From Carnegiea gigantea (taxonomy: Eukaryota; Streptophyta; Magnoliopsida; Caryophyllales; Cactaceae): a stretch of 64,000 nt of DNA. Both the position numbers and the translations under genes were made by a program. Within the stretch, counting starts at the first letter, position 1; the number at the start of each line of letters is the position of its first letter. The DNA lies in contig JAKOGI010000026.1 of assembly GCA_029747015.1 (NCBI GenBank), positions 843,317 through 907,316 of the forward strand. The letters run 5' to 3'. The notes beneath the pieces are model-generated. The model had not been told where the DNA came from and searched no databases. It saw only the letters and a list, made by a program, of their open reading frames with translations. This document shows positions 1 through 64,000 of the stretch, in pieces.

Positions 1-1035
1 AAAATTTAGGAAGCTCTCAAGTTTAAGTATGACTCTAATGATACTAGGATTAAGAGATATTCTTGTAGTAGATGGTTGCCATTTAAAATGACTGATGATA
101 AACTTGTTCTTGAATAAGTTCATGAGTATAAAAATTTATGTGCTGAAATATTGGCTAAGGGTTCGAACATCTGTGATATCTTTCAAGCCACTTGCTTACT
201 AGAAAACTTCCTCCTTCTTGGTCTAATTGTGTTAGGACCATAAAGCATAAATAAAATGACTTCAAAGTTGAAGAACTGATTGGTCATATCAAAATTGAAG
301 AACAAAACTAAATTCAATCTAAGGGAAAGAATTTGAATCACTCTTCGTCTGTTGCTAATCTAGTTGAATCCAAGAATGGTTCAAGGTTAAACAAGACTGA
401 AGGACCATAATGGGAAGAGACACAATAACAGGTTCAAGGGACAGAAATCTAACCGAAAGAAGTTTGAATGCAATTGGTATGCATGCAATAAATATAGACA
501 TCTAGTGAAAGATTATTGTGAAGAGTATGGACTTGCAGGTAACGAGGCCAATGAGAACAATGTTCAAGCGAATCTGACTGAAGATGTCATTATCATCATA
601 GTTTCATAGGTAAACATGGTAAGCAACTTGGCAGAGTGAGTGGTCAATTTTGGAGCCAGTCAACACATATGCACGGACAGGTACCAGTTTTAAGAGTATG
701 AAGAGGTTGTTAAATGTGAATGTGTATTTATGGGTAGCTCTACTTCTGTGTCTATCCTTGGTAAAGGCAAGGTTTCTTATGAACTAAATTTTGGAAAATT
801 GCTTTCAATTCAAAATGTACTTCATGCTTCAGATATTCATCGATATGTTATTTCTGTTGATCTTCTGAATAGGGATGGAGTTAGAGTTACTTTTGATTGT
901 GGAAAAGTTATTCTTAGCAAAGGTGGTGAATTTATGAGCAAGGCATTTTGTCATGGGGGGCTTTTTTCGCTTGATCCTGTTGCTGAGAATAAAATGAATG
1001 CTTCTGTTGCTATATTGTTGAGTCTATCTGCTTAG
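1..1035 (+). pseudogene. copia copy 1: gag, zinc knuckle and protease remnant
   Basis: The first 360 bases match the UBN2-type gag of the second copy. At about 470-520 a CCHC-like knuckle is readable (YACNKYRHLVKDYC) but the first cysteine of the CX2CX4HX4C pattern is Trp and the last is Tyr. At about 643-672 the protease active-site region reads NFGASQHIC where the family has an Asp-Ser-Gly-Ala core, so the catalytic Asp is lost. The open frame from 730 to 1035 covers the rest of the protease and the start of the GAG-pre-integrase segment. Frameshifts separate all of these. Confidence 0.75.
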
Positions 1036-2060
1036 GGCATGCTAGATTAGGACATGTGAATATTACCTCCATAAAAAGGCTTAACACAATTAAGTTTAAT
1101 TCTTGCATTCAACAATTATGATTTTGATAAATGTGAAATATGTGTGGAGGCTAAAGACTCCAAGCAGGCCTTCATAAAAATGTAAATTGGACCTCAAATT
1201 TATTCAAACTTATTCATAGTGACCTAAATGACTTCAAAAACACCACGAGCGGAGGAGGAAAAAGGTATTATATTACTTTTGTCAATGCCTACTCTAGGTT
1301 CACTACCGTATATGTTTTGAGTAGCAAAGATAAGGCCACAGATAAATTCTTGATTTACAAAGCTGAAGTAGAAAATCAATTGGACCGAAAAATCAGGAGA
1401 GTTAGGTATGATAGAGGAGAAGAGTATGATACCACCTCCCTTAAGATATATTGTGAAGAACAAGGCATTATTCATGGGTTGACTGCCCCTTCTACCCTAC
1501 AATAGAATGGTATAACTGAAAGAAAGAACACGACCTTCAAAGACCAGATGAATGCAATGCTTATTAGTTCAAGAATGCCTACAAATATGTGTGGGGAAAC
1601 AATCTTATATGTTTGATATGTGTTAAAAAGAGTCACACACAAGAGCCTAGACAAAACTCCGTATGAGCTATGAAGGGATTTTGCTCGTAACCTAAACTAC
1701 ATTAAAGTGTGTGGGGAGGGGTGCCTGGCCAAGCTAGGATTGCCTTATTTTCAAAGAAGTAAAATGGTCCCAAAACTGTTGATGCTATGTTTATTGGTCA
1801 TGCTCATAATAGTGCTGCATATAGATTTATTCTAAAAGATGGTTCTTGCTTCGACATGATTAGGGAGTCTAGACATATAGAATTTTTTAAGCATATTTTT
1901 CCTATGAAACTTATGTGGATAAGTGCTTACCTGTTGCATCTACATCATGTCATAACGTTGCATCATCTAGTAATCTGGACCAAGAACCTAGAAGGAGTAA
2001 AAAGGCTAGAACTGACACTAGCTTTGGACCTGACTTTGTCACTGCTTTCTTGGTAAAGAT
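1036..2060 (+). pseudogene. copia copy 1: GAG-pre-integrase and integrase remnant
   Basis: The stretch just after 1035 encodes a decayed HARLGH-type GAG-pre-integrase region, as in the better-preserved second copy (7280-7450). It is followed by integrase core pieces around 1250-1700, including the DRGEEY segment and the 'TAPSTLQ-NG-TERKN' region that matches the copia integrase catalytic core. Several in-frame stops and a frame change near 1500 break it. The tail (1787-2056) corresponds to the integrase C-terminal region of copia pol. Confidence 0.75.
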
Positions 2061-2149
2061 AGATATATTAAATGAGAGAATTGTGAATGTGTATCTCATA
2101 GAGAAGGACCCAAAGACTTATAAGGAGGCTGTGGAGCCCATAAATGCTA

Positions 2150-2974
2150 ATTTCTAAAAAGAGGCTCTCAATAGTGAACTAGAGTCTCTTATAGCCAATG
2201 GAACTGGGACTTTGATTGACCTTTCTAGGGGTTGTAAAACACTTGGGAGTAAATGGTTATTTAAAACAGAATTGATGAAAACATAGAAAAGTTCAAAACT
2301 AGACTTATGGTTTAGGGGTTTAACTGGAAAACATGGTAGATTACTTTGCCACCTATTCCCCTATAACTAAGGTTCCTACCACTTGTGCATTGATAGGTAT
2401 TACATCCATTCATAATCTTATTGTGTACCAAATGGATGTCAAAATAGCATTTTTAAATGGTGATCTTGTGGAACAGGTATACATGACGCTGCCAGAGGGC
2501 TTTGTGGTTCCAGGACAAGCGCATAAGGTATACAAACTTGTTAAATCTTTATATGGACTAAAGAAAGCTCCAAAGTAATGGTATAAAACATGACTTGCTT
2601 CTAATGGCTTTCATGTCAATGATTCTAATGCATGTGTATGTTCAAAAGTTGATAAGCACAGTTGTATAATCATTTATTTATACGTAAATAATATGCTTAT
2701 CTTTGGTATAAACTTGGATATTGTTAATGCTGCTAAGTCCGTCCTTAGTACATGTTTCGACATGAAAGACTTGGGAGATGTAGATGTTATTCTTGGCATT
2801 AAAATAACTAGGACCAAAGAAGGTATAAGTCTTAACCAATCTCACTATGTTGAAAAGATAATCCAAATTTGGTCAATCTGACTGCACTCTGATAAGGCCC
2901 CCCTATAATCCTAGTTTTCACTTGAAAAAGAATAAAGGTATTAGTGTATCACAAAGTGAGTATGCCAAGATGAA
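2150..2974 (+). pseudogene. copia copy 1: reverse transcriptase remnant
   Basis: The frame at 2333-2578 carries the copia RT segments 'QMDVKIAFLNGDL' and 'KVYKLVKSLYGLKKAPK', and 2693-2881 carries the region after the catalytic box. The catalytic YVDDM box found in copy 2 reads YVNNM here (about 2680-2694), so both aspartates have become Asn and the enzyme would be dead even without the stops. Homology ends abruptly at about 2974. Confidence 0.85.
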
Positions 2975-3479
2975 CCTTGTGGCAAACCATTGTGGCAAAC
3001 CATTGGCCAAATAAAGGCAATAAATCCTTGTTGATAATCCTCAAATGACTGAAAAAGATCAATCTTCCAAAAATAACCCAAGAGAGAGAAAACCTCAAGC
3101 CTTCCTATTGTTTGAATCAAACTTAAGAACAATAAATCAATAGATAAATCAACGCACCCTTCAACCCTCTAAAGCCAAAGCATCAAAGGTCGAATTAAAG
3201 GGAAGACTCAATTTTACCACTCTAATAGAGAGATAAAAAAAATTTGAGATTTTTCAGTAGATTCTAAGCATCAAGCTTTCATTTCATTTATTCAAGTATG
3301 AAAAATATTATAAGGATCAAGCAAATAAATAAGAGAGTACCCCCTTCCCAATGTCATGTGCTTACCAATAGGATTACAAGGACATTAACCAATGAAATCT
3401 TAACTAGTGGTACAATTTTAAAGGGGGTCATAAGAATATAAGTTGAGTTGGAATTGGCTGCATTAATGATAGAATGAAT

Positions 3480-3559
3480 GAGTCATCCACTACCTCAAAT
3501 GGATGATTCATGGAGAGATGAGTCATCCACTACCTCAAATGGATGATTCATGGAGAGAT
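3480..3559 (+). repeat. 40-bp perfect tandem duplication
   Basis: Two identical 40-bp units follow each other (3480-3519 and 3520-3559). Each begins gagtcatccactacctcaaa and ends ttcatggagagat. There is no mismatch between units, which points to a recent duplication. Confidence 0.95.
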
Positions 3560-3848
3560 TTTTCTATGGGTGGCTTCTAGAAGAGTCCACCAACCGTCCA
3601 AGAAATATAGCCCCTAATTATCCATTTTCTAGCCCAATTAATTCCTTAATTAATTAAAAAAGTATAATTCCAGACTCCACAGTGACTCTTGCTCGGTTTA
3701 CGCTACATATCTTCCTCAATACTTGGAATCTAAAGATGTTTTATAGCTTGATAAAAACTAGACATCTAGGAATATCCATAAATATGTAAGTTGCTCAAAT
3801 TGGAGCCTATTTTCCTTCCAAAATGGAGCTAGTAGTCAGGTAAGATGA

Positions 3849-3882
3849 GTACTGATGATAAATTAACATTTATCATCAGTAC
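3849..3882. repeat. perfect inverted repeat, 15-bp arms, 4-bp loop
   Basis: The arms gtactgatgataaat (3849-3863) and atttatcatcagtac (3868-3882) are exact reverse complements around the loop taac. The half-motif gatgataaattaacattt recurs near 4935 without its other arm. Confidence 0.9.
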
Positions 3883-3889
3883 ACTATCT

Positions 3890-4129
3890 ATTGTGAAAGT
3901 GATAAAACAAAGGTTAAGCCTGTTTTTCCTCCAAAATGGAGATAGTTTTGGAGTTGTGAAAATAAGGTTTGTCCCACATTGATAAAACAAAGGGCTTGAA
4001 TTTGTATATAAGCTTGTTAGTTACTCTATCTATTGCCAACTGGTTTTAGATTAGAACCTCGTTTGAGTTTATATGCACGATTCGTTTGTTTAAAACGTGT
4101 TTATATAAAATTTAACTGGTATCAAAGCC
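3890..4129 (+). mobile_element. possible LTR 3' portion followed by a copia primer binding site
   Basis: A TATA-like 'tatataag' (about 4004) and AT-rich DNA end in 'tataaaatttaac'. This is followed at 4118-4129 by tggtatcaaagc, one base different from the tggtatcagagc site (initiator Met tRNA) used by plant copia elements. This is the expected order LTR end, then PBS. It may be the 5' end of the copia copy that starts coding near 5470, but I cannot find a matching 3' LTR downstream, so the assignment is uncertain. Confidence 0.4.
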
Positions 4130-5489
4130 TTTCCAAGGGAGATGCCCTAATTGATTTATTAGTACGCATGGTAGGGAGCCATTGCAACATCTCACTTCAA
4201 GCCTAGAAAGTATTCATGTTAGAGGGTGCGTGAGAGTCTATTCCTAAACTTTCAATCATAAACTGAAGCTCTTGGTTGAGATGGTACTTAACAAACATCA
4301 ACTTTGGGCAAGTGTAGGAGAGCAATCAGATTTTGGGTTTGATTTATAAATTTCTCCTATTCTCATTGCCTTCCCTACCCGGTCGATAAGTATAGCCAAA
4401 TTGCCTGTGAAGCTCGATCATATGGGATCAATGACGTAGTTTTTTATCCACCTAGTAAAAAAAAAAATATTGGAAAATGAAATATTGCAACATGCTTAAC
4501 AACCCCAACGTAAGCATGTACCATACCACAATGAAAAGTCCAGAACAATCTATTCTAGATGAATTGACCATAAACGAGAACTATTGGCATGGCATGACAT
4601 GAACTACTAGGTCAATTGTCATTGATGCCTAGTCATCAGTATAGTTTTCCCTTCCAAAATTTTTCAAGAGGAACTCAAGCATTGACGGTTCGCTGTCATT
4701 TGAGTCTATTCTTCTCATCTTATTATAGTAACTTATTGTTAATTAGTATTGATTGGTGTCAATAAGTACTGATTGATGCTGATGAGTGCTTATTAGGGCG
4801 GGACTATAAGAATAAAATTATAACTAGAAAATATGAATAAGTTCTTTATAAGTGTTGGTTATTTTATCGATATTGATTATTAATTATAAATACTTATGAT
4901 AACTTCGATTAAACAGGCCTTTTGTGATGATGACCGATGATAAATTAACATTTCACCTTCAAAATAACTGGCAACAAGAATATCTTGCTTATCAGACTTG
5001 TCATATGGTTCATCTTTCACAATTTTTGTTAGGAAAAAAACAAAAACAATTGGGGGATTTGATTGAAGACTCAAAGCATGAAAATCACAATATTTAAGAA
5101 ATTCACCTACTTGTTAAGTTGCACTCTCAAATGAACAAATATATCTCCATGATATGATAACTCTTCTTGACTTCTTTAAGAGCAATATTAGAGAAACATG
5201 TCCGGTTAGAGATCAACAGGCAAAAAAAGCTTAGAAAGGAAAATATTGCATTATGATTTATACTTATATGTAGATCTTTGTTTGCTAAAATTAATTTAAT
5301 TAACAAATAGCCTAACTATTAATTCTATCCATATGACTACTAAAAATAGTCATTGGATGTGGCAAATTAGTTTTTAGCATTGAACTTTTATAAAATTAAT
5401 GAACTTCTGTAAATGATTTTTTCTATTATAAGGCGTATAGCTAACAGGTTATACTTCAGATCAAAGCGCCATCCTTTACCCCTCTTTTA

Positions 5490-6960
5490 GATTAAGTCTC
5501 CTTGAATTGCCTAAACTGAATGGGAATAATTATCATATGTGGGCTGATAAAATTGAATTTTTACTTACTCAATCTGTGGTTGATTATGACTTAACTGAAT
5601 AACTGCTGAAGATGCTACTAAAAGATCTAAAAGGACCCATGAGAAGAATAATAAAACTTGGCATGGTCTACTTATGCATTGTATGACTAATTTAGTGTAC
5701 TGTATTTATAGTAAGAAGCAAAGCGCCATGAAAATTTGGGAAGCTCTCAAATCTAAGCATGACTTTCATGATACTAATAAGGGTGATCAAAACCAATTAA
5801 CCGAAAATCGGTTAATTGGAAATTTGGTTCACAAAAACTGCGAACTGAAACTTTTGGTCAACTTGTTTACGGTTAACCAAATTTTTCGGTTTGGCAAAAA
5901 TATGAATCGTAACCGAACCGAAATACTCGGCTCACTGATTTTTCGGTTCGATTAATTGGATTTTCGGTTCATCGAACCGGTTAACCATTGATTAAAATTG
6001 TTAATTTTCAATTTTCACTCTTTTTGAAATCTAATTTAATTATTTATGACACCAAATATTAACTTACACATTATTGTATAGTTAGCCTTACCTTTTTATA
6101 GTTGTAAAGTCTACATTTGACTAATATAAAACCAAGTACTTTTTAAAAAAATTTGAAGTTTTGGTTTCAGTTAACCGATTTTCAAATGGCCGAACCAAAA
6201 TCGCGCTTTTTTCAGTTCGATTGACCGAGACGAATTTTTTTGAAAAATCAATCCGGTTAACCGGTTTTTCGATTCAGTTTTTCAGTTTTGGATTTTTTTG
6301 CTCTCACCTACATACTAGGATTAAGAAATATGCTTGTAGTAGGTGGTTATCATTTAAAATGACTGATGATAAACTTGTTCTTGAACAAGTTCATGAGTAT
6401 GAAAATTAATGTGCTAAAATATTGGCTGAGGGTTTGAACATCTGTGATATCTTTCAAGGCAATTGCTTACTAGACAAACTACATCCTTCATGGTCTAATT
6501 ATGTTAGCACCATGAAGCATATAGAAAATGACTTTAAAGTTAAAGAACTGATTGTTCATATTAACATTAAAGAGTAGTATCGAATTTAATCCAAGGGAAA
6601 GAATTCAGATCACTCTTCATCTACTGCTAATTTAGTCGAATCCAAGAATGGTTCAAGTGTTGATAGAACTAAGGGACCAAAATGGGAAGCAGCACAATAA
6701 CAGGTTCAAGGGACAAGGATCCAACCAAAAAAAAGTTTGAAGGCAAAAGTGTTATGCATGCAACAAATATGGATATCTAGCGAAAGATTGCTGTGAAGGT
6801 TTCGGACCTACAGGTAACAAGTCCAATGAGAACAACATTCAAGCCAATCTACAGAAGATGTCATTATTGTCGTGGTCATGTAGGGAAACTTGGTAAGCAA
6901 CTCAGTAGAGTGGGTGGTCGATTCTAAAACCACTTGACACATATGCACTAACAGTGACCT
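5490..6960 (+). pseudogene. copia copy 2: gag and protease remnant, interrupted by an insertion
   Basis: The start of gag is readable at about 5500-5600 (LNGNNYHMWADKIEFLLT), the classic N-terminal copia gag segment. Gag is cut at 5777 by a 533-bp element and resumes at 6311. The zinc knuckle at about 6748-6795 reads CYACNKYGYLAKDC, with the His of CX2CX4HX4C replaced by Tyr. The protease core near 6918-6950 is destroyed by a stop. Each copy has lost different key residues, so they decayed independently. Confidence 0.75.
5778..6310. mobile_element. hAT-type non-autonomous element (533 bp) inserted in copia copy 2
   Basis: The insertion starts taagggtgatcaaaac and ends gctctcaccta, giving imperfect terminal inverted repeats (TAAGGGTGA / TAGGTGAGA). 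The flanks are gatactaa (5770-5777) and catactag (6311-6318). The empty site in copia copy 1 reads gatactag (40-47), so each flank differs from the ancestral octamer by one base. An 8-bp TSD and TA(A)GGG-like ends fit the hAT superfamily. The inside is rich in ggttaacc and cggttcg motifs and has no coding capacity. Confidence 0.8.
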
Positions 6961-6999
6961 TTTTCAAGAGTATGAAAAGGTTATTAGTGGTGAATGTGT

Positions 7000-8170
7000 G
7001 TTTATGGGTAACTCTACTTTTGTGTCTGTCCTTGGTAAAGGGAAGGTTTCTCTTAAACTAAATTTTAGAAAACTTCTTTCACTTCAAAACGTACTTCATG
7101 CTCCAGATATTCATTGATACCTTATTTCTATTGATCCTCTGAATAGGACTGGAGTTAGAGTTAGTTTTGATTCTGGAAAAGTTATTCTTAGCAAGGGTGG
7201 TGAATTTATGGGCAAGAAATTTTGTAATGCAGGGCTTTTTTGGCTTGATCTTGTTGTTGAGAATGCTTTTGTTGCTTATATTGTTGAGTCTATCTCCTTA
7301 TGGCATGCTAGATTAGGACATGTGAACAACACCTCTATAAAAAGGCTTAAACAATTAAATTTAATTCTTGCATTCAACAACTGCAATCTTGATAAATATG
7401 AAATATATGTGGAGGCTAAAGACCCTAAGAAATCCTTTATAAAAATGTAACTTGAACCTTAAATTTATTAGAACTTATTCATAGTGATCAAGCTTACTTC
7501 AAAAACACCACGAGCAGAGGAGGGAAAAAGTATTATATTACTTTGGTCAATGACCGCTCTAAGTTTACTAAATTACATATTTTGAGTAGTAAAGATGAGA
7601 CCATAACTGAAATTCTTGATTTACAAAGTTGAAGTAGAAAATCAATTGGACCGAAAAATCAAGAGAGTTAGGTCTAATAGAGGAGGAGAGTATGATGTCA
7701 TCTCCCTTATGAAACATTGTGAAGAATAAGGGATTATTCATGAGTTGTCTACCCCTTACACTCCAAAACAGAATCGTATAGCAGAAAGAAAGAACAGGAC
7801 CGTCAAAGACATGATGAATGCAATACTTATTAGTTCAATAATGCCTACAAAAATGTTAGGGGAAGCGATCCTATATGGTTGCTATGTGTTAAATAGAGTT
7901 CTATACAAGAGGAGACAAAACTCTCTATGAGTTGTGGAGGGGTTTTGCTCCTAACGTAAACTACATTAAAGTGTAGCGGTGCTTGCTGCTTGGCCAAGGC
8001 AGGACTTCCTGATTTTAAAAGAAGCGAAACTAGTCCCAAAACTATTGATGCCATCTTTATTGGTCATGTTCATAATAGTGTTGCATATAGATTTATTCTA
8101 AAAGATGGTTTTCGCTTTGACGTTAGTAGGGAGTTGAGACATGTAGAATTTTTTGAGTAAATTTTTCCTA
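7000..8170 (+). pseudogene. copia copy 2: GAG-pre-integrase and integrase remnant
   Basis: The frame 7208-7450 encodes SLWHARLGHVNNTSIKRL, the conserved GAG-pre-integrase segment with its zinc-binding His residues. Integrase core pieces follow: the RSNRGGEYD region (about 7670-7695) and the TPYTPKQN-AERKNRTVKD region in the frame 7745-7930. A stop after 7450, a frameshift near 7610 and others break it. The same pieces are recognisable, more damaged, in copy 1. Confidence 0.8.
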
Positions 8171-8339
8171 TGAAAACTTATGTGGATAAGTGTTTCTTTG
8201 TTGCATCAACATCATGTCATAACATTGCATCATCTAGTAATCTGAACCAAGAACATAGGAGTAAAAAGGCTAGAAATGAGCTAGCTTTGGACCTGACTTT
8301 TTCACTACTTTCTTGGTAGAGATAGATATACTAAATGAG

Positions 8340-9250
8340 CAAACTATGAATGTGTTAAGGACCAAAGACTTATAAGGAAGCCATAGAGCCCATAAACGCT
8401 CATTTCTGGAAAGAGGCTATGAATAGTGAACTAGAGTCTCTTATAGCTAATGGAACTTAGACTTTAGCTGATCTTCCTAACGCTTGGGAGTAAATGGTTG
8501 TTCAAAACGAAACTTATAGAACCGTAGATAAGTTCAAAGCTAGATGTGTGGTTCAGGGGTTTAACCAGAAAAAAAGGATAGATTACTTTGATACCTATTC
8601 CCCTGTAACGAAGGCTGCTATGATTCGTGCATTAATCGCTGTATATTGCATCCAATCATAATCTTGTTGTGCACCAAATGGATATCAAAACATCATTTTT
8701 AAATGGTGGTCTTGTGGAAGAGATATACATGAAGCTGCTTAGATGGCTTTGTGGTACCGGGACAAGTGCATAAGGTTTGTAAGCTTGTTAAATCTTTATA
8801 TGGGCTAAAGCAAGTCCAAAGCAATGGTGTGAAACATTTGACTCTACTCTTTCTTATAATGGCTTTCATGTTAATTACTGTGGCATAGGTGTATATTCAA
8901 AAGTTGATAAGCATGGTTGAGTAATCATTTGTTTATATGTGGATGATATGCTCATCTTCGGTACAAACTTGGATATTGTTAATGCTACTAAGTCCTTTCT
9001 TAGTACATGTTTTGACATGAAAGACTTGAGATTGAGAAGCAGATGTTATTCTTGGCATTAAATTAACTAGGACCAAAGAGGGGATATGTCTTAAACAATC
9101 TCACTATAGTGAAAAGATACTCAAAATGTGGTCAATTTGACTACACACTCCGGTCAGAAACCCCTATAATCCTAACTTTCACTTAAAAAAGAATAAAGAT
9201 AATAGTGTATCACAAAGTAACTATGCTAAGATAATTGGTACTATGATGTT
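8340..9250 (+). pseudogene. copia copy 2: reverse transcriptase remnant
   Basis: RT fragments include HQMDIKTSFLNG (about 8670-8707), 'KVCKLVKSLYGLK' (about 8770-8810) and an intact catalytic box LYVDDMLIF (about 8930-8960). Frameshifts near 8745 and 8815 and further stops prevent translation. Unlike copy 1, the two catalytic aspartates are kept. Confidence 0.85.
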
Positions 9251-9389
9251 TCTAATGAGCTATACAAATCCTGATATAGCCTATGTTGTGTGTTGGCTGA
9301 GTAGATATACATACAACCTCAATAATGATCATTGAAATGCCCTAATTAGATTTTTAAAATATTTAGAACAGACAATTATTGAAATTGCA

Positions 9390-9884
9390 TTTTAAGACCT
9401 CTTTTGCTGTGCTAGAGCGTTACCGTGATGCTAACTAAGCGTTTGGTAATGATGAAATTAATTCCACCAGTGGCTATGTGTTTACTTTAGCTGATGGTAT
9501 ATCTTGGAAATCTTCCAAATAAACTTTTATTGTCAAATCAACATTGGAATCTAAGCTCATTGCTTTAGAATTGGCAAGTTATAAGGTAGAGTGGCTAAAA
9601 GCCTCCTAGCAAATATTCCCTTGTGGGGGAAGCTAACTCTATTAGTATCTATGTATTGTGACTCACGATCAGCCATAGGAGTGGCTAATAACCAAACCTA
9701 TAATGGAAAGAAGAGACACATTCGTCTAAGGTGCAAATCATTGAGAAATCTGATAAGGGATAATGTGATATCACTTGAGCATGTAAAATCAAAAAGGAAT
9801 CTTGCAGATCCTTTAACCAAAGGCCTTTGTAGAAGTATAGTGATCGCATCAACAGAAGGAATAGGACTCAAGCTCATAGAGTGA
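9390..9884 (+). pseudogene. copia copy 2: RNase H and pol C-terminus remnant
   Basis: The frame 9591-9884 encodes YCDSRSAIGVANNQTYNGKK, then HIRLRCKSLR, then ADPLTKGL. These are the standard copia RNase H segments (catalytic Asp in CDS, the H-I-x-x-R block and the terminal ADPLTK motif). Upstream, around 9430-9590, the earlier RNase H strand region with TSGYVFTLADG is readable across a frame change. It ends at a stop at 9882-9884. Confidence 0.85.
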
Positions 9885-10414
9885 GTGAATCATGAGGGAT
9901 AACCATATTCGACAAGAGTCTAAGTTCAATGGGTTAAATAAAATCATGAAACAACTCAAGATTTTGTATTACAACCCATTGTTATGAATAAAACGAGGAA
10001 TATTTTCATATACTATCAATTGTGTTAAGGATGGACATCTAGTTCTTAAAGAGTCCATAGCCTCAATAGTGGTGTATGACAGTATGTACTTTATGGAACT
10101 CACCCATGTGAATGCGAGGGGTTGATGCCCACCTTATATAGGAGTTTTTGGGCCAAAGACTCACTAGAGAATTCGCAAGAATCTAGGTAGTGACGCAGAG
10201 GCTTTAATGCGTCAATGTTATGTGAGAATCTTTGATTTTAAGGGGAAATGAATGTGCACTATTTGATCTTTACAAACACCATTCGGATGCAAGATTTTCC
10301 GACCCGAATGGATGTACTTGTAAACACAAGGTAATTCAAGTCCAAAAGACATTGGTATTTGTATATTTTCCCTTCTATTACCCAAAACTTCCTGTTTTCC
10401 ATTTTCACTTCCTT

Positions 10415-11010
10415 TGAATCATGTGGGGGAAAGTTGGAGTTTGATTCAAAAGATAGAGAGAGAAATTAGTGCAACTGATTTGGGCGAGTAATCTTCATTG
10501 ATTTTGTTTTTATTATTGCAATTATTCTCAACATAATTATGCTGATTTTCCTCCACCAAATAACATAATTAATGTTGATTTTTCTCCACCAAATAAGCCT
10601 TTATTATTCTTGCCATTTTTGTTATCCTCCTTTTACTAAATTTAGCCTCTTGCAATAGTTTCAGACACGCACGTAGAAAAGCACTCTTCTTCCAAACCTT
10701 CTCCTAAACTCTTCATTCTGGGTGATTGATCTGCGATCCTCATCGCTGTTCGTTCCAGTACACCGCTGGAGATCGACTGCTCACAAGTCCCCGGTGTGTA
10801 GTTGGGGGAGCAAATTTAGTTTTAAGGCAGTAGTCTACCACGCCACGGCTTTGACTTTCGTTCCCAAATCAGATAAGTTTGTTTATTCACTATTGGTCGC
10901 AACCCCTAGTTTTCTAACAGATCCGATTAGGGGGTCATTCACTACTTTTTTCGGCATAGCCAATGAATATTTAAGCTACCAATTTGTAATTAAGTGTAAT
11001 CATTAAAAAT
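10415..11010 (+). other. polypurine tract and possible 3' LTR of copia copy 2
   Basis: A purine run (atgtgggggaaagttggag, about 10419-10437) sits where a copia polypurine tract is expected, roughly 530 bp after the pol stop. The following 570 bp lack genes and may be the 3' LTR. Its boundaries and a partner 5' LTR were not found, so this is only positional inference. Confidence 0.35.
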
Positions 11011-11806
11011 TTGTGATTTTAAATCATAAAATATGTTAATTTAAAATGAGGCAGAACATTCAAGAGTGTTTTATGACAAAACATATATCATTACTCATTA
11101 ATTAATTTGTCGATGATCCCGTAAAAGAAGAAAGGAAAATCATCTTGAAGGCAAATTGAGAAACACGATTATCTTTATTATTATCAAAAAAGCTACTTTT
11201 GGAAATCAATACTAAGAATATAAAGAGGCTCATTTACATAATATAGGAACATTATGCATTTCATCTTAACAAAGAAAACGAATTAAGAGACAATTAGTAC
11301 GATTAGTAAATTTTTTGAGAGTTATTCAAAAAAATTTGAACTCAAATACTACTCGCATCAATTTTTATTTTTTTACATATACTTCTACATTTAAGACAAA
11401 AGATTTCAATGAGACAAATGAGAAAATAAACAAAAAAGAAAGAAAGGAAGAAAAAAATAAATCCAATGGGACCAATGACAGGAGTTAGGCTTAGATTCTC
11501 TTTTGACCTAAATGTGGAAAAACTATTGCCGATTTTTCTTATGTTAAACCCCACGAGCCAGCCAAACTCAGTGGTCGACGTCCTCAGGATTGCATGTCTA
11601 ATGCCTTGTATTTTTTTTTTTTTCGGTTTTTTCCCCGGGGGCGGGGGGAGGGGGCATGAAAAGCAAGTTGCAGTCCATTAAAGTTTGTTCACATCTCTAT
11701 TTACTGCTATGGATTTTTCATCAAGACCCCATGAATTACGTATACGATACAATGGAAAAATTGAACAACGTGCAAATGATGTTTTAGTCTAAAGTCAACG
11801 GATAAT

Positions 11807-12530
11807 GGGTCGAGTAATTCACTTGTAAATGCTCCAGGGGCATTAAATTTGCGGATATGAACAACTCCACTTTTTATGTAATTCAACAATCGAGGTTCAG
11901 GTTTTAGTTGGGGCATTTTTTTAATCCAAATTGACTTTTGGTTAGTTGATGATTGGTTCAATAAACCTGTTTCAAAGAAAAAACAACTTTGTAGGGGGGG
12001 AAAAAAAACCAGATTTAACTCATGTCAGGTTTTAAGTCCAATTGAGCTGGTGTCTTTGGGTGGGTATAGAGCTGGCACAGGTTATTCAATTGGATTAATT
12101 TCGAGTTCGGCCATATCAAAATGAATAAGATTTGCCTAGCATTAAGTTCGTATATAATTGGGTTAGACAATCGAGCAATGCATATAAATTTAAGTGAGAT
12201 TTTAACCTCTGGTCAACCAGCAATGAACTGAGTCACTTATACACATGTTTAAAGCCATCAAATTTATTAACGGAACACAACCCCACCTTTTATATAATTC
12301 AACAATCAGGATTTGAGTTTGAGTTTGAGTTTGATCAATTTCTATACAGATTACTTTCAATTGGTTGATATCTAGTTCATCAAGTCTATCTTATAAAGAA
12401 AAATAACTGTGAAAAAAAAAAAGTATGGTTCAGCTCATCTGAAGTTTTAAGTCCAATTTAGATTATTTCTTTGGGTATAGATTAGGCACAGATTATTCAA
12501 CCAAGATTTTACAGTTTTGAGTCAATTTTG
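11807..12530 (+). repeat. degenerate direct duplication, period about 415 bp
   Basis: Two units (about 11807-12115 and 12221-12530) share the same ordered blocks: 'ataattcaacaatc' or 'gtaattcaacaatc', a ttgat/gttggttgat region, 'aaagaaaa-aact', an A-run, and 'ttttaagtccaatt' followed by 'tctttgggt-atag' and 'ggcacag-ttattcaa'. They differ by many substitutions and indels, so this is an old duplication. Confidence 0.7.
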
Positions 12531-12602
12531 CCAGAATCTAATGTGAACCCTCATCATTAATTCCAAGACATTTGCGGTCAACAAATCAGACCAGAAAATG
12601 AC

Positions 12603-12639
12603 CCGGGCGGGCGGACGGGCGGGCTGGCTGGCTGGCTTG
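12603..12639 (+). repeat. GC-rich simple repeat
   Basis: A short run of gggc/ggac units followed by (ggct)n in otherwise AT-rich DNA. Confidence 0.85.
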
Positions 12640-13565
12640 CCCCTTCACCATGCTGGATTTGCAAAACCAATTTATTTGTCTCGTGCAATAAAATTACCTC
12701 ATCAGAAGCCATAAAATATGGTTGAATTAACACAGGTAAAAATATATGTTGTCACCATCATTTTGCCAACTAGTTTGGAAGCGCTTCAAATGCAGGAAGA
12801 AAAATTGAAGCTGATGATCAAAGGAGTCTCATTTTGTGGAATTTCATTATTCATTCTTTATAATGATTTCATATTGAAATTTGACTATGTTTATATCTGT
12901 TGGCCCCAATTTACTATTAATGATTTCATATGATCATATCCAATTCAACGCAATCGTGTACGTGGCATTCTTTATATTATGCTCCCGAAATTTCTGTAAC
13001 ATTCTTTATGTCCTACAATATTGATCTTTTTTTCATGTTGGTATAAGACTAATTTCGATTGGCATTACACATTATGGCATATCCACCGTAAAACATTTGG
13101 TATGTAAAAAAATATAAATTTTATTATAATAGTGATCACAAAAATCTTGTGTTTTGTGTATCTCTTGAAATCAGCCTCTCTACGAATAGGGATCCATACC
13201 AAGAGTTGATATTGGTGGTGTATAGTAGTGATCACAAAAACAGAAAATTAGACTTTATTACAATACAATTTTATTATTGAAAACTTTCAAGTTAAGTTGA
13301 TGTTTAATTAATTGCATGCATTGTTTGACCAAAATATACTTTCGAAAAAAGACAGTCTCTTTCCAACTTATAAACAGCAAAAATATATACATTAATTACA
13401 ACACGCCTACTTTTATGACAGCATTTAAAAGAAAACCCAGACACAACTATAACAAGATTCACACCACGCAAAATAATATTTGAGTGTAAGGTCAAAATAA
13501 AATTTAATAGGCAAAATCCTCAAACCAATCAATACAAACATGGTGTGAAATTTAGCTAACAGTGG

Positions 13566-13700
13566 GGCAGGGCCGCCCAGAGCGTAATGGGGAGCACGTC
13601 TAGTGCCTGCCCCACCCATTGGGAAAAAATAAGAAAACAAACAAAATTACACATGAAAATGAGCCCCAAAACTTAAGACAAAGAAACCCCAAAAGTCTAA
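13566..13700. mobile_element. possible hAT transposon end fragment upstream of the USP gene
   Basis: The segment beginning cagggccgcccagagc and continuing through tagtgcctgccccacccatt resembles the CAGGGCCGCCC-type termini of plant hAT elements. The other end is not found. It lies about 140-275 bp upstream of the USP start codon, so it could be part of that promoter. Confidence 0.3.
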
Positions 13701-13756
13701 AAGAGACGAGTGAACATATGGTGACTGCTATGCACGTCTTTAGCTCAGCCACACCA

Positions 13757-13763
13757 TATATAA
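13757..13763 (+). promoter_or_regulatory. TATA box of the USP gene
   Basis: TATATAA lies 77 bp before the start codon at 13840. A CT-rich leader (ctctctctctgtcgc) follows it, as is common in plant 5' untranslated regions. Confidence 0.6.
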
Positions 13764-13839
13764 CTGGGAAATCCATAATGTCCATCTTATAGCTATGCAC
13801 TCTCTCTCTGTCGCTAACTCTTTCGAGCTCTAAAAGAAG

Positions 13840-15389
13840 ATGGTGAGTGTAGGTGTCAGAGTCTCCGGCGCATGCTTCAGAGTAACCAGGGCTCGATCAC
13901 CACGATTGCAGCCGAAGCCATGCTATGACTCGATGAAGTGTGCCAGCCAGAAGAGCGAGTGCTACGAGAATGACACTGGTTTGAGCTTCAGTAGTACTGA
14001 GACGACAGGAAGCAGTGATGACAGTTCTACACAAAGTGAGTCCAAGCTATCCAACAGGATCATGGTTGTGGTGGACTGGAGCCACGAGGCTAAGGGCGCT
14101 CTTCAGTGGGCGCTTTCTCATACTGTTCAGAAAGAGGATACTGTTATTCTTCTCCACCTAGCTAAACCATCAAAAAGTGGTAAGTGCCTGTCAAAATTTC
14201 ATTTGACTTGTGCCTGAAAAAGCCTTTGGCGATTCATGCTAGGGTAAGGCTGCATACATCTGAAGCTTTGCAATATCTGGGGTCCTTCTATCAGCAGATG
14301 TTCTCATAGATCGATATTGCACAATGCAGGATCAAGCACTGATGCTGGGGTCAATCCCAGAGTCCACGGACTTCTTTCCTCCATGAAGAGCCTCTGTGAG
14401 GCTAAAAAACCTGGGGTATGTCAAGACATCCCTTAGATAATTTGTTACCAGACAAACTGTGCCACGTGTCTACTGTAACCAAAGGCAAAAAGAGTTGCAG
14501 GAAACGAACATGGGTTTCATCTTCTAGATGAGAAGCATCAAAGCACGCACATATCCTACTAGTACTTGTGTAGAGGGTATCTAGAAGTAATGTTCTTGAA
14601 CTTTGTACTTCCCGACTTTATCTCTTCCCATCCAGCTCCTTCTAACTCCTAGCTTTCTAACTATTTCCTTTTTAACTCGTGACTCTTGCCAGCTCCTTCC
14701 AACTCCTTAGCATTGAAGCTCCATTTTCCCACTGAAAAGAACAAGCCTTAAGCATATAAGCCAAATCCAGCAATTCAAATTAAATCTCTTTTAAGTACCA
14801 ACCATGCTTTCAATAAGAATTTAAGATATCACTTCTAGACCCTGATATGTACTGTCCAAATGCCAAATTTTAAAATTTTGAAGGGTGTTCATACCAAGGT
14901 TAGAACGCCCATACATATATGCAAAGCAAGCACTCCCACCTGGTCAGGAGCTTCTTGTCAGTTTGTAGATCAAGTTTATGACCTATCATATAGACAGCAT
15001 AACACTAAAGCAATATTTCCAACACATCCCCCATTCGACGGGCTGCATATAAAATATGAACCAAAGCTTTAACAGGATTGCATGTATTGCTATGAACACA
15101 GGTACAAGTAGAAGTATTAGCACTCACAGGAAAGGAGAAGGGTCCAGCTATAGTAGACCAGGCAAAGAAACAGAAGGCGACATTACTGGTACTGGGCCAT
15201 AGAAGGCGACCGATGGCATGGAGACTCCTAATGAGATGGTTTGGAAAGAAGAGGAGCAGCCAAAGCATCGTGGATTACTGCATCCAGAATGCTGATTGCA
15301 TGACCATCGCTGTAAGGAGAAAGAGCAGAAGATTCGGAGGCTATTTAATCACCACCAAGCGTCACAAGAATTTCTGGCTCTTGGCCTAA
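13840..15389 (+). CDS. universal stress protein (USP)-domain protein, 3 exons, 237 aa
   Basis: Exons are 13840-14179, 14330-14415 and 15102-15389 (stop TAA at 15387-15389). The introns have gtaagt..cag, gtatgt..cag junctions and the three exons join in frame (340+86+288 nt). The first 70 residues are Ser- and Cys-containing and look disordered. The USP alpha/beta fold starts at residue 73 with RIMVVVDWSHEAKGALQWAL (a beta strand with Asp79, then helix) and HTVQKEDTVILLHLAK. Exon 3 begins VQVEVLALTGK and contains the ATLLVLGHRR strand and a SQSIVDYCIQNA helix. The usual nucleotide-binding G-2x-G-9x-G-(S/T) pattern is only partly kept (GHRRRPMAWRLL..), so ATP binding is doubtful. This plant subgroup is annotated as adenine nucleotide alpha hydrolase-like. 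The frame is intact, with a TATA box upstream. It converges on ER-ANT1. Confidence 0.88.
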
Positions 15390-18300
15390 CATTTTGATCT
15401 AAAAAAGCAGGATCAATGGGGCTTTTTCCAGAAATAATTATTCCACTCAACATTTGGAAACTTCCTCTCAAAAACACACCTCCATCCTCAAATATAGTGT
15501 TGCACTAATGTATACATTTCATGATTCAAACGTGACATTAGGATGGTGAACAAAGACAAGCTAAAATCACGCTAATATCACAACCAATTCTTGAGGAACA
15601 TCATAAATGGAAACTAAGACATTTTTCCTTCTGTCCTTTTTGGACTAAAAGAAGGCAGATTCTTTGGATGCGTGTTACAACGATTCTTTATTTCACTTTA
15701 AGTACCCATGTCAAGTACTGAAGCTCCAACATATGGAAAGCTACTTCACCATTAGTCTTTAGAAAACAGCCACCCTCAATATCTAGACTCTTGTTGGGAA
15801 TTTGACTCTGCTACATGGGCATGACCACATCAAATAATGGTAAGTGAATTATGATTGGGGTACTACTGAATCGTATTTCAAGCTGCATTTACTGGAACAA
15901 AGTCTAAATGCATTTAATAACCTCTTTAACGTCTCAAAAGAAACGATGTTGGTGTCTACGGGAAGGGATGGTAGGGTAACTGACCATTCTAGAGAGTGAA
16001 CAAGTAATTGTCCACGATGCAGAGATACTTTAACAGCAACGCAAGCTGCTGATGCTTGAATGTTGGGCCAAACAACTCTCTGAGTGACAGTTAACAAATT
16101 AAGGACTATAAAATTTGATCCCAATGATTGTTGAGACTAACTTCTAACCTACTGAACTGCAATCTGAAAATTTCGATACTATTCTGTGATCATTCTTGAA
16201 AAGCTTGACGAACAAATTCGTAAGGCCAAAAATGTATTTCTCCACATGAAGAAATAAAGGAACACACAGACGTAGTCAAAGAACCTAGCAGGCCAAAAAG
16301 TTCTACACGCCAGAGAAGCAGGCTAATCTCCATCAGCCTGTGAAAGAAATCAGAGAACATTTATTGATGAGTGACCCTCTAACGTATCGTAGGAAAATCT
16401 ATCTTAAGAAAGGCAGCAAAATTAGATTTCGATTATGTTATTAATGGAAATTAAAGAAGGATTCAAACTTCAATGCGAATCAACTTCTGAAGATGCTCCT
16501 CACTGCCTACACTCCAGCTCTATCTCAGCGACAGCAACAGAAACTACAATTCATCTCAAGGCTTTCTAGGCACAGAAAGGGCCTGAAATGAACTGGGTTC
16601 TATTATGCCTTGAAAGTTCCCAGACTGTCATATCTAAATTGAATGCCAAGCAACCAGCATAGGTCATCGGTCTAGGCATCTGACAGCCAATTTCTGTAAC
16701 TCCTGCATGTTTTTAATCTAAGACGGTTTCATGAATGCACAATCATGGCTGTGTCAAATACCCGACATGAATACTTGCGGTGAAATGAAAAGTATATATG
16801 ATGTAGGCCATAACTGAACTGAAGAAACCAATTTCTATCATCGTGCTCCTGATGAAAACAAGTCTTAAGTCACATGTGATCCCTATGGTCCTTCTGCGAA
16901 AGAATTAAGAAGTAATAGCAAGCAAGTACAGCATGTACTTTGGAAAAAAATCTATAAGTGTAACAAAATTTTTAAATCACTTTAGTCCAAAGAAAAAATT
17001 ATAGACTTGATGATAGTAGACAAATCAAATCTCATGCCTCCAGGCTGCATATGATACTTCTGAACGAGAATTTTTTTAAAAAAATTACAGTAATGCAGTT
17101 CAACATGTACTAAAAAAATACTGTGATAAATGTACCCCCCTCCATTTTGGAATAATATATTCTGTTGGATTTAGGCCCATTCCAAAAAAGAAAAAAAACA
17201 CTGTAATAAATGTTCATACTTCATGCCCCAAAAAAAGGGGGTTTCATGATGTTCAATTAATTCTCTTACTATATAAGGAAAAGTAATAGCGGAATGTGTG
17301 CTTGAGAATTCCTTGAAAACAATTAGCAATGCAGTGAACACACTTTATTTTAACTCTATCCCATTAGCCATCAGACGATCACTAAAGGCAGCATCAATTG
17401 TTATTATGCATCATCAAATGTTTATACAATTCATTCAGAAAATATTAAATGTGACCAGAAGTTCAGAACTCAAAAGTATAACTACCAATGAGACAACAAC
17501 CATGAAATCCTTTGCTTTTTACATTTAAAAAATTAAAAAAATTCTATGTTACTACTTACGGAATCAATAAAAGAATGAAAAAATCAAAACCCTGGAGGAT
17601 TGAAGGGAGGGGTGTTCAATACCTTTTTCATAGGAAGATCATACCAAATGATCTGTATTTTCCCTGAAACTTCGGCATCCACAAGAGACTGCAATATGCT
17701 ATGGACATTTGCAAAAACATGAGCATTAATCAGCAAATAAGACATAATCAAAACAAAAGAACAAAGAATCATGGCACAGACAGAAAATAATAGATTAATA
17801 CAACAAAGACTTTGCAGCAATATTCTGATGAGTTTTCTGCTCCTACGTCCAAGAATATCTACTAGTGAAGCAACGACATGCAAGACTATATGGTTTTATA
17901 AATCCTGATATGAAGTCAAATCTAGAGAATGTCAACAAGTGAAGCAGTAAAATGCACCATACTTGATACACACGTGGCATTGCAAAATATGCAAGACAAA
18001 CTACGGCATCTGACCCTCCGAACTGGAGACTGTAACACTTACTCACCCAGACATCAATCCACCTTGATAGTTGAATGCTTTAGACCCATTGCTCAGGATA
18101 TGCTGCACCAGCAGTTTGCAAAGCACCCCATTTATGGTTTCATAGAGCCTGTTGTGAAGCCAAATGTGCTGAAAAATGAAGAGCTCTGAAGCCAGCACAT
18201 CAGAAGAAGAAGGATTTAACCAATATCAACAGTTACAGGAGTATTGTGTCATGTTCTGCAGACCTGAATTAGAAAGGCAACACTTAAGTGGTTCAGATGC

Positions 18301-19057
18301 CTCTGTTAAAAAGAGAATATCCAAGAAGTTGAAAATATGCAATATATGCTGAGAGGACCCTGAATTTCAAGTAGGACAGCTCAGCCTTCTAACCCTGTTT
18401 ACCATGTTGATCCTGGTTTTGCGAGGTCAAAGAACAGAAATGCAACAAAGCGACAGTAACTTTGATGGGATGAAGAGATAGCCGAAGATCAGATTTAGAA
18501 AATAGCCCAAAGTCTTATATAAACAAAGAGAGAAAACACAATATATTGGTAAAACAATGATAGAAAAAACACACTCCAGTAAATTAGGAAAATTACGGTT
18601 ATTGCATTTTTGTAATTGCGAGCGCAAGCCTGCACATACCTGACCTCTATAGCCAGCCGCAGAGGACCCTTATGCACCAGGTTGATTGTTTGGTTGGCTT
18701 AGGAAATTTTTGGTTCCAATGCGGCTTAACTCTCAAATAAAGTATAACCTGCGCATTACTAACATTATCCCAATCAAAGTAATTATTGTATTGATAATTG
18801 TACACATGACAAAGGACTTTCTAGGCCACAAATACCAAGCAATTTCATTAATATGACAAACTGTACATATGATACAATTGGGGATGCCTTTAAACAAAGG
18901 CATGAATGAGAAACAATTCCTCAGATCAAAATTTCCCTCACTTTCTGCCCACATCTTTATTGCCCACCATTTACATCCCTTCTTGAGGAATCAATGGATC
19001 CACAAGAATTAATCTGGACTCTGACATAATAAAGATACAAGAATGTCACTCAAGACT
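15390..19057. other. intergenic region between the convergent USP and ER-ANT1 genes
   Basis: About 3.7 kb with no assignable gene. It holds the 3' untranslated regions of both neighbours. One exon-like segment is visible on the - strand (17688-17623, see separate entry). Other acceptor-like and donor-like sites occur on the - strand (for example a gtgagtaag donor near 18040 and a gtatgt donor near 18639), but no chain of exons with a shared frame could be built. Confidence 0.5.
17623..17688 (-). other. candidate orphan exon (22 codons)
   Basis: On the - strand a 66-nt open segment is preceded by catattgcag and followed by gtattg. It reads SLVDAEVSGKIQIIWYDLPM plus two lysines. Splice-site context and codon phase are good, but no neighbouring exon joins it convincingly and I do not recognise the family. 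It may be a relic or chance. Confidence 0.25.
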
Positions 19058-22000
19058 TCACTCCCTAACTTTATGGTAGGTAGGAAACCTATCACCACGT
19101 CTGTAAGCAACACGGTGCAACTGATCATAGCCTGCAAGCACCCCTGCTCCTGCCACACCCAAAAGAATGTTTGCAGGGACTCCTCGAAATAGAGCAGAAA
19201 AACCTTCCTGATGAACTATCTCACGGAATGCATGAATTGCATTATGGTACTTCAACGGTTGCCCGGATGTAAGCATCATCCTTCTCCGCAAGGTATCAAA
19301 TGGATAGGCGCATATCCCAGAAACAGTGGTCACACCCCAACCCAAGAAAAAGCTAGCAACGAAATTCCCCTACAATATTCCAAAAAATAAAAGGATAGGA
19401 CTCTTCAAAGAATGATTGACAAACACAGTACTTGAGATGTACAACACATAAAATTTACATGAATGCAACTTTAAATAAAATTTACATGAATGCAATTTTG
19501 ATTTAACTAATCATGGAACCTAAATTTCAATTTAGCTAATCATGTGACCAAAAGAAAATTAAACAGAGAAGAACAACTGCAGTTAGTAGCAGAAAGGCTG
19601 TCAGCAGCAACACTTCTGCAGTGCACATTTTATGAGGCTACTATGCGAACTTATTGGATCACTTGAAACTAAATATTGGGGGAGGGACTGCTAAAAGGAA
19701 GCTGGAGCAAAGGAGTTCCATCCATATGCAAAATGTGGTCAAATCTCCTATGTCAGCTTCATACTTAAGGCTTGTCCTACTGGGGATTGTGCTACGTGTT
19801 AACTAATCTATAGAGGTCTCCCTCGCAAAATCAAATCTTCATGAGATAGGAGTCAACAGTCACAACTGCTAAAATCTGTCAAATTTCAGGATTCAAGATT
19901 TGTGCACCCATACTCCTTTACATCACTGTCTACCAGAAGTACTAGAGCCCATGACAATGTCCTCTCTAAAAACTTTCTTCCAAATTAAAGGGCACTAATA
20001 AACCCATGCTTGATATTTTTCCTTTTTGGTGTTAGTTGTGCTCTAGTGCCAATTACAATGAATACATTCAGCAAGTTGTCCACTCTGGATTTGTCAGCCA
20101 CAGTTAGTCATGACGCTTCAGATGCAATTCCATGGTTTGATGGGTATGAGCAAGGCTCAGGTCCCATGAAGCATATGGTCTTTACTGTTCTTCGGTGCAT
20201 TTGGTACAAGACAGACAGCCAATCTTCTTCTTGACGTGTACGGTTTGAGATAAAATTATTGGCCTTGCCTCTCTTAGGGTTTTTGCTGACAGGGTCTTCT
20301 ACGACTTGAAATTGATAGACAAAGCGATTGAAGAGCTTGATTCTTTTCCCTAGGACTAGGAGGACTTCTTGGTCCCTCTTTAAAATTAATTTCACAAGCT
20401 TTAGAGTTCCACACTTCTATGCCTCCTTTTACAACAACAGCATGATGACATTTGTCCCATAATATTAGACCAAACCGAGATGATGAAAATTCTTGAGCAG
20501 ATTTCATTGAATTTACTCTTTTTGATTGACGTTGGAGAAGAGCGATACTTCTGATACTAGTAATAATACCATAAGGAACCTTATTTTGGGACTTCCATAA
20601 AATTTAAGGGGGGGGGGGCTAAATTCAGGGGACCAATGGTGGGGTTTGTGCCTTTGAGGGGAGCAAAATTTCTTTATCAGAAACATGCTCACATTCACTA
20701 AACTTTCTGGAAAGAAAAAAAAAGCAACAGTGGAACTACATTATTCATACACAACAATGTGATCCTACAACTTTGACTATTAAAGTATCAACACCATTAG
20801 CTAATCAAGGACCAGTGTTTAAGGTCATCAATAAATTACAAGTATCTCACAAAATCTACAAGCATGTAAACCGAAAGAGAACTGCAAACTTAATACAAAT
20901 GTTAAGTGGCATACCTCAAGCGGCCCAACCAGAACAAGAGGTTTCGCCGTGTCATATATCCCAAAGTACAAACCACGGTACAGAGTGATCCCAACAATTG
21001 ATACCCCAAATCCTCGATAGAGCCCTAGGATCCCATCAGTTGACAATGTTTTACGGTAAACATCGCATAATCCTGTAAACTGCCGTTTCCCAGTCGAACG
21101 GCATCCAATTGTATCAGTGCCTAGCCGAGTACGTGCATAATCCAGATGATAGAGAAATAGAGAAGTAGTTGCTCCAGCAGCACTCCCTGAAGCCACATTT
21201 CCAGCAAACCATTTCAAATAACCATCTCTCTCCTTTGAATATCCAAAAAGACTCTTGAAGTAGCCTCTAAATGCAAAGTTGAAAGCCTATAGACAATGTG
21301 ATAGCATAATTAATTGAGTTCCCTAGCATTTACACTAGGAAAGAGGGGAAAAGGGAATATTGCATGGCGAAGAAGAGGGGAAAAAAAGCAGTGCCAAGCT
21401 TTTCGACTTTAATCCAATAGCTGTTACTTTGCAGTTTTCATTCACTACAATATCAGGAAGAAAAAAAACAGAAATTCTTCCTAGTGAGGAATGAGCTGTG
21501 AAAAGAAAGGTATAATGTTCAGAATCGCCTGCAGGTATTACAGAGGAGTTTTTAGGGTTATCTGTACATCTACAGTCCCTAGATTAAATCAAACTCTGCT
21601 TCTTTCTGAGGACTTCCACAAGAAAAAGGACAAAGGGGAGACAAAGGGAGAGAGCAGACAAAGGGGTATGCCTTGACTATGGATTACTAACTGGGGAAAG
21701 TATACGAAGAATATAAATACCGACGAAGAATTGGAATAACGCTATCACATAAAATTTTGGCACCGAACTTGCCCTCGACATTGCCATAGGAGTCCATGGA
21801 GATCCAAGATTTGGGCAGTTGATGTCAAACGATAATTACCCTAACATTCTATGTCTTGAGCTTGCTGGTATCGTGTTAAATAGATGCCTTACCAAGAGGG
21901 TGGTACATTTTCCAATTTTTCTCACCTGCACACTTATTACCAAACTCCAGAGATATGTGGTTGTTGCACAGCATTAATCGCCATTTTTATTATATGTAAC

Positions 22001-23330
22001 TTTCCTTGAGCTTAGGTGTTAATGGTAAGTTAGTTCCTGTATGCCTAGTAATAATTATTATCACCTTAAAACCATTCTTAGCTCTCTAACACTGTAATTT
22101 TAAAATTTTATGAACATAATACCCCATTTAATCCTTGTACCCACCATATATGCTAATCCTCATAGACACATAACTCCTACATGTGTTCCCTCTTCTTAAA
22201 TTTCCAACTAAAACTTGGAAAGAAACAATAAGATACTTGTGCCTCGACACATGAAATTATAACCCCAGGAGAGTCTTTAAAATGCTTGAAATTTTAAGAT
22301 CTCCAGAGGGTTATAGTATACATAAAGTTTCCCGGTGATGCCATCAACAACAGAGTAGGGCAAACCACACATTGATTGACATCTGAAAATCTCACAGAAC
22401 ATATATCCTCATGTTTCATTTACAGCAAACTTCTTCAGAAATTCATCATATCTTTTCAGAAAACTAACCAACAATTTCATCAATGCAAATATACATTCAA
22501 GAAAAGCAACAGAATCCATATTCTATATTGATACTATAAATTCGCCAAGTACCCCATCCTGATTTTCATTTACAACAAAATCCCTCTCATATTCTTCATA
22601 ATTTTCACAAACCCACCAACAATTCCAATAATCCAATTCAAAATCAACTGAAACTAGACTGCATCAGAAATTTCAGAAAACTCACATCCTGATTTCATTT
22701 AGAACAAAAGCCGTCTCATATTTTCACAAACCCACCAAGTACTCCAACAATCCAATCTAAAATGAACTGAAACTAGATCGGTATCAGAAATTTCAGAAAA
22801 CCCACATCATGGATTTCATTTACAACAAAATCCGTCTCATATTCTAAGTTCTTCACACTTTTCACAAACCCACCAACAACTCCAACAGTCCAATTCAAAA
22901 TCCACTGAAACTAGGCTGACATCAGAGATTCCAGAAAACCCACATGCCGGATTTCCACTTGATCAAAACACACTGACCTACAAATCCGACATCAACCCAA
23001 AACTGAATTCATCTTGAAAAGCAAAAAACAGTGACGAGGAGAAAGCATGAGAGAGAAATTAGGGACCTGGGTGGGAAAGTAACGAATGACATTGGCCTGA
23101 TTGCCTCTCCAGAAAGCGAGGACGCCCTCTTCATGGAAAACCCTTTTGAAGCAATCAGAAACGCCGGCATAAGGGCGATGAAGATGGCCCCTCTTGATCA
23201 ATTCGCTCTCGTTCTGCAACAGCAGCTTAACTCGCTCAATGGGTGCCGCCGCCGTCTTTGACACCACTGCCGCCACCCCTCCCATCATCCAGTCCACAGT
23301 GAACCTCTCCGCCCGCTTCTCCGTCGTCAT
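19058..23330 (-). CDS. ER-ANT1: ER-ANT1-type adenine nucleotide (ADP/ATP) carrier, 3 exons, 315 aa
   Basis: The coding sequence is the complement of 23330-23067 (88 codons), 21286-20915 (124 codons) and 19369-19058 (104 codons including stop). All junctions are GT/AG and phase 0. This is a mitochondrial carrier family protein with three repeats of two membrane helices each. The repeat signatures are PIERVK (residues 30-35), LDYART (136-141) and PFDTLR (235-240), and the ADP/ATP-carrier box RRRMM is at 240-244. The short N-terminus and the [20 protein letters not shown] segment match ER-ANT1, the plant carrier placed in the endoplasmic reticulum, rather than the mitochondrial AACs, which have a long presequence. 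The family is about 306 aa long. I chose the ATG at 23330 because [10 protein letters not shown] aligns with the family start; an upstream in-frame ATG at 23390 would add 20 residues. The frame is fully intact, so it is probably functional. Confidence 0.93.
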
Positions 23331-23595
23331 CTCTCTCTCTCGCCCCCTCACCCCGGCCGCGCGAGAGGTGCACAGCGGGGCGATTGACAACGTTACGGAA
23401 TGCCGGAATTAATTAATTTGTTATTTATGTGAGCCGGAATTTTTCTTTTTTCAAATTCAAGGGGATCAAATTAGTTAATTTAGTCTGTCCTACACGGTAC
23501 ACCTTTTTCCTTCTTTTTTTCTTTTTTTTTTTTTGGGGAAATTTTAGTGGTTTTTTTTAATTAACTTACGATGACATGGTTGAAAGAAACTAGAA
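23331..23595 (-). promoter_or_regulatory. short upstream region of ER-ANT1 before a LINE insertion
   Basis: Only 265 bp separate the ER-ANT1 start codon from the 3' end of the RTE element, including the TSD copy at 23579-23595. The interval contains a CT-rich leader (gagaga on the + strand near 23330-23345) and a long T/A run at 23513-23534. No clear TATA box was picked out. Confidence 0.4.
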
Positions 23596-24400
23596 CAACA
23601 ACAACAATACCTCTCAGTGTAGGTCCCGTTTTTGCGGGGTATGGGAAGATTCAGATGTAGGTAGCCTTACCTCTACCGGCATCTCTGCCCGTAGAGAGGC
23701 TGATTCCACGAGACCCGCAAAAACGAGCTTTTTGTGCAAACATTTTGTAGAAGATGGCTTTTGAGAAAATATTAAAAGGAAAAATAGGGGGTCGAAACTA
23801 ACTAAACCATGGAACAATAAAACAGCAGAAGGGAACATACCTTAGCAGAGGTAGGCAAATGATGAGTCGTCCCAGAAGTGTACACTACTTGCAAATCCCG
23901 CGACAACACGGAAATCCACACCCAAACCTGCCCTACTGCAACCGAAAGACAACTACAAGGCCGCTTATCTGAGATCTAAGATCTTAATCCTATCCCGCCA
24001 TAATCTCCTTTCCTGAGCCATGTCCTCCGTCAATCCTACAACTTTCAAATCCTCTATAATCACCTTATCCAAACTCTTCTTTAGTCGACCTCTCCCTCTT
24101 TTACCTACGGGGGTGTTAATCTTCTCACAGCTCCTCACTGGGGCGTCCACACTCCTTTTCATATGGCCAAACCATCTAAGTCTTGTTTCTCTCATCTTAT
24201 CTTATATGGGGGCCACTTTAACCAAGTCTCTTATCACTTCATTCCTAATTCTGTCCATTCTCGTATAACCACACATTCACCTAATCATCCTCATCTGTGC
24301 GACCATCAACCTTTGAACCTGAGTCTTTTTTTATCGGCCAACACTTCGAACCATACAGTATAGTAGGTCTAACTACCGTACGATAAACTTTACTTTTTAG
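23596..24400 (-). pseudogene. RTE LINE RT C-terminal region and 3' tail
   Basis: On the - strand 24195-23965 encodes '[18 protein letters not shown]', the conserved C-terminal RTE segment. It is followed by about 370 bp of untranslated tail with gtctcgtggaatcagcctct and agaggtaaggctacctac, ending in attgttgttgttgtt next to the TSD. Confidence 0.85.
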
Positions 24401-25802
24401 TCATACCGGCGTCCTCTTATCACATAGCACACCTGTGGCCTGCTTCCATTTTTGCCAACCCACTTTTATGCGCTGGTTGATATCTTCGTCAATCTCACCA
24501 TTCTGCTGAACGATCGAGCCGAGATATTTAAACTTCTCGATCTTTGATATCGACAACCCGTCAATGGTAACCTCTCCCCCCGCCTCTTCCCTTCCACTGA
24601 AACAGCAGTGCAGGTATTCAGTTTTCGATCTACTTACTCTAAAACCTGTAAACTCCAATGCGTGCCTCAAACGCTCTAACTTGGCATTAACTCCCTCTCT
24701 GGACTCGTCAATAAGAACAATGTCATCTGCGAATAACATACACCATGGTACCTCATCCTGAATCCCTTTTGTAAGCTCATCCATGATCAGAGTGAAAAGG
24801 AAAAGGCTTAAAGCGGACCCCTGGTGAAGGCCTATACCAACGCAGAAGTCATCGGTAACCCCTCCTACCGTCCTAACCCTAGTTTTACCTCCCTCGTACA
24901 TATCCTTAATAACTCGAATATACACCGGGGACACTCCTTTCTTTGCCAAGCATCTCCACACCACTTCGTGCGGAACTCGGTCATAGGATTTTTCCAAGTC
25001 GATGAACACCAAATGAAGTCCACTTTTCTATCTCTGTACAATCCCATAAGCCTTCTAAGGAGGTAAATCGCCTCTGTGGTCGACCTTTCAGGCATAAAAC
25101 CAAATTGGTTTTCTGAAATTGAAATATTCTTCCGCAACCTTCTCTCAATCACCCTTTCTCATAATTTCATCGTGTGACTGAGCAACTTTATGCCCTATAA
25201 TTATTACAGTCTTGAACATCCCCTTTGTTCTTGTACAGTGGGATGACTGTACTAAACCTCCACTCTCTGGGCATCTTAGCCGTCCTAAGAATAACATTGA
25301 AAAGCTATGTTAGCCACCCTAGACCCTCTTCACCCAACCATTTCCACACTTCCTCCGGTATTTGGTCTAGTCCCTCTACCTTCCCATTGGACATCTTCGT
25401 TAGGGTCTCTTTATTCTCGTCCTTGCTGATCGGTTCACCCAGTAGAGGGTCATGAGCCGTCTCCCTACTCTCTCGTTCCCTACTTCGGGAAGCTTCCGTC
25501 ACTTCACCGTTGAGGAGTTTGAAAAAGTATCTTTGCCATCTCACCTTAATTACAGCATCCTCAGAGAGCACTTTACCATTTTCATCTTTGATATACCTCA
25601 CGACACCCAAATCCCTTGTTCTTTTTTCCCTAACTCTCGCCAGTTTAAAGACTTTCTTTTCACCTTCCTTGGTCTTCAGTTTTCGATATAACTTATCATA
25701 AGCCCTACTCTTAGCTGCGGCAACAACTTTCTTGGCTACCTTTTTTGCTGCCTTATATCTACCTCTACTGGTCTCTTTCTCTTCATCTATTTTACTGTTC
25801 AC
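24401..25802 (-). pseudogene. RTE LINE reverse transcriptase domain, frameshifted
   Basis: Three - strand frames cover it: 25802-25305 (linker and RT N-terminus), 25152-24865 and 25012-24401. Motifs include [38 protein letters not shown], 'LHQGSALS' and the catalytic LFADDIVL box. Frameshifts occur near 25170-25185 and near 25020-25030, where two frames read the same segment. The fingers/palm order is normal. Confidence 0.9.
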
Positions 25803-25856
25803 GAAAGCCGCGTAAGCTTCCTTTTTCTCTTTGACTTTCTTCTTTACCTCCTTGTT

Positions 25857-26840
25857 TCACCACCAGGCTTCCTTCATTTTGTTACCACCTCTCCTATACG
25901 TACCTAGGATTTTCTTAACTGACTTTCGAATACAATCTGTCATTGCCTCCCACATCTTATTTACATCCTCTACTTGCCTCCAGGCTCCTTCTTCCGTGAT
26001 CCTCTCTAATATTCTCATAGCGTTCTCCTTTGTAAGATTCCACCACTTAACTCCAGGATCCCCAACGCTTCTCTTCTTCCACTTTGAACATTTGAACGTC
26101 ACATCCAATACTAGCAACCTGTGTTGAGTTCCCAAATACTCACTAGGAATCACCTTACAATCCTTACAGAACTTTCGACTATCCGCCCTAGTAAGGAAAT
26201 AGTCAATTTGAGTCTTTCTGGAACCACTCTTAAAGGCCACTAAGTGGTCCTCCTTCTTCTTAAAAAGGGAGTTTACCACCAACAAATCATAGGCAACGGC
26301 AAATTCCAGGACAGAAACACCACCATTGTTTCTTTCCCCAAAATTAAAACCTCCGTGGGCTGTCTCATACCCGTCTGTGTCTACACCAATATGACCATTA
26401 AAGTCTCTTCCTATGAAAAGTTTTTCACTCTGGGGTACATCCTGAATTACCATGTCCAACTCCTCCCAAAATTGCTTCTTGATATCATCCGACAGTCCTA
26501 TCTGCGGTGCGTAAACACTAATCATATTTAGGATTTCTGATCTTACCACAACCTTAATGGCCATAATTCGATCACTCTTGCGCTTCACTTCAACAACAAA
26601 GTCAATCAATTCCTTACCAACCAGAATGCCAACACCATTCTTCGCCCTGTTTGACCCCGAGTACCACAGTTGGTACCCATCTACTACTCTAACTTTAGAT
26701 CCCACCCACTTAGTCTCTTGAACACAGGCTATGCTAATCCTACGTCTATACAAGGACTTAACTAATTCTATAGACTTACCAGTAAGTGACCCAATATTTC
26801 AAGACGCTAAGCCCACCTTCCGGAAACATGCCCCCCTCCT
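25857..26840 (-). pseudogene. RTE LINE endonuclease (EEP family) domain
   Basis: On the - strand the frame 26753-25857 encodes the exonuclease-endonuclease-phosphatase fold. The motifs are SIACVQETKWVG (catalytic Glu), NMISVYAPQIG, 'GRDFNGHIG' (normally GDFN) and 'YFLTRADSR'/'TQHRLLV' (terminal His region; the usual SDH is TQH). The homology starts earlier, at about 26840, where 'VGLAS' is followed by a TGA at 26801-26799 in place of the Trp of the 'WNIGSLTGKS' motif. So a nonsense mutation has cut the N-terminal end of the domain. Confidence 0.88.
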
Positions 26841-26889
26841 AACCCCAATTCCCCTTGGAGGACTGACCGGAACTACTACATTGCTCGCT

Positions 26890-27882
26890 ACTCGCTTAAG
26901 CTACCCACACGCACTCCCAACAAATAAATAAATATAACTCTAAAGAAATATACTGTAATAATTGAATAAATAAATAAGGTAAATAGATAAATAAATAAAT
27001 ATACGATAGATAACACAACTAAGATTGCAAATAATAATAATATTAAAAACAACAACCACAACAACAAATAATAATACTGAAATAATAGTACTAATAACAA
27101 CACCAAAATTAGTAGAGAAACACTAATAATTTCACTATTAGTAAAGGTTTCAAAATAGGTAAATAATAGCAACAGAATAAAAGATATAGAGGCAATAATA
27201 AAATGGAGGCTAGTAATAAAGAAAGCAAGTAATAAAATGAGCAGCCAAGGTAGTACACACTAATTTAAAAGAACAAATTTACACAGAAAAGGAAAGGCTG
27301 GAGGATCTACAGAGCTCCGAAGAAAAAAATTAAGACTTGCTTTGCCTTTCTCAGTCCGAAAACAGAGACATAGGGGTAATCACCAACGGCTAGCACCACG
27401 CTTCAACACAGAATGCTTCGTCAACTTCGAAGGCCGTTGGGGGCAAGGACTGCTGTCTGCTGTGTTGGGAGTTGACTATTGTTGAAAGACCGTTACAGCA
27501 GAAGTCGAACACGACCGGGGCGACTAGGTGTTTGGCCGCTACAGGTTTGGCCTATATTGGATGAAAGGATGCTACCTGGGATTTCTAATGTGGCCGGGTG
27601 GGTGTTGTAGCTTAGCGACGATCGGTTCAAGGCAAAAACACAGCAACACAGGCCAAAAAAAAGGGGACGCTAGAAACAGGGAAATGAAAGTTGGCCGGGG
27701 GGGTTAACTCACTGCCGACAATGAAGGTGTTGCCCCCGATGCCCTGTCCAGTATCTAGTGCTTCAATCCCCTCTGCCATGGTCCCCCTTGTGTAACGATC
27801 TTGATCTTCGTTGCAAAATTGGCTCTAGAGATTCGATGAGAATTGAGGGAGTAATAATTAAGCTGAAGATTGAAGATGTTTC
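26890..27882 (-). other. 5' leader of the RTE LINE
   Basis: This is noncoding or decayed sequence between the 5' TSD and the endonuclease. It contains an ATG with a 5' context of ggggaccatgg at 27779 and a short open stretch (MAEGIEALDTGQGIGG..). It also includes a 250-bp AT-rich simple-sequence block (aataat/aaat/aac units, about 26925-27180). No promoter motif is recognised. Confidence 0.5.
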
Positions 27883-27899
27883 GTTGAAAGAAACTAGAA

Positions 27900-28362
27900 A
27901 TAGTTGGAAAAACAGGAAAGAGTTGGAAAAGAGAGTTGAAAATACTTAGAAGAATCTATAAAAAAAATTTAAAACTAGCAAAAAGTGTCGAAAGAAATTG
28001 CAAAAAATTGAAATAAATTAGAGATTATGAGGAATTGATAGAAAAAATTTAAGTTAAAAAAACAGATTGTCATAGATTACAATGGGAAAATTATACTCAC
28101 ACATTTCTATTCATATAGTGTATATAAGAGCATATGCGATGGGAGGCTTGGGAGCATGTATTCACGAGCAAGCGATTCGTCTTCTGTGGAAGGCCGACTG
28201 TATGCTCGTATCTCACGGGGACGCTCGGGGCTTGCAGCCGCTCATCCCTTTCTTTTCCTTGCTTTCTTGGATTTCTCCTTTATTTTTTCTCTCCCATTAA
28301 GCCTTGAAATCTTTTTTTTTTTTTTGGGTTTAATTGAAGAAAGCGGTATATGCATAAAGGTA
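27900..28362. other. AT-rich spacer with one possible MITE end
   Basis: No gene seen. At 28125 a TAA is followed by gagcatatgcgatggg, which resembles the TIR of the Tourist-like MITE at 28366-28670, so a truncated copy may start here. A T-tract lies at 28313-28325. Confidence 0.4.
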
Positions 28363-28365
28363 TAA

Positions 28366-28670
28366 GAGCACGCATAGCTTTTGGCCACCTCATCTCGTGA
28401 GGAGAGCTGCAAGCCGCAAGCTGGCTTGTAGCCTTTTCCTTTGCTATTTTTATTTTTAAAAAAAAGTTAATTGATTTTTTTTTTATTTTAAAAAGAAAGA
28501 TGTGTCATAGATTGGATCCATGTGTATTATTTTATTTGATGAGGCAAAGTTTCCAGCCTTGCATTATGAGGAGGAAAGGTTGAGAGCCAAAAAATTAAGT
28601 TATGAGATGATGTGGAGAGTATAGGCCCCCAATGGTGAGCTAAAATTTTGACTTACCATTGTATATGCTC
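28366..28670. mobile_element. Tourist-like (PIF/Harbinger-type) MITE, 305 bp
   Basis: The element is flanked by TAA (28363-28365 and 28671-28673). The left end gagcacgcatag and the reverse complement of the right end gagcatatacaatgg form a short imperfect TIR. TAA/TTA duplications and GAGCAT..CAATGG ends are typical of plant Tourist-like MITEs. There is no coding capacity. Confidence 0.7.
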
Positions 28671-28929
28671 TAAGATGAGTGCGTGAGTGAGTGAGTATTT
28701 GAGGGCAGGTGTTTGTAACAAAATGGGCAGATGGTTTGTTGAAAGAAGAAGATGAAAGAAGTTGAGAAACAGAGGGTTGCTAAAGGAAGAAGATGAAGCA
28801 CATGGGGCGATAATGAGAGAGAAAGGGGGGGAGAGAGGGGTGTATTTCATTAATGGTATTAATTAATTTGATAATATTTTTTATTACTACATTAATGATA
28901 TTGTTTCTAATTTGTTATCATAAATTAAT

Positions 28930-29804
28930 AATTTATTTTTTAGAAAATTTATAAATTACTTTCGCAACTTATTTACATCAATAATAAAATAAAATAAAAA
29001 AGTAAAATTAATTAAATATGTTTAATCATGGGACCCAATAGAATTATTTATATAATGAGCTGAAGTTGTAAGTCTTGCATTGTAAAAGGAAAAAGTAAGG
29101 TTGTCAAAAGTTGACCCAACACGATTATCGATTCGAACCAAACACCAAATTAAGTGGGTTTAGATAAAGATTTTCAATCCGTTTAATTAAATAGGTTGAC
29201 ACGTTTAACCCATTTAATTAATTGGGTTAGGCTCAGGTTGAGAATTTTGACACGAAAAAATACTTGTTTAACCAGTTTAATTAAACAGGATAAATAGAGT
29301 GACCTGTTTACCCAATTACCGTTTATTTTTGGGGAAAAAAATTGTGAAAAAGTACAGTTTAATCAGTTGATCTGTGTTTTGGGGTTGTGGTTCTTGAGAT
29401 CATGGACAATAGTTGCGTTGTGATGATATATTGAACTTAAAAAAATTGTTTATAATGTTCCATAATTATATTTTAGTCGAAATATTAAGTGGGTAATGGG
29501 TAACCGGATAACCTGAGCATGACCTGTTTATATTAAATGGGTTAATGGATAAATTTCAGGTCAACTCGTTTAAAAAATAAACAGGTACAGGTTAAGGTTT
29601 TCAACCCGTTTAATAAACGGGTTAAGTTCAGGTCGAAACTTTCTCGACCTGTTTAAATTCGACACGAGCACGAACTTAACCCAACCTGACCTATTTAACA
29701 GTCCTAGGAAAAAGTTGTGAGCCAATAAATTAATTCATACGATGAGGTGGAGGGGTAGTCCCCCACTTGTAAGCTAAAATTTTTCCTCACCAGTATACAT
29801 GCTC
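28930..29804. mobile_element. second Tourist-like MITE copy, split by a hAT-type element
   Basis: The right end (gtgagccaataaatt .. gtatacatgctc, 29713-29804) and the left part (about 28980-29087) align with the 28366-28670 copy, including the 'cttgcatt' and 'gagctaaaattttt'-like blocks. The copy is interrupted at 29096-29706. Its left terminus is not sharply defined. Confidence 0.55.
29096..29706. mobile_element. hAT-type non-autonomous element (611 bp), perfect 8-bp TSD
   Basis: It starts taaggttgtcaaaag and ends atttaacagtccta, whose reverse complement is taggactgttaaat, giving an imperfect TIR. It is flanked by ggaaaaag (29088-29095 and 29707-29714). It is rich in 'gggttaa' and 'cccgtttaa' motifs and noncoding. 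It is the same broad type as the 533-bp element at 5778-6310. Confidence 0.85.
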
Positions 29805-30088
29805 TGACCTCTCAAAATCCTCTTTTCTTTTGTTGTAAAGGTGGAAATGGCCAAAGTGCAATACTAAACTAGTAACGTCATTGCTAAAATAAATTTTTTT
29901 TAAAAAAGAACAAAACATGCAACACTAGGAAAATCGTACAAACACAACCACCAAATGATCAAAAATTGTGCAAAAATTGACTTCGTGCAAGTAAAGGAAA
30001 GCAACGTGTGATTAGCGAACAGAAATGTATACATCACCCTCTTTTGAACTAGGAGATGCATGTTGTAAATACATACATACCTGCCTTG

Positions 30089-30237
30089 CGAAAAAATGCT
30101 CTGGATTACCCCACTTTTTATGGAAATAATTTTTAGGAGGCTATGTTATTAGAATGTATTATGAAGTACACAGTACTGTCGATAATTATTAAAAGGGTAC
30201 TCTCCAATGATAAATGTGTAAATGTCAATGAGCTTTT
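30089..30237. repeat. MULE left terminal inverted repeat
   Basis: It pairs with the reverse complement of 47968-48112. Identity is roughly 70 percent by eye with a few indels; both begin C(G/A)AAAAA..TGCTC. Confidence 0.8.
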
Positions 30238-30397
30238 GGTAGGAATTGTAATTTTAATTGAATGTTACAATTATAACCTTCCTAAAAGGGTTGAGGTATA
30301 ACGGTACATTTTTGTGGCTATTTAAGTATTCATCTTCTCCCCTAATTTTTCATTTCTCCCACCTTCAAAGTTCTCTCTTCTTCTCCATTCCTAAAGG

Positions 30398-31033
30398 ATG
30401 CCATTGAAGCAGTGGGGAAGGTAGGGTTTTTTTTTTTTTTTTTTTTTGTTGGGTGTTAGTATGTTGTAATTTGTGAAGCAGCCCTTAGTATTGCATCACC
30501 CTCTTCTATCTCTTACTCTTTCCGTGTTGTTGACTTACTCTAACATTAGAGTCTCAGCAGACATTCGTCATGCATTTGCCCTATTTGCAAGTGGTAATTG
30601 AATCCTTCAGTGGTTAGAATTGTTACCCAAATTTATTTTGGTCACAATGTTGGTAGAACTAAATGGATTTAATATTGATGTACTTAGATCTGAAGAAGAA
30701 AATGCAAGGATCAACTTCATCGAGGAGAAATGACCATGAATAAGAATCTATCATGTGTCCAAAGTGCAATGTTTAAGGAATGAGAAAGGTTTCACGGTCA
30801 AGACAAAACCCAGGTAGAGTCTATGTCAAGTGTTTGAGATGCACAAGTTTTTAGGCTGGATTGATGAAACAAACCCAAATTTAGAAAGGAGATTATTAAA
30901 TGAGATTGAGATAATGAAGCATGAGCGAAGGGAGTTGAAGATGATGTTCAAAATACTGGAGAATGGCCAGAGCATCTTAGTTATGTTAGAGATTAGAGTA
31001 ATTGTATTGCTTGCACTTATATTAATATTGTGA
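30398..31033 (+). pseudogene. GRF-type zinc-finger protein remnant inside the MULE
   Basis: A CT-rich leader precedes an ATG at 30398 and a 21-bp T run at 30427-30447. From about 30755 the DNA encodes CPKCN, then QNPGRVYVKCLRCTSF, the CxxC..NPGRxFxxC..C layout of GRF zinc fingers. A frameshift near 30835 moves the reading into 'KFLGWIDETNPN' (normally FFxWxDE), then a charged helix and a hydrophobic C-terminal segment (IRVIVLLALILIL) that looks like a membrane anchor, ending at 31033. Proteins with this finger, coil and tail layout are common in plants. Its place opposite the transposase resembles a second MULE gene. It is broken by a stop and the frameshift. Confidence 0.6.
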
Positions 31034-31482
31034 TCTGTTGTATGCATGAATTGGTGGTGGGTGTGATGGTAAAATTGGATATGGAAGATGGTTGTTATCC
31101 TAGACTTTAGGAACTTGTGTTTGTTTAGATATTGAATGTGGCAAATACAATGTCTTTTGGAAAATTTGTAATGTGCTCCATATGAAGCTTGGAAATGGAT
31201 GTTTGAACTGAGTTTAGAAGGTGGTTAAATATAAAGCTTGTTAAGTTACACTTTAGTTGCAAGAAAATCTTCTGCCTATCCATACATACTAATCATACAA
31301 AAAATGTTCTGTTGATACGTGTACTAGCATCCCTCTGAAATAAAATAAATTGAAACATCATCCGGATATACCACCAAAATGATTACATGTACAACTAATT
31401 CATACAACTAGCTAAAGTTGAAGCTGCCAAAATACAACAAGCATTGTGACTTAATTAGCTTGGCTAGACTGAGTTGAAACCC

Positions 31483-33037
31483 CTAATGCTGCAACTGCTG
31501 AGGTAGAAGCTTGGTTGACTTTTTGGATCTTTTTGGCCTTCCAACTGGATTGTCAGTCTTCTGTCGAGGCTTCTTCTTGTATTTAAGGCTACAAGTTTCA
31601 TCCCTTGGCTTCCCGCATGTTAGGCTATTATGACCCAATTGCTTGCACTTCTTGCACCTCTTAGTACTACTTAAATGTATAGAAGGTATTTATGGAGGGA
31701 TGGAAAGTCTGTTTTTCCTTCTCTTGTACTTCTCTAGCCTTTCCCTTTTCCTAGGGGTGAATTATGCCATCATAAAGCTTCGTATACCTCTCAACATGAA
31801 ACCAATCACAACAATAATCAGCCAACTGGTGGTTTAGGCTGAGAATGCACCTACGAGCATGCTTACAGGTTAAGCCAATGATTTTTCACCTTTGACAATC
31901 ACAATAATGGTCTCCCAACTTTACAGTGAAATTTGTGGATCCATCTCTAATATCAAACTTCCCCCCAGCTGACACTAAGTTACTGCAGTTTCTAGACTCT
32001 AGCTCAAGTTGCTTGAACTTTTTCTCCATAAATGGTGTCACTTTACCAGCTGACATCTGAAACCTCGTATCAAATCTAACCCCAACAAGCTTTCTAATCT
32101 CTTCTAACATAGTATATATTGGTTTTCGTGTATGCTTCACAATGGTGTTATTGAAACTCTCAACAAAGTTATTTGTGTTGGCATCTAGCTTGAGTGTGTG
32201 ATCAAACTTAAACCTTGCCTAATGTTCCAAGGGCTCATTGTCTGTTAACCAATGTAAAAAAAATGTCCTTTTTCTTAATTTTCTCCGTTGTCTTTTTGAA
32301 AACAACTTCTGAGTATGCATTGGAAGTAATATAAAAGCAATGAAATCATACACCTTCACCATTTTGAGAAGAGGGGAATAAAAGATATGTTAAATACTGA
32401 CCGCGTCAATTATATGTTGAATATGCACATACCAGGGTAGTTCGAGACAAAGTTTTTATGGAAATGGAGGACACATATCCTCCTTGAAGTTTGAGGCATG
32501 ACATCCTTTAATGCTTTAATTATGCCCTGCATCATAAACAACAAATTAAGTAATTCAAAAAAGATAAAAAGCAATTAAGCTACGTTGTACCATGTGCCTG
32601 TCAAACATGATTATATACTTGGAATTGTCTTCCCTTGCATCTAGTACAGTTGCTAGTCCATCAAGGAAAAAAAAAAAAAAAAACCTTTTTTCCTCTTCAT
32701 GCTTGGGGGTGCAACTCTATATACTAAGGGGCACTACCTATTGTTGCCATCTAACCACATGGTAGTAATAAGGATACCCGTATATGGCCCTTTCAAGTGA
32801 TAGGCATCACTGGTAATGAATGGTCTACAGTGTTGTTTGAATACAGCAATGGTTGACCCTATACAAATTTGACACATCTTGAAAGATGGATTTTTATTAG
32901 GGTCCTCATCCTTCCAGTTGATAAAACATAAAGAGTCAGGATTTCTTTCCTTAAACACATTCATGTACTATGGTAGCACCTTATATTCTTCATCATGGCT
33001 ACCTTTAACCACATCTTTCATTAATTTTCTTGCCCTC
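31483..33037 (-). pseudogene. MULE transposase core, SWIM zinc finger and C-terminal zinc knuckle (3' piece)
   Basis: Reading the - strand: RARKLMKDVVKGSHDEEY directly after the insertion, then 'CRPFITSDAYHLKGPYTGIL' (the first catalytic Asp region of the MULE transposase), 'FFLDGLATVLDAREDN', 'DVMPQTSRRICVLHFHKNF', and the SWIM finger 'LGDHYCDCQR' with 'CKHA' after a TGA in place of Trp. A CX2CX4HX4C knuckle CKKCKQLGHNSLTC lies at about 31620-31661, followed by a basic tail ending in a stop at 31485-31483. Poly-A/T slippage near 32669 and several stops inactivate it. The upstream half of the gene lies at 43000-47250. Confidence 0.88.
33033..33037. repeat. left target-site duplication CCCTC of the chimeric LTR element
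   Basis: ccctc abuts the first base of the LTR (TGTTGAACGG). The second copy is 43000-43004. Removing one copy plus 33038-42999 restores the MULE reading frame DYTCW-RARKLM. Confidence 0.85.
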
Positions 33038-34459
33038 TGTTGAACGGTAAATTTACCCATTTTACGTGCCTCTTTCACCTACTTTTTGATCGTATAATAA
33101 CTTAATTTATAGGATTTTACCTTGTTTTATTTATGTTTTGTAGGAAATAACTCTAAATCAAACAAACGCTGCGGAAAGGGACAAAGATGGGACAAAACGA
33201 TGAAAATCAGCGAAAACAGGCGAGGACAGCAGCGAAGGACGGTGCACGGCCGACCTGCAGGTCGGCACGGCCGTGCACAGGTGGCCGAAGCCACGCACGG
33301 CCAGACGCATGGCCGTGCGTTCTGACCGTGCGTGGTGGCGCACGGGTGGCCGTGCGTCCAGGCACGGCCGTGCGTCGGGCCTGGGTTTCGCGATTTAAGC
33401 CCATTTCGGGCGTCTGTCGAGGGGGTTTTTCATTCGTTTTGTCGTTTGGGGCTTTTGCTCTGGCGATTTTCTAGGTTAGTTTAGGGTAGATTTTAGTTAA
33501 TAAGGGAGATTAGTTTAGGATTGAAGATTGTAACACTGGATTCAACCTTTGGATTTCAAGTTCCTTCATCAATTCAAGACTACGTTTTCTCCCCCTTTCT
33601 CTATTTATTTCATTGTTGTTCTTGTTTATGTTCTTGTTATTTTAATTCTTGTTTTACTTTGTTTAGTTTATTTGTTTAGTTCTTGTTATTAATTTGTGTC
33701 ATTTACTTGTTTGAATTCATTTTATTTCATTTCCTTTGCTTTGTTCTTCGTGTTCTTGCACTTGTTTGGTAGTTTAGGTTTTGATTCGTTTTTGATGTTT
33801 AGTTGGTAGATTGTGTTGGCTTGGGTTGTGATTAGCCTCTTGATGGCTAATTAATCTTGTATTTGGCCCAACCATACTCAATCCATGCTTAGAACCTAGA
33901 GTTTTCCTTCACGCCCGCCAAGTGTTCGATGAAATGCCTGAGAGGGTTTTCATCCATATTTTTGGGCGATTGACTTATGCTGAGAGGTGAGGTCAATTTG
34001 CTAGTGTGGGAGAGGGAATGGCTGAGTTCGGGACATGAGAATAGTATCCGAATCGAGTTAGGTCCGGGGTTGCTAGTTTTGTGGTCTAGTTGGGCTAACC
34101 CCATGAAAATAGGCGGTTAGACTAACTAGACTAGCTCATGACCCTTGAGAGAGGGCTTGGGTGGTCTTTAATGGTGCAACCGACCATCTCTTGTTCGTAG
34201 CGTAGTTTGGGTAGGTTAGGACTCGTCTTGGTTAGTTGGTTCATCCATTGGTAAAATCACAACTCCAAGTCGCCTTTTTCTGTGTTTGTAACGTAGTTTA
34301 GTCTTTTCTCTTTCACCCTTCGATCCTGCCTAGCTCGAGACGCTTTAGCTAGCTCTGGTAGTTGGAAACACAATTCCCTGCGGACGACACCCCAAGTACT
34401 CAACGATACACCTTGCACTTGGGGTTTATAAATATTAAAACTCTGCTTTTCCTGCAACA
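33038..34459 (+). repeat. 5' LTR, family A (1422 bp)
   Basis: It begins TGTTGAACGG and ends CCTGCAACA, followed after 6 bases by the primer binding site. Its first 405 bp are repeated at 37467-37871. It contains a GC-rich block (33240-33390) with many gcacggccgtgc-type palindromes, in otherwise AT-rich DNA. Confidence 0.88.
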
Positions 34460-34465
34460 AGTTTT

Positions 34466-34483
34466 TGGCGCCGTTGCCGGGGA
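34466..34483 (+). other. primer binding site tggcgccgttgccgggga
   Basis: This 18-mer is the PBS seen in Athila-type plant Ty3/gypsy elements and their non-autonomous derivatives. It lies 6 bp after the end of LTR A. Confidence 0.9.
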
Positions 34484-34573
34484 ATTGACGTTTTTCGATA
34501 TTGGGGTTTACTTTAGCATTCGAGGCTAGGCCTTTTGAAAATCCCAAAAAAAAAAAAATTCAAAAAAAATTCA

Positions 34574-35982
34574 ATGGCAATTTTCCATTTTCCCCAATGT
34601 GAGCAAGAACTATTTTACCGTTATTGGGATCGTTTACATGCTTATCTTGCTCAATGTGCTTCTTGTGGATGTTTATATGGGAAATGGAAATATTGCATGT
34701 TGTTGATGAGGGTGTGAATTGTGAGACCCGTGCTCTTTTGGAGCATTAGGATTTCTATGCTCGAAATGTTGATGAAGCTTGGGAATTACTTGAGTGGTTG
34801 GCTTGGGATACTTATGAATTTGAAACTAGTTGTTCTGATTCTTGTACCCCACCCCCTTGCATCCCTAATTATGCCCCTCCTGTGTGCGAAATTTGCCATT
34901 GTTCTGACCACGCCAGTACTTCTTGTCCCTATCATATTTCTAATGAAGGCTTTGCTAGATTTAGCAATATGATAGAGACAATGAATAAGCAACAAGTTGA
35001 GTTTGCTGAGTTTGTTAATAAAATGCGGGAGTATGACCTATCACCCGAGATTGACCCTAGTTCTAGTGCTCCTAGACTTGATGTCAACCTGTGTGATGAT
35101 GGTGCGTCTTTACCACCTCTAGAGTCCGGACTAGAGGACGTACTTGACCCTCCCTTGACCACTTCACTCACTGTTGCTTCATCCTTTCCTAATACCCTTT
35201 GGGACAACACTGCGCTTATCATGACCTTTCCTGATACACCTTCCCCTTTAGCTCAGTCGACGGAGTTCGAGGTAGGTGAGACCTTTGGCGTTAGCGCTAG
35301 TGTTGAGGAGGATGATACTTGGTCTGAGTCCGACAATGCTTCTATTGAGGTGCATACTTTTTATGGGACTCCCGCAGGGACTTCATGCATGGATGTTGTA
35401 GTTGCAGGGCCAACTAGTCCTGATTTTGTTGATAATATATCCCCCACCTCTCTTGATACATCCCATGCTTCCTATTCATGTTCACCACCCTCCCATTCCC
35501 CTAAGTGTTGTGATTTGTCGCTTATCGATCCTCTTGTGATACTTGAGGAGAACGAGGCTGCCTGCCGTAAGTCTCTAGGTACTTTTAGAGGGTATGACCC
35601 CCTCCTTGATCCTTCTCGTCCGTACCTAGAGGGCATGTCTGGAGAAATCGCATTGACTATTGCATTTGATTTTTCTGCTGATTTCTCACAGGTATTTGGT
35701 GAGTTTAAGAGGGCACTAACTTTGTTTGCTCCATCTTTACCAGTGTTCCCTTACTCACACCATTCCGAGCTACATGCAGCTATGCATGATAAGCTCCTGA
35801 GAGATTTGACTGCATCCGAGCTGACGACTCGCATCTTGAGCGGCAAGGAGTGGCTGATGCTCCTTAAGTCGTCATGGAATAGTTCGGGTACATTCAATAC
35901 CCGACCTGGTGTAATCGTTCTCACTCTCTTCCCCCCTTCTTTTTATTTTTCTTTTTTGTTTTTGTTTAGTTGTGAATATTAG
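34574..35982 (+). pseudogene. retrotransposon gag-like ORF of element A, one frameshift and one nonsense codon
   Basis: It starts at the ATG 34574: MAIFHFPQCEQELFYRYWDR. This matches the retrotransposon gag segment found in Athila-type elements. A frame change near 34700 and a TAG near 34748 (in place of a likely Trp) separate it from the long frame that runs from 34798 to 35982 (394 codons). That frame has a perfect CX2CX4HX4C zinc knuckle, CEICHCSDHASTSC, at its residues 30-43. A Ser/Pro/Asp-rich acidic linker and a folded-looking C-terminal part (ALTLFAPSLPVFPYSHHSEL) follow. Nothing resembling protease or pol comes after it. Confidence 0.8.
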
Positions 35983-37466
35983 GGTTGTGTTTTCGGTTGG
36001 TGATCATCTTGTGTTGAAATGTGAATGTTGTTGAGCCATTGATGGCTATGATCACCATTTTCGTATTTTTGTGAATATTTATTGTGTTGTGATTGGTGGT
36101 GTCGCTGGGTTGGTATATATTTGTTTTTGGTGGTGCTAGCTTTGTATATACGTTTGATCTAGTTGATTGATTTGGGTAAGATTGTGTTTTCGGGGAGTGA
36201 GGTAGCCTGCGTTTATATTGTGCAGGTTTGGTGTCATTATGTGTGATTATTTTGTTTTGTGTGCCTTGTGTTTGACTTTTCTTTTCTTTTATTTTTGTAT
36301 ATTTTTGTGTGTTGGTGATGACTCGCGGCTCCCAATGAGGACATTGTGAGATTTAGGTGTGGGGGTGGGGTCATCTCCCCTTTTTCTTCTTATTTTTGTG
36401 AAATTTTTTAATTTTTGTGTAAATTTTTCAATTTTTCTCCTTTTTGTATAATTTTTCTTTTTCTTTTTGCATTTAGGGGAGTTTTGTACTATTTTGATCA
36501 GCTTTGATCTTCGGTACCTTGACTATTAGCTCGTATATAAGTATAATGTGCATGATAGATATCCATCCCCAGTCTGTCATTCTAGACCTCAATTCTAACC
36601 CCAACAGTCCATCGTAATTTTGTAATCCAGTCCTGAATTCATGTATTGTCATCATCCTGAATTCTTAGTCTTTCACGATCGACTCTCCCACTGTCTACTG
36701 CACAGTTCCCTTTATATGCGCTGGCATCCCCTTTTTCCAAAACAAAAGCAAAAACAAACAAATTCAAGCGCTACTGGGTGTATCCCTTTGAGGCGTGACA
36801 TGAGTTTGTAATGAAAAAAAAATAATGGAAAAGAAAAACAAGTGGGGAAGAAAAGAGTTGGAAATGACAAGTACCCCTTTGAGGCATGCGCTACTGGGTG
36901 TTACCCTTTGAGGCAATACTGTTACTGGGGAAGCTTGCTTTCCATGCTAGCCATTCGAAAAGGTAGCTTGTGTCAGCTGCGTGGGATTGAGTTTGGTTTT
37001 GGTAGGCTTAGTTTTAGGGTGATGATACACTTGCACACAGGCACCAGGATGGATTCATTATTTTCATGCGTCGTGGGGTGAAAAGCTGATATCTGAATGC
37101 CATTCTTTGGGATGATGTATCCTGAAATGCATATAATGCTTGTGTACAGACTGATATTTGAGCTACTAGGTGGTTTTGGTTGATCCAAACGTGTACAGTT
37201 CACCCTGATGTTTATATTGTGTTTTGTCATTTTTATTTTTCAATTTTAGTTTCTCTTTTCTTTGTTTTTCCTTTTTGAGATTTTGTGGGTATATCTTCTG
37301 CAAACCCTCACGAGACCTTACTCGTCCACTTGGGGTAACCAAGGGGTTTAAAGGGCTTGTTGCATACGCTAAATGCAACCGTGATTCCTACGAAAGTGAG
37401 TTAGTTGTTTACTTTAGTTTTTCTTTTATTTTGCTCGAGGACGAGCAAAAGATAGGTGTGGGGGTG
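35983..37466 (+). other. noncoding 3' internal region of element A with polypurine tract
   Basis: T-rich, noncoding DNA. From 36371 on it forms the left arm of the large palindrome. A polypurine tract (gataggtgtgggggtg, about 37451-37466) immediately precedes the second LTR A at 37467. The sequence ctcgaggacgagcaaaagat just before it is the usual context of the PPT in this element group. Confidence 0.75.
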
Positions 37467-37629
37467 TGTTGAATGGTAAATTTACCCATTTTACATGCCT
37501 CTTTCACCTACTTTTTGATCGTATAATAACTTAATTTATAGGATTTTACCTTGTTTTATTTATGTTTTGTAGGAAATAACTCTAAATCAAACAAACGCTG
37601 CGGAAAGGGACGAAGATGGGACAAAACGA
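36371..37629 (+). repeat. left arm of a 1.26-kb near-perfect inverted repeat
   Basis: It is the reverse complement of 37863-39127 with only scattered mismatches (for example six residue changes between the 60-codon frames 36655-36473 on the - strand and 38843-39025 on the + strand). It covers the 3' internal region, PPT and first 163 bp of LTR A. The spacer is 233 bp. Confidence 0.93.
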
Positions 37630-37871
37630 TGAAAATCAGCGAAAACGGGCGAGAACAGCAGCGAAGGACGGTGCACGGCCGACCTGCAGGTCGGCACGAC
37701 CGTGCACCGGTGGCCGAAGCCACGCATGGCCAGACGCACGGCCGTGCGTTCTGACCGTGCGTGGTGGCGCACGGGTGGCCGTGCGTCCAGGCACGGCCGT
37801 GCGTCGGGCCTGGGTTTCGCGATTTAAGCCCATTTCGGGCGTCTGTCGAGGGGGTTTTTCATTCGTTTTGT
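37467..37871 (+). repeat. partial LTR A (first 405 bp), direct orientation
   Basis: It starts TGTTGAATGG and is colinear with 33038-33442 with few substitutions. It is cut at the shared string cgttttgtc, where the sequence switches into the inverted copy. Confidence 0.9.
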
Positions 37872-39127
37872 CCCATCTTCGTCCCTTTCCACAGCGTTTG
37901 TTTGATTTAGAGTTATTTCCTACAAAACATAAATAAAACAAGGTAAAATCCTATAAATTAAGTTATTATACGATCAAAAAGTAGGTGAAAGAGGCACGTA
38001 AAATGGGTAAATTTACCGTTCAACACACCCCCACACCTATCTTTTGCTCGTCCTCGAGCAAAATAAAAGAAAAACTAAAGTAAACAACTAACTCACTTTC
38101 GTAGGAATTACGGTTGCATTTAGCATATGCAACAAGCCCTTTAAACCCCTTGGTTACCCCAAGTGGACGAGTAAGGTCTCGTGAGGGTTTGCAGAAGATA
38201 TACCCACAAAATCTCAAAAAGAAAAAACAAAGAAAAGAGAAACAAAAATTGAAAAATAAAAATGATCAAAACACAATATAAACATCAGGGTGAACTGTAC
38301 ACGTTCGGATCAACCAAAACCACCTAGTAGCTCAAATATCAGTCTGTACACAAGCATTATATGCATTTCAGGACACATCATCCCAAAGAATGGCATTCAG
38401 ATATCAGCTTTTCACCCCACGACGCATGAAAATAATGAATCCATCCTGGTGCCTGTGTGCAAGTGTATCATCACCCTAAAATTAAGCCTACCAAAACCAA
38501 ACTCAATCCCACGCAACTGACACAAGCTACCTTTTCGAATGGCTAGCGTGGAAAGCAAGCTTCCCAGTAGCAGTATTGCCTCAAAGGGTAACACCCAGTA
38601 GCGCATGCCTCAAAGGGGTACTTGTCATTTCCAACTCTTTTCTTCCCCACTTTCTTTTCTTTTCCATTATTATTTTTTTTCATTACAAACTCATGTCACG
38701 CCTCAAAGGGATGCACCCAGTGGCGCTTGAATTTGTTTTTTTTTTTTTGCTTTTGTTTTGGAAAAAGGGGGTGCCAGCGCATATAAAGGGAACTGTGCAG
38801 TAGACAGTGGGAGAGTCGATCGTGAAAGACTAAGAATTCAGGATGATGACAATACATGAATTCAGGACTGAATTACAAAATTACGATAGACTGTTGGGGT
38901 TAGAATTGAGGTCTAGAACGACAGACTGGGGATGGATATCTATCATGCATATTATACTTATATACGAGCTAATAGTCAAGGGACCGAAGATCAAAGCTGA
39001 TCAAAATAGTACAAAACTCCCCTAAATGCAAAAAGAAAAGGAAAAATTATACAAAAAGGAGAAAAATTGAAAAATTTACACAAAAATGAAAAATTTTCAC
39101 AAAAATAAGAAGAAAAAGGGGAGATGA
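37863..39127 (-). repeat. right arm of the inverted repeat: inverted partial LTR A and internal region
   Basis: On the - strand it reads LTR A start (38025 down to 37863), preceded by the PPT and 3' internal region (38026-39127). It ends at ggggagatga (39118-39127). The matching point in the left arm is tcatctcccc at 36371. Confidence 0.93.
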
Positions 39128-39825
39128 TTAGGGCGAGTGAACTTTTCATGATTTGGCCGGCCTTGCATCGCCAGGCCGTCAACACTGGCGCCTTTATTGC
39201 CGACCACCTGCACGAACATGCTAAATCCTCTAAGGTGGTCCTTAGTGATGGCGGTATCATCACCGCCTTAGCCAAAGCCTTGGGCTATGCCGCCCAGATC
39301 GCCTCCTTGCCCATTCTCCATCAGCCCGGCCGTCTGGACTTAGCCACATGTCTTAACATGAAACTATTCACCACTCATGGTGGAGGTCCGTTGTGGCTCA
39401 ACCACCACGGCCGGGCACTTTTTCCCTTCCCCAACCAGCCCAGGACCACTGTTACCAACCATGAGAACCTCATCTATGACGATGAGGCGGCCGGTGAGGC
39501 TGGGGCCCATTCTGATGACGGCAGCGACCATGGGTCCACTGACGATGCCGAGGCTCTCCCTCGGGCTCGCGGTGGTTCGCGGCGTCCCCCTAGCCCTCCT
39601 GCCGCCGGCCTCTCTCATCCATCACACCCTTCACCTGCCGGCGCTATGAGTCCTTCGGTCCTTCAGACGGTTTTAGACCGTCTCGACCAGTTACATGTCC
39701 AGAACCAGGAAATCCTTCGCAACCAGCAACACATGACCCACCTGGTTCACTATGCTTATGAGACTCACAACTGGCCTTATCCGCCCCCTGATTGGCGGCC
39801 GCACGGATCCCCCGGGCCTTCTTGA
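39124..39825 (+). CDS. Athila-type retroelement ORF fragment (233 aa)
   Basis: The open frame reads MIWPALHRQAVNTGAFIADH, then SDGGIITALAKALGY, then an acidic and Pro/Ser-rich linker and a C-terminal coil (VLDRLDQLHVQNQEILRNQQ). The 'GGIITALAKALG' block is typical of Athila ORF1 / plant-transposon-protein domains. The reading frame opens right at the palindrome junction: its ATG overlaps the inverted arm. The N-terminus is therefore probably missing and the present start is accidental. GC content (well over half) contrasts with the surrounding DNA. Confidence 0.65.
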   Translation: MIRASELFMIWPALHRQAVNTGAFIADHLHEHAKSSKVVLSDGGIITALAKALGYAAQIASLPILHQPGRLDLATCLNMKLFTTHGGGPLWLNHHGRALFPFPNQPRTTVTNHENLIYDDEAAGEAGAHSDDGSDHGSTDDAEALPRARGGSRRPPSPPAAGLSHPSHPSPAGAMSPSVLQTVLDRLDQLHVQNQEILRNQQHMTHLVHYAYETHNWPYPPPDWRPHGSPGPS

Positions 39826-41622
39826 TTGCCCTTCCCTTCTACCCCCCCTTTCTTTTCATTGAGGACAATGACCGCCTCAAGTAGGGGGGAGCGCGAGTCC
39901 GCTGCTCCGCTGCTTGTATATAGGTTGTTACATTTTCATTTTTCTTTTATTTTTCTTTTCACTTCTTTTGCATCTAGAGCATGTAGCTATATTTTGTGTT
40001 TTCATTTTCCTTTCCCGCATGCATATAGCGTAGTGCATTTAGCATAGGTACTTGCATCGCACGGGGGACTTGGAGAGTTGGATGCGCTCAAGCCCACGAG
40101 GTAATCTCTATTTCTTCCTCTTTTCCTTTTTCGCTTGTGTTTTTATTGTTTTCGTAGCTAGTTTTACGTTTTTCATTCGCAAAAAAAAAAAAAAAACCCC
40201 TCTTATGATGATAGTCAAGGCAACAAGGATCAGTTGGGTGATATGGTTGTGTACACTGGTGGATTCTTTTATGGTAAAATGCTTTTGGCTGATGCTTTGA
40301 GAAGCGTTTTGACCCCAGTGCTTGGTTCGCTTTCCTATTTGCCATTGACACCCTCCCTCATGACTGACCATTTCATCTACGTAGGACATCTTTTGGGATC
40401 AGTTGTGGTGTTTGGTAGTATAACCCGTGAGACTTTGAGCCTATAGACTAATCATCACTTTAGTCTCATATTCCTTTCATGTGTGTCTCTTCTACGATTA
40501 CATTTCTAGAACTTGTTGGGATTCTCTTTAAAATCGCATTTTAGCGTGTGCATAACGATGAAATGATAGAGGCATTCGTTTGTCTATCTTTTTAGCTACA
40601 TAGCCAAATTGCCACCTGCGATATCATGCTTGCCCTTTGCTTACCCCTTTGAGCCTTATCTATTTTTGTTGTGACCCTCTAATTGCAAGCTTTTGGCCTA
40701 AACACATCTCCTACCTTTACGCCAAAGCTAGTAGAGCAACACTTCACTTTTGTGGGAGGTTTTTGGATATTGATTGTGGTTATTTTGGCTTGTGCTGGGG
40801 TTATATTATGTTGTCTACTCGGGAATCTTGCCTATATTGTTCTTATACATGTCACTCACTTATTTTCTTACCCCCCCTTTCAAAAAAAATATATATAAAA
40901 AAAATCAAAAATCAAAACAAAAAGAAAAAAAAAAAGAGAAAAAATGGGGGGGAGGAAAAAAAAATAAAGACGTTTGGCATGATTCGTTTAGTGCTTTCCC
41001 GAATGGTCCCTGGGGTTTAGAGCGTGTTTGTACTCATATTGAGAGTGTAATGTAATTTGTTTAAGTGTTGGCTGCTCACTAGCTATTGGCTTTTTAGCTC
41101 CACATTTCCTAAATCATTTGTCCCTCTCTCACCTATACCCTTAGCCCCATTTCAACCCCCTAAAGTCCTCTTGATCATTGTCATGCATTATGCGTCTTCG
41201 CGGTGGAGAATTGAGAACCCTACCAAGCCTATGGTAGATTGTTTTAGTGGAAGAGAGTTTAGCGAACCACTTTACATCATAAACACATGCAAGGGAGTGC
41301 ACTTATAATTACCCTTTTCTATGAGATTCACTACCACACCTTCTGACCCACTACTTACTTGGATGTGTTTTGATTTGGGGGGGCGATATGGTTTGATGGG
41401 ATGTTGATTTGAGCACGTGGCCTTCCTAGCGCTTTCAAATGAATTTGAAAACTGAATTTATGCCTCAAACTACTCCACCAGTTGTGCACATCAATGTTTG
41501 CTCTGCCTGACTCTTTGTTCGCCTTGCCTGAGGAGGTGGATAGTTCAGGTTTTTAACTTCCTCTCGATCTACTCATGTTTCGATCTTGCTTGGGGACAAG
41601 CAAGCGCTAAGTAGGGAGGAGT
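39128..41622 (+). mobile_element. internal region of element B
   Basis: Unrelated to element A's 3' internal region. It contains one ORF (39124-39825, starting 4 bases before the junction) followed by about 1.8 kb of noncoding, T-rich DNA with an A-tract near 40183-40196 and A-rich tracts near 40870-40970. It ends with a purine tract (gtagggaggagt, 41611-41622) directly before LTR B. The string ttggggacaagcaag before the PPT is the usual context in this group. Confidence 0.7.
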
Positions 41623-42999
41623 TGATAAACCTCAAATTTGACCCACTTTCGACCCTGATTCTTCCTTTTTTTTCCCGATAATCTTTCGATTAATCTTAGC
41701 AAAAAGGGAGTTGAATATGCGTTCTTGACCTGTTATGGACTCATTTGCCATATTTCTTGATCTGCAGGTCTAAGGTCTAGAAAGTGGGAGTTTTGCACGA
41801 GTTTTACCAAAAATGACGCTCTGGGATCAAATTCTGACATGAATGAAGCGTCGATGAAGCCCGAGAGGACCATTTAGAGGCGCACGGCTGGCTGCAGGTC
41901 ACGCACGGTCTGTTGCAGGTTACGCACGGCCGTGCCTCGAAGGCAGAAGATGCGCACCACCGTGCGTCCTGACCGTGCGTGTCAACCGTGCATTATCCTG
42001 AGACGCACGGGTCCCCGTGCGTAGTACGCACGACCGTGCGTCATTAGATTTTGCGCGATTTAATTACTTTCGCGAGGCAGTTATTAGGGGAAGGTCTGAT
42101 TTTATTTTTCCAGTCGGGCTTTCTTTTCTCTCTCTCTCGAAGGGGCGACTCTAGGGTTAGGTTTGATTTCATTTTGTTGTTCAATTCAAGATTTTGGTTT
42201 GGATTCAATTATTGCTTTCGGTATATTGTTGCTACAGATTGGTACACTCTTGAACCCTTCTTTTATTCGTTGTAATTCAAGTTTCTTATTTCTTCGCATG
42301 TTATCATTATTGATTGAAGTTGAGATTAGAATCATGTTTAGCGGCTAAGTTCCTTAATCTTGGATTGGGTGCAGCCTCTATAATGTGAATTGGATATCGA
42401 TTCTAGGTTTTTGTGAATTCTGCCTAAAGTATTATTGGATTCTCACTTAGCACGCCAGGTGTTCGATGAATTGCCTGAGAAGGCTTATTCATGTTCTTAA
42501 TTAGGGTTTAGGAGACTAATGAGAGTTGGGTCCTTTACCTAGAGCGGCTTTGCGAGCGATTGTAAATCTTAACATGAGAATAGTTAGGATTTCAATTGGA
42601 AATTGAGATTACATGATCTTGTGGTTTTGTTATTCTAGTTTCATGAGAATAGATAATTAGGATAATTCAATCAGTCTGATGACCTTCGAGAGAAGGCGCA
42701 GATGCTCTTAATTGGTAATTATTCCATTTCAATTGTTCCGCAGGCAGATTCACATTACCTAAGTTTTCTTCCCAATGAACGTCATAGTGTGGTGAACCCC
42801 AATCCAGGATTCTTCTCATAATTTGATATAAACCTAATAGAATTAGAATCAGTTCACCCAATTCACCAGACCTAGCCTAGATTAAGTGTCACAGATTGCC
42901 TCGGTGATTGAAACCAAGTTCCCTGCGAATACGACCCGTACTTGCCTTTGCTGGCTACAACCGGCACCGTGCACTTGCGGTTTATTAAAACGATTAACA
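41623..42999 (+). repeat. 3' LTR, family B (about 1377 bp)
   Basis: It begins TGATAAACC after the purine tract and ends ACGATTAACA, directly before TSD CCCTC at 43000-43004. It is related to LTR A: both carry a GC-rich block of cacggccgtgcg motifs (41880-42040 here), a gtgttcgatgaa..tgcctgaga module (42470-42482 here, about 33924-33943 in A) and similar 3' ends around 'ttccctgcg'. Overall the sequences differ strongly. Confidence 0.8.
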
Positions 43000-43004
43000 C
43001 CCTC

Positions 43005-44513
43005 CAACAAGTGTAATCAAGAACTACAACCCCAAACCTTCTCATTAGAGTTTTCTACATTATCCCCTTATCCATATTAGGATTGTCTTTGAAATCATCC
43101 AGCAGCTTAGATGCAGCCCATCTAGATGAGACATTCATATTAAACTGAGTATTAGGACACTTGTGACCCTCAGGTAAGGACCTAATTATCCAAGTACACT
43201 TGTCCACAAGCACAATTGCATGATTTTTGAATGGACAGTCATTGTATCTACTTCTAGTGTTCTTGATTTTCCTTAAAGTAATAACGTGTTGAATACAGTA
43301 ATCCTTCATCACATTCAATAATTCCTCTTTACTTGTGAAGATATCACCAACAGTTAGGCTCACCTTCCCATCCCTATTTCTAGTCCACAACTTGTCTTGC
43401 CCGAATAGCTTAGCCATTTTATTGAAAATAAGTAAATCCTCACCAATGTCATCGCTAATATTTCCATGTCCTAAGGTAATACGCAACTGAGTGGAAATCT
43501 CTAAATCAACATCATCTAATGACTCATTTTCAAGCTATAAATCATATTCTCATCCAATGAGAAGTTTTCGGACTCCTCATATCCATCTGATTGACACTCC
43601 CTTAAGTTACTATCCTCCCTGTCATCATAGTCATTCCCTTTATCATCTGCTAGCCCTAAATTATCCTCCACATCATTATCAAATACATCAACCTCTGCAA
43701 TTTATGGTTGGCATAATGAATGCACATCAAAATCATGAAACGCTAATAAATCAATCCTCACTGTCCCCAAATCAAAGTCTTCCCTTGATTTTGAAGCACC
43801 AATAGTTGCAATTTTCCTCTTTGAAGGGTTAGGGGTAGTTTGCAATCTATTTAGAGGCCTTCTAAGGTTGCATATTTACTGGAAAGGGCTATTTTGTGCA
43901 TGTACGTATTAGGAAGGACTTGTTGTAAGGGTAGAATTTGGAGAATTAGGGGTTGTAGGGATAGTTTGAGATTGAGTTGAAGGTCTTCTAGGGTTGCAGA
44001 TTTACTAGAAGGAGTTGTTCTCTGCAGGTATAGGTTAGGGAGGACTTCTTGCAAGGGTTGAAGTTGAAAAATTAGGATTTTGATGGGTAGTTTGAGATCT
44101 AGTTGAAGGCCTTCTAGGGATATTAAAAGAAGCTATAGCTTGGGAGGTTGGATAGGTAACAGGTTGGGAAGCCATAGGTTGGGAGGACATTCTCCGAGAA
44201 GGTGAGGCTGGGCTTTTTGCAGTAGGAATTGAGTTTAGTAAGGGAGTAACTTTTAAGAAATAAGAACTTTTGGATCTTGTTAAATTGCAGTATAGGCCCT
44301 CATCAATTTGTAATGGAGTTATAGGCTGCTTTACTTCCCTTGGTCTGGGTCTCTTAATTGGCAACTTATTAGATCTATTTGTAGTGGTTAAAGATATTTG
44401 GATTGGGTTTTTGAAGAGTCTCTACTTGGAATCACATTCTTAGCAGAAGGGGTAACTATCAAATTGTCAGCCTATGTCCTAACTTCATTAAATACAAGCT
44501 GAGTGTCATATTG
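43005..44513 (-). pseudogene. MULE transposase MuDR DNA-binding domain and low-complexity N-terminal region
   Basis: The - strand frame 43486-43055 encodes the MuDR domain: VGDIFTSKEELLNVMKDYC, then 'CTWIIRSLPEGHKCPNTQ' and SSRWAASKLLDDFKDNPNMD. It then continues KTLMRRFGVVVLDYTCW up to the insertion point at 43004. The preceding part (44364-43851) is Pro/Ser/Thr-rich and built on a tandem repeat of about 125 bp. At the insertion point the frame joins exactly to RARKLM of the piece ending at 33037. Confidence 0.85.
43856..44120. repeat. tandem repeat, about 125-bp units, about 2.2 copies
   Basis: The block ggccttctagggttgcagat recurs at about 43857, 43985 and 44108 with matching 'gcaggtataggttagg-aggactt' following. 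It encodes the repetitive N-terminal part of the MULE transposase on the - strand. Confidence 0.75.
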
Positions 44514-44518
44514 GGCTT

Positions 44519-46809
44519 TGTAATACCCGTCACTTAATCATGCTTAATTAGTTTTAATTCTCACAGTAGTCATGTGGTCAAGATTAATTGGAGCAGTGAG
44601 CCTTGTATTTTTCTATTGTCAAATAAAGTAACACTTGATTTAAAGAATTATGATATCGCAAATTTTATTCCAAGTTTATCAAATATCAGATAATTATGCA
44701 AAAGTATAAAGTTTCTTATGAATATGCATCTAAAGTATTTGAGCAAGGTTGGGAATTTACAGAACCAGAATAATTTCTTAATTGCTAAGGAAAGGAAATA
44801 AGTGAATTATTGATGACTAAATGTATGGCCAATTTTAGGCCAAGTGGAAAGAAAAAAAATTGGATAGGTTCAAATTAATTAGATTTGACTAAAGAAAGGG
44901 GTAAGTTTTTTTTAAAAACTTTTAGAAGCTAGAATAAAGGATAGTGTATGAATTTCACTAGAAACAAATCAAACTCCCAAAAAAAAAAAAAAAACCGAAC
45001 ATAAAAACCCCCTCTGCTTTCCCGCTACCCTCTCTTGCTGCCAGCCCCTCGGTTCCCTATTGCTCTAGCCAAGCGACGCTGGCTTCGGTGCCATCGTTGA
45101 ACCGCCACCATCATGCAAGGCCTCTGCCGTTGTCGCTCAGTCATGCCATGCCTCCTCCATCTACTCTATTTCGGCCAGCCCTATTCCGGCACTTATCGCC
45201 GAGTTGGGTCCTTTGTTAATTTGAATGAAGCATAAAAATTAGGGATTTATGCCTAGAAATAGGAATGAAGCTAGCTAGTGAATGAGTAGGGTTTTAGTGA
45301 AAGAATACTTATAGTTAAATGTTAAAGTCAAGGTTAAATGAGAAGCTGGAGGTTTAAACATGAATCAAGTTGGTCTACATGTCTAGTTAAGAGGTTCATG
45401 AAGCATTATAGTTCATGGATAGCTAATTCAAGTAATCAGTGGGTGTTGATTGAATTGTTTGACCTTTTGTTTAGGCTTAAAATGACAAGTTCGATATTGA
45501 TGTATATAGATGAAACAACCTCGATAATGAGAGGAAAAGGAGTAATTTGAAAGCATAAGTGTGGGAGGAAGGTGTGTAACATGGGTACTTAGGGTTTTAA
45601 GGGCAAATGAAATTGCAAAGGGCTATAAGAGTTGCTAACCAATTTGGTTAAAGCAACCCCGATGTGTATAGAGCTAAAAGTACATTCAAGGGGAAATGAT
45701 TGAACAATGGCATAATTATCTAGTAAAGGAGAACATTAGTATTTATTTGATTAAGTGAATAATAGTAAAGAGAGGAAAAGTCTCTTGAGACGTTTCCTGA
45801 ATGAAATTTACAATATTAGTCCGTTAGTTTATAAGATTTTCATAATTGAAAATATATTATCATTATTATAGAATAAAGATTTATAGCAGTGAATTCTCAT
45901 GAACACATAACTTGAATTAAAGTCTTATAGAAAGAACGATCGTAAACTGAGGTTTAAAAGACAATATTTGGTTTTTACACCTATGTTACTCCTTGTACCC
46001 TTCAAAAGCATTTTAAATTTACATTTACTAAAGTTGACAAGTATTTAATCGGCCATTGGAGGCTTTAGGACTCCATTCAGTGTCCATTGTTCAATGTGCA
46101 ATGTTCATCGTTCATAGTATTTGCTAGCAGAATTCACAGTTTGGGCCCTTTCCATTAAACGTGAAATTCATAGTTCATTGTTCATTGATGTCATGTTTGA
46201 TGTTCATATATTTGGGTCCGAGTCGAGGCCGAGGAATAATTTAATAATCAATCAGCTGAGTATAATGCTCCTCAAAAAGATATTTACAAAGCATAATTTC
46301 AACATTGTGCGCGCACTCACAGACTCCTTACGAAAAGTTATTTAACTGTACAAGGGTAATGGATTGAACTATAGCTCATTTTTCTATTGTTTGGTGTTTT
46401 CAAACTGTTTTGGAAAAGGAGAAGCAACTCACAGTTAAGCAGGAACCTGCAGAGACTAAGGGCCAGAAGAAGTGGGCCACAGTAGTGAATGCTAACTCTC
46501 TATCCTAGCGAATCATTTTGTGGGCTTGGGAAATGACTTGTGTTTTGGGCACTTGTGAAGCCTAAATGAAATGTAAATCTTTTTAGACATGATTTTATGT
46601 GGTACCTCCCTTGGAATGTTTAATAACAGTCTTAAACTATATGGTGTAAATATTGTAACTAGTGGGTGCTACTTGGTTGACTCTACTTCTTTATTTACTG
46701 CCTTGTCCATAAGAGACGATGGTAATGCCCTAACTTGATTGCGCATTTTGCTGACTCATAATGCTTATTAATAAAGGTATTTAGAAGGTAATTAAGTTGG
46801 GGCGTTATA
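44519..46809 (+). mobile_element. solo LTR (2291 bp) in the MULE
   Basis: It begins TGTAATACCCG and ends GGGGCGTTATA (the last TACA having become TATA), and is flanked by ggctt (44514-44518 and 46810-46814). There is no internal region, PBS or PPT, so it is what remains after LTR-LTR recombination. The TGTAATACCC..GGCGTTA(C)A ends and the 2.3-kb length suggest a chromovirus-type Ty3/gypsy family. It has no coding capacity. Confidence 0.85.
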
Positions 46810-46814
46810 GGCTT

Positions 46815-47250
46815 GGGCTTGGGCTTGGGTTTGGGCTCTATACTTGCCTTCATTTAACTTATCCAGACTTTCAACTATTTCCTGCAAACTGTTTACCTCA
46901 AGTAGCCCTTCAATGTACAAAGGGATGACAACACTCTTTTTCATTTTCCATCAGTGACTAGCCAACCTAACCTAGCCACCATTTGTGCTAACTAGCCACC
47001 ATTTGTGCTAAGTGGCCACCTCTAGTTTTCTCTACTAGGAGGATGCCATCTAAAATCAAGATTTAGGTAACTTCACTCCATTTTCCTTAGCTAAAACACT
47101 CACATCCCTAAATAGGTCAATACTTTGACACTTATCAATAATAATATCCTAAACTGAAATCATTCTATTCTTATGATGAACTACCAAACATCTATCTCCC
47201 CGTTAAGCAAATGGTAATGTGTTATAATCAAGTCAGCTACACTCAACTAC
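46815..47250 (-). pseudogene. MULE transposase N-terminal segment
   Basis: On the - strand, fragments such as MKKSVVIPLYIEGLLEVN and 'EIVESLDKLNEG' precede a Lys/Pro/Gln repeat next to the solo LTR. Such an N-terminal region precedes the MuDR domain in plant MULEs. It is too broken for a domain assignment. A 20-bp tandem duplication lies within it (46972-47011). Confidence 0.45.
46972..47011 (+). repeat. 20-bp perfect tandem duplication
   Basis: Two copies of ctagccaccatttgtgctaa in the decayed MULE N-terminal region. Confidence 0.9.
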
Positions 47251-47967
47251 CACACAATCAACCACAACAACTTATTCAAATATAGGACATGCAATTTAAC
47301 AGCATCCATTGCAATCATTAACTTTGCATATATAAAAATACAGAGCACAGAAGACAGGGCAAGAACTACTTATTTGAAACAAAAATTCACATCAGAATAG
47401 ACTGATTAAATGCCCACCCATTACATATTCAACACAGTTATCAAGGCAATTAGCATAAATTAAACCCTAACTTATTATTTATAATTTCATGACCAATGAA
47501 TTTCGTACACGCTAACCCAACAAACCTAAGGTTTCAAATTACTAACTAAAATTCTCATTATATAACTTACAATTACAACAATCGACTTCTAACAACCCAC
47601 ATTCTTCATGTTTGGTGAAAACAAAAACAAGTATTTGAAGATAATCATAGCAACAACACCATCAGATTACCAAAAAAAAGGGTCTTTAACACTATTTATC
47701 ATTGCAGAAACCTCCGATACTTACCTTCTAAGCGCATATTATCGAACTCCTCACTTGGTCCTTCTTCATTAAATGATGTTCTTTAGATTTTCAGTCTATG
47801 TTTTTCATATTTGAAGGGGAGATGGTATCTGGGGTTGAAGAAGAGAGGGAGAGAGAGAGAGGGGATGAGTTGATTTTGATGGTCTTTAGGTTTTCAGTTT
47901 AGGCTAATTAAGCCACTTGCTTACACTTCGCGGGGTTTGATAAGGGCATTTATGTCATACAATAAAA

Positions 47968-48112
47968 GCTCATTCGGATTTACATATTTGTCACCGAAAG
48001 GATCCTTTTAATAATTATCTAACATTGTCATGTACCTCATAATATATGCCAATAACATAGTTCCCTAAATATTATTTTCACAAAAAAGGGGATACCTCGG
48101 AGCAGTTTTTTG
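47968..48112. repeat. MULE right terminal inverted repeat
   Basis: It is the reverse complement of the left repeat at 30089-30237. A CT-rich leader-like stretch (gagagggagagagagagag on the + strand, about 47845-47865) lies just inside it, suggesting transposase transcription starts here and runs on the - strand. Confidence 0.8.
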
Positions 48113-49560
48113 CTTGCATTGGGTTGTTAAATCATATTTTAACCTAAACACTTATCCTTGTATCTGGTTGTAAACTTGTAACCTTGACAGCCTCAATTCT
48201 TCTTTTTAAATTTGCATATTGTCGTTAAAATCACATGTACTTAAATATTACATGGACTCCTCAAATTTTTGGTTAAGTGTCCATTCTAACGTCTCATGGT
48301 ATTTGCACTATATACATTCCACTCTTTGTTAAAATATATTTTCAATGGACTCGCAATTGCTAATTCAAACTTAATTTTCTTTCCATTGGTAAAGCTTTTT
48401 CGTTGACAAATAACAATTCTCTATTTGTGCAAAGTCTTTTCTAGAGGAAAAGATGATTCATCAAAACCAATTGAAGAGATTTATTTATTCACATTCTAAT
48501 TCTTATTTTTGTCTTATAGTTAAGGTGCTACGTATGTCCAATACTTCTCATTTAAAACCATCTTAATCCACATCCCCATCCATTCCTTAATTTATTTATA
48601 GTTTAGTACTCTTCATTTGTCATTCAGTTGAGCTCCATTATATCTTTGCGCATATAGAAGTAAATGCTCGTCAAGAATGAGTTTTTGTCACGAATTGCAA
48701 CAATATTACTTGATCTGTGGCAAATAGCGGATTGATTCAACTAACATTTTCGCATATTTGGCAAAATTAGTTGTCTGGATAATGGATAGTAGTTCAGGTA
48801 ACGGATAGTTGTTCAAATAGCGGATAACATTTCTAATTTAACTATTAGAAGATAGCTGTTTAGATGGGCAGTTAAAACAAATGTTTTCGATAAATTTGAT
48901 TGTTGGTTTAGCTGATTAATGTAAATAAACATACAAAGATATAGATAATTTTCAGGATATTCCAAGGGATATTTTTTGATCAAAAAATATGAAACGCTAC
49001 TTTTAAATGCCAAAAGCTAATACTGTTAGTTTTTCAACAATTCTGCTTAAAACACTAAACGCTACTAGAAATACTAGTAAAAATACTAGGTTATCAAATT
49101 GGCTTGGTCAAAACACTAAACACTACTCAAAATGTTGTTGTCGAATATGGCCTTTAATGGCCTTATCTTTTTTGTACACCACCACTATGAGAGCCTTTCT
49201 TTTTTCCTTTTTGTAAACATGAGAGTGTTTCATGCTTTTTTTTTTTTTTTTTCCCCCATGAACCCACAAATTCTATATATTTTTAACTAATCCCTCGATT
49301 GAAATTCTATTTTAATAAGAGTCAAATTTATGTAAGATTGTGAACCATCACTTATATTTTCACTTTTAAAACTATAAGTTGTATTATGCGTTTTTTTATT
49401 TTTCCATAAGCATTTTGTAATTCTCTCAACATCAATGACCATTATTCTCAACTATTTGTCCAATTTTACATCTTTTTAAGCCAATTGGTGAAGGCTCTCT
49501 CGAATTTTACTACTTCACTGAGTACTTAATTTGTTGCTTGCTCTCTCACTACAAGTAGTT

Positions 49561-49614
49561 AGTATTATTATTGTTGTTGTTGTTGCTGCTATTGTTGTTG
49601 TTATTATTATTATT
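49561..49614 (+). repeat. (TTG/TTA)n trinucleotide microsatellite
   Basis: An interrupted run of ttg, ttgctgcta and tta units (agtattattattgttgttgttgttgctg.. and tgttgttattattatta). Confidence 0.9.
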
Positions 49615-50053
49615 TTGCTCCATCAGGCTTTCCAAAGCTTCAAAATAGTGCTTGATTTTTAATATAGAAAGAACAAAGGACACGATATGCCCTTTCTAGT
49701 TAAAGGGACAAGAAATTGCACCATACAAAATGATTCTTATCAAATCTTCATGACACATTGCAATCCCTTTTTCCTGCATTTTTTTACTTTGTGTCCTAGC
49801 TTAGAACTAAATAGTTGTTTAACTAAGACAACTATAAAATTGACTTCAGTGTACTTATTATCATCTATATTAATTATTAAGATCTGAATAAATCTTAATC
49901 CCTACTACTTCCAAAACTACAGTGAGATATCAGATTAGCATAGCCAAATCCCTAGACTTTATAGGGCTTGTTATCCCAAACGTCGTCTTGGTGTTCAATA
50001 ACACTAGCAAGGACATGAGGAAATTGCCACATATGTAAACTAAAGAATTTTAC

Positions 50054-50150
50054 AAGTGGTAAATTGTGTTGAATTGTACTGCATTGTGTTGATTGAGGTT
50101 GAATTGTACTTAACTGTGCTCAATTGTATTGAAATGTGTTGAATGCTAAT
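50054..50150 (+). repeat. degenerate short tandem repeat of ttgaattgtact-like units
   Basis: About eight imperfect repeats of a 10-13-bp motif (attgtgttga / attgtact). Confidence 0.65.
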
Positions 50151-50406
50151 GATAAGTACTTACCATAAATTGAAAAGAACAAGCCTGTAATTTGACTTGA
50201 GAGAATTGCTACAAAATTTTGGTTGTAACACAGTATTTGTCATTACATTGTAATTTTGATAATGTAGTACACTTGCATTGGTAACATTTTAATCATAAAT
50301 ATTTTAGAAAAATATGTGAAGTTCAATCCTAGTGCACGTGTGTATTTTTTTTTTTTTTTGTAATTTATAAGACTATTTACTGATTAGAGTCCAGGTTATA
50401 GACTCA

Positions 50407-51215
50407 TATGGATGACAATTATTAAGAAGGCAGCGGACCAAACTCGGATTGGACGTATGCTCATTAGAATCCGAATTCGATTAATTTTCCTTTAAAAATT
50501 TGATCCCAATCCGATTTGGTGGAGTCAGATGTTTCCTTAGATTCAAATAAGATCAAGCTCACACAGATTAACTTTTTTTCCCTTATTTTGTATGATGCTC
50601 ATACACTATTGAAAACAATCGCCAGTTTTAGGTTGGTAAGTGATATGTGTGGAACAATGAATTTCATATCCGAACATTCAACAAATATTACACAGAAAAT
50701 AAATTAAAACAATGAATTGGTTAGGGAGATTATCATTAAGGCAATGGTAGTATCAATAATAGCTGGGGAGAGAGAAAATGTTTCAATTAGCAAGGGAGAG
50801 GGAAACGCAATGAGTAACGATGCACAATACAAGAAAGATGTATGAAGTAAATATAGCTTCGATCTTCAATCGATAGTGGCAGCTTACCGACAATTTTGCT
50901 AATCAAAGATGAAGGAAGCTAAATAGATTGTGAGACAGGGATTTTGAGGATGGCTAGAAAGAAGGGGTAAAGGAGCTCGACTAATGCATTAGGGGGGCGA
51001 GGGAGGTACAATTCGCATTATTAGGTTTCACATTGGAAGTTAACTATTTGAAAAAATATAAAGGGATCAGACATGATCACCCGTTGAAACCGATCCCTAA
51101 CTCAAACTCATGTATTTTTTTACCTGATTTGAATCATATTTCTTTTTGAAAAAAGATTATCTTACCTCAAATTGGATTAAATTTATTTCAAATTTGGATT
51201 TGACTGCCATCCTTA
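50407..51215. mobile_element. possible hAT-type non-autonomous element
   Basis: The left end tatggatgacaatt and the reverse complement of the right end taaggatggcagtc form an imperfect TIR. The interior carries 'aatccgatttgg', 'gaccgatcc'-like direct and inverted motifs common in plant hAT MITEs. A TSD could not be established (the flanks share only gttata). Confidence 0.35.
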
Positions 51216-51639
51216 GTTATAATATAGCATGTTAAATTTAGTTTTGATGGCTCACTAAGAAATGAGAAGGAACTTGCAGACCATATTACTGCAAATCATC
51301 TCAATGTTTTATATGAAAATTTTACTATCAATATTAGTAAATCATGTACGAAATTCAACGACGAAAGTGAAAACTTTAAATAACATTGCCACAGACAAAG
51401 ACTTTAAATTAAGATATAAGGACCTCAAATTGACTGGCATTGTCATTATGACACTTTGAGGAGGATTGAAATTACAAGGAAAGTAGACTTTATAGTGATC
51501 GTGTTAAGATTGAGTGTCAGTTTGCTCAACTGGTAAGGTTTTTGGGAGTTTCTTTTTTTTAATAAAATAAGGGAGGTATCATATTAAATTCTCATCAATT
51601 TAGGGATACGACTCTTTCGATGCCAGGGTAGTAATACGC

Positions 51640-53184
51640 TCCAGTACATCGTCAATTCATATTCTTCTATCATAGCCCTATGGTTGCCCATGAGCAAGCT
51701 CATGTGCCAACCTATTACCCTCCCTCTTGACGAAATTAAAAGAAACAAATTCAAACTGCTTGACTAACTTTAAGAAGTCACAAATGATAAAACCCAACGA
51801 ACTATCATCAATCACATTATTCTGGAGTTTCTAGAACAGAGGAAGACAATCCCCTTCCACGAAGCAAACCATGTGCCTTAGGAAATTGAAGACTCATTAA
51901 GCAAGCCCGTGCTTCAACTGTGGCCCCCGTAAAGTTTGGCATTTTAATGAACTCCAACCATCCAGACATTGACATCATAATGCCGAATTATAAAACCCCA
52001 GACCTAGCCATCTTCCCCCACTCTACCACCACCGAAACTGTCTTTTAGAACCTCAAAAGTGGCGACCTTCGCTGCGTCTAGTGGCTGCTTCCATCTATTC
52101 AGGTCTTCAGGTCACGATAGCTTCTCATAAAACTTACTGCCTTCTCTGCTAGCTTGGATGGGTTACGATCAAATTTTTGAAAAATAATCCAACTTCTCGT
52201 GTTCTAGCATTCCCAAACTATGGCAACAAACAAACCCACTTCTCTAAACCCAGAACTTTCATAGCCAACTCTAAGCAGTCCCTTATCGTCCAGATCCTCG
52301 CCTTCCACAGTCGTGGCTCAAACGACGACGCCTCCCATATCTAAGTTGCTAACAGGCATGACAGAAAAGAGTGGACCTTTGCCTTTATATTACACCCATA
52401 CATAACACAACCCGAGTCAAAAGAATGGATTCTCCCATCAATGTTGCTTTGTGTTGGTAAAATTCCACGACATGGTCTCCATACGAAGACTTTGATATGG
52501 GGTGGAATATTTAACCTCTTTAAGCATTTCCACACATGAACATTGTTGCTAGAAGAACTTTCACCACTTATAGCTCTTCGACTTATCCTTAGATGATAGG
52601 CAGATCTGACCGAGAATATGCCATTCGTAGCATAGTGTCATATCAGTTTATCCCTTAGCAAAGAAAGGCTAAGTGGGATGCTTAATATCATTCCACCATC
52701 ACATGGAAGGAAGGTTGCCCTGATAATATCTTCCCTCCATTGGCCCTGCACTGGATCAATCAAGTCACTTACCAACGTCATATTAGAGGCCCCCGGTTTA
52801 GAAGTGATAACACGAAAAGAACTGGGTCTCGATAGCCAACAACATCTCCAAATATTCAATGAGTGCCCGTCACCAACTAGCCTGCAAGAACCCTCCTGAA
52901 TTAAATCACGAGCGCTTAAGATAACTACGCTACATATGACTCGGATTAGCTCCTAGTGAAGCATCTAGAATATTATAGTTTTGGTAATATCTTGCCTTGA
53001 GAAGTCTAGCCACACGCAATGTCTCATTCTTAACCAACCTCTACAACTGTTTGGCCAACAATGCTTCATTAAATGCTTTAGTTTCCCTAAATCCCATCCC
53101 TCCCATCACTTTCTGCTTGCATAACGTCGTACCCTTGACCCCATGGATTTTCCTTTCCTCATCACTACGACTCCACCAAAAGTG
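51640..53184 (-). pseudogene. L1 LINE: RT C-terminus, zinc-binding domain and RNase H-like tail
   Basis: On the - strand it starts HFWWSRSDEERKIHGVK, then MGGMGFRETKAFNEALLAKQ, the conserved post-RT segment. The frame 52535-52341 has WKCLKRLNIPPHIKVFVWRP, the start of the zf-RVT domain (the first Cys pair is readable as CVMYGC). Around 51990-51870 'ATVEARACLMSLQFPKAHGL' matches the RNase H helix with its catalytic Glu. It is broken by several stops. Confidence 0.85.
53174..53184. repeat. left copy of 11-bp direct repeat caccaaaagtg flanking the 7-kb insertion
   Basis: It is identical to 60181-60191. Both copies encode the same HFW(W) residues of the LINE, so they mark a target-site duplication. 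Confidence 0.85.
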
Positions 53185-53787
53185 AAGTAATTTACTTTTT
53201 GGTACACTAATGTTTGGTATAATGATTTTCGAAATCCACTTTTTTAGATAAATATTTCTCGAACTTGCAGGTTTGGATAATTAATTTTTGGGAGATAAAT
53301 ATTTCTATTTCTGACCTTCAACTTTTTAAAATTGTAAATCGGTCCCTAATATCTAAATATGACTATTTTTAGTATTTTTTCTTCTTATAATGACTTTACT
53401 GGTACTAGTTATCACAATCTACTACTTATATCTTAAATATTATATTTTCTGTGATTAGCAACCCACCATACTTAGCAAAATAATTAAAACTTAATTAGAG
53501 AGTTTTGACCATTACCTAAATTTAATCGGCGCTGGACTCCGACGTTCTTTTAGCTTCCAGTTTACAGAGATTGTCAATCTCAACCCCACCTTCCTTAGAT
53601 CAGGTACAGTACAGATCCATTTCGTTTCTTACCTCGGACCGTAGTCACTAATCAAGTTTTTAATCTTTTTCAAGGATAGTGGATCTTCAATCAAAAAATT
53701 ATAATATTTAAGACATAAGGTTCAATTGAATAATGTTCCCTATTGGGAAACTTCTTTTATTGAAAGCTTAAAGGTGGAAATATTACA

Positions 53788-53961
53788 ATGGACAGCTTTG
53801 AAGAGAGACTTAAGCTAAGATCATTAGAGATACTTGCTCATAGAGAAATGGAGGATCCTAACTTCTCTTGTGCTCAAGATTGGTTAAATAACCATGTTCC
53901 TTCTCAGCACTCAACTTCCCCTACAGTACATACTGATTTTTCAGATGACTACAGTACATAA
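53788..53961 (+). CDS. small ORF of unknown function (57 aa), antisense to the viral genes
   Basis: ATG at 53788, stop TAA at 53959-53961. It starts MDSFEERLKLRSLEILAHRE and is acidic and well formed, with plausible codon use. I do not recognise it. It sits between the left TIR and the viral ORFs, and its end overlaps the tacagtaca repeats. It could be part of the transposon carrying the virus, of a second viral fragment in opposite orientation, or chance. Confidence 0.3.
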   Translation: MDSFEERLKLRSLEILAHREMEDPNFSCAQDWLNNHVPSQHSTSPTVHTDFSDDYST

Positions 53962-54021
53962 AGATTTTTCACATAGCTACAGTACACACTAATGGTTACA
54001 GTACACTACTTTATTTTATAG
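53921..54021 (-). promoter_or_regulatory. candidate pararetrovirus promoter: TGTACTGTA repeats and TATA box
   Basis: Four copies of (c/t)tacagtaca (+ strand 53921, 53949, 53977, 53996; spacing 28, 28, 19) lie beside ctataaaataaa on the - strand (54021-54010). A promoter between the last ORF and the primer site is expected in a circular pararetrovirus genome. The repeats lie downstream of the TATA box for - strand transcription, so they may be leader elements instead of enhancers. Confidence 0.4.
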
Positions 54022-54059
54022 TCCTGACACTTATCAAAATAGTACAATAGTGGGTCAAC

Positions 54060-55217
54060 CACCTTTCAGAGCTTTTAATGATGACAAAGTAGTCATTATT
54101 ATTGAGATTCTGCATATCTTTATCTCCAATTATATCTCCCAAACTATCATTATATGGATAATCATCAAAACCTTCATCTAATTAAAGATGCTCTGGATCC
54201 TGTTTCTTAAATAATTCCAGAAGATACTTTTTTTCTTTTTCTGATAAGAATTTTCTAGCTCCCACATCAAAGAGATAATTAAAGATATCTTCTAAGATTG
54301 CTCCTTCCACTTTCATGTATTCTGAGTTGTTATAGGCGAAAATAGTATTTCAACAATGCATTAACGTTTTTTCCTATTCAATTAATACCCAACATTGATG
54401 ATAAATGTTGAAAAATCCAATAGCTCTTGCTAAAGCAGGATCAGTAGTTAGATGCATTGGTCATTCAGAAACCTATTCTTGTCATTGATCATTGAGATTG
54501 TCGTAATCAACAATTTGAATAACATGGCTTTTCCATTTTCGTATTCAATTAATGCGTTATACACTTCCAAATTTAGGCATCTTCGAACTGAAATTTTTAT
54601 TGGACCATCGAAAGATGTAAGAATCCAATGGATTCTTCTGAACATGCATTGCTGAAATTTTGTTAGTTTTGAGAAAAATGGGAACTTTGGATTTGAGATT
54701 TCTATTAAGTAAAGTACCATCCCATATTTCCAGGCTTTAAAGATAGGATCATTTGGAGATAATGAATTTGCTGAGAAACTAACTCCACCAACTTCAGATT
54801 TGTCGGGAAAATAGATCGTTGTACCCCAAGACTCCCAAATATCATAGGAATAATGATGATAAAAGTTGATGCAGGCTGCATACTACTCATTGAACCATTT
54901 TTCTCGAACATGAGAACTTATTTTTTCTTCGATATCATAAGGATACTATAGGTAATTAACTTGTAACTGTAAAAGGAAAAATCCTTGAGCTATTAGGCAG
55001 GCAATAGATATACACCAAAACGTGATCTGCTTTTTGTATGGAATTCTAAGTTGTCGATAAGGACTTTGCTAGAATACGTAACCCATTCTAATAGGAATGA
55101 CATTTCATTAAGGATTTCCTCCTTTTTTGGCAGAAGGTCGGCTTTGATGATTACCATTGACGAGTTCTCGAGTTTGATTGTCTGCCAGAGAGTTTTTCGA
55201 TCCCTATATATGTTCAA
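54060..55217 (-). pseudogene. unassigned pararetrovirus ORF after RNase H
   Basis: Fragments at 55217-54993, 54911-54705, 54720-54448 and down to about 54060 form a broken frame of some 300 residues or more beyond RNase H. It includes an aromatic-rich part and an acidic C-terminal end. It lies where some genera have a translational transactivator, but I see no transactivator motif and leave the function open. Confidence 0.45.
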
Positions 55218-55239
55218 TGGAGAAGGAAATTTGTTAGGC

Positions 55240-55560
55240 GATAATTACCAATGCAGGAGCCGCCCTTGTGCTTGCAAATTTGATAAATTCTTTTTCACAA
55301 AACCAAGTATTCCTTTGCAATCAATTCAAATAAGAAAAGGTTTTGGGGCTAAGAAGATTAAGAACTTCTCAATTTCCTTTATAACTGTAAGATTTCTTTT
55401 TTCAACATGGAATAGTTGCATTCAACTTTATTAAAACTTCCACTGCAGTATTTGCAAAGTTTTTCTCCTTCTTTGATTTTGAGTAATGCGCTCCAGTGCT
55501 CGTTGTTGGCTTCTGTTTCAAGAATTAAGTCATCTCATTCTTTAGGCAAATTAAAAACAG
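55240..55560 (-). pseudogene. pararetrovirus RNase H region
   Basis: Broken frames contain an early acidic strand with NEHWSALLKI, then CKYCSGSFNKVE and a KEILQL-type helix with the conserved Glu, then 'PFLIRIDCKGI' with the third acidic residue. The order and spacing match Caulimoviridae RNase H. Confidence 0.7.
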
Positions 55561-55887
55561 GAAGATTTTTACACATTGTTTTGAAATACTGAATAATCTT
55601 TGTATCATTGGTGGTCCAGGTCCAACTTCTTTCTTGAGTTTCTGCTGCAATGGCTTTCTTAGTTTAGCTAAATATTTAATGAAATCTCAAGCATAGGTTA
55701 GGCATCCAAGAAACCTTTCTAGTTGCTTCCTATCTTCGATTTTTTAAGGAAAATTTTTTATTTTTTCTAGAATATGTTTTTGTAGAATGATATGTCCAGC
55801 TTTTATTTCTAGTCTTAAGAATTCAATTTCTTGCTCAGCATAGATACAGTTGTTCTTTCCAAGTATAATGCCATGATCAATACATCT

Positions 55888-56330
55888 TTAAGTGACAGCT
55901 AAGACATCATCTTTGTGCTGTTTTATAGTTTTGTAAAAGAAAAAGATATCATCGATATAAACTAAACAACAGTAATTGAGGTCTTTAAAGATATTATCCA
56001 TTCTTCTATGAAATATTTGAGGTGCATTTTTAAGAGCAGATGGCATTATTATCCATTCATAATGTCCTTGTGGGGTACTAAATGTAGTTAAAGGAATGCT
56101 TTCCTCATCCATCTTTATCTGCCGATATCCACTTTTGCAATCCATTCTCGAGGACCAAGAGAATCCTTGAATTCTGTTAAAAAGGAATGTTTTGTTAGGA
56201 TATAATATCCATCAAAAATAATATTATCATTAAGCTTTTTATAATTGATCACCATCCTGGCTTTTCCCCTTTTTTCTTCTGCATGATTTCTTATCATGAA
56301 AGCGGGACTGATGTGGGAACTCTTACTACT
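55888..56330 (-). pseudogene. pararetrovirus reverse transcriptase region
   Basis: Two overlapping frames (56297-56115 and 56145-55888) carry the RT blocks 'RMVINYKKLND', DCKSGYRQIKMDEESIPLTT, 'FSTPQGHYEWIIMP' and the catalytic YIDDI box. A frameshift separates the two frames near 56130. The wording of these blocks is much closer to Caulimoviridae than to Ty3/gypsy. Confidence 0.85.
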
Positions 56331-56815
56331 CCTAATTAATCCTTTATCCAGAAGTTCTTTGATTTGTTTATTGAATTCCTAGATATCCTGGTGTGTATAT
56401 AACATTTGTTTGACTCGATAATAGTGTTGGGGTTTAATAGAGTGATTTTAGCAAATGTTTTATGTTTATTCTAAAATTTTAGTGGATTATCAGATTAGAG
56501 TTCTTTGCATAGTTTTTCTTATTGTTCGGCAATCTACTCTTTAATAGATAACTCAAGTAATGAAATTGTTAATGCTACCTCTCGTTGTGCCGACATTTCC
56601 TTCTCACCACGCTGGTTGCGTGTAAATTCAATTTTCTGATGAGTACAAGCTTTACTTAATTTTTCAATAGGAACTGAGTGACCATTAATTGTGAATATTA
56701 TCTGGTTTACGGTCTGTGTGTATGGTGAATATAATCTTTGAAAATTATTTCCAATTATCATATCATGAAAGGGTTGGTCAGTAACCCATAGAGCTGGTAT
56801 GATGCATTGAACTTC

Positions 56816-57133
56816 TCATAATTCTATGGATGATCCTTCTATTGCTTCATTGTGACACATAATGCTATTATCTGCTATCCTCACGTGTAAAGAATTTTTA
56901 GCTTTTTTCCACATAAACTCTAGAAATAATGATATTTTTTCAAAACATAAACCACTATCAATGTGGGTACACAATTCATACTTATTATATCCTTCTAAAC
57001 ATACTTTTATTGGGATATAGATGCTATTAGGATTTATATTGGTAGCTTCATAGTGTATCTCCATAGTCATATTTTTGACTAATTCATCCTCATATTGGTT
57101 CACTATCAGTTCTAGTTTTGTATCCAATGACAT
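56816..57133 (-). pseudogene. pararetrovirus aspartic protease region
   Basis: The 105-aa frame contains a hydrophobic strand followed by HIDSG (about 56975-56961), in the place of the D-S/T-G active site of retroviral-type proteases, and lies directly before RT. The next strand pair (SLHVRIADNSIM) is as expected in the fold. Confidence 0.65.
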
Positions 57134-57479
57134 TTCTTTCTAGACTCATACTTCGACCTACACTGGGTCTTGCAAATTCAAAATCCATTCTACTTATTTC
57201 ACTAGTCGAGCTAATTGTATCATCTTCTTTTGGCTCTTCTTTAGCTTATGAAGATCCTTCTCCCCAATCTGATCTTATACTCATGCTTCTTAATAATTGG
57301 GGTTTAATAGTAATTTTGCCTTCTTCATCAATTTTTATTATATTTTTTTATTGATCTTTGTAGGGTTGGCGAAGTTAGATATCCATGAATGATCAATCTG
57401 TATCTTTTGTGGATTGGATTTAATCCTCTGGATTTTTTATATAGGGGTAAGACTCTTAAATTTTTCTGCCTCTATCATG

Positions 57480-57960
57480 GTGACTTTACTCTTTAGATCT
57501 ATAGTATTATTTAATTTGTAAATAATTTTTTAGAATATCCCTAATGGATATCCTCCTCTTTTCATATTCATTCTAACTGTTTTTATCTTAAGGGATAGAA
57601 AGTTTTTAGCGAACTCATCTTTTAGACTCACATAATATCCAGGTATACAATTGAACCATACTGATCCATTATATAAGTTAGTCTTCATTCATGTGATAAT
57701 TTAATTATTGAACTTGGTATGCCTAATATCACAGAGCAAAGCACAGAGATCAATATCTTTACCATAATATTATAATGAAGTGATTTGAACTTGGACACTT
57801 CCGACATGCATATATCTATACTTTCTATATGTTTAAGAATATTTTCTCAATTAATGAGATTAACTTTTCCAATGTCATACTCACAATTCTTTATTTCCAA
57901 ATCTCATTCTATCATTTCACATACATATTTGCTTTTTAATTGAAAGATGAATTTTTTATA
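57480..57960 (-). pseudogene. possible pararetrovirus movement-protein segment
   Basis: Broken frames between the coat and protease regions include 'YDIGKVNLI' near 57850 and a 'LKIKTVRMNMKRGGYPLGIF' stretch near 57585-57525. The latter resembles the late beta-strand region of 30K-type movement proteins. Assignment rests on faint similarity and position. Confidence 0.35.
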
Positions 57961-58229
57961 AATTGTGTCTTTTTGGATTATAGGCAGAACTCAATCTCCT
58001 TCGACTTCCTTATGATCATTGTCTACAATAAATTCTTCTCCTTGGAGATCATCAAGGCTAACAGAGCTACTTTCCATCATATAGCTTGTTTCTTCATAAT
58101 CACTTTCTTCATATTCATTGTCAAATATAATTTCACCATCCTTTTATTGTTATTTAGGGTTAGGTCTAATGCCTCATCTTCACTAAGCTCAATATAAGCT
58201 AGACTTCCTAAAGTCTCTATAAGCTTGCT

Positions 58230-58960
58230 ATTCTTCCTATTTTTGCATTCATTAGCATAATGTCATACTTCTCCGCATGCTCAGCACTTGCAGTTGTTTT
58301 TCCCTATAGAATTTCCTTTTCCTTCACTTTTCAAGTTCCTTTACTCATTGGTGAGGCGAATCCTAGTAAGTTAGGAATTACTTCTTAATTTTCTTTTACT
58401 TTTGGAGATCAAGACATTGACTATTTATTCATTTTCCTAAATAAGAGATTCTCGAACCAAGGGTATCAATGACATCTGCTCGTTCTAGATATGCAATATA
58501 TTTTTCATTAACTATGAAATTTATAGGATATAATAATTTGTCATAGAACATACCAAGATTGGTTTCATTATGCCCAATTTTGCAATAATATTGATTAAAT
58601 TTAACAATATAATTTTTCAGATATCTCATATCCCATAATTTTATGTTATTAATCTTTCTTTGCCATTCTCTTGTTTTTTCTTCGGAATCAAGTTTAGCTT
58701 CGATAAATTTGGTTTCAATTTCCTTGCATAAATTTTTAAACATTGCAGCTGATGTTTCCATCATTCTTAAAGTATTTTTACCATCTTCAGTTAATGAATC
58801 ATACCAGTCAGCTACAGTGTCAGAAAAGTTATGTTCGACATAGTTTAGGAAGTTTGTTACAGTCCATGTAGTATTTAGGTTTAAGATACTATTCATTCCT
58901 CTTTTCCAGTGCTCAAATATTTTTTCTCTATTACGGCTTCGATATATCCAGTTTGGCTAA
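58230..58960 (-). pseudogene. pararetrovirus coat-protein region with zinc knuckle
   Basis: The frame 58896-58429 (155 aa) encodes a helical capsid-like region (ADWYDSLTEDGK; LKNYIVKFNQYYCKIGH). After a frame change, a CX2CX4HX4C knuckle followed by basic residues and an acidic tail is recognisable at about 58291-58245; two of its codons are now TGA. This knuckle after a helical domain is the signature of Caulimoviridae coat proteins. Confidence 0.75.
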
Positions 58961-59033
58961 TTGGAGTAAGGCCAATTTTTTCGTAGGTCGTGGTTTTCCT
59001 TGGGATAAATCCGAAAGAGAAATTACTTGTACG

Positions 59034-59405
59034 TCATGCTGGAATATACCTAGGTCTCAAGAAATAAATATTTCTTCTAGAAGGCTCACCAAATTCTTCA
59101 GGTTTAGGAATGACATTGTTAACTGAATTGGTCTCTGTTTCATATAAATTGAGTTCTTCTCTAATTTTATTAATCTTATTTTCAACAGTTATTTTATCAT
59201 ATTTTTTATGCAACTTTCTTCTTATTTCTTCTAAATGTAATACATTAAGATCTTTTAGTTTAATGAGGTTCATCTGCTGATATATTTCTTCTTCCAATAA
59301 AATATTATTAGTCGCTTCATTATCATCAGATAAAACGTCATATTTATCGCTAATTGCGTCCATGATCCTGTTTAATTCTTCTGGATTATGTTCTTTTTCG
59401 AACAT
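59034..59405 (-). pseudogene. pararetrovirus acidic coiled-coil segment (123 aa)
   Basis: A Glu/Asn/Lys-rich, helix-forming frame containing LEEIRRKLHKKYDKITVENK. It precedes the coat-protein region and may be the acidic N-terminal part of the capsid precursor, as Caulimoviridae coat proteins have an acidic N-terminus. The link to the next segment is frameshifted. Confidence 0.5.
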
Positions 59406-59479
59406 ATTCTATTGTTGTTCAAGAGTATATTGCTTATACTCCATCTTCTTCTTCTTTTTTTGTTTTTTCAGCCGATTTT

Positions 59480-59821
59480 TCACCTAATTTTTCTCCTTTT
59501 TTTTTTGAATTTTATCTCTTGTAAAGGAAACAAAATCTTGTCTTTTGAATTTTGGAAAGGATATTTATACTGAAATGAAGTACTAATACTGGAAGTAGCT
59601 TTTCTAGTATGTCTTACTTCGTTAACTAGAGAAAGGTGAATTATCGATATTTGCTTCTTAAGCTCCTTCACATCGATCTTAATTTTAACTAATTCTACTT
59701 TTAATTCTAAGACTATATCAGTGATATAATTTAACTGAGGTGCTATTGGAGAAAGGCCTTCCAGTGAGTAAACAATATGTAAATAATTTGGTCCAGGACA
59801 AACAGGTGATGATTCTAACAT
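59480..59821 (-). pseudogene. pararetrovirus first ORF remnant (113 aa, coiled coil)
   Basis: An open frame with heptad-like stretch from about residue 33 (ITDIVLELKVELVKIKIDV) and a basic Lys/Arg-rich end. Function not assigned; its place just after the primer site suits a small viral ORF. It reads into a further Lys-rich region before a stop. Confidence 0.5.
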
Positions 59822-59897
59822 TAATCACAGTTAATCATAGTTAATTAACTCAATTAATCATCAATTAGCTTAATTATCTTCATTATTTTGGTCACGT

Positions 59898-59910
59898 GGC
59901 TCTGATAACA
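59898..59910 (-). other. primer-binding-site-like sequence of the pararetrovirus
   Basis: The - strand reads tgttatcagagcc, one mismatch from the tggtatcagagcc sequence complementary to initiator Met tRNA that primes minus-strand synthesis in Caulimoviridae. It lies about 80 bp before the first viral ORF remnant. Confidence 0.65.
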
Positions 59911-60183
59911 TTTGAAAGAGGTCGTCGACTAGTACTTATGAGCAAAAAATCACATGCACAAATTTTTATTTTTCGAAAGTAGGTTTTTAAAGATTGGGGT
60001 TAGATGTGCAAATATAAGAAACTATGAATCCTTGGAGCAATTTTAAAGAAGATAAGTTTGGTCGACTTTGGTCTCAAAAAATGTTTACCCAAAGTTGGAG
60101 AGACTAGAAAATATTTATCAGAAAATGTAGGTCTAGAAAATTATTTGTCCTAACTTCGATGGTCTAAAAGATAATTTTTTCAC

Positions 60184-61400
60184 CAAAAGTGATTAATGGC
60201 TGCTTGAATCATATGGCTTAACTCAACTGACAATTTGAACACACTCATAGCATAGGTAAGAATAGCGTGAATGGCATATTTTATCAGCGCCTCCATACCT
60301 GCCCAAGACACCAACTGATCCATCCAACCTGATAACCTCTTCTTTGACATGATCCACTATAAAGAGCAAAAGGTTTTTTCTGAGACCTACCAATAAATGT
60401 TAAAAGACCTAAATATTTCTCATATTAGAGCACCTCCCTTATGTCAAAAGAATGAACAATTCTTGCCCTTGTATTAGATTTTACATCTTTGCTAAACAAG
60501 ACATTAGTTTTGTTAAAATTGATCGCCTATCTCGAAGCTGTCTCATAATCATGAAGGACTTGTTTGACGCTAGCGGTCTGATCCTCCTGAGCCCTACAAA
60601 AAATAATAGTACCATCCATAGAGAGGAGATGGGAAATGGATACAGCTCCTTCACATCATCGATAATCATGAATAAACCTATTTTCGGTTGCCTTCCTAAG
60701 CAGGCTAGACAATCCTTCCGAGAAAAACAGAACAAGATAGGGTGAAACAGGATAACCCTGTCGAAGGCCCCAACTAGTGATACCATGACCACTTGACACC
60801 TTATTAATAAAAAACAAGAAGGAAGCAGATTGAACACACCTCATGACTAGCTTTACCCACCGTTCTCTAAATACCAACTGAAGCATAGTATTATGGAGAA
60901 ATGACCATTCAACTTGATCATAGGCCTTCGACATATCCAGTTTAATGGGGATGGATCCCCCCACTCTAGTATCACCATGCATGGCGTGGAAAATCTCATA
61001 AGCAACGTGGATATTATCTGTTATCAACCTACCCTGTGTGAAAGCGCTTTGTGTGTTTGAAATGATACAAGGTAACCAGGTTTTGAGCATGTTTGCAATT
61101 ACCTTGGTTACCAACTTGTACACCACATTACACAAACTAATGAGTCAAAAATCAGTCATCGTCTCAGGCATAGGCTTCCTAAGGATTAATGCAACATAAG
61201 TATGGTTCATCTTTGGGGGAATAGCTTGCCTCTATAGTATAGCAAGTATTGCCGAGCATTCATCATCACCAATGATGTCCCACTGTGTCTGATAGAAGAG
61301 GGCATTGGGACTATCCAGGTTAGGAGTTATATGAGGGTTTATCTGTGAAAGTGTTTTTTCAACCTTGGCTCTTGAATATGGCAAGCATAATTAGTCATCA
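60184..61400 (-). pseudogene. L1 LINE reverse transcriptase domain (5' piece)
   Basis: The - strand frame 61135-60656 contains ISNTQSAFTQGRLITDNIHV, 'PIKLDMSKAYDQVEWSFL' (first catalytic Asp) and LRQGYPVSPYLVLFF, the standard L1 RT blocks. Downstream, after frameshifts, 'IGRSQKKPFAL' and 'AGMEALIKYAIHAILTYAMS' continue to NHFWW at the insertion point. The YADD box region lies near 60620-60600 in another frame and is damaged. Confidence 0.85.
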
Positions 61401-61479
61401 TACACCTGTAACCATGGGCTACACACAATCAAGCACAGTGATGCTTAGATTATCGCCTTTTGAGAACAAAACAAAAAAG

Positions 61480-62645
61480 TAGTTGACAACTATCTGCTTG
61501 ATTGCCTCTGGCTTCGAATGCATAACACCATCAACATCTTGGATTTTTGAGATGCAGATTTGGGCTCTTCTTATGGAAGCCCTAGAATCGAAGCACTATA
61601 TGTTCGAATCACCATACTTCAGGAAATCTGCCCTTGCCTATTGCCACCATATAATTTCCTCCTTTTGCCTCCACTCTCAAATTTCTTTCAATGTACAATG
61701 TCTCTGGTTCATATCCTTAATATTTATAATGATTACTCAAGCTCTCGGATCTTTGTACCCACATGGCCAAATGACTTCCAACAAGCAAATTCCTTTGTTA
61801 CAACTCTCAATTTTACCTAAAAAGTCATCGAAAACATCACTGTGTGTAGAGGTTGCCTATACATGTTGGATGGTTTCTCTACAAGAGAGATCAAGCACAA
61901 CATATTTTCAAACTTGAACTTCTTCTCATACCTTTGAGACCTCGCTCTACGGGGGTTGCACTTGAGCATGCCGATAAGTGGTCCAATGAATCATCATTAA
62001 TGTGTCATACCAGGGCATTTGGAACAATAAAGACCATTTCATAAATGCACAGAACCTATTAAGGTGCTCCACCACCACCACCACCACACCATCCTGTTGT
62101 GCGACTCCAAGTGAAATTATATCCTTTGTAACCCAAATCAAACACTTCGACCTAGATGAATGCTTTTCTAAAGGAATCAATTTGTTGTTGTAACTTAGGT
62201 GGGCCCCCTTGCTTCTCTGTATGGAAAAAATATCATTCAAATCACCCCTTCTAGTCAGGGAAGGCTCGAATGGATACTCAGGTCAACTATCATTCTTGCT
62301 TTGAGTTTCTGACCGCCCATACAATCCAGTAAAACACCATTCAATTTCCTCACCCCCCACCTAATATGGGAATCCATATGATTAGGAGAAAATGAACATA
62401 GGGTAAGGTGCACTTTCTTTTCCAAAAGTAATGCAAGTCCTCCTAATCTACCCCCATAATCCACATAAGCTCCATAATAATCTCCAAGTTGTAATCTCAC
62501 GTTATCCATCTCCCCACTAGTTCTTTTGGCCTCCAATAAGAAGAGCATTTTAGGCGAGTATCTCCATAAAAGGGTACGAAGATCACCACCTACCTGGGCC
62601 TCACCTAGACCTTGATAATTTTAGCAAAAGATTATCATTATTCTG
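61480..62645 (-). pseudogene. L1 LINE endonuclease domain
   Basis: The - strand frame 62548-62255 begins MLFLLEAKRTSGEMDNVR (the ETK-type catalytic motif is EAK here) after a 'NYQGLG' start around 62625 (normally WNCxGLG). It continues YVDYGGRLGGLALLL, the conserved endonuclease strand. The 62240-61947 frame follows with an IDH-like region lost. Stops separate the two. Confidence 0.8.
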
Positions 62646-62649
62646 GGTG

Positions 62650-63950
62650 GGGTTGCTCTGTATACCCTGCCTTTGAAAAATCAACTCCATTAGTTTCTAA
62701 TCTATTTGTCACGACTCTCATCTTTTCCACCTATTGTGTAGCTGAATCACTTCCTTCAAGTTTGCGTTTGAAAACTTCATGTCCTATAGTTAAAACTTCC
62801 ATATCATCCACACACATTTTAGACGAACCATCATTCATCTTATGTTGTTGTCCTAGATTCAAGGACACTTTGGATGACTATCCTCAAAGATCAATTTAGT
62901 ATGAGATTTCGAGCTCTCTTTGGCTTATCAAAATGCTAGGAAGAGCTTTTTTTTTTTTTTTTTGTTCCTTTAGTTTGAGTTCAACCCCTCATCTTCTGGA
63001 ATTCACCGGTAAGGTCGGAAGACATTCACCATATTGGTAATATGTTTTGAAAGTGTCCAGGTGATAGTGATCACACCCCTTGGCCACATGCCACAGCGAA
63101 CTACATATGTATCAAAAAAATAGGCAGTTTAACGTAGGAAATTCTGACCTTAGTGCATTTTCCTTCAGCCATCACATTCACCACTCTTCTTAACGGCTTC
63201 TCTACATTAATATCCACCCTGAAACAAAGAGGTTTGTCTATATTGTACATTGTCTCCTTTTACAGCTCACAAATATCCCAATCCGCGATGCTAAAAACTA
63301 TTTAAAAGCATGGGTTTGTTGCTTGGCAGGAAGCTCATAGGCTTTTATCCAGAATCTTGTCATATTGAACATTACCTCTGAGGGTTATTTTGAGTCATCA
63401 ATGTCCTTCAATAACAATATAGCGCCATCAAAGGTCCAGGGACCTTCATTCAATACAAAATCCTTATTAGCTTCTTAGAAGAATTAGAACGAGAACATAT
63501 TACTATCTAGATCTTTAATGACCACTCCTTTAGCAAACTACTATATATCCTTTAAAACTAACTTCATAACCTTGGCATTAATATGTTTGTTTATCAAAAA
63601 TTTGCCTCAAAGACATAGAGCAATCTCCCTTAATTTCTCATCAGGAGTCTGTTCATCAAAAGTCACAACTTCCTCTTCTTCCCCTGTGAGTGTCAAACGC
63701 TTAACTCTTCCTCTAGCCCTGATGCCATGAGGCCCGAATATGGGTACCTAAAGTCCAGACTCTAGAAGTTCATCTTCGCTCAAACAACACACAAACCCAG
63801 GGTAGGAAAATCAAAAAAATGATCAGTCATCACCTACTAGAGGGGAACTTCACCACAACCACCAGCCTCATGATGGAGTTGAAGGCAAAAACTTTGCACA
63901 GAAACTATGGCTTTGTCGCTGCCTAGTTTTTGAAGAGAGAAATTAGGGAC
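62650..63950 (-). pseudogene. L1 LINE ORF1 (DUF4283 / zinc-knuckle type) remnant
   Basis: On the - strand broken frames include KRLTLTGEEEEVVTFDEQTP near the start, a 'REIALCL..KFLINKHINAKVMKLVL' region typical of DUF4283 proteins, 'WIKAYELPAKQQTHA' and 'VDINVEKPLRR'. The domain is known from nucleic-acid-binding ORF1 proteins of plant L1 LINEs. Many stops. Confidence 0.7.
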
Positions 63951-64000
63951 CCTAGGTGTAATTACAGAGAGTTTACGTTTTTAGGAGTTGTTACAAGAGT

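Follow-up and report, generated by a model that had tools for sequence, protein, structure and literature searches.

The unit at 33038-42999 of the window (the whole 64,000-nt stretch of Carnegiea gigantea DNA analyzed here) is well supported by its sequence as a chimeric cDNA that was integrated once. This conclusion follows from its two termini, which abut one target site duplication (TSD), from the equal age of its pieces of family A, and from its two internal junctions, each of which, of 40 candidates scored, had its full-length match in this unit alone; on the same basis, the proposal of the first-pass annotation that a chimeric cDNA was integrated as such can be upheld. The core of the unit is a 2.76 kb palindrome of A sequence (36371-39127). 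That annotation had overlooked this palindrome, and with it both the partial LTR A that occupies 37467-37872 and the A copy that runs inverted as far as 39127. We consider it rather probable that the whole unit stems from one faulty reverse transcription, in which a plus strand begun at an internal polypurine tract (PPT) snapped back, copied itself and was joined to cDNA of a second family, B, before a single integration.

One insertion with ends from two LTR families

The unit interrupts a MULE. It starts with TGTTGAACGG and ends with GATTAACA, and its TG...CA ends, as read from the sequence, are directly adjoined by the 5-bp TSD CCCTC (33033-33037 on the left, 43000-43004 on the right), so that the single perfect TSD claimed earlier stands. 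The claim that a deletion restores the MULE frame holds as well, at least locally: without 33038-43004, DYTCW-RARKLM is read through. An alignment with the Carnegiea protein P0050 (MuDR domain) runs across this empty-site join. It is the only one of four MULE homologues found to cross the join; another (P0049) ends there and the remaining two match upstream only. The MULE itself is degraded, with an open stretch of 39 amino acids over the join and in-frame stops at both sides. Its pieces give a sub-threshold match to PF03108, a second Pfam scan returned nothing clear, and a clean TSD for the MULE was looked for and not found.

The left end is a complete LTR A (1422 nt; 33038-34459, plus strand), of the same family as the LTR pairs of elements elsewhere in the genome, and the right end is a complete LTR B (1377 nt; 41623-42999, plus strand), preceded by a PPT. 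Aligning the two bears out the earlier statement that they are only distantly related: their global identity is 54% (678/1255), with weak blocks of 63% over 272 columns and 60% over 322. The local score of 60 lies above all 40 shuffles (≤32), which indicates that they are distant relatives. Terminal identity is limited to a starting TG and a final AACA. With an identity of 54%, the unit lacks the two end LTRs of one family that characterize a canonical LTR retrotransposon.

The first-pass annotation had named a genome search for ordinary A and B elements as a check, and both are present in the host genome, with each outer LTR pairing with its own family. Among 17 A loci fetched, nine carry an A/A LTR pair (seven of these had been chosen for having two hits), six an LTR alone, one an LTR whose partner was not in view (C1090) and one is palindromic (C132). 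TSDs were checked for eight A/A pairs: six are exact at the computed ends, a seventh (L021) is exact on reading and L023 has none. All three B elements tested (C513, C319, C299) carry an LTR B at either end and exact outer TSDs, a fourth B element (C2691) falling outside this test. Since A pairs with A and B with B elsewhere, they represent two families, and the option of diverged LTRs of one family was rejected. Nested or multi-LTR loci occur in both families (L044, C319). A search of viral and prokaryote collections found no relatives of A or of B. The suggestion that the B RNA was non-autonomous finds no support in the unit, which carries only the 3' part of B, while whole B elements measure about 12-13 kb.

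Internal regions, palindrome and junctions

LTR A is followed after 6 nt by the primer binding site (PBS) TGGCGCCGTTGCCGGGGA (34466-34483, plus strand), which we take to be of the tRNA-Asp type. The A internal region (34460-37466, plus strand) includes a gag-position ORF, open over 34798-35982, that by eye is broken upstream relative to its homologues and has no significant Pfam match. No pol turned up in a scan confined to the unit's two large ORFs. The 3' PPT of A, GATAGGTGTGGGGGTG, lies at 37451-37466 (plus strand). An internal PPT, TTTAGGTGTGGGGGTGGGG, is located at 36352-36370 (plus strand); it matches the 3' PPT at 14/16 positions (next best site 10/16), is the sole strong site in 3 kb, and recurs under a strict pattern in eight of 10 other A loci. 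The unit thus combines a putative tRNA-Asp type PBS with an extra PPT, the two marks of Athila/Calypso elements. Both the position of such a PBS a few nucleotides after the LTR and the additional PPT upstream of the 3' PPT liken it to this lineage of Ty3-gypsy, as far as the cited portions of the sources go (PMC1142308, PMC2829016). According to them, the PBS of Calypso/Diaspora pairs with tRNA-Asp and lies 5 bp after the LTR (PMC1142308), and both Athila4 and Calypso have a further PPT (PMC2829016).

The left arm and loop of the palindrome (36371-37872, plus strand) run in sense orientation through the 3' part of the A internal region, the 3' PPT and nt 1-406 of LTR A; the latter, a partial right LTR A (37467-37872, plus strand), differs from LTR A at 9 of 406 positions. 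The right arm (37873-39127, minus strand) returns in antisense through LTR A nt 153-1, the 3' PPT and the A internal region to the edge of the internal PPT. At the fold-back point (37863-37872), nt 154-163 and nt 397-406 of LTR A form a 10-nt inverted match, which is not remarkable given that LTR A holds 24 exact inverted 9-mers. The pair 154:406 closes an LTR hairpin exactly at the fold (z of -8.5 as DNA and -7.3 as RNA).

Aligned base by base, the arms differ by 27 substitutions in 1258 positions (2.15%), of which 21 are transitions, and by four gaps; BLAST across the whole palindrome reports 93.6% identity. This divergence is like that between the direct LTR A pieces (27/1258 versus 9/406; Fisher p 1.0), from which all A pieces of the unit are judged to be of one age. 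In the first 163 nt common to the LTR A copies, four sites vary, each private to one copy. The arms are 2.2% apart, the left arm is separated by 2.9% from the closest of 10 other A copies, and there is moderate support for the two arms being sisters (82/92, with the bootstrap not settled). The expected signature of a self-primed palindrome, arms that were identical at birth and are as old as the LTRs, is therefore present in the unit with this moderate sister support; in C132 it is not clear.

From 39128 to 41622 (plus strand), the unit consists of the 3' part of the B internal region, which is truncated within an ORF that matches PF20167 below threshold. It comprises an internal PPT-like copy, CAAGTAGGGGGGAG (39878-39891, plus strand), with a 12/14 match to the B 3' PPT at 41608-41622 (plus strand). 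The A/B joint has no microhomology and no bases in common. When the genome was checked for other A-to-B chimeras, as had been proposed, only the unit among the 40 scored candidates matched this junction at full length, the other 39 matching one side and stopping ≤4 bases from it. The fold-back junction is likewise full length only in the unit (1/40). In this second search, three rows (C201 twice, C1049 once) span the query from 21 to 326-341 at 82-83%; these were taken as ordinary LTRs with the self-complementary hairpin.

The outer edge of the palindrome lies directly 3' of the internal PPT, and so the arm ends at a plus-strand start site, as a self-primed palindrome should; a cut deduced from homology with the 3' PPT, however, would fall 3 nt ahead of the edge seen here, which speaks against this reading. 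The B edge (39128) is directly preceded by AAAATGGGG in 11 of 11 whole B copies read. GGGG-run ends occur 12 times in 3007 nt of A, and one B copy has 11 of them over 3701 nt; the G-run rule for edges was noticed post hoc. Together with the position of the fold at the base of a strong hairpin, these edges fit reverse transcription.

Sister insertions with inverted LTRs

Three further insertions, C132 (TSD GGTAT), C51 (TSD GTATG) and C3643 (TSD TCGAT), have an inverted LTR at one end, and thus two U3 ends, between perfect TSDs. They suggest that similar copying errors happened more than once. The fold of C3643 lies at the LTR end plus AGTTTTTG, the start of the PBS, in keeping with what plus-strand strong-stop DNA would give. 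At the fold, the 3' end is paired over 10 nt in the unit and 0 nt in C51 (at the BLAST arm end), and C132, the palindromic A locus, has an 8-nt filler; because of this lack of homology and this filler, the folds of C51 and C132 could equally well reflect end joining or self-priming. The nt-1 edges of all three are required for integration and are therefore expected under any model, so that they lend no independent support to a PPT start. The inverted LTR of C132 differs by 3.6% from its neighbor and by 2.2% from L022, and the neighbor is not clearly the closest copy. The outer ends of C2512 and C1004 were sought and not reached.

Origin of the unit and its meaning

Under the reading we hold to be rather probable, plus-strand segments of the A cDNA would have been begun at the internal PPT as well as at the 3' PPT. 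The internal-PPT segment would extend to LTR nt 406, where its 3' end could pair with nt 154, and the folded segment would copy itself as far as its own 5' end. This end at the internal PPT edge would be without an integrase att site. Within the same particle, a plus-strand segment of B would offer its 5' edge, to which the 3' end of the folded A strand would be either transferred or joined; B would thereby supply the U5 end, and integrase would use it along with the U3 end of A. The unit itself reads as follows: sense A from the complete LTR A through nt 406 of the second LTR A, the fold, antisense A up to the nucleotide after the internal PPT, and B up to the end of LTR B, within one TSD. 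A snapped-back strand begun at the 3' PPT would give a palindrome that ends in U3 and could integrate alone; C132, C51 and C3643, with their U3-ended palindrome structure and perfect TSDs, match this version. It is possible, at somewhat below even chances, that in this lineage the snap-back of plus-strand DNA to its own PPT is a regular event, with recurrent two-U3 integration, and that att-less palindromes from the internal PPT need a partner cDNA, as would be the case for the unit. The hairpins would then be normal integrase substrates, since starting at the 3' PPT leaves the strand with U3 at both of its ends. Hairpin-driven self-priming of HIV-1 minus-strand strong-stop DNA (PMC4668388), like the extra PPT of Athila4 and Calypso, serves as a precedent for the reading we favor.

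Joining by host repair is a serious rival, although we regard it as unlikely. Here, an A and a B cDNA would each give one end to one integration complex and the inner ends would be joined by the host after the A end had folded back in the manner of a resected break. The A/B joint without shared bases, the filler at the C132 fold and the absence of homology at the C51 fold all speak for it, and it explains the two different att ends and the U3-U3 sister ends equally well, but it offers no reason for an arm edge at the internal PPT or for a B edge after AAAATGGGG. The first-pass annotation had taken template switching between two co-packaged RNAs as the simplest reading. During minus-strand synthesis, such switching would account for one TSD with two families, and complexes of this kind are known in grasses (PMC1950507). 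Nonetheless, it is not enough: the 1255 nt of antisense A between A and B need a plus-strand DNA template and the A/B joint lacks homology, which makes RNA switching and nothing more very improbable, and it was rejected on the antisense arm.

A mosaic made by separate insertions, or by recombination or conversion after integration, would be in line with recombinants being the commoner kind of complex element (PMC1950507) and with the nested and multi-LTR loci of both families. However, a single TSD adjoins the two outer termini, even though the LTRs share only their TG start and AACA end, the arms and LTR pieces are equally diverged, and each of the four varying sites is private; nested insertion and later recombination, which we deem highly improbable, were rejected on the single TSD and equal ages. 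Palindromes are also prone to assembly or read-chimera artefacts. Yet arms that differ by 27 substitutions, mostly transitions, and four gaps are unlike a fold-back read, the TSD and the MULE frame fit one real insertion, and the TSD-flanked cases sit on other contigs. A fold-back read was rejected on the 2.15% arm divergence, and an artefact of any kind is barely credible.

The unit resembles the complexes described by Sabot and Schulman in 2007 for Triticeae, rice and maize, which have one TSD and were read as single integrations of abnormal cDNA (PMC1950507). Those have outer LTRs that are highly alike, a third complete internal LTR with two complete cores, and no inverted part, whereas the unit has outer LTRs of two families around a palindrome, only nt 1-406 and inverted nt 153-1 of LTR A inside, and a cut B core. 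The following likenesses are to systems as portrayed in excerpts of their sources. The human locus HERV-K124 has truncated, inverted partial LTRs, for which LTR inversion and template switching were proposed, but it concerns one family, with the mechanism open and no PPT-edge argument in the excerpt (PMC3625200). In TAR-dependent self-priming of HIV-1, strong-stop DNA bends back at its 3' end on an LTR hairpin and serves as its own primer; this is a minus strand in test-tube reactions, unlike the plus strand deduced here from integrated copies (PMC4668388). In Onsen recombinants of Arabidopsis (PMC5668417) and asymmetric-LTR HIV-1 proviruses (PMC9278108, PMC5651808), two packaged genomes recombine in reverse transcription and LTR pairs can differ, but between members of one family or virus and with no palindrome in the portions cited. 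Our literature search, largely of excerpts and abstracts, turned up no description of LTR palindromes with PPT edges, and PMC11302176, PMC9744471 and PMC11963269 contributed nothing further.

Regardless of how their interiors arose, the U3-U3 and A-B insertions with their flanking TSDs imply that the integrase of these plant elements accepts two U3 ends, and also ends from two families, in one event. Long palindromes can arise in plant genomes by this route, and similar events are to be looked for where an inverted LTR stops at nt 1 next to a TSD. If the snap-back reading is true, the edges of such palindromes would mark plus-strand starts and folds, so that genome fossils would preserve the sites of plus-strand initiation and the failures of second strand transfer, and a test-tube failure of reverse transcription may become a genome-readable record.

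The unit and its host site

The window is part of contig C26. As the first-pass annotation had proposed, the unit (33038-42999) carries LTR A on the left (33038-34459, 1422 nt) and LTR B on the right (41623-42999, 1377 nt), and is inserted with one TSD (CCCTC; 33033-33037 and 43000-43004) in a MULE. The surrounding MULE is degraded, and its claimed frame restoration is confirmed at the empty site, which reads DYTCWRARKLM and across which P0050, one of four homologues found, aligns. The LTRs share 54% identity overall, with significant blocks, and are therefore distant relatives, again as first described. While the ends, the TSD and the MULE site of that earlier account stand, it missed a palindrome and two further stretches of LTR A, one of them inverted. 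A 150-bp inverted repeat (75% identical; 30088-30237 and 47964-48113) encloses both MULE and unit and represents candidate MULE TIRs; a search for a clean TSD at this repeat found none. The window further contains a 2.9-kb direct repeat (41-2971 and 6312-9232; 83% identical, 6.3 kb apart) and, on the minus strand, a LINE-like element with a reverse transcriptase domain (PF00078) at 24401-26753.

A BLAST comparison of the unit with the window places the palindrome at 36371-39127 (sense arm including loop 36371-37872, antisense arm 37873-39127), reveals the inverted LTR A and identifies 37467-37872 as a second copy of LTR A nt 1-406. A base-by-base alignment of the arms shows 27 substitutions over 1258 sites (21 transitions, six transversions) and four gaps; the internal part accounts for 24/1095 and the LTR part for 3/163. 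Between LTR A and its partial copy the count is 9/406, the same rate (Fisher p 1.0). By eye, the three copies of the first 163 nt of LTR A contain four variable sites, two private to the partial LTR and one each to the inverted and left LTRs, and 7/21 arm transitions fall at CG, which makes up 11% of C+G. Taken together, equal rates, private sites and CG transitions show that the A parts of the unit began identical and aged together. Their divergence (~2.2%) lies within the range of LTR pairs of ordinary A elements (0.6-2.5%, n = 7 compared). When ten further A copies are included in a tree, the two arms group as sisters (support 82/92, bootstrap not settled): they are 2.2% apart, and the closest of the ten differs from the left arm by 2.9%. 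Over 406 nt, each LTR piece likewise has the other as its nearest relative (2.2% versus 2.6%).

Edges and centre of the palindrome

Folding of LTR A nt 151-406 yields -85.5 kcal/mol (z -8.5) as DNA and -140.3 (z -7.3) as RNA. The hairpin is closed by pair 154:406, and the strand switch of the unit lies exactly there. A 10-nt inverted match at the fold-back point (37863-37872) is unremarkable by itself, since LTR A contains 24 exact inverted 9-mers; what stands out is its location at the hairpin base. Among 40 candidates scored out of 2502, the fold-back junction is present at full length only in the unit; three other rows span most of it at 82-83%, which we take as the LTR's own self-complementarity, presumably also on contig C201.

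The A edge at 36371 directly follows TTTAGGTGTGGGGGTGGGG, the internal PPT (36352-36370). This site matches the 16 nt 5' of the 3' LTR (3' PPT, 37451-37466) at 14/16 positions, versus 10/16 for the runner-up in A. The cut predicted from this homology lies 3 nt before the observed edge, which coincides with the G-run end. Under a strict pattern, the site is present in 8/10 other A loci. An additional PPT has been reported in Athila4 and Calypso (PMC2829016), and in their lineage a PBS of tRNA-Asp type lies a short distance from the LTR (PMC1142308). An internal PPT-like copy also occurs in B (39878-39891), 3' of the B ORF.

A sequence extends to 39127 and B starts at 39128, with zero shared bases. 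Upstream of the joint point, genomic B copies carry AAAATGGGG before TTAGGG (11/11 loci read, one with TTACGG). The joint interrupts an ORF whose match to PF20167 is weak (E 0.018; 15.4 bits, where the cut-off is 45) and covers just profile positions 122-175; the best match of this ORF is a Carnegiea gigantea protein, P0001. Four of seven aligned homologues extend upstream of the cut, two begin further downstream and P0001 differs there. Both edges of the joint fall on a GGGG-run end, a post hoc observation; A has 12 such ends in 3007 nt, and one B copy has 11 in 3701 nt. Only the unit has the A/B junction at full length among 40 candidates scored out of 1788, the other 39 matching one side and ending at or within 4 bases of the junction.

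Ordinary and inverted-LTR elements

The 17 fetched A loci comprise nine A pairs (seven chosen for having two hits), six lone LTRs, an LTR without partner in view (C1090) and a palindromic locus (C132). Exact TSDs flank 7/8 tested pairs (six at computed ends, L021 on reading), L023 showing none, and all five lone LTRs tested. B elements have outer TSDs CTAGA (C513), AAAAG (C319) and GATAA (C299); C319 holds a further internal B LTR whose flank is without match.

Three sister cases have an inverted LTR at one end. C132, of the A family (L045, 1613-8761; TSD GGTAT), joins LTR A nt 1-1384 through an 8-nt filler to a complete A element on the opposite strand, with U3 at both ends. C51 (L046, 134-2500, minus strand; TSD GTATG) is a 2.4-kb palindromic insertion that reads, on that strand, LTR, PBS, short internal stretch and then, in inverted orientation, LTR nt 853 to 1. 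Both ends are U3, the arms differ at 26/852, and its LTR is itself chimeric (LTR B-type U3, nt 1-468, plus a different R-U5). C3643 (16878-28485; TSD TCGAT), read in pieces (L047, L050, L051, L056, L058), has LTR starts at 16878, 21252 and 25665, all three in direct order, followed by an LTR end plus AGTTTTTG and an inverted LTR that terminates at nt 1; it combines tandem and palindrome within one TSD. U5-U5 LTR palindromes with different junctions occur at C2512 (~14200-16940) and C1004 (~141300-144050; the two together in L048, L049, L052-L055 and L057). At least four inverted-LTR loci (C132, C3643, C2512, C1004) are among the best 40, those scored out of 3028; because the sister cases come from such best-40 lists, no rate can be derived. 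The same 40 include C470:368568-369450, where two oppositely oriented tails of LTR A lie ~415 nt apart.

Proposed origin and precedent

Alongside the order of the parts, the equal ages of the A parts, the edges and the TSDs, which the data establish, a route can be proposed in which plus strands would start at both PPTs of A. The internal-PPT strand would fold at the LTR hairpin, copy itself to its own 5' end and gain its right end from B. This last step may be a reverse transcriptase jump or host joining, the latter also being allowed by the folds of C51 and C132. An equivalent fold of the 3'-PPT strand would leave U3 at both ends, the arrangement found in C132, C51 and C3643. These cases show that U3-U3 products integrate; as integration also demands a U3 end, they are silent on how such products originate.

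Folding at the LTR hairpin is known for HIV-1 minus-strand strong-stop DNA, where nucleocapsid protein suppresses it (PMC4668388); that fold is on the minus strand, whereas the fold of the unit would be on the plus strand. Template-switch complexes (PMC1950507) and inverted LTRs, as in HERV-K124 (PMC3625200), have already been described. In the literature searched, no report was found of a single TSD enclosing LTRs of two families together with a palindrome that runs from a PPT to a hairpin.
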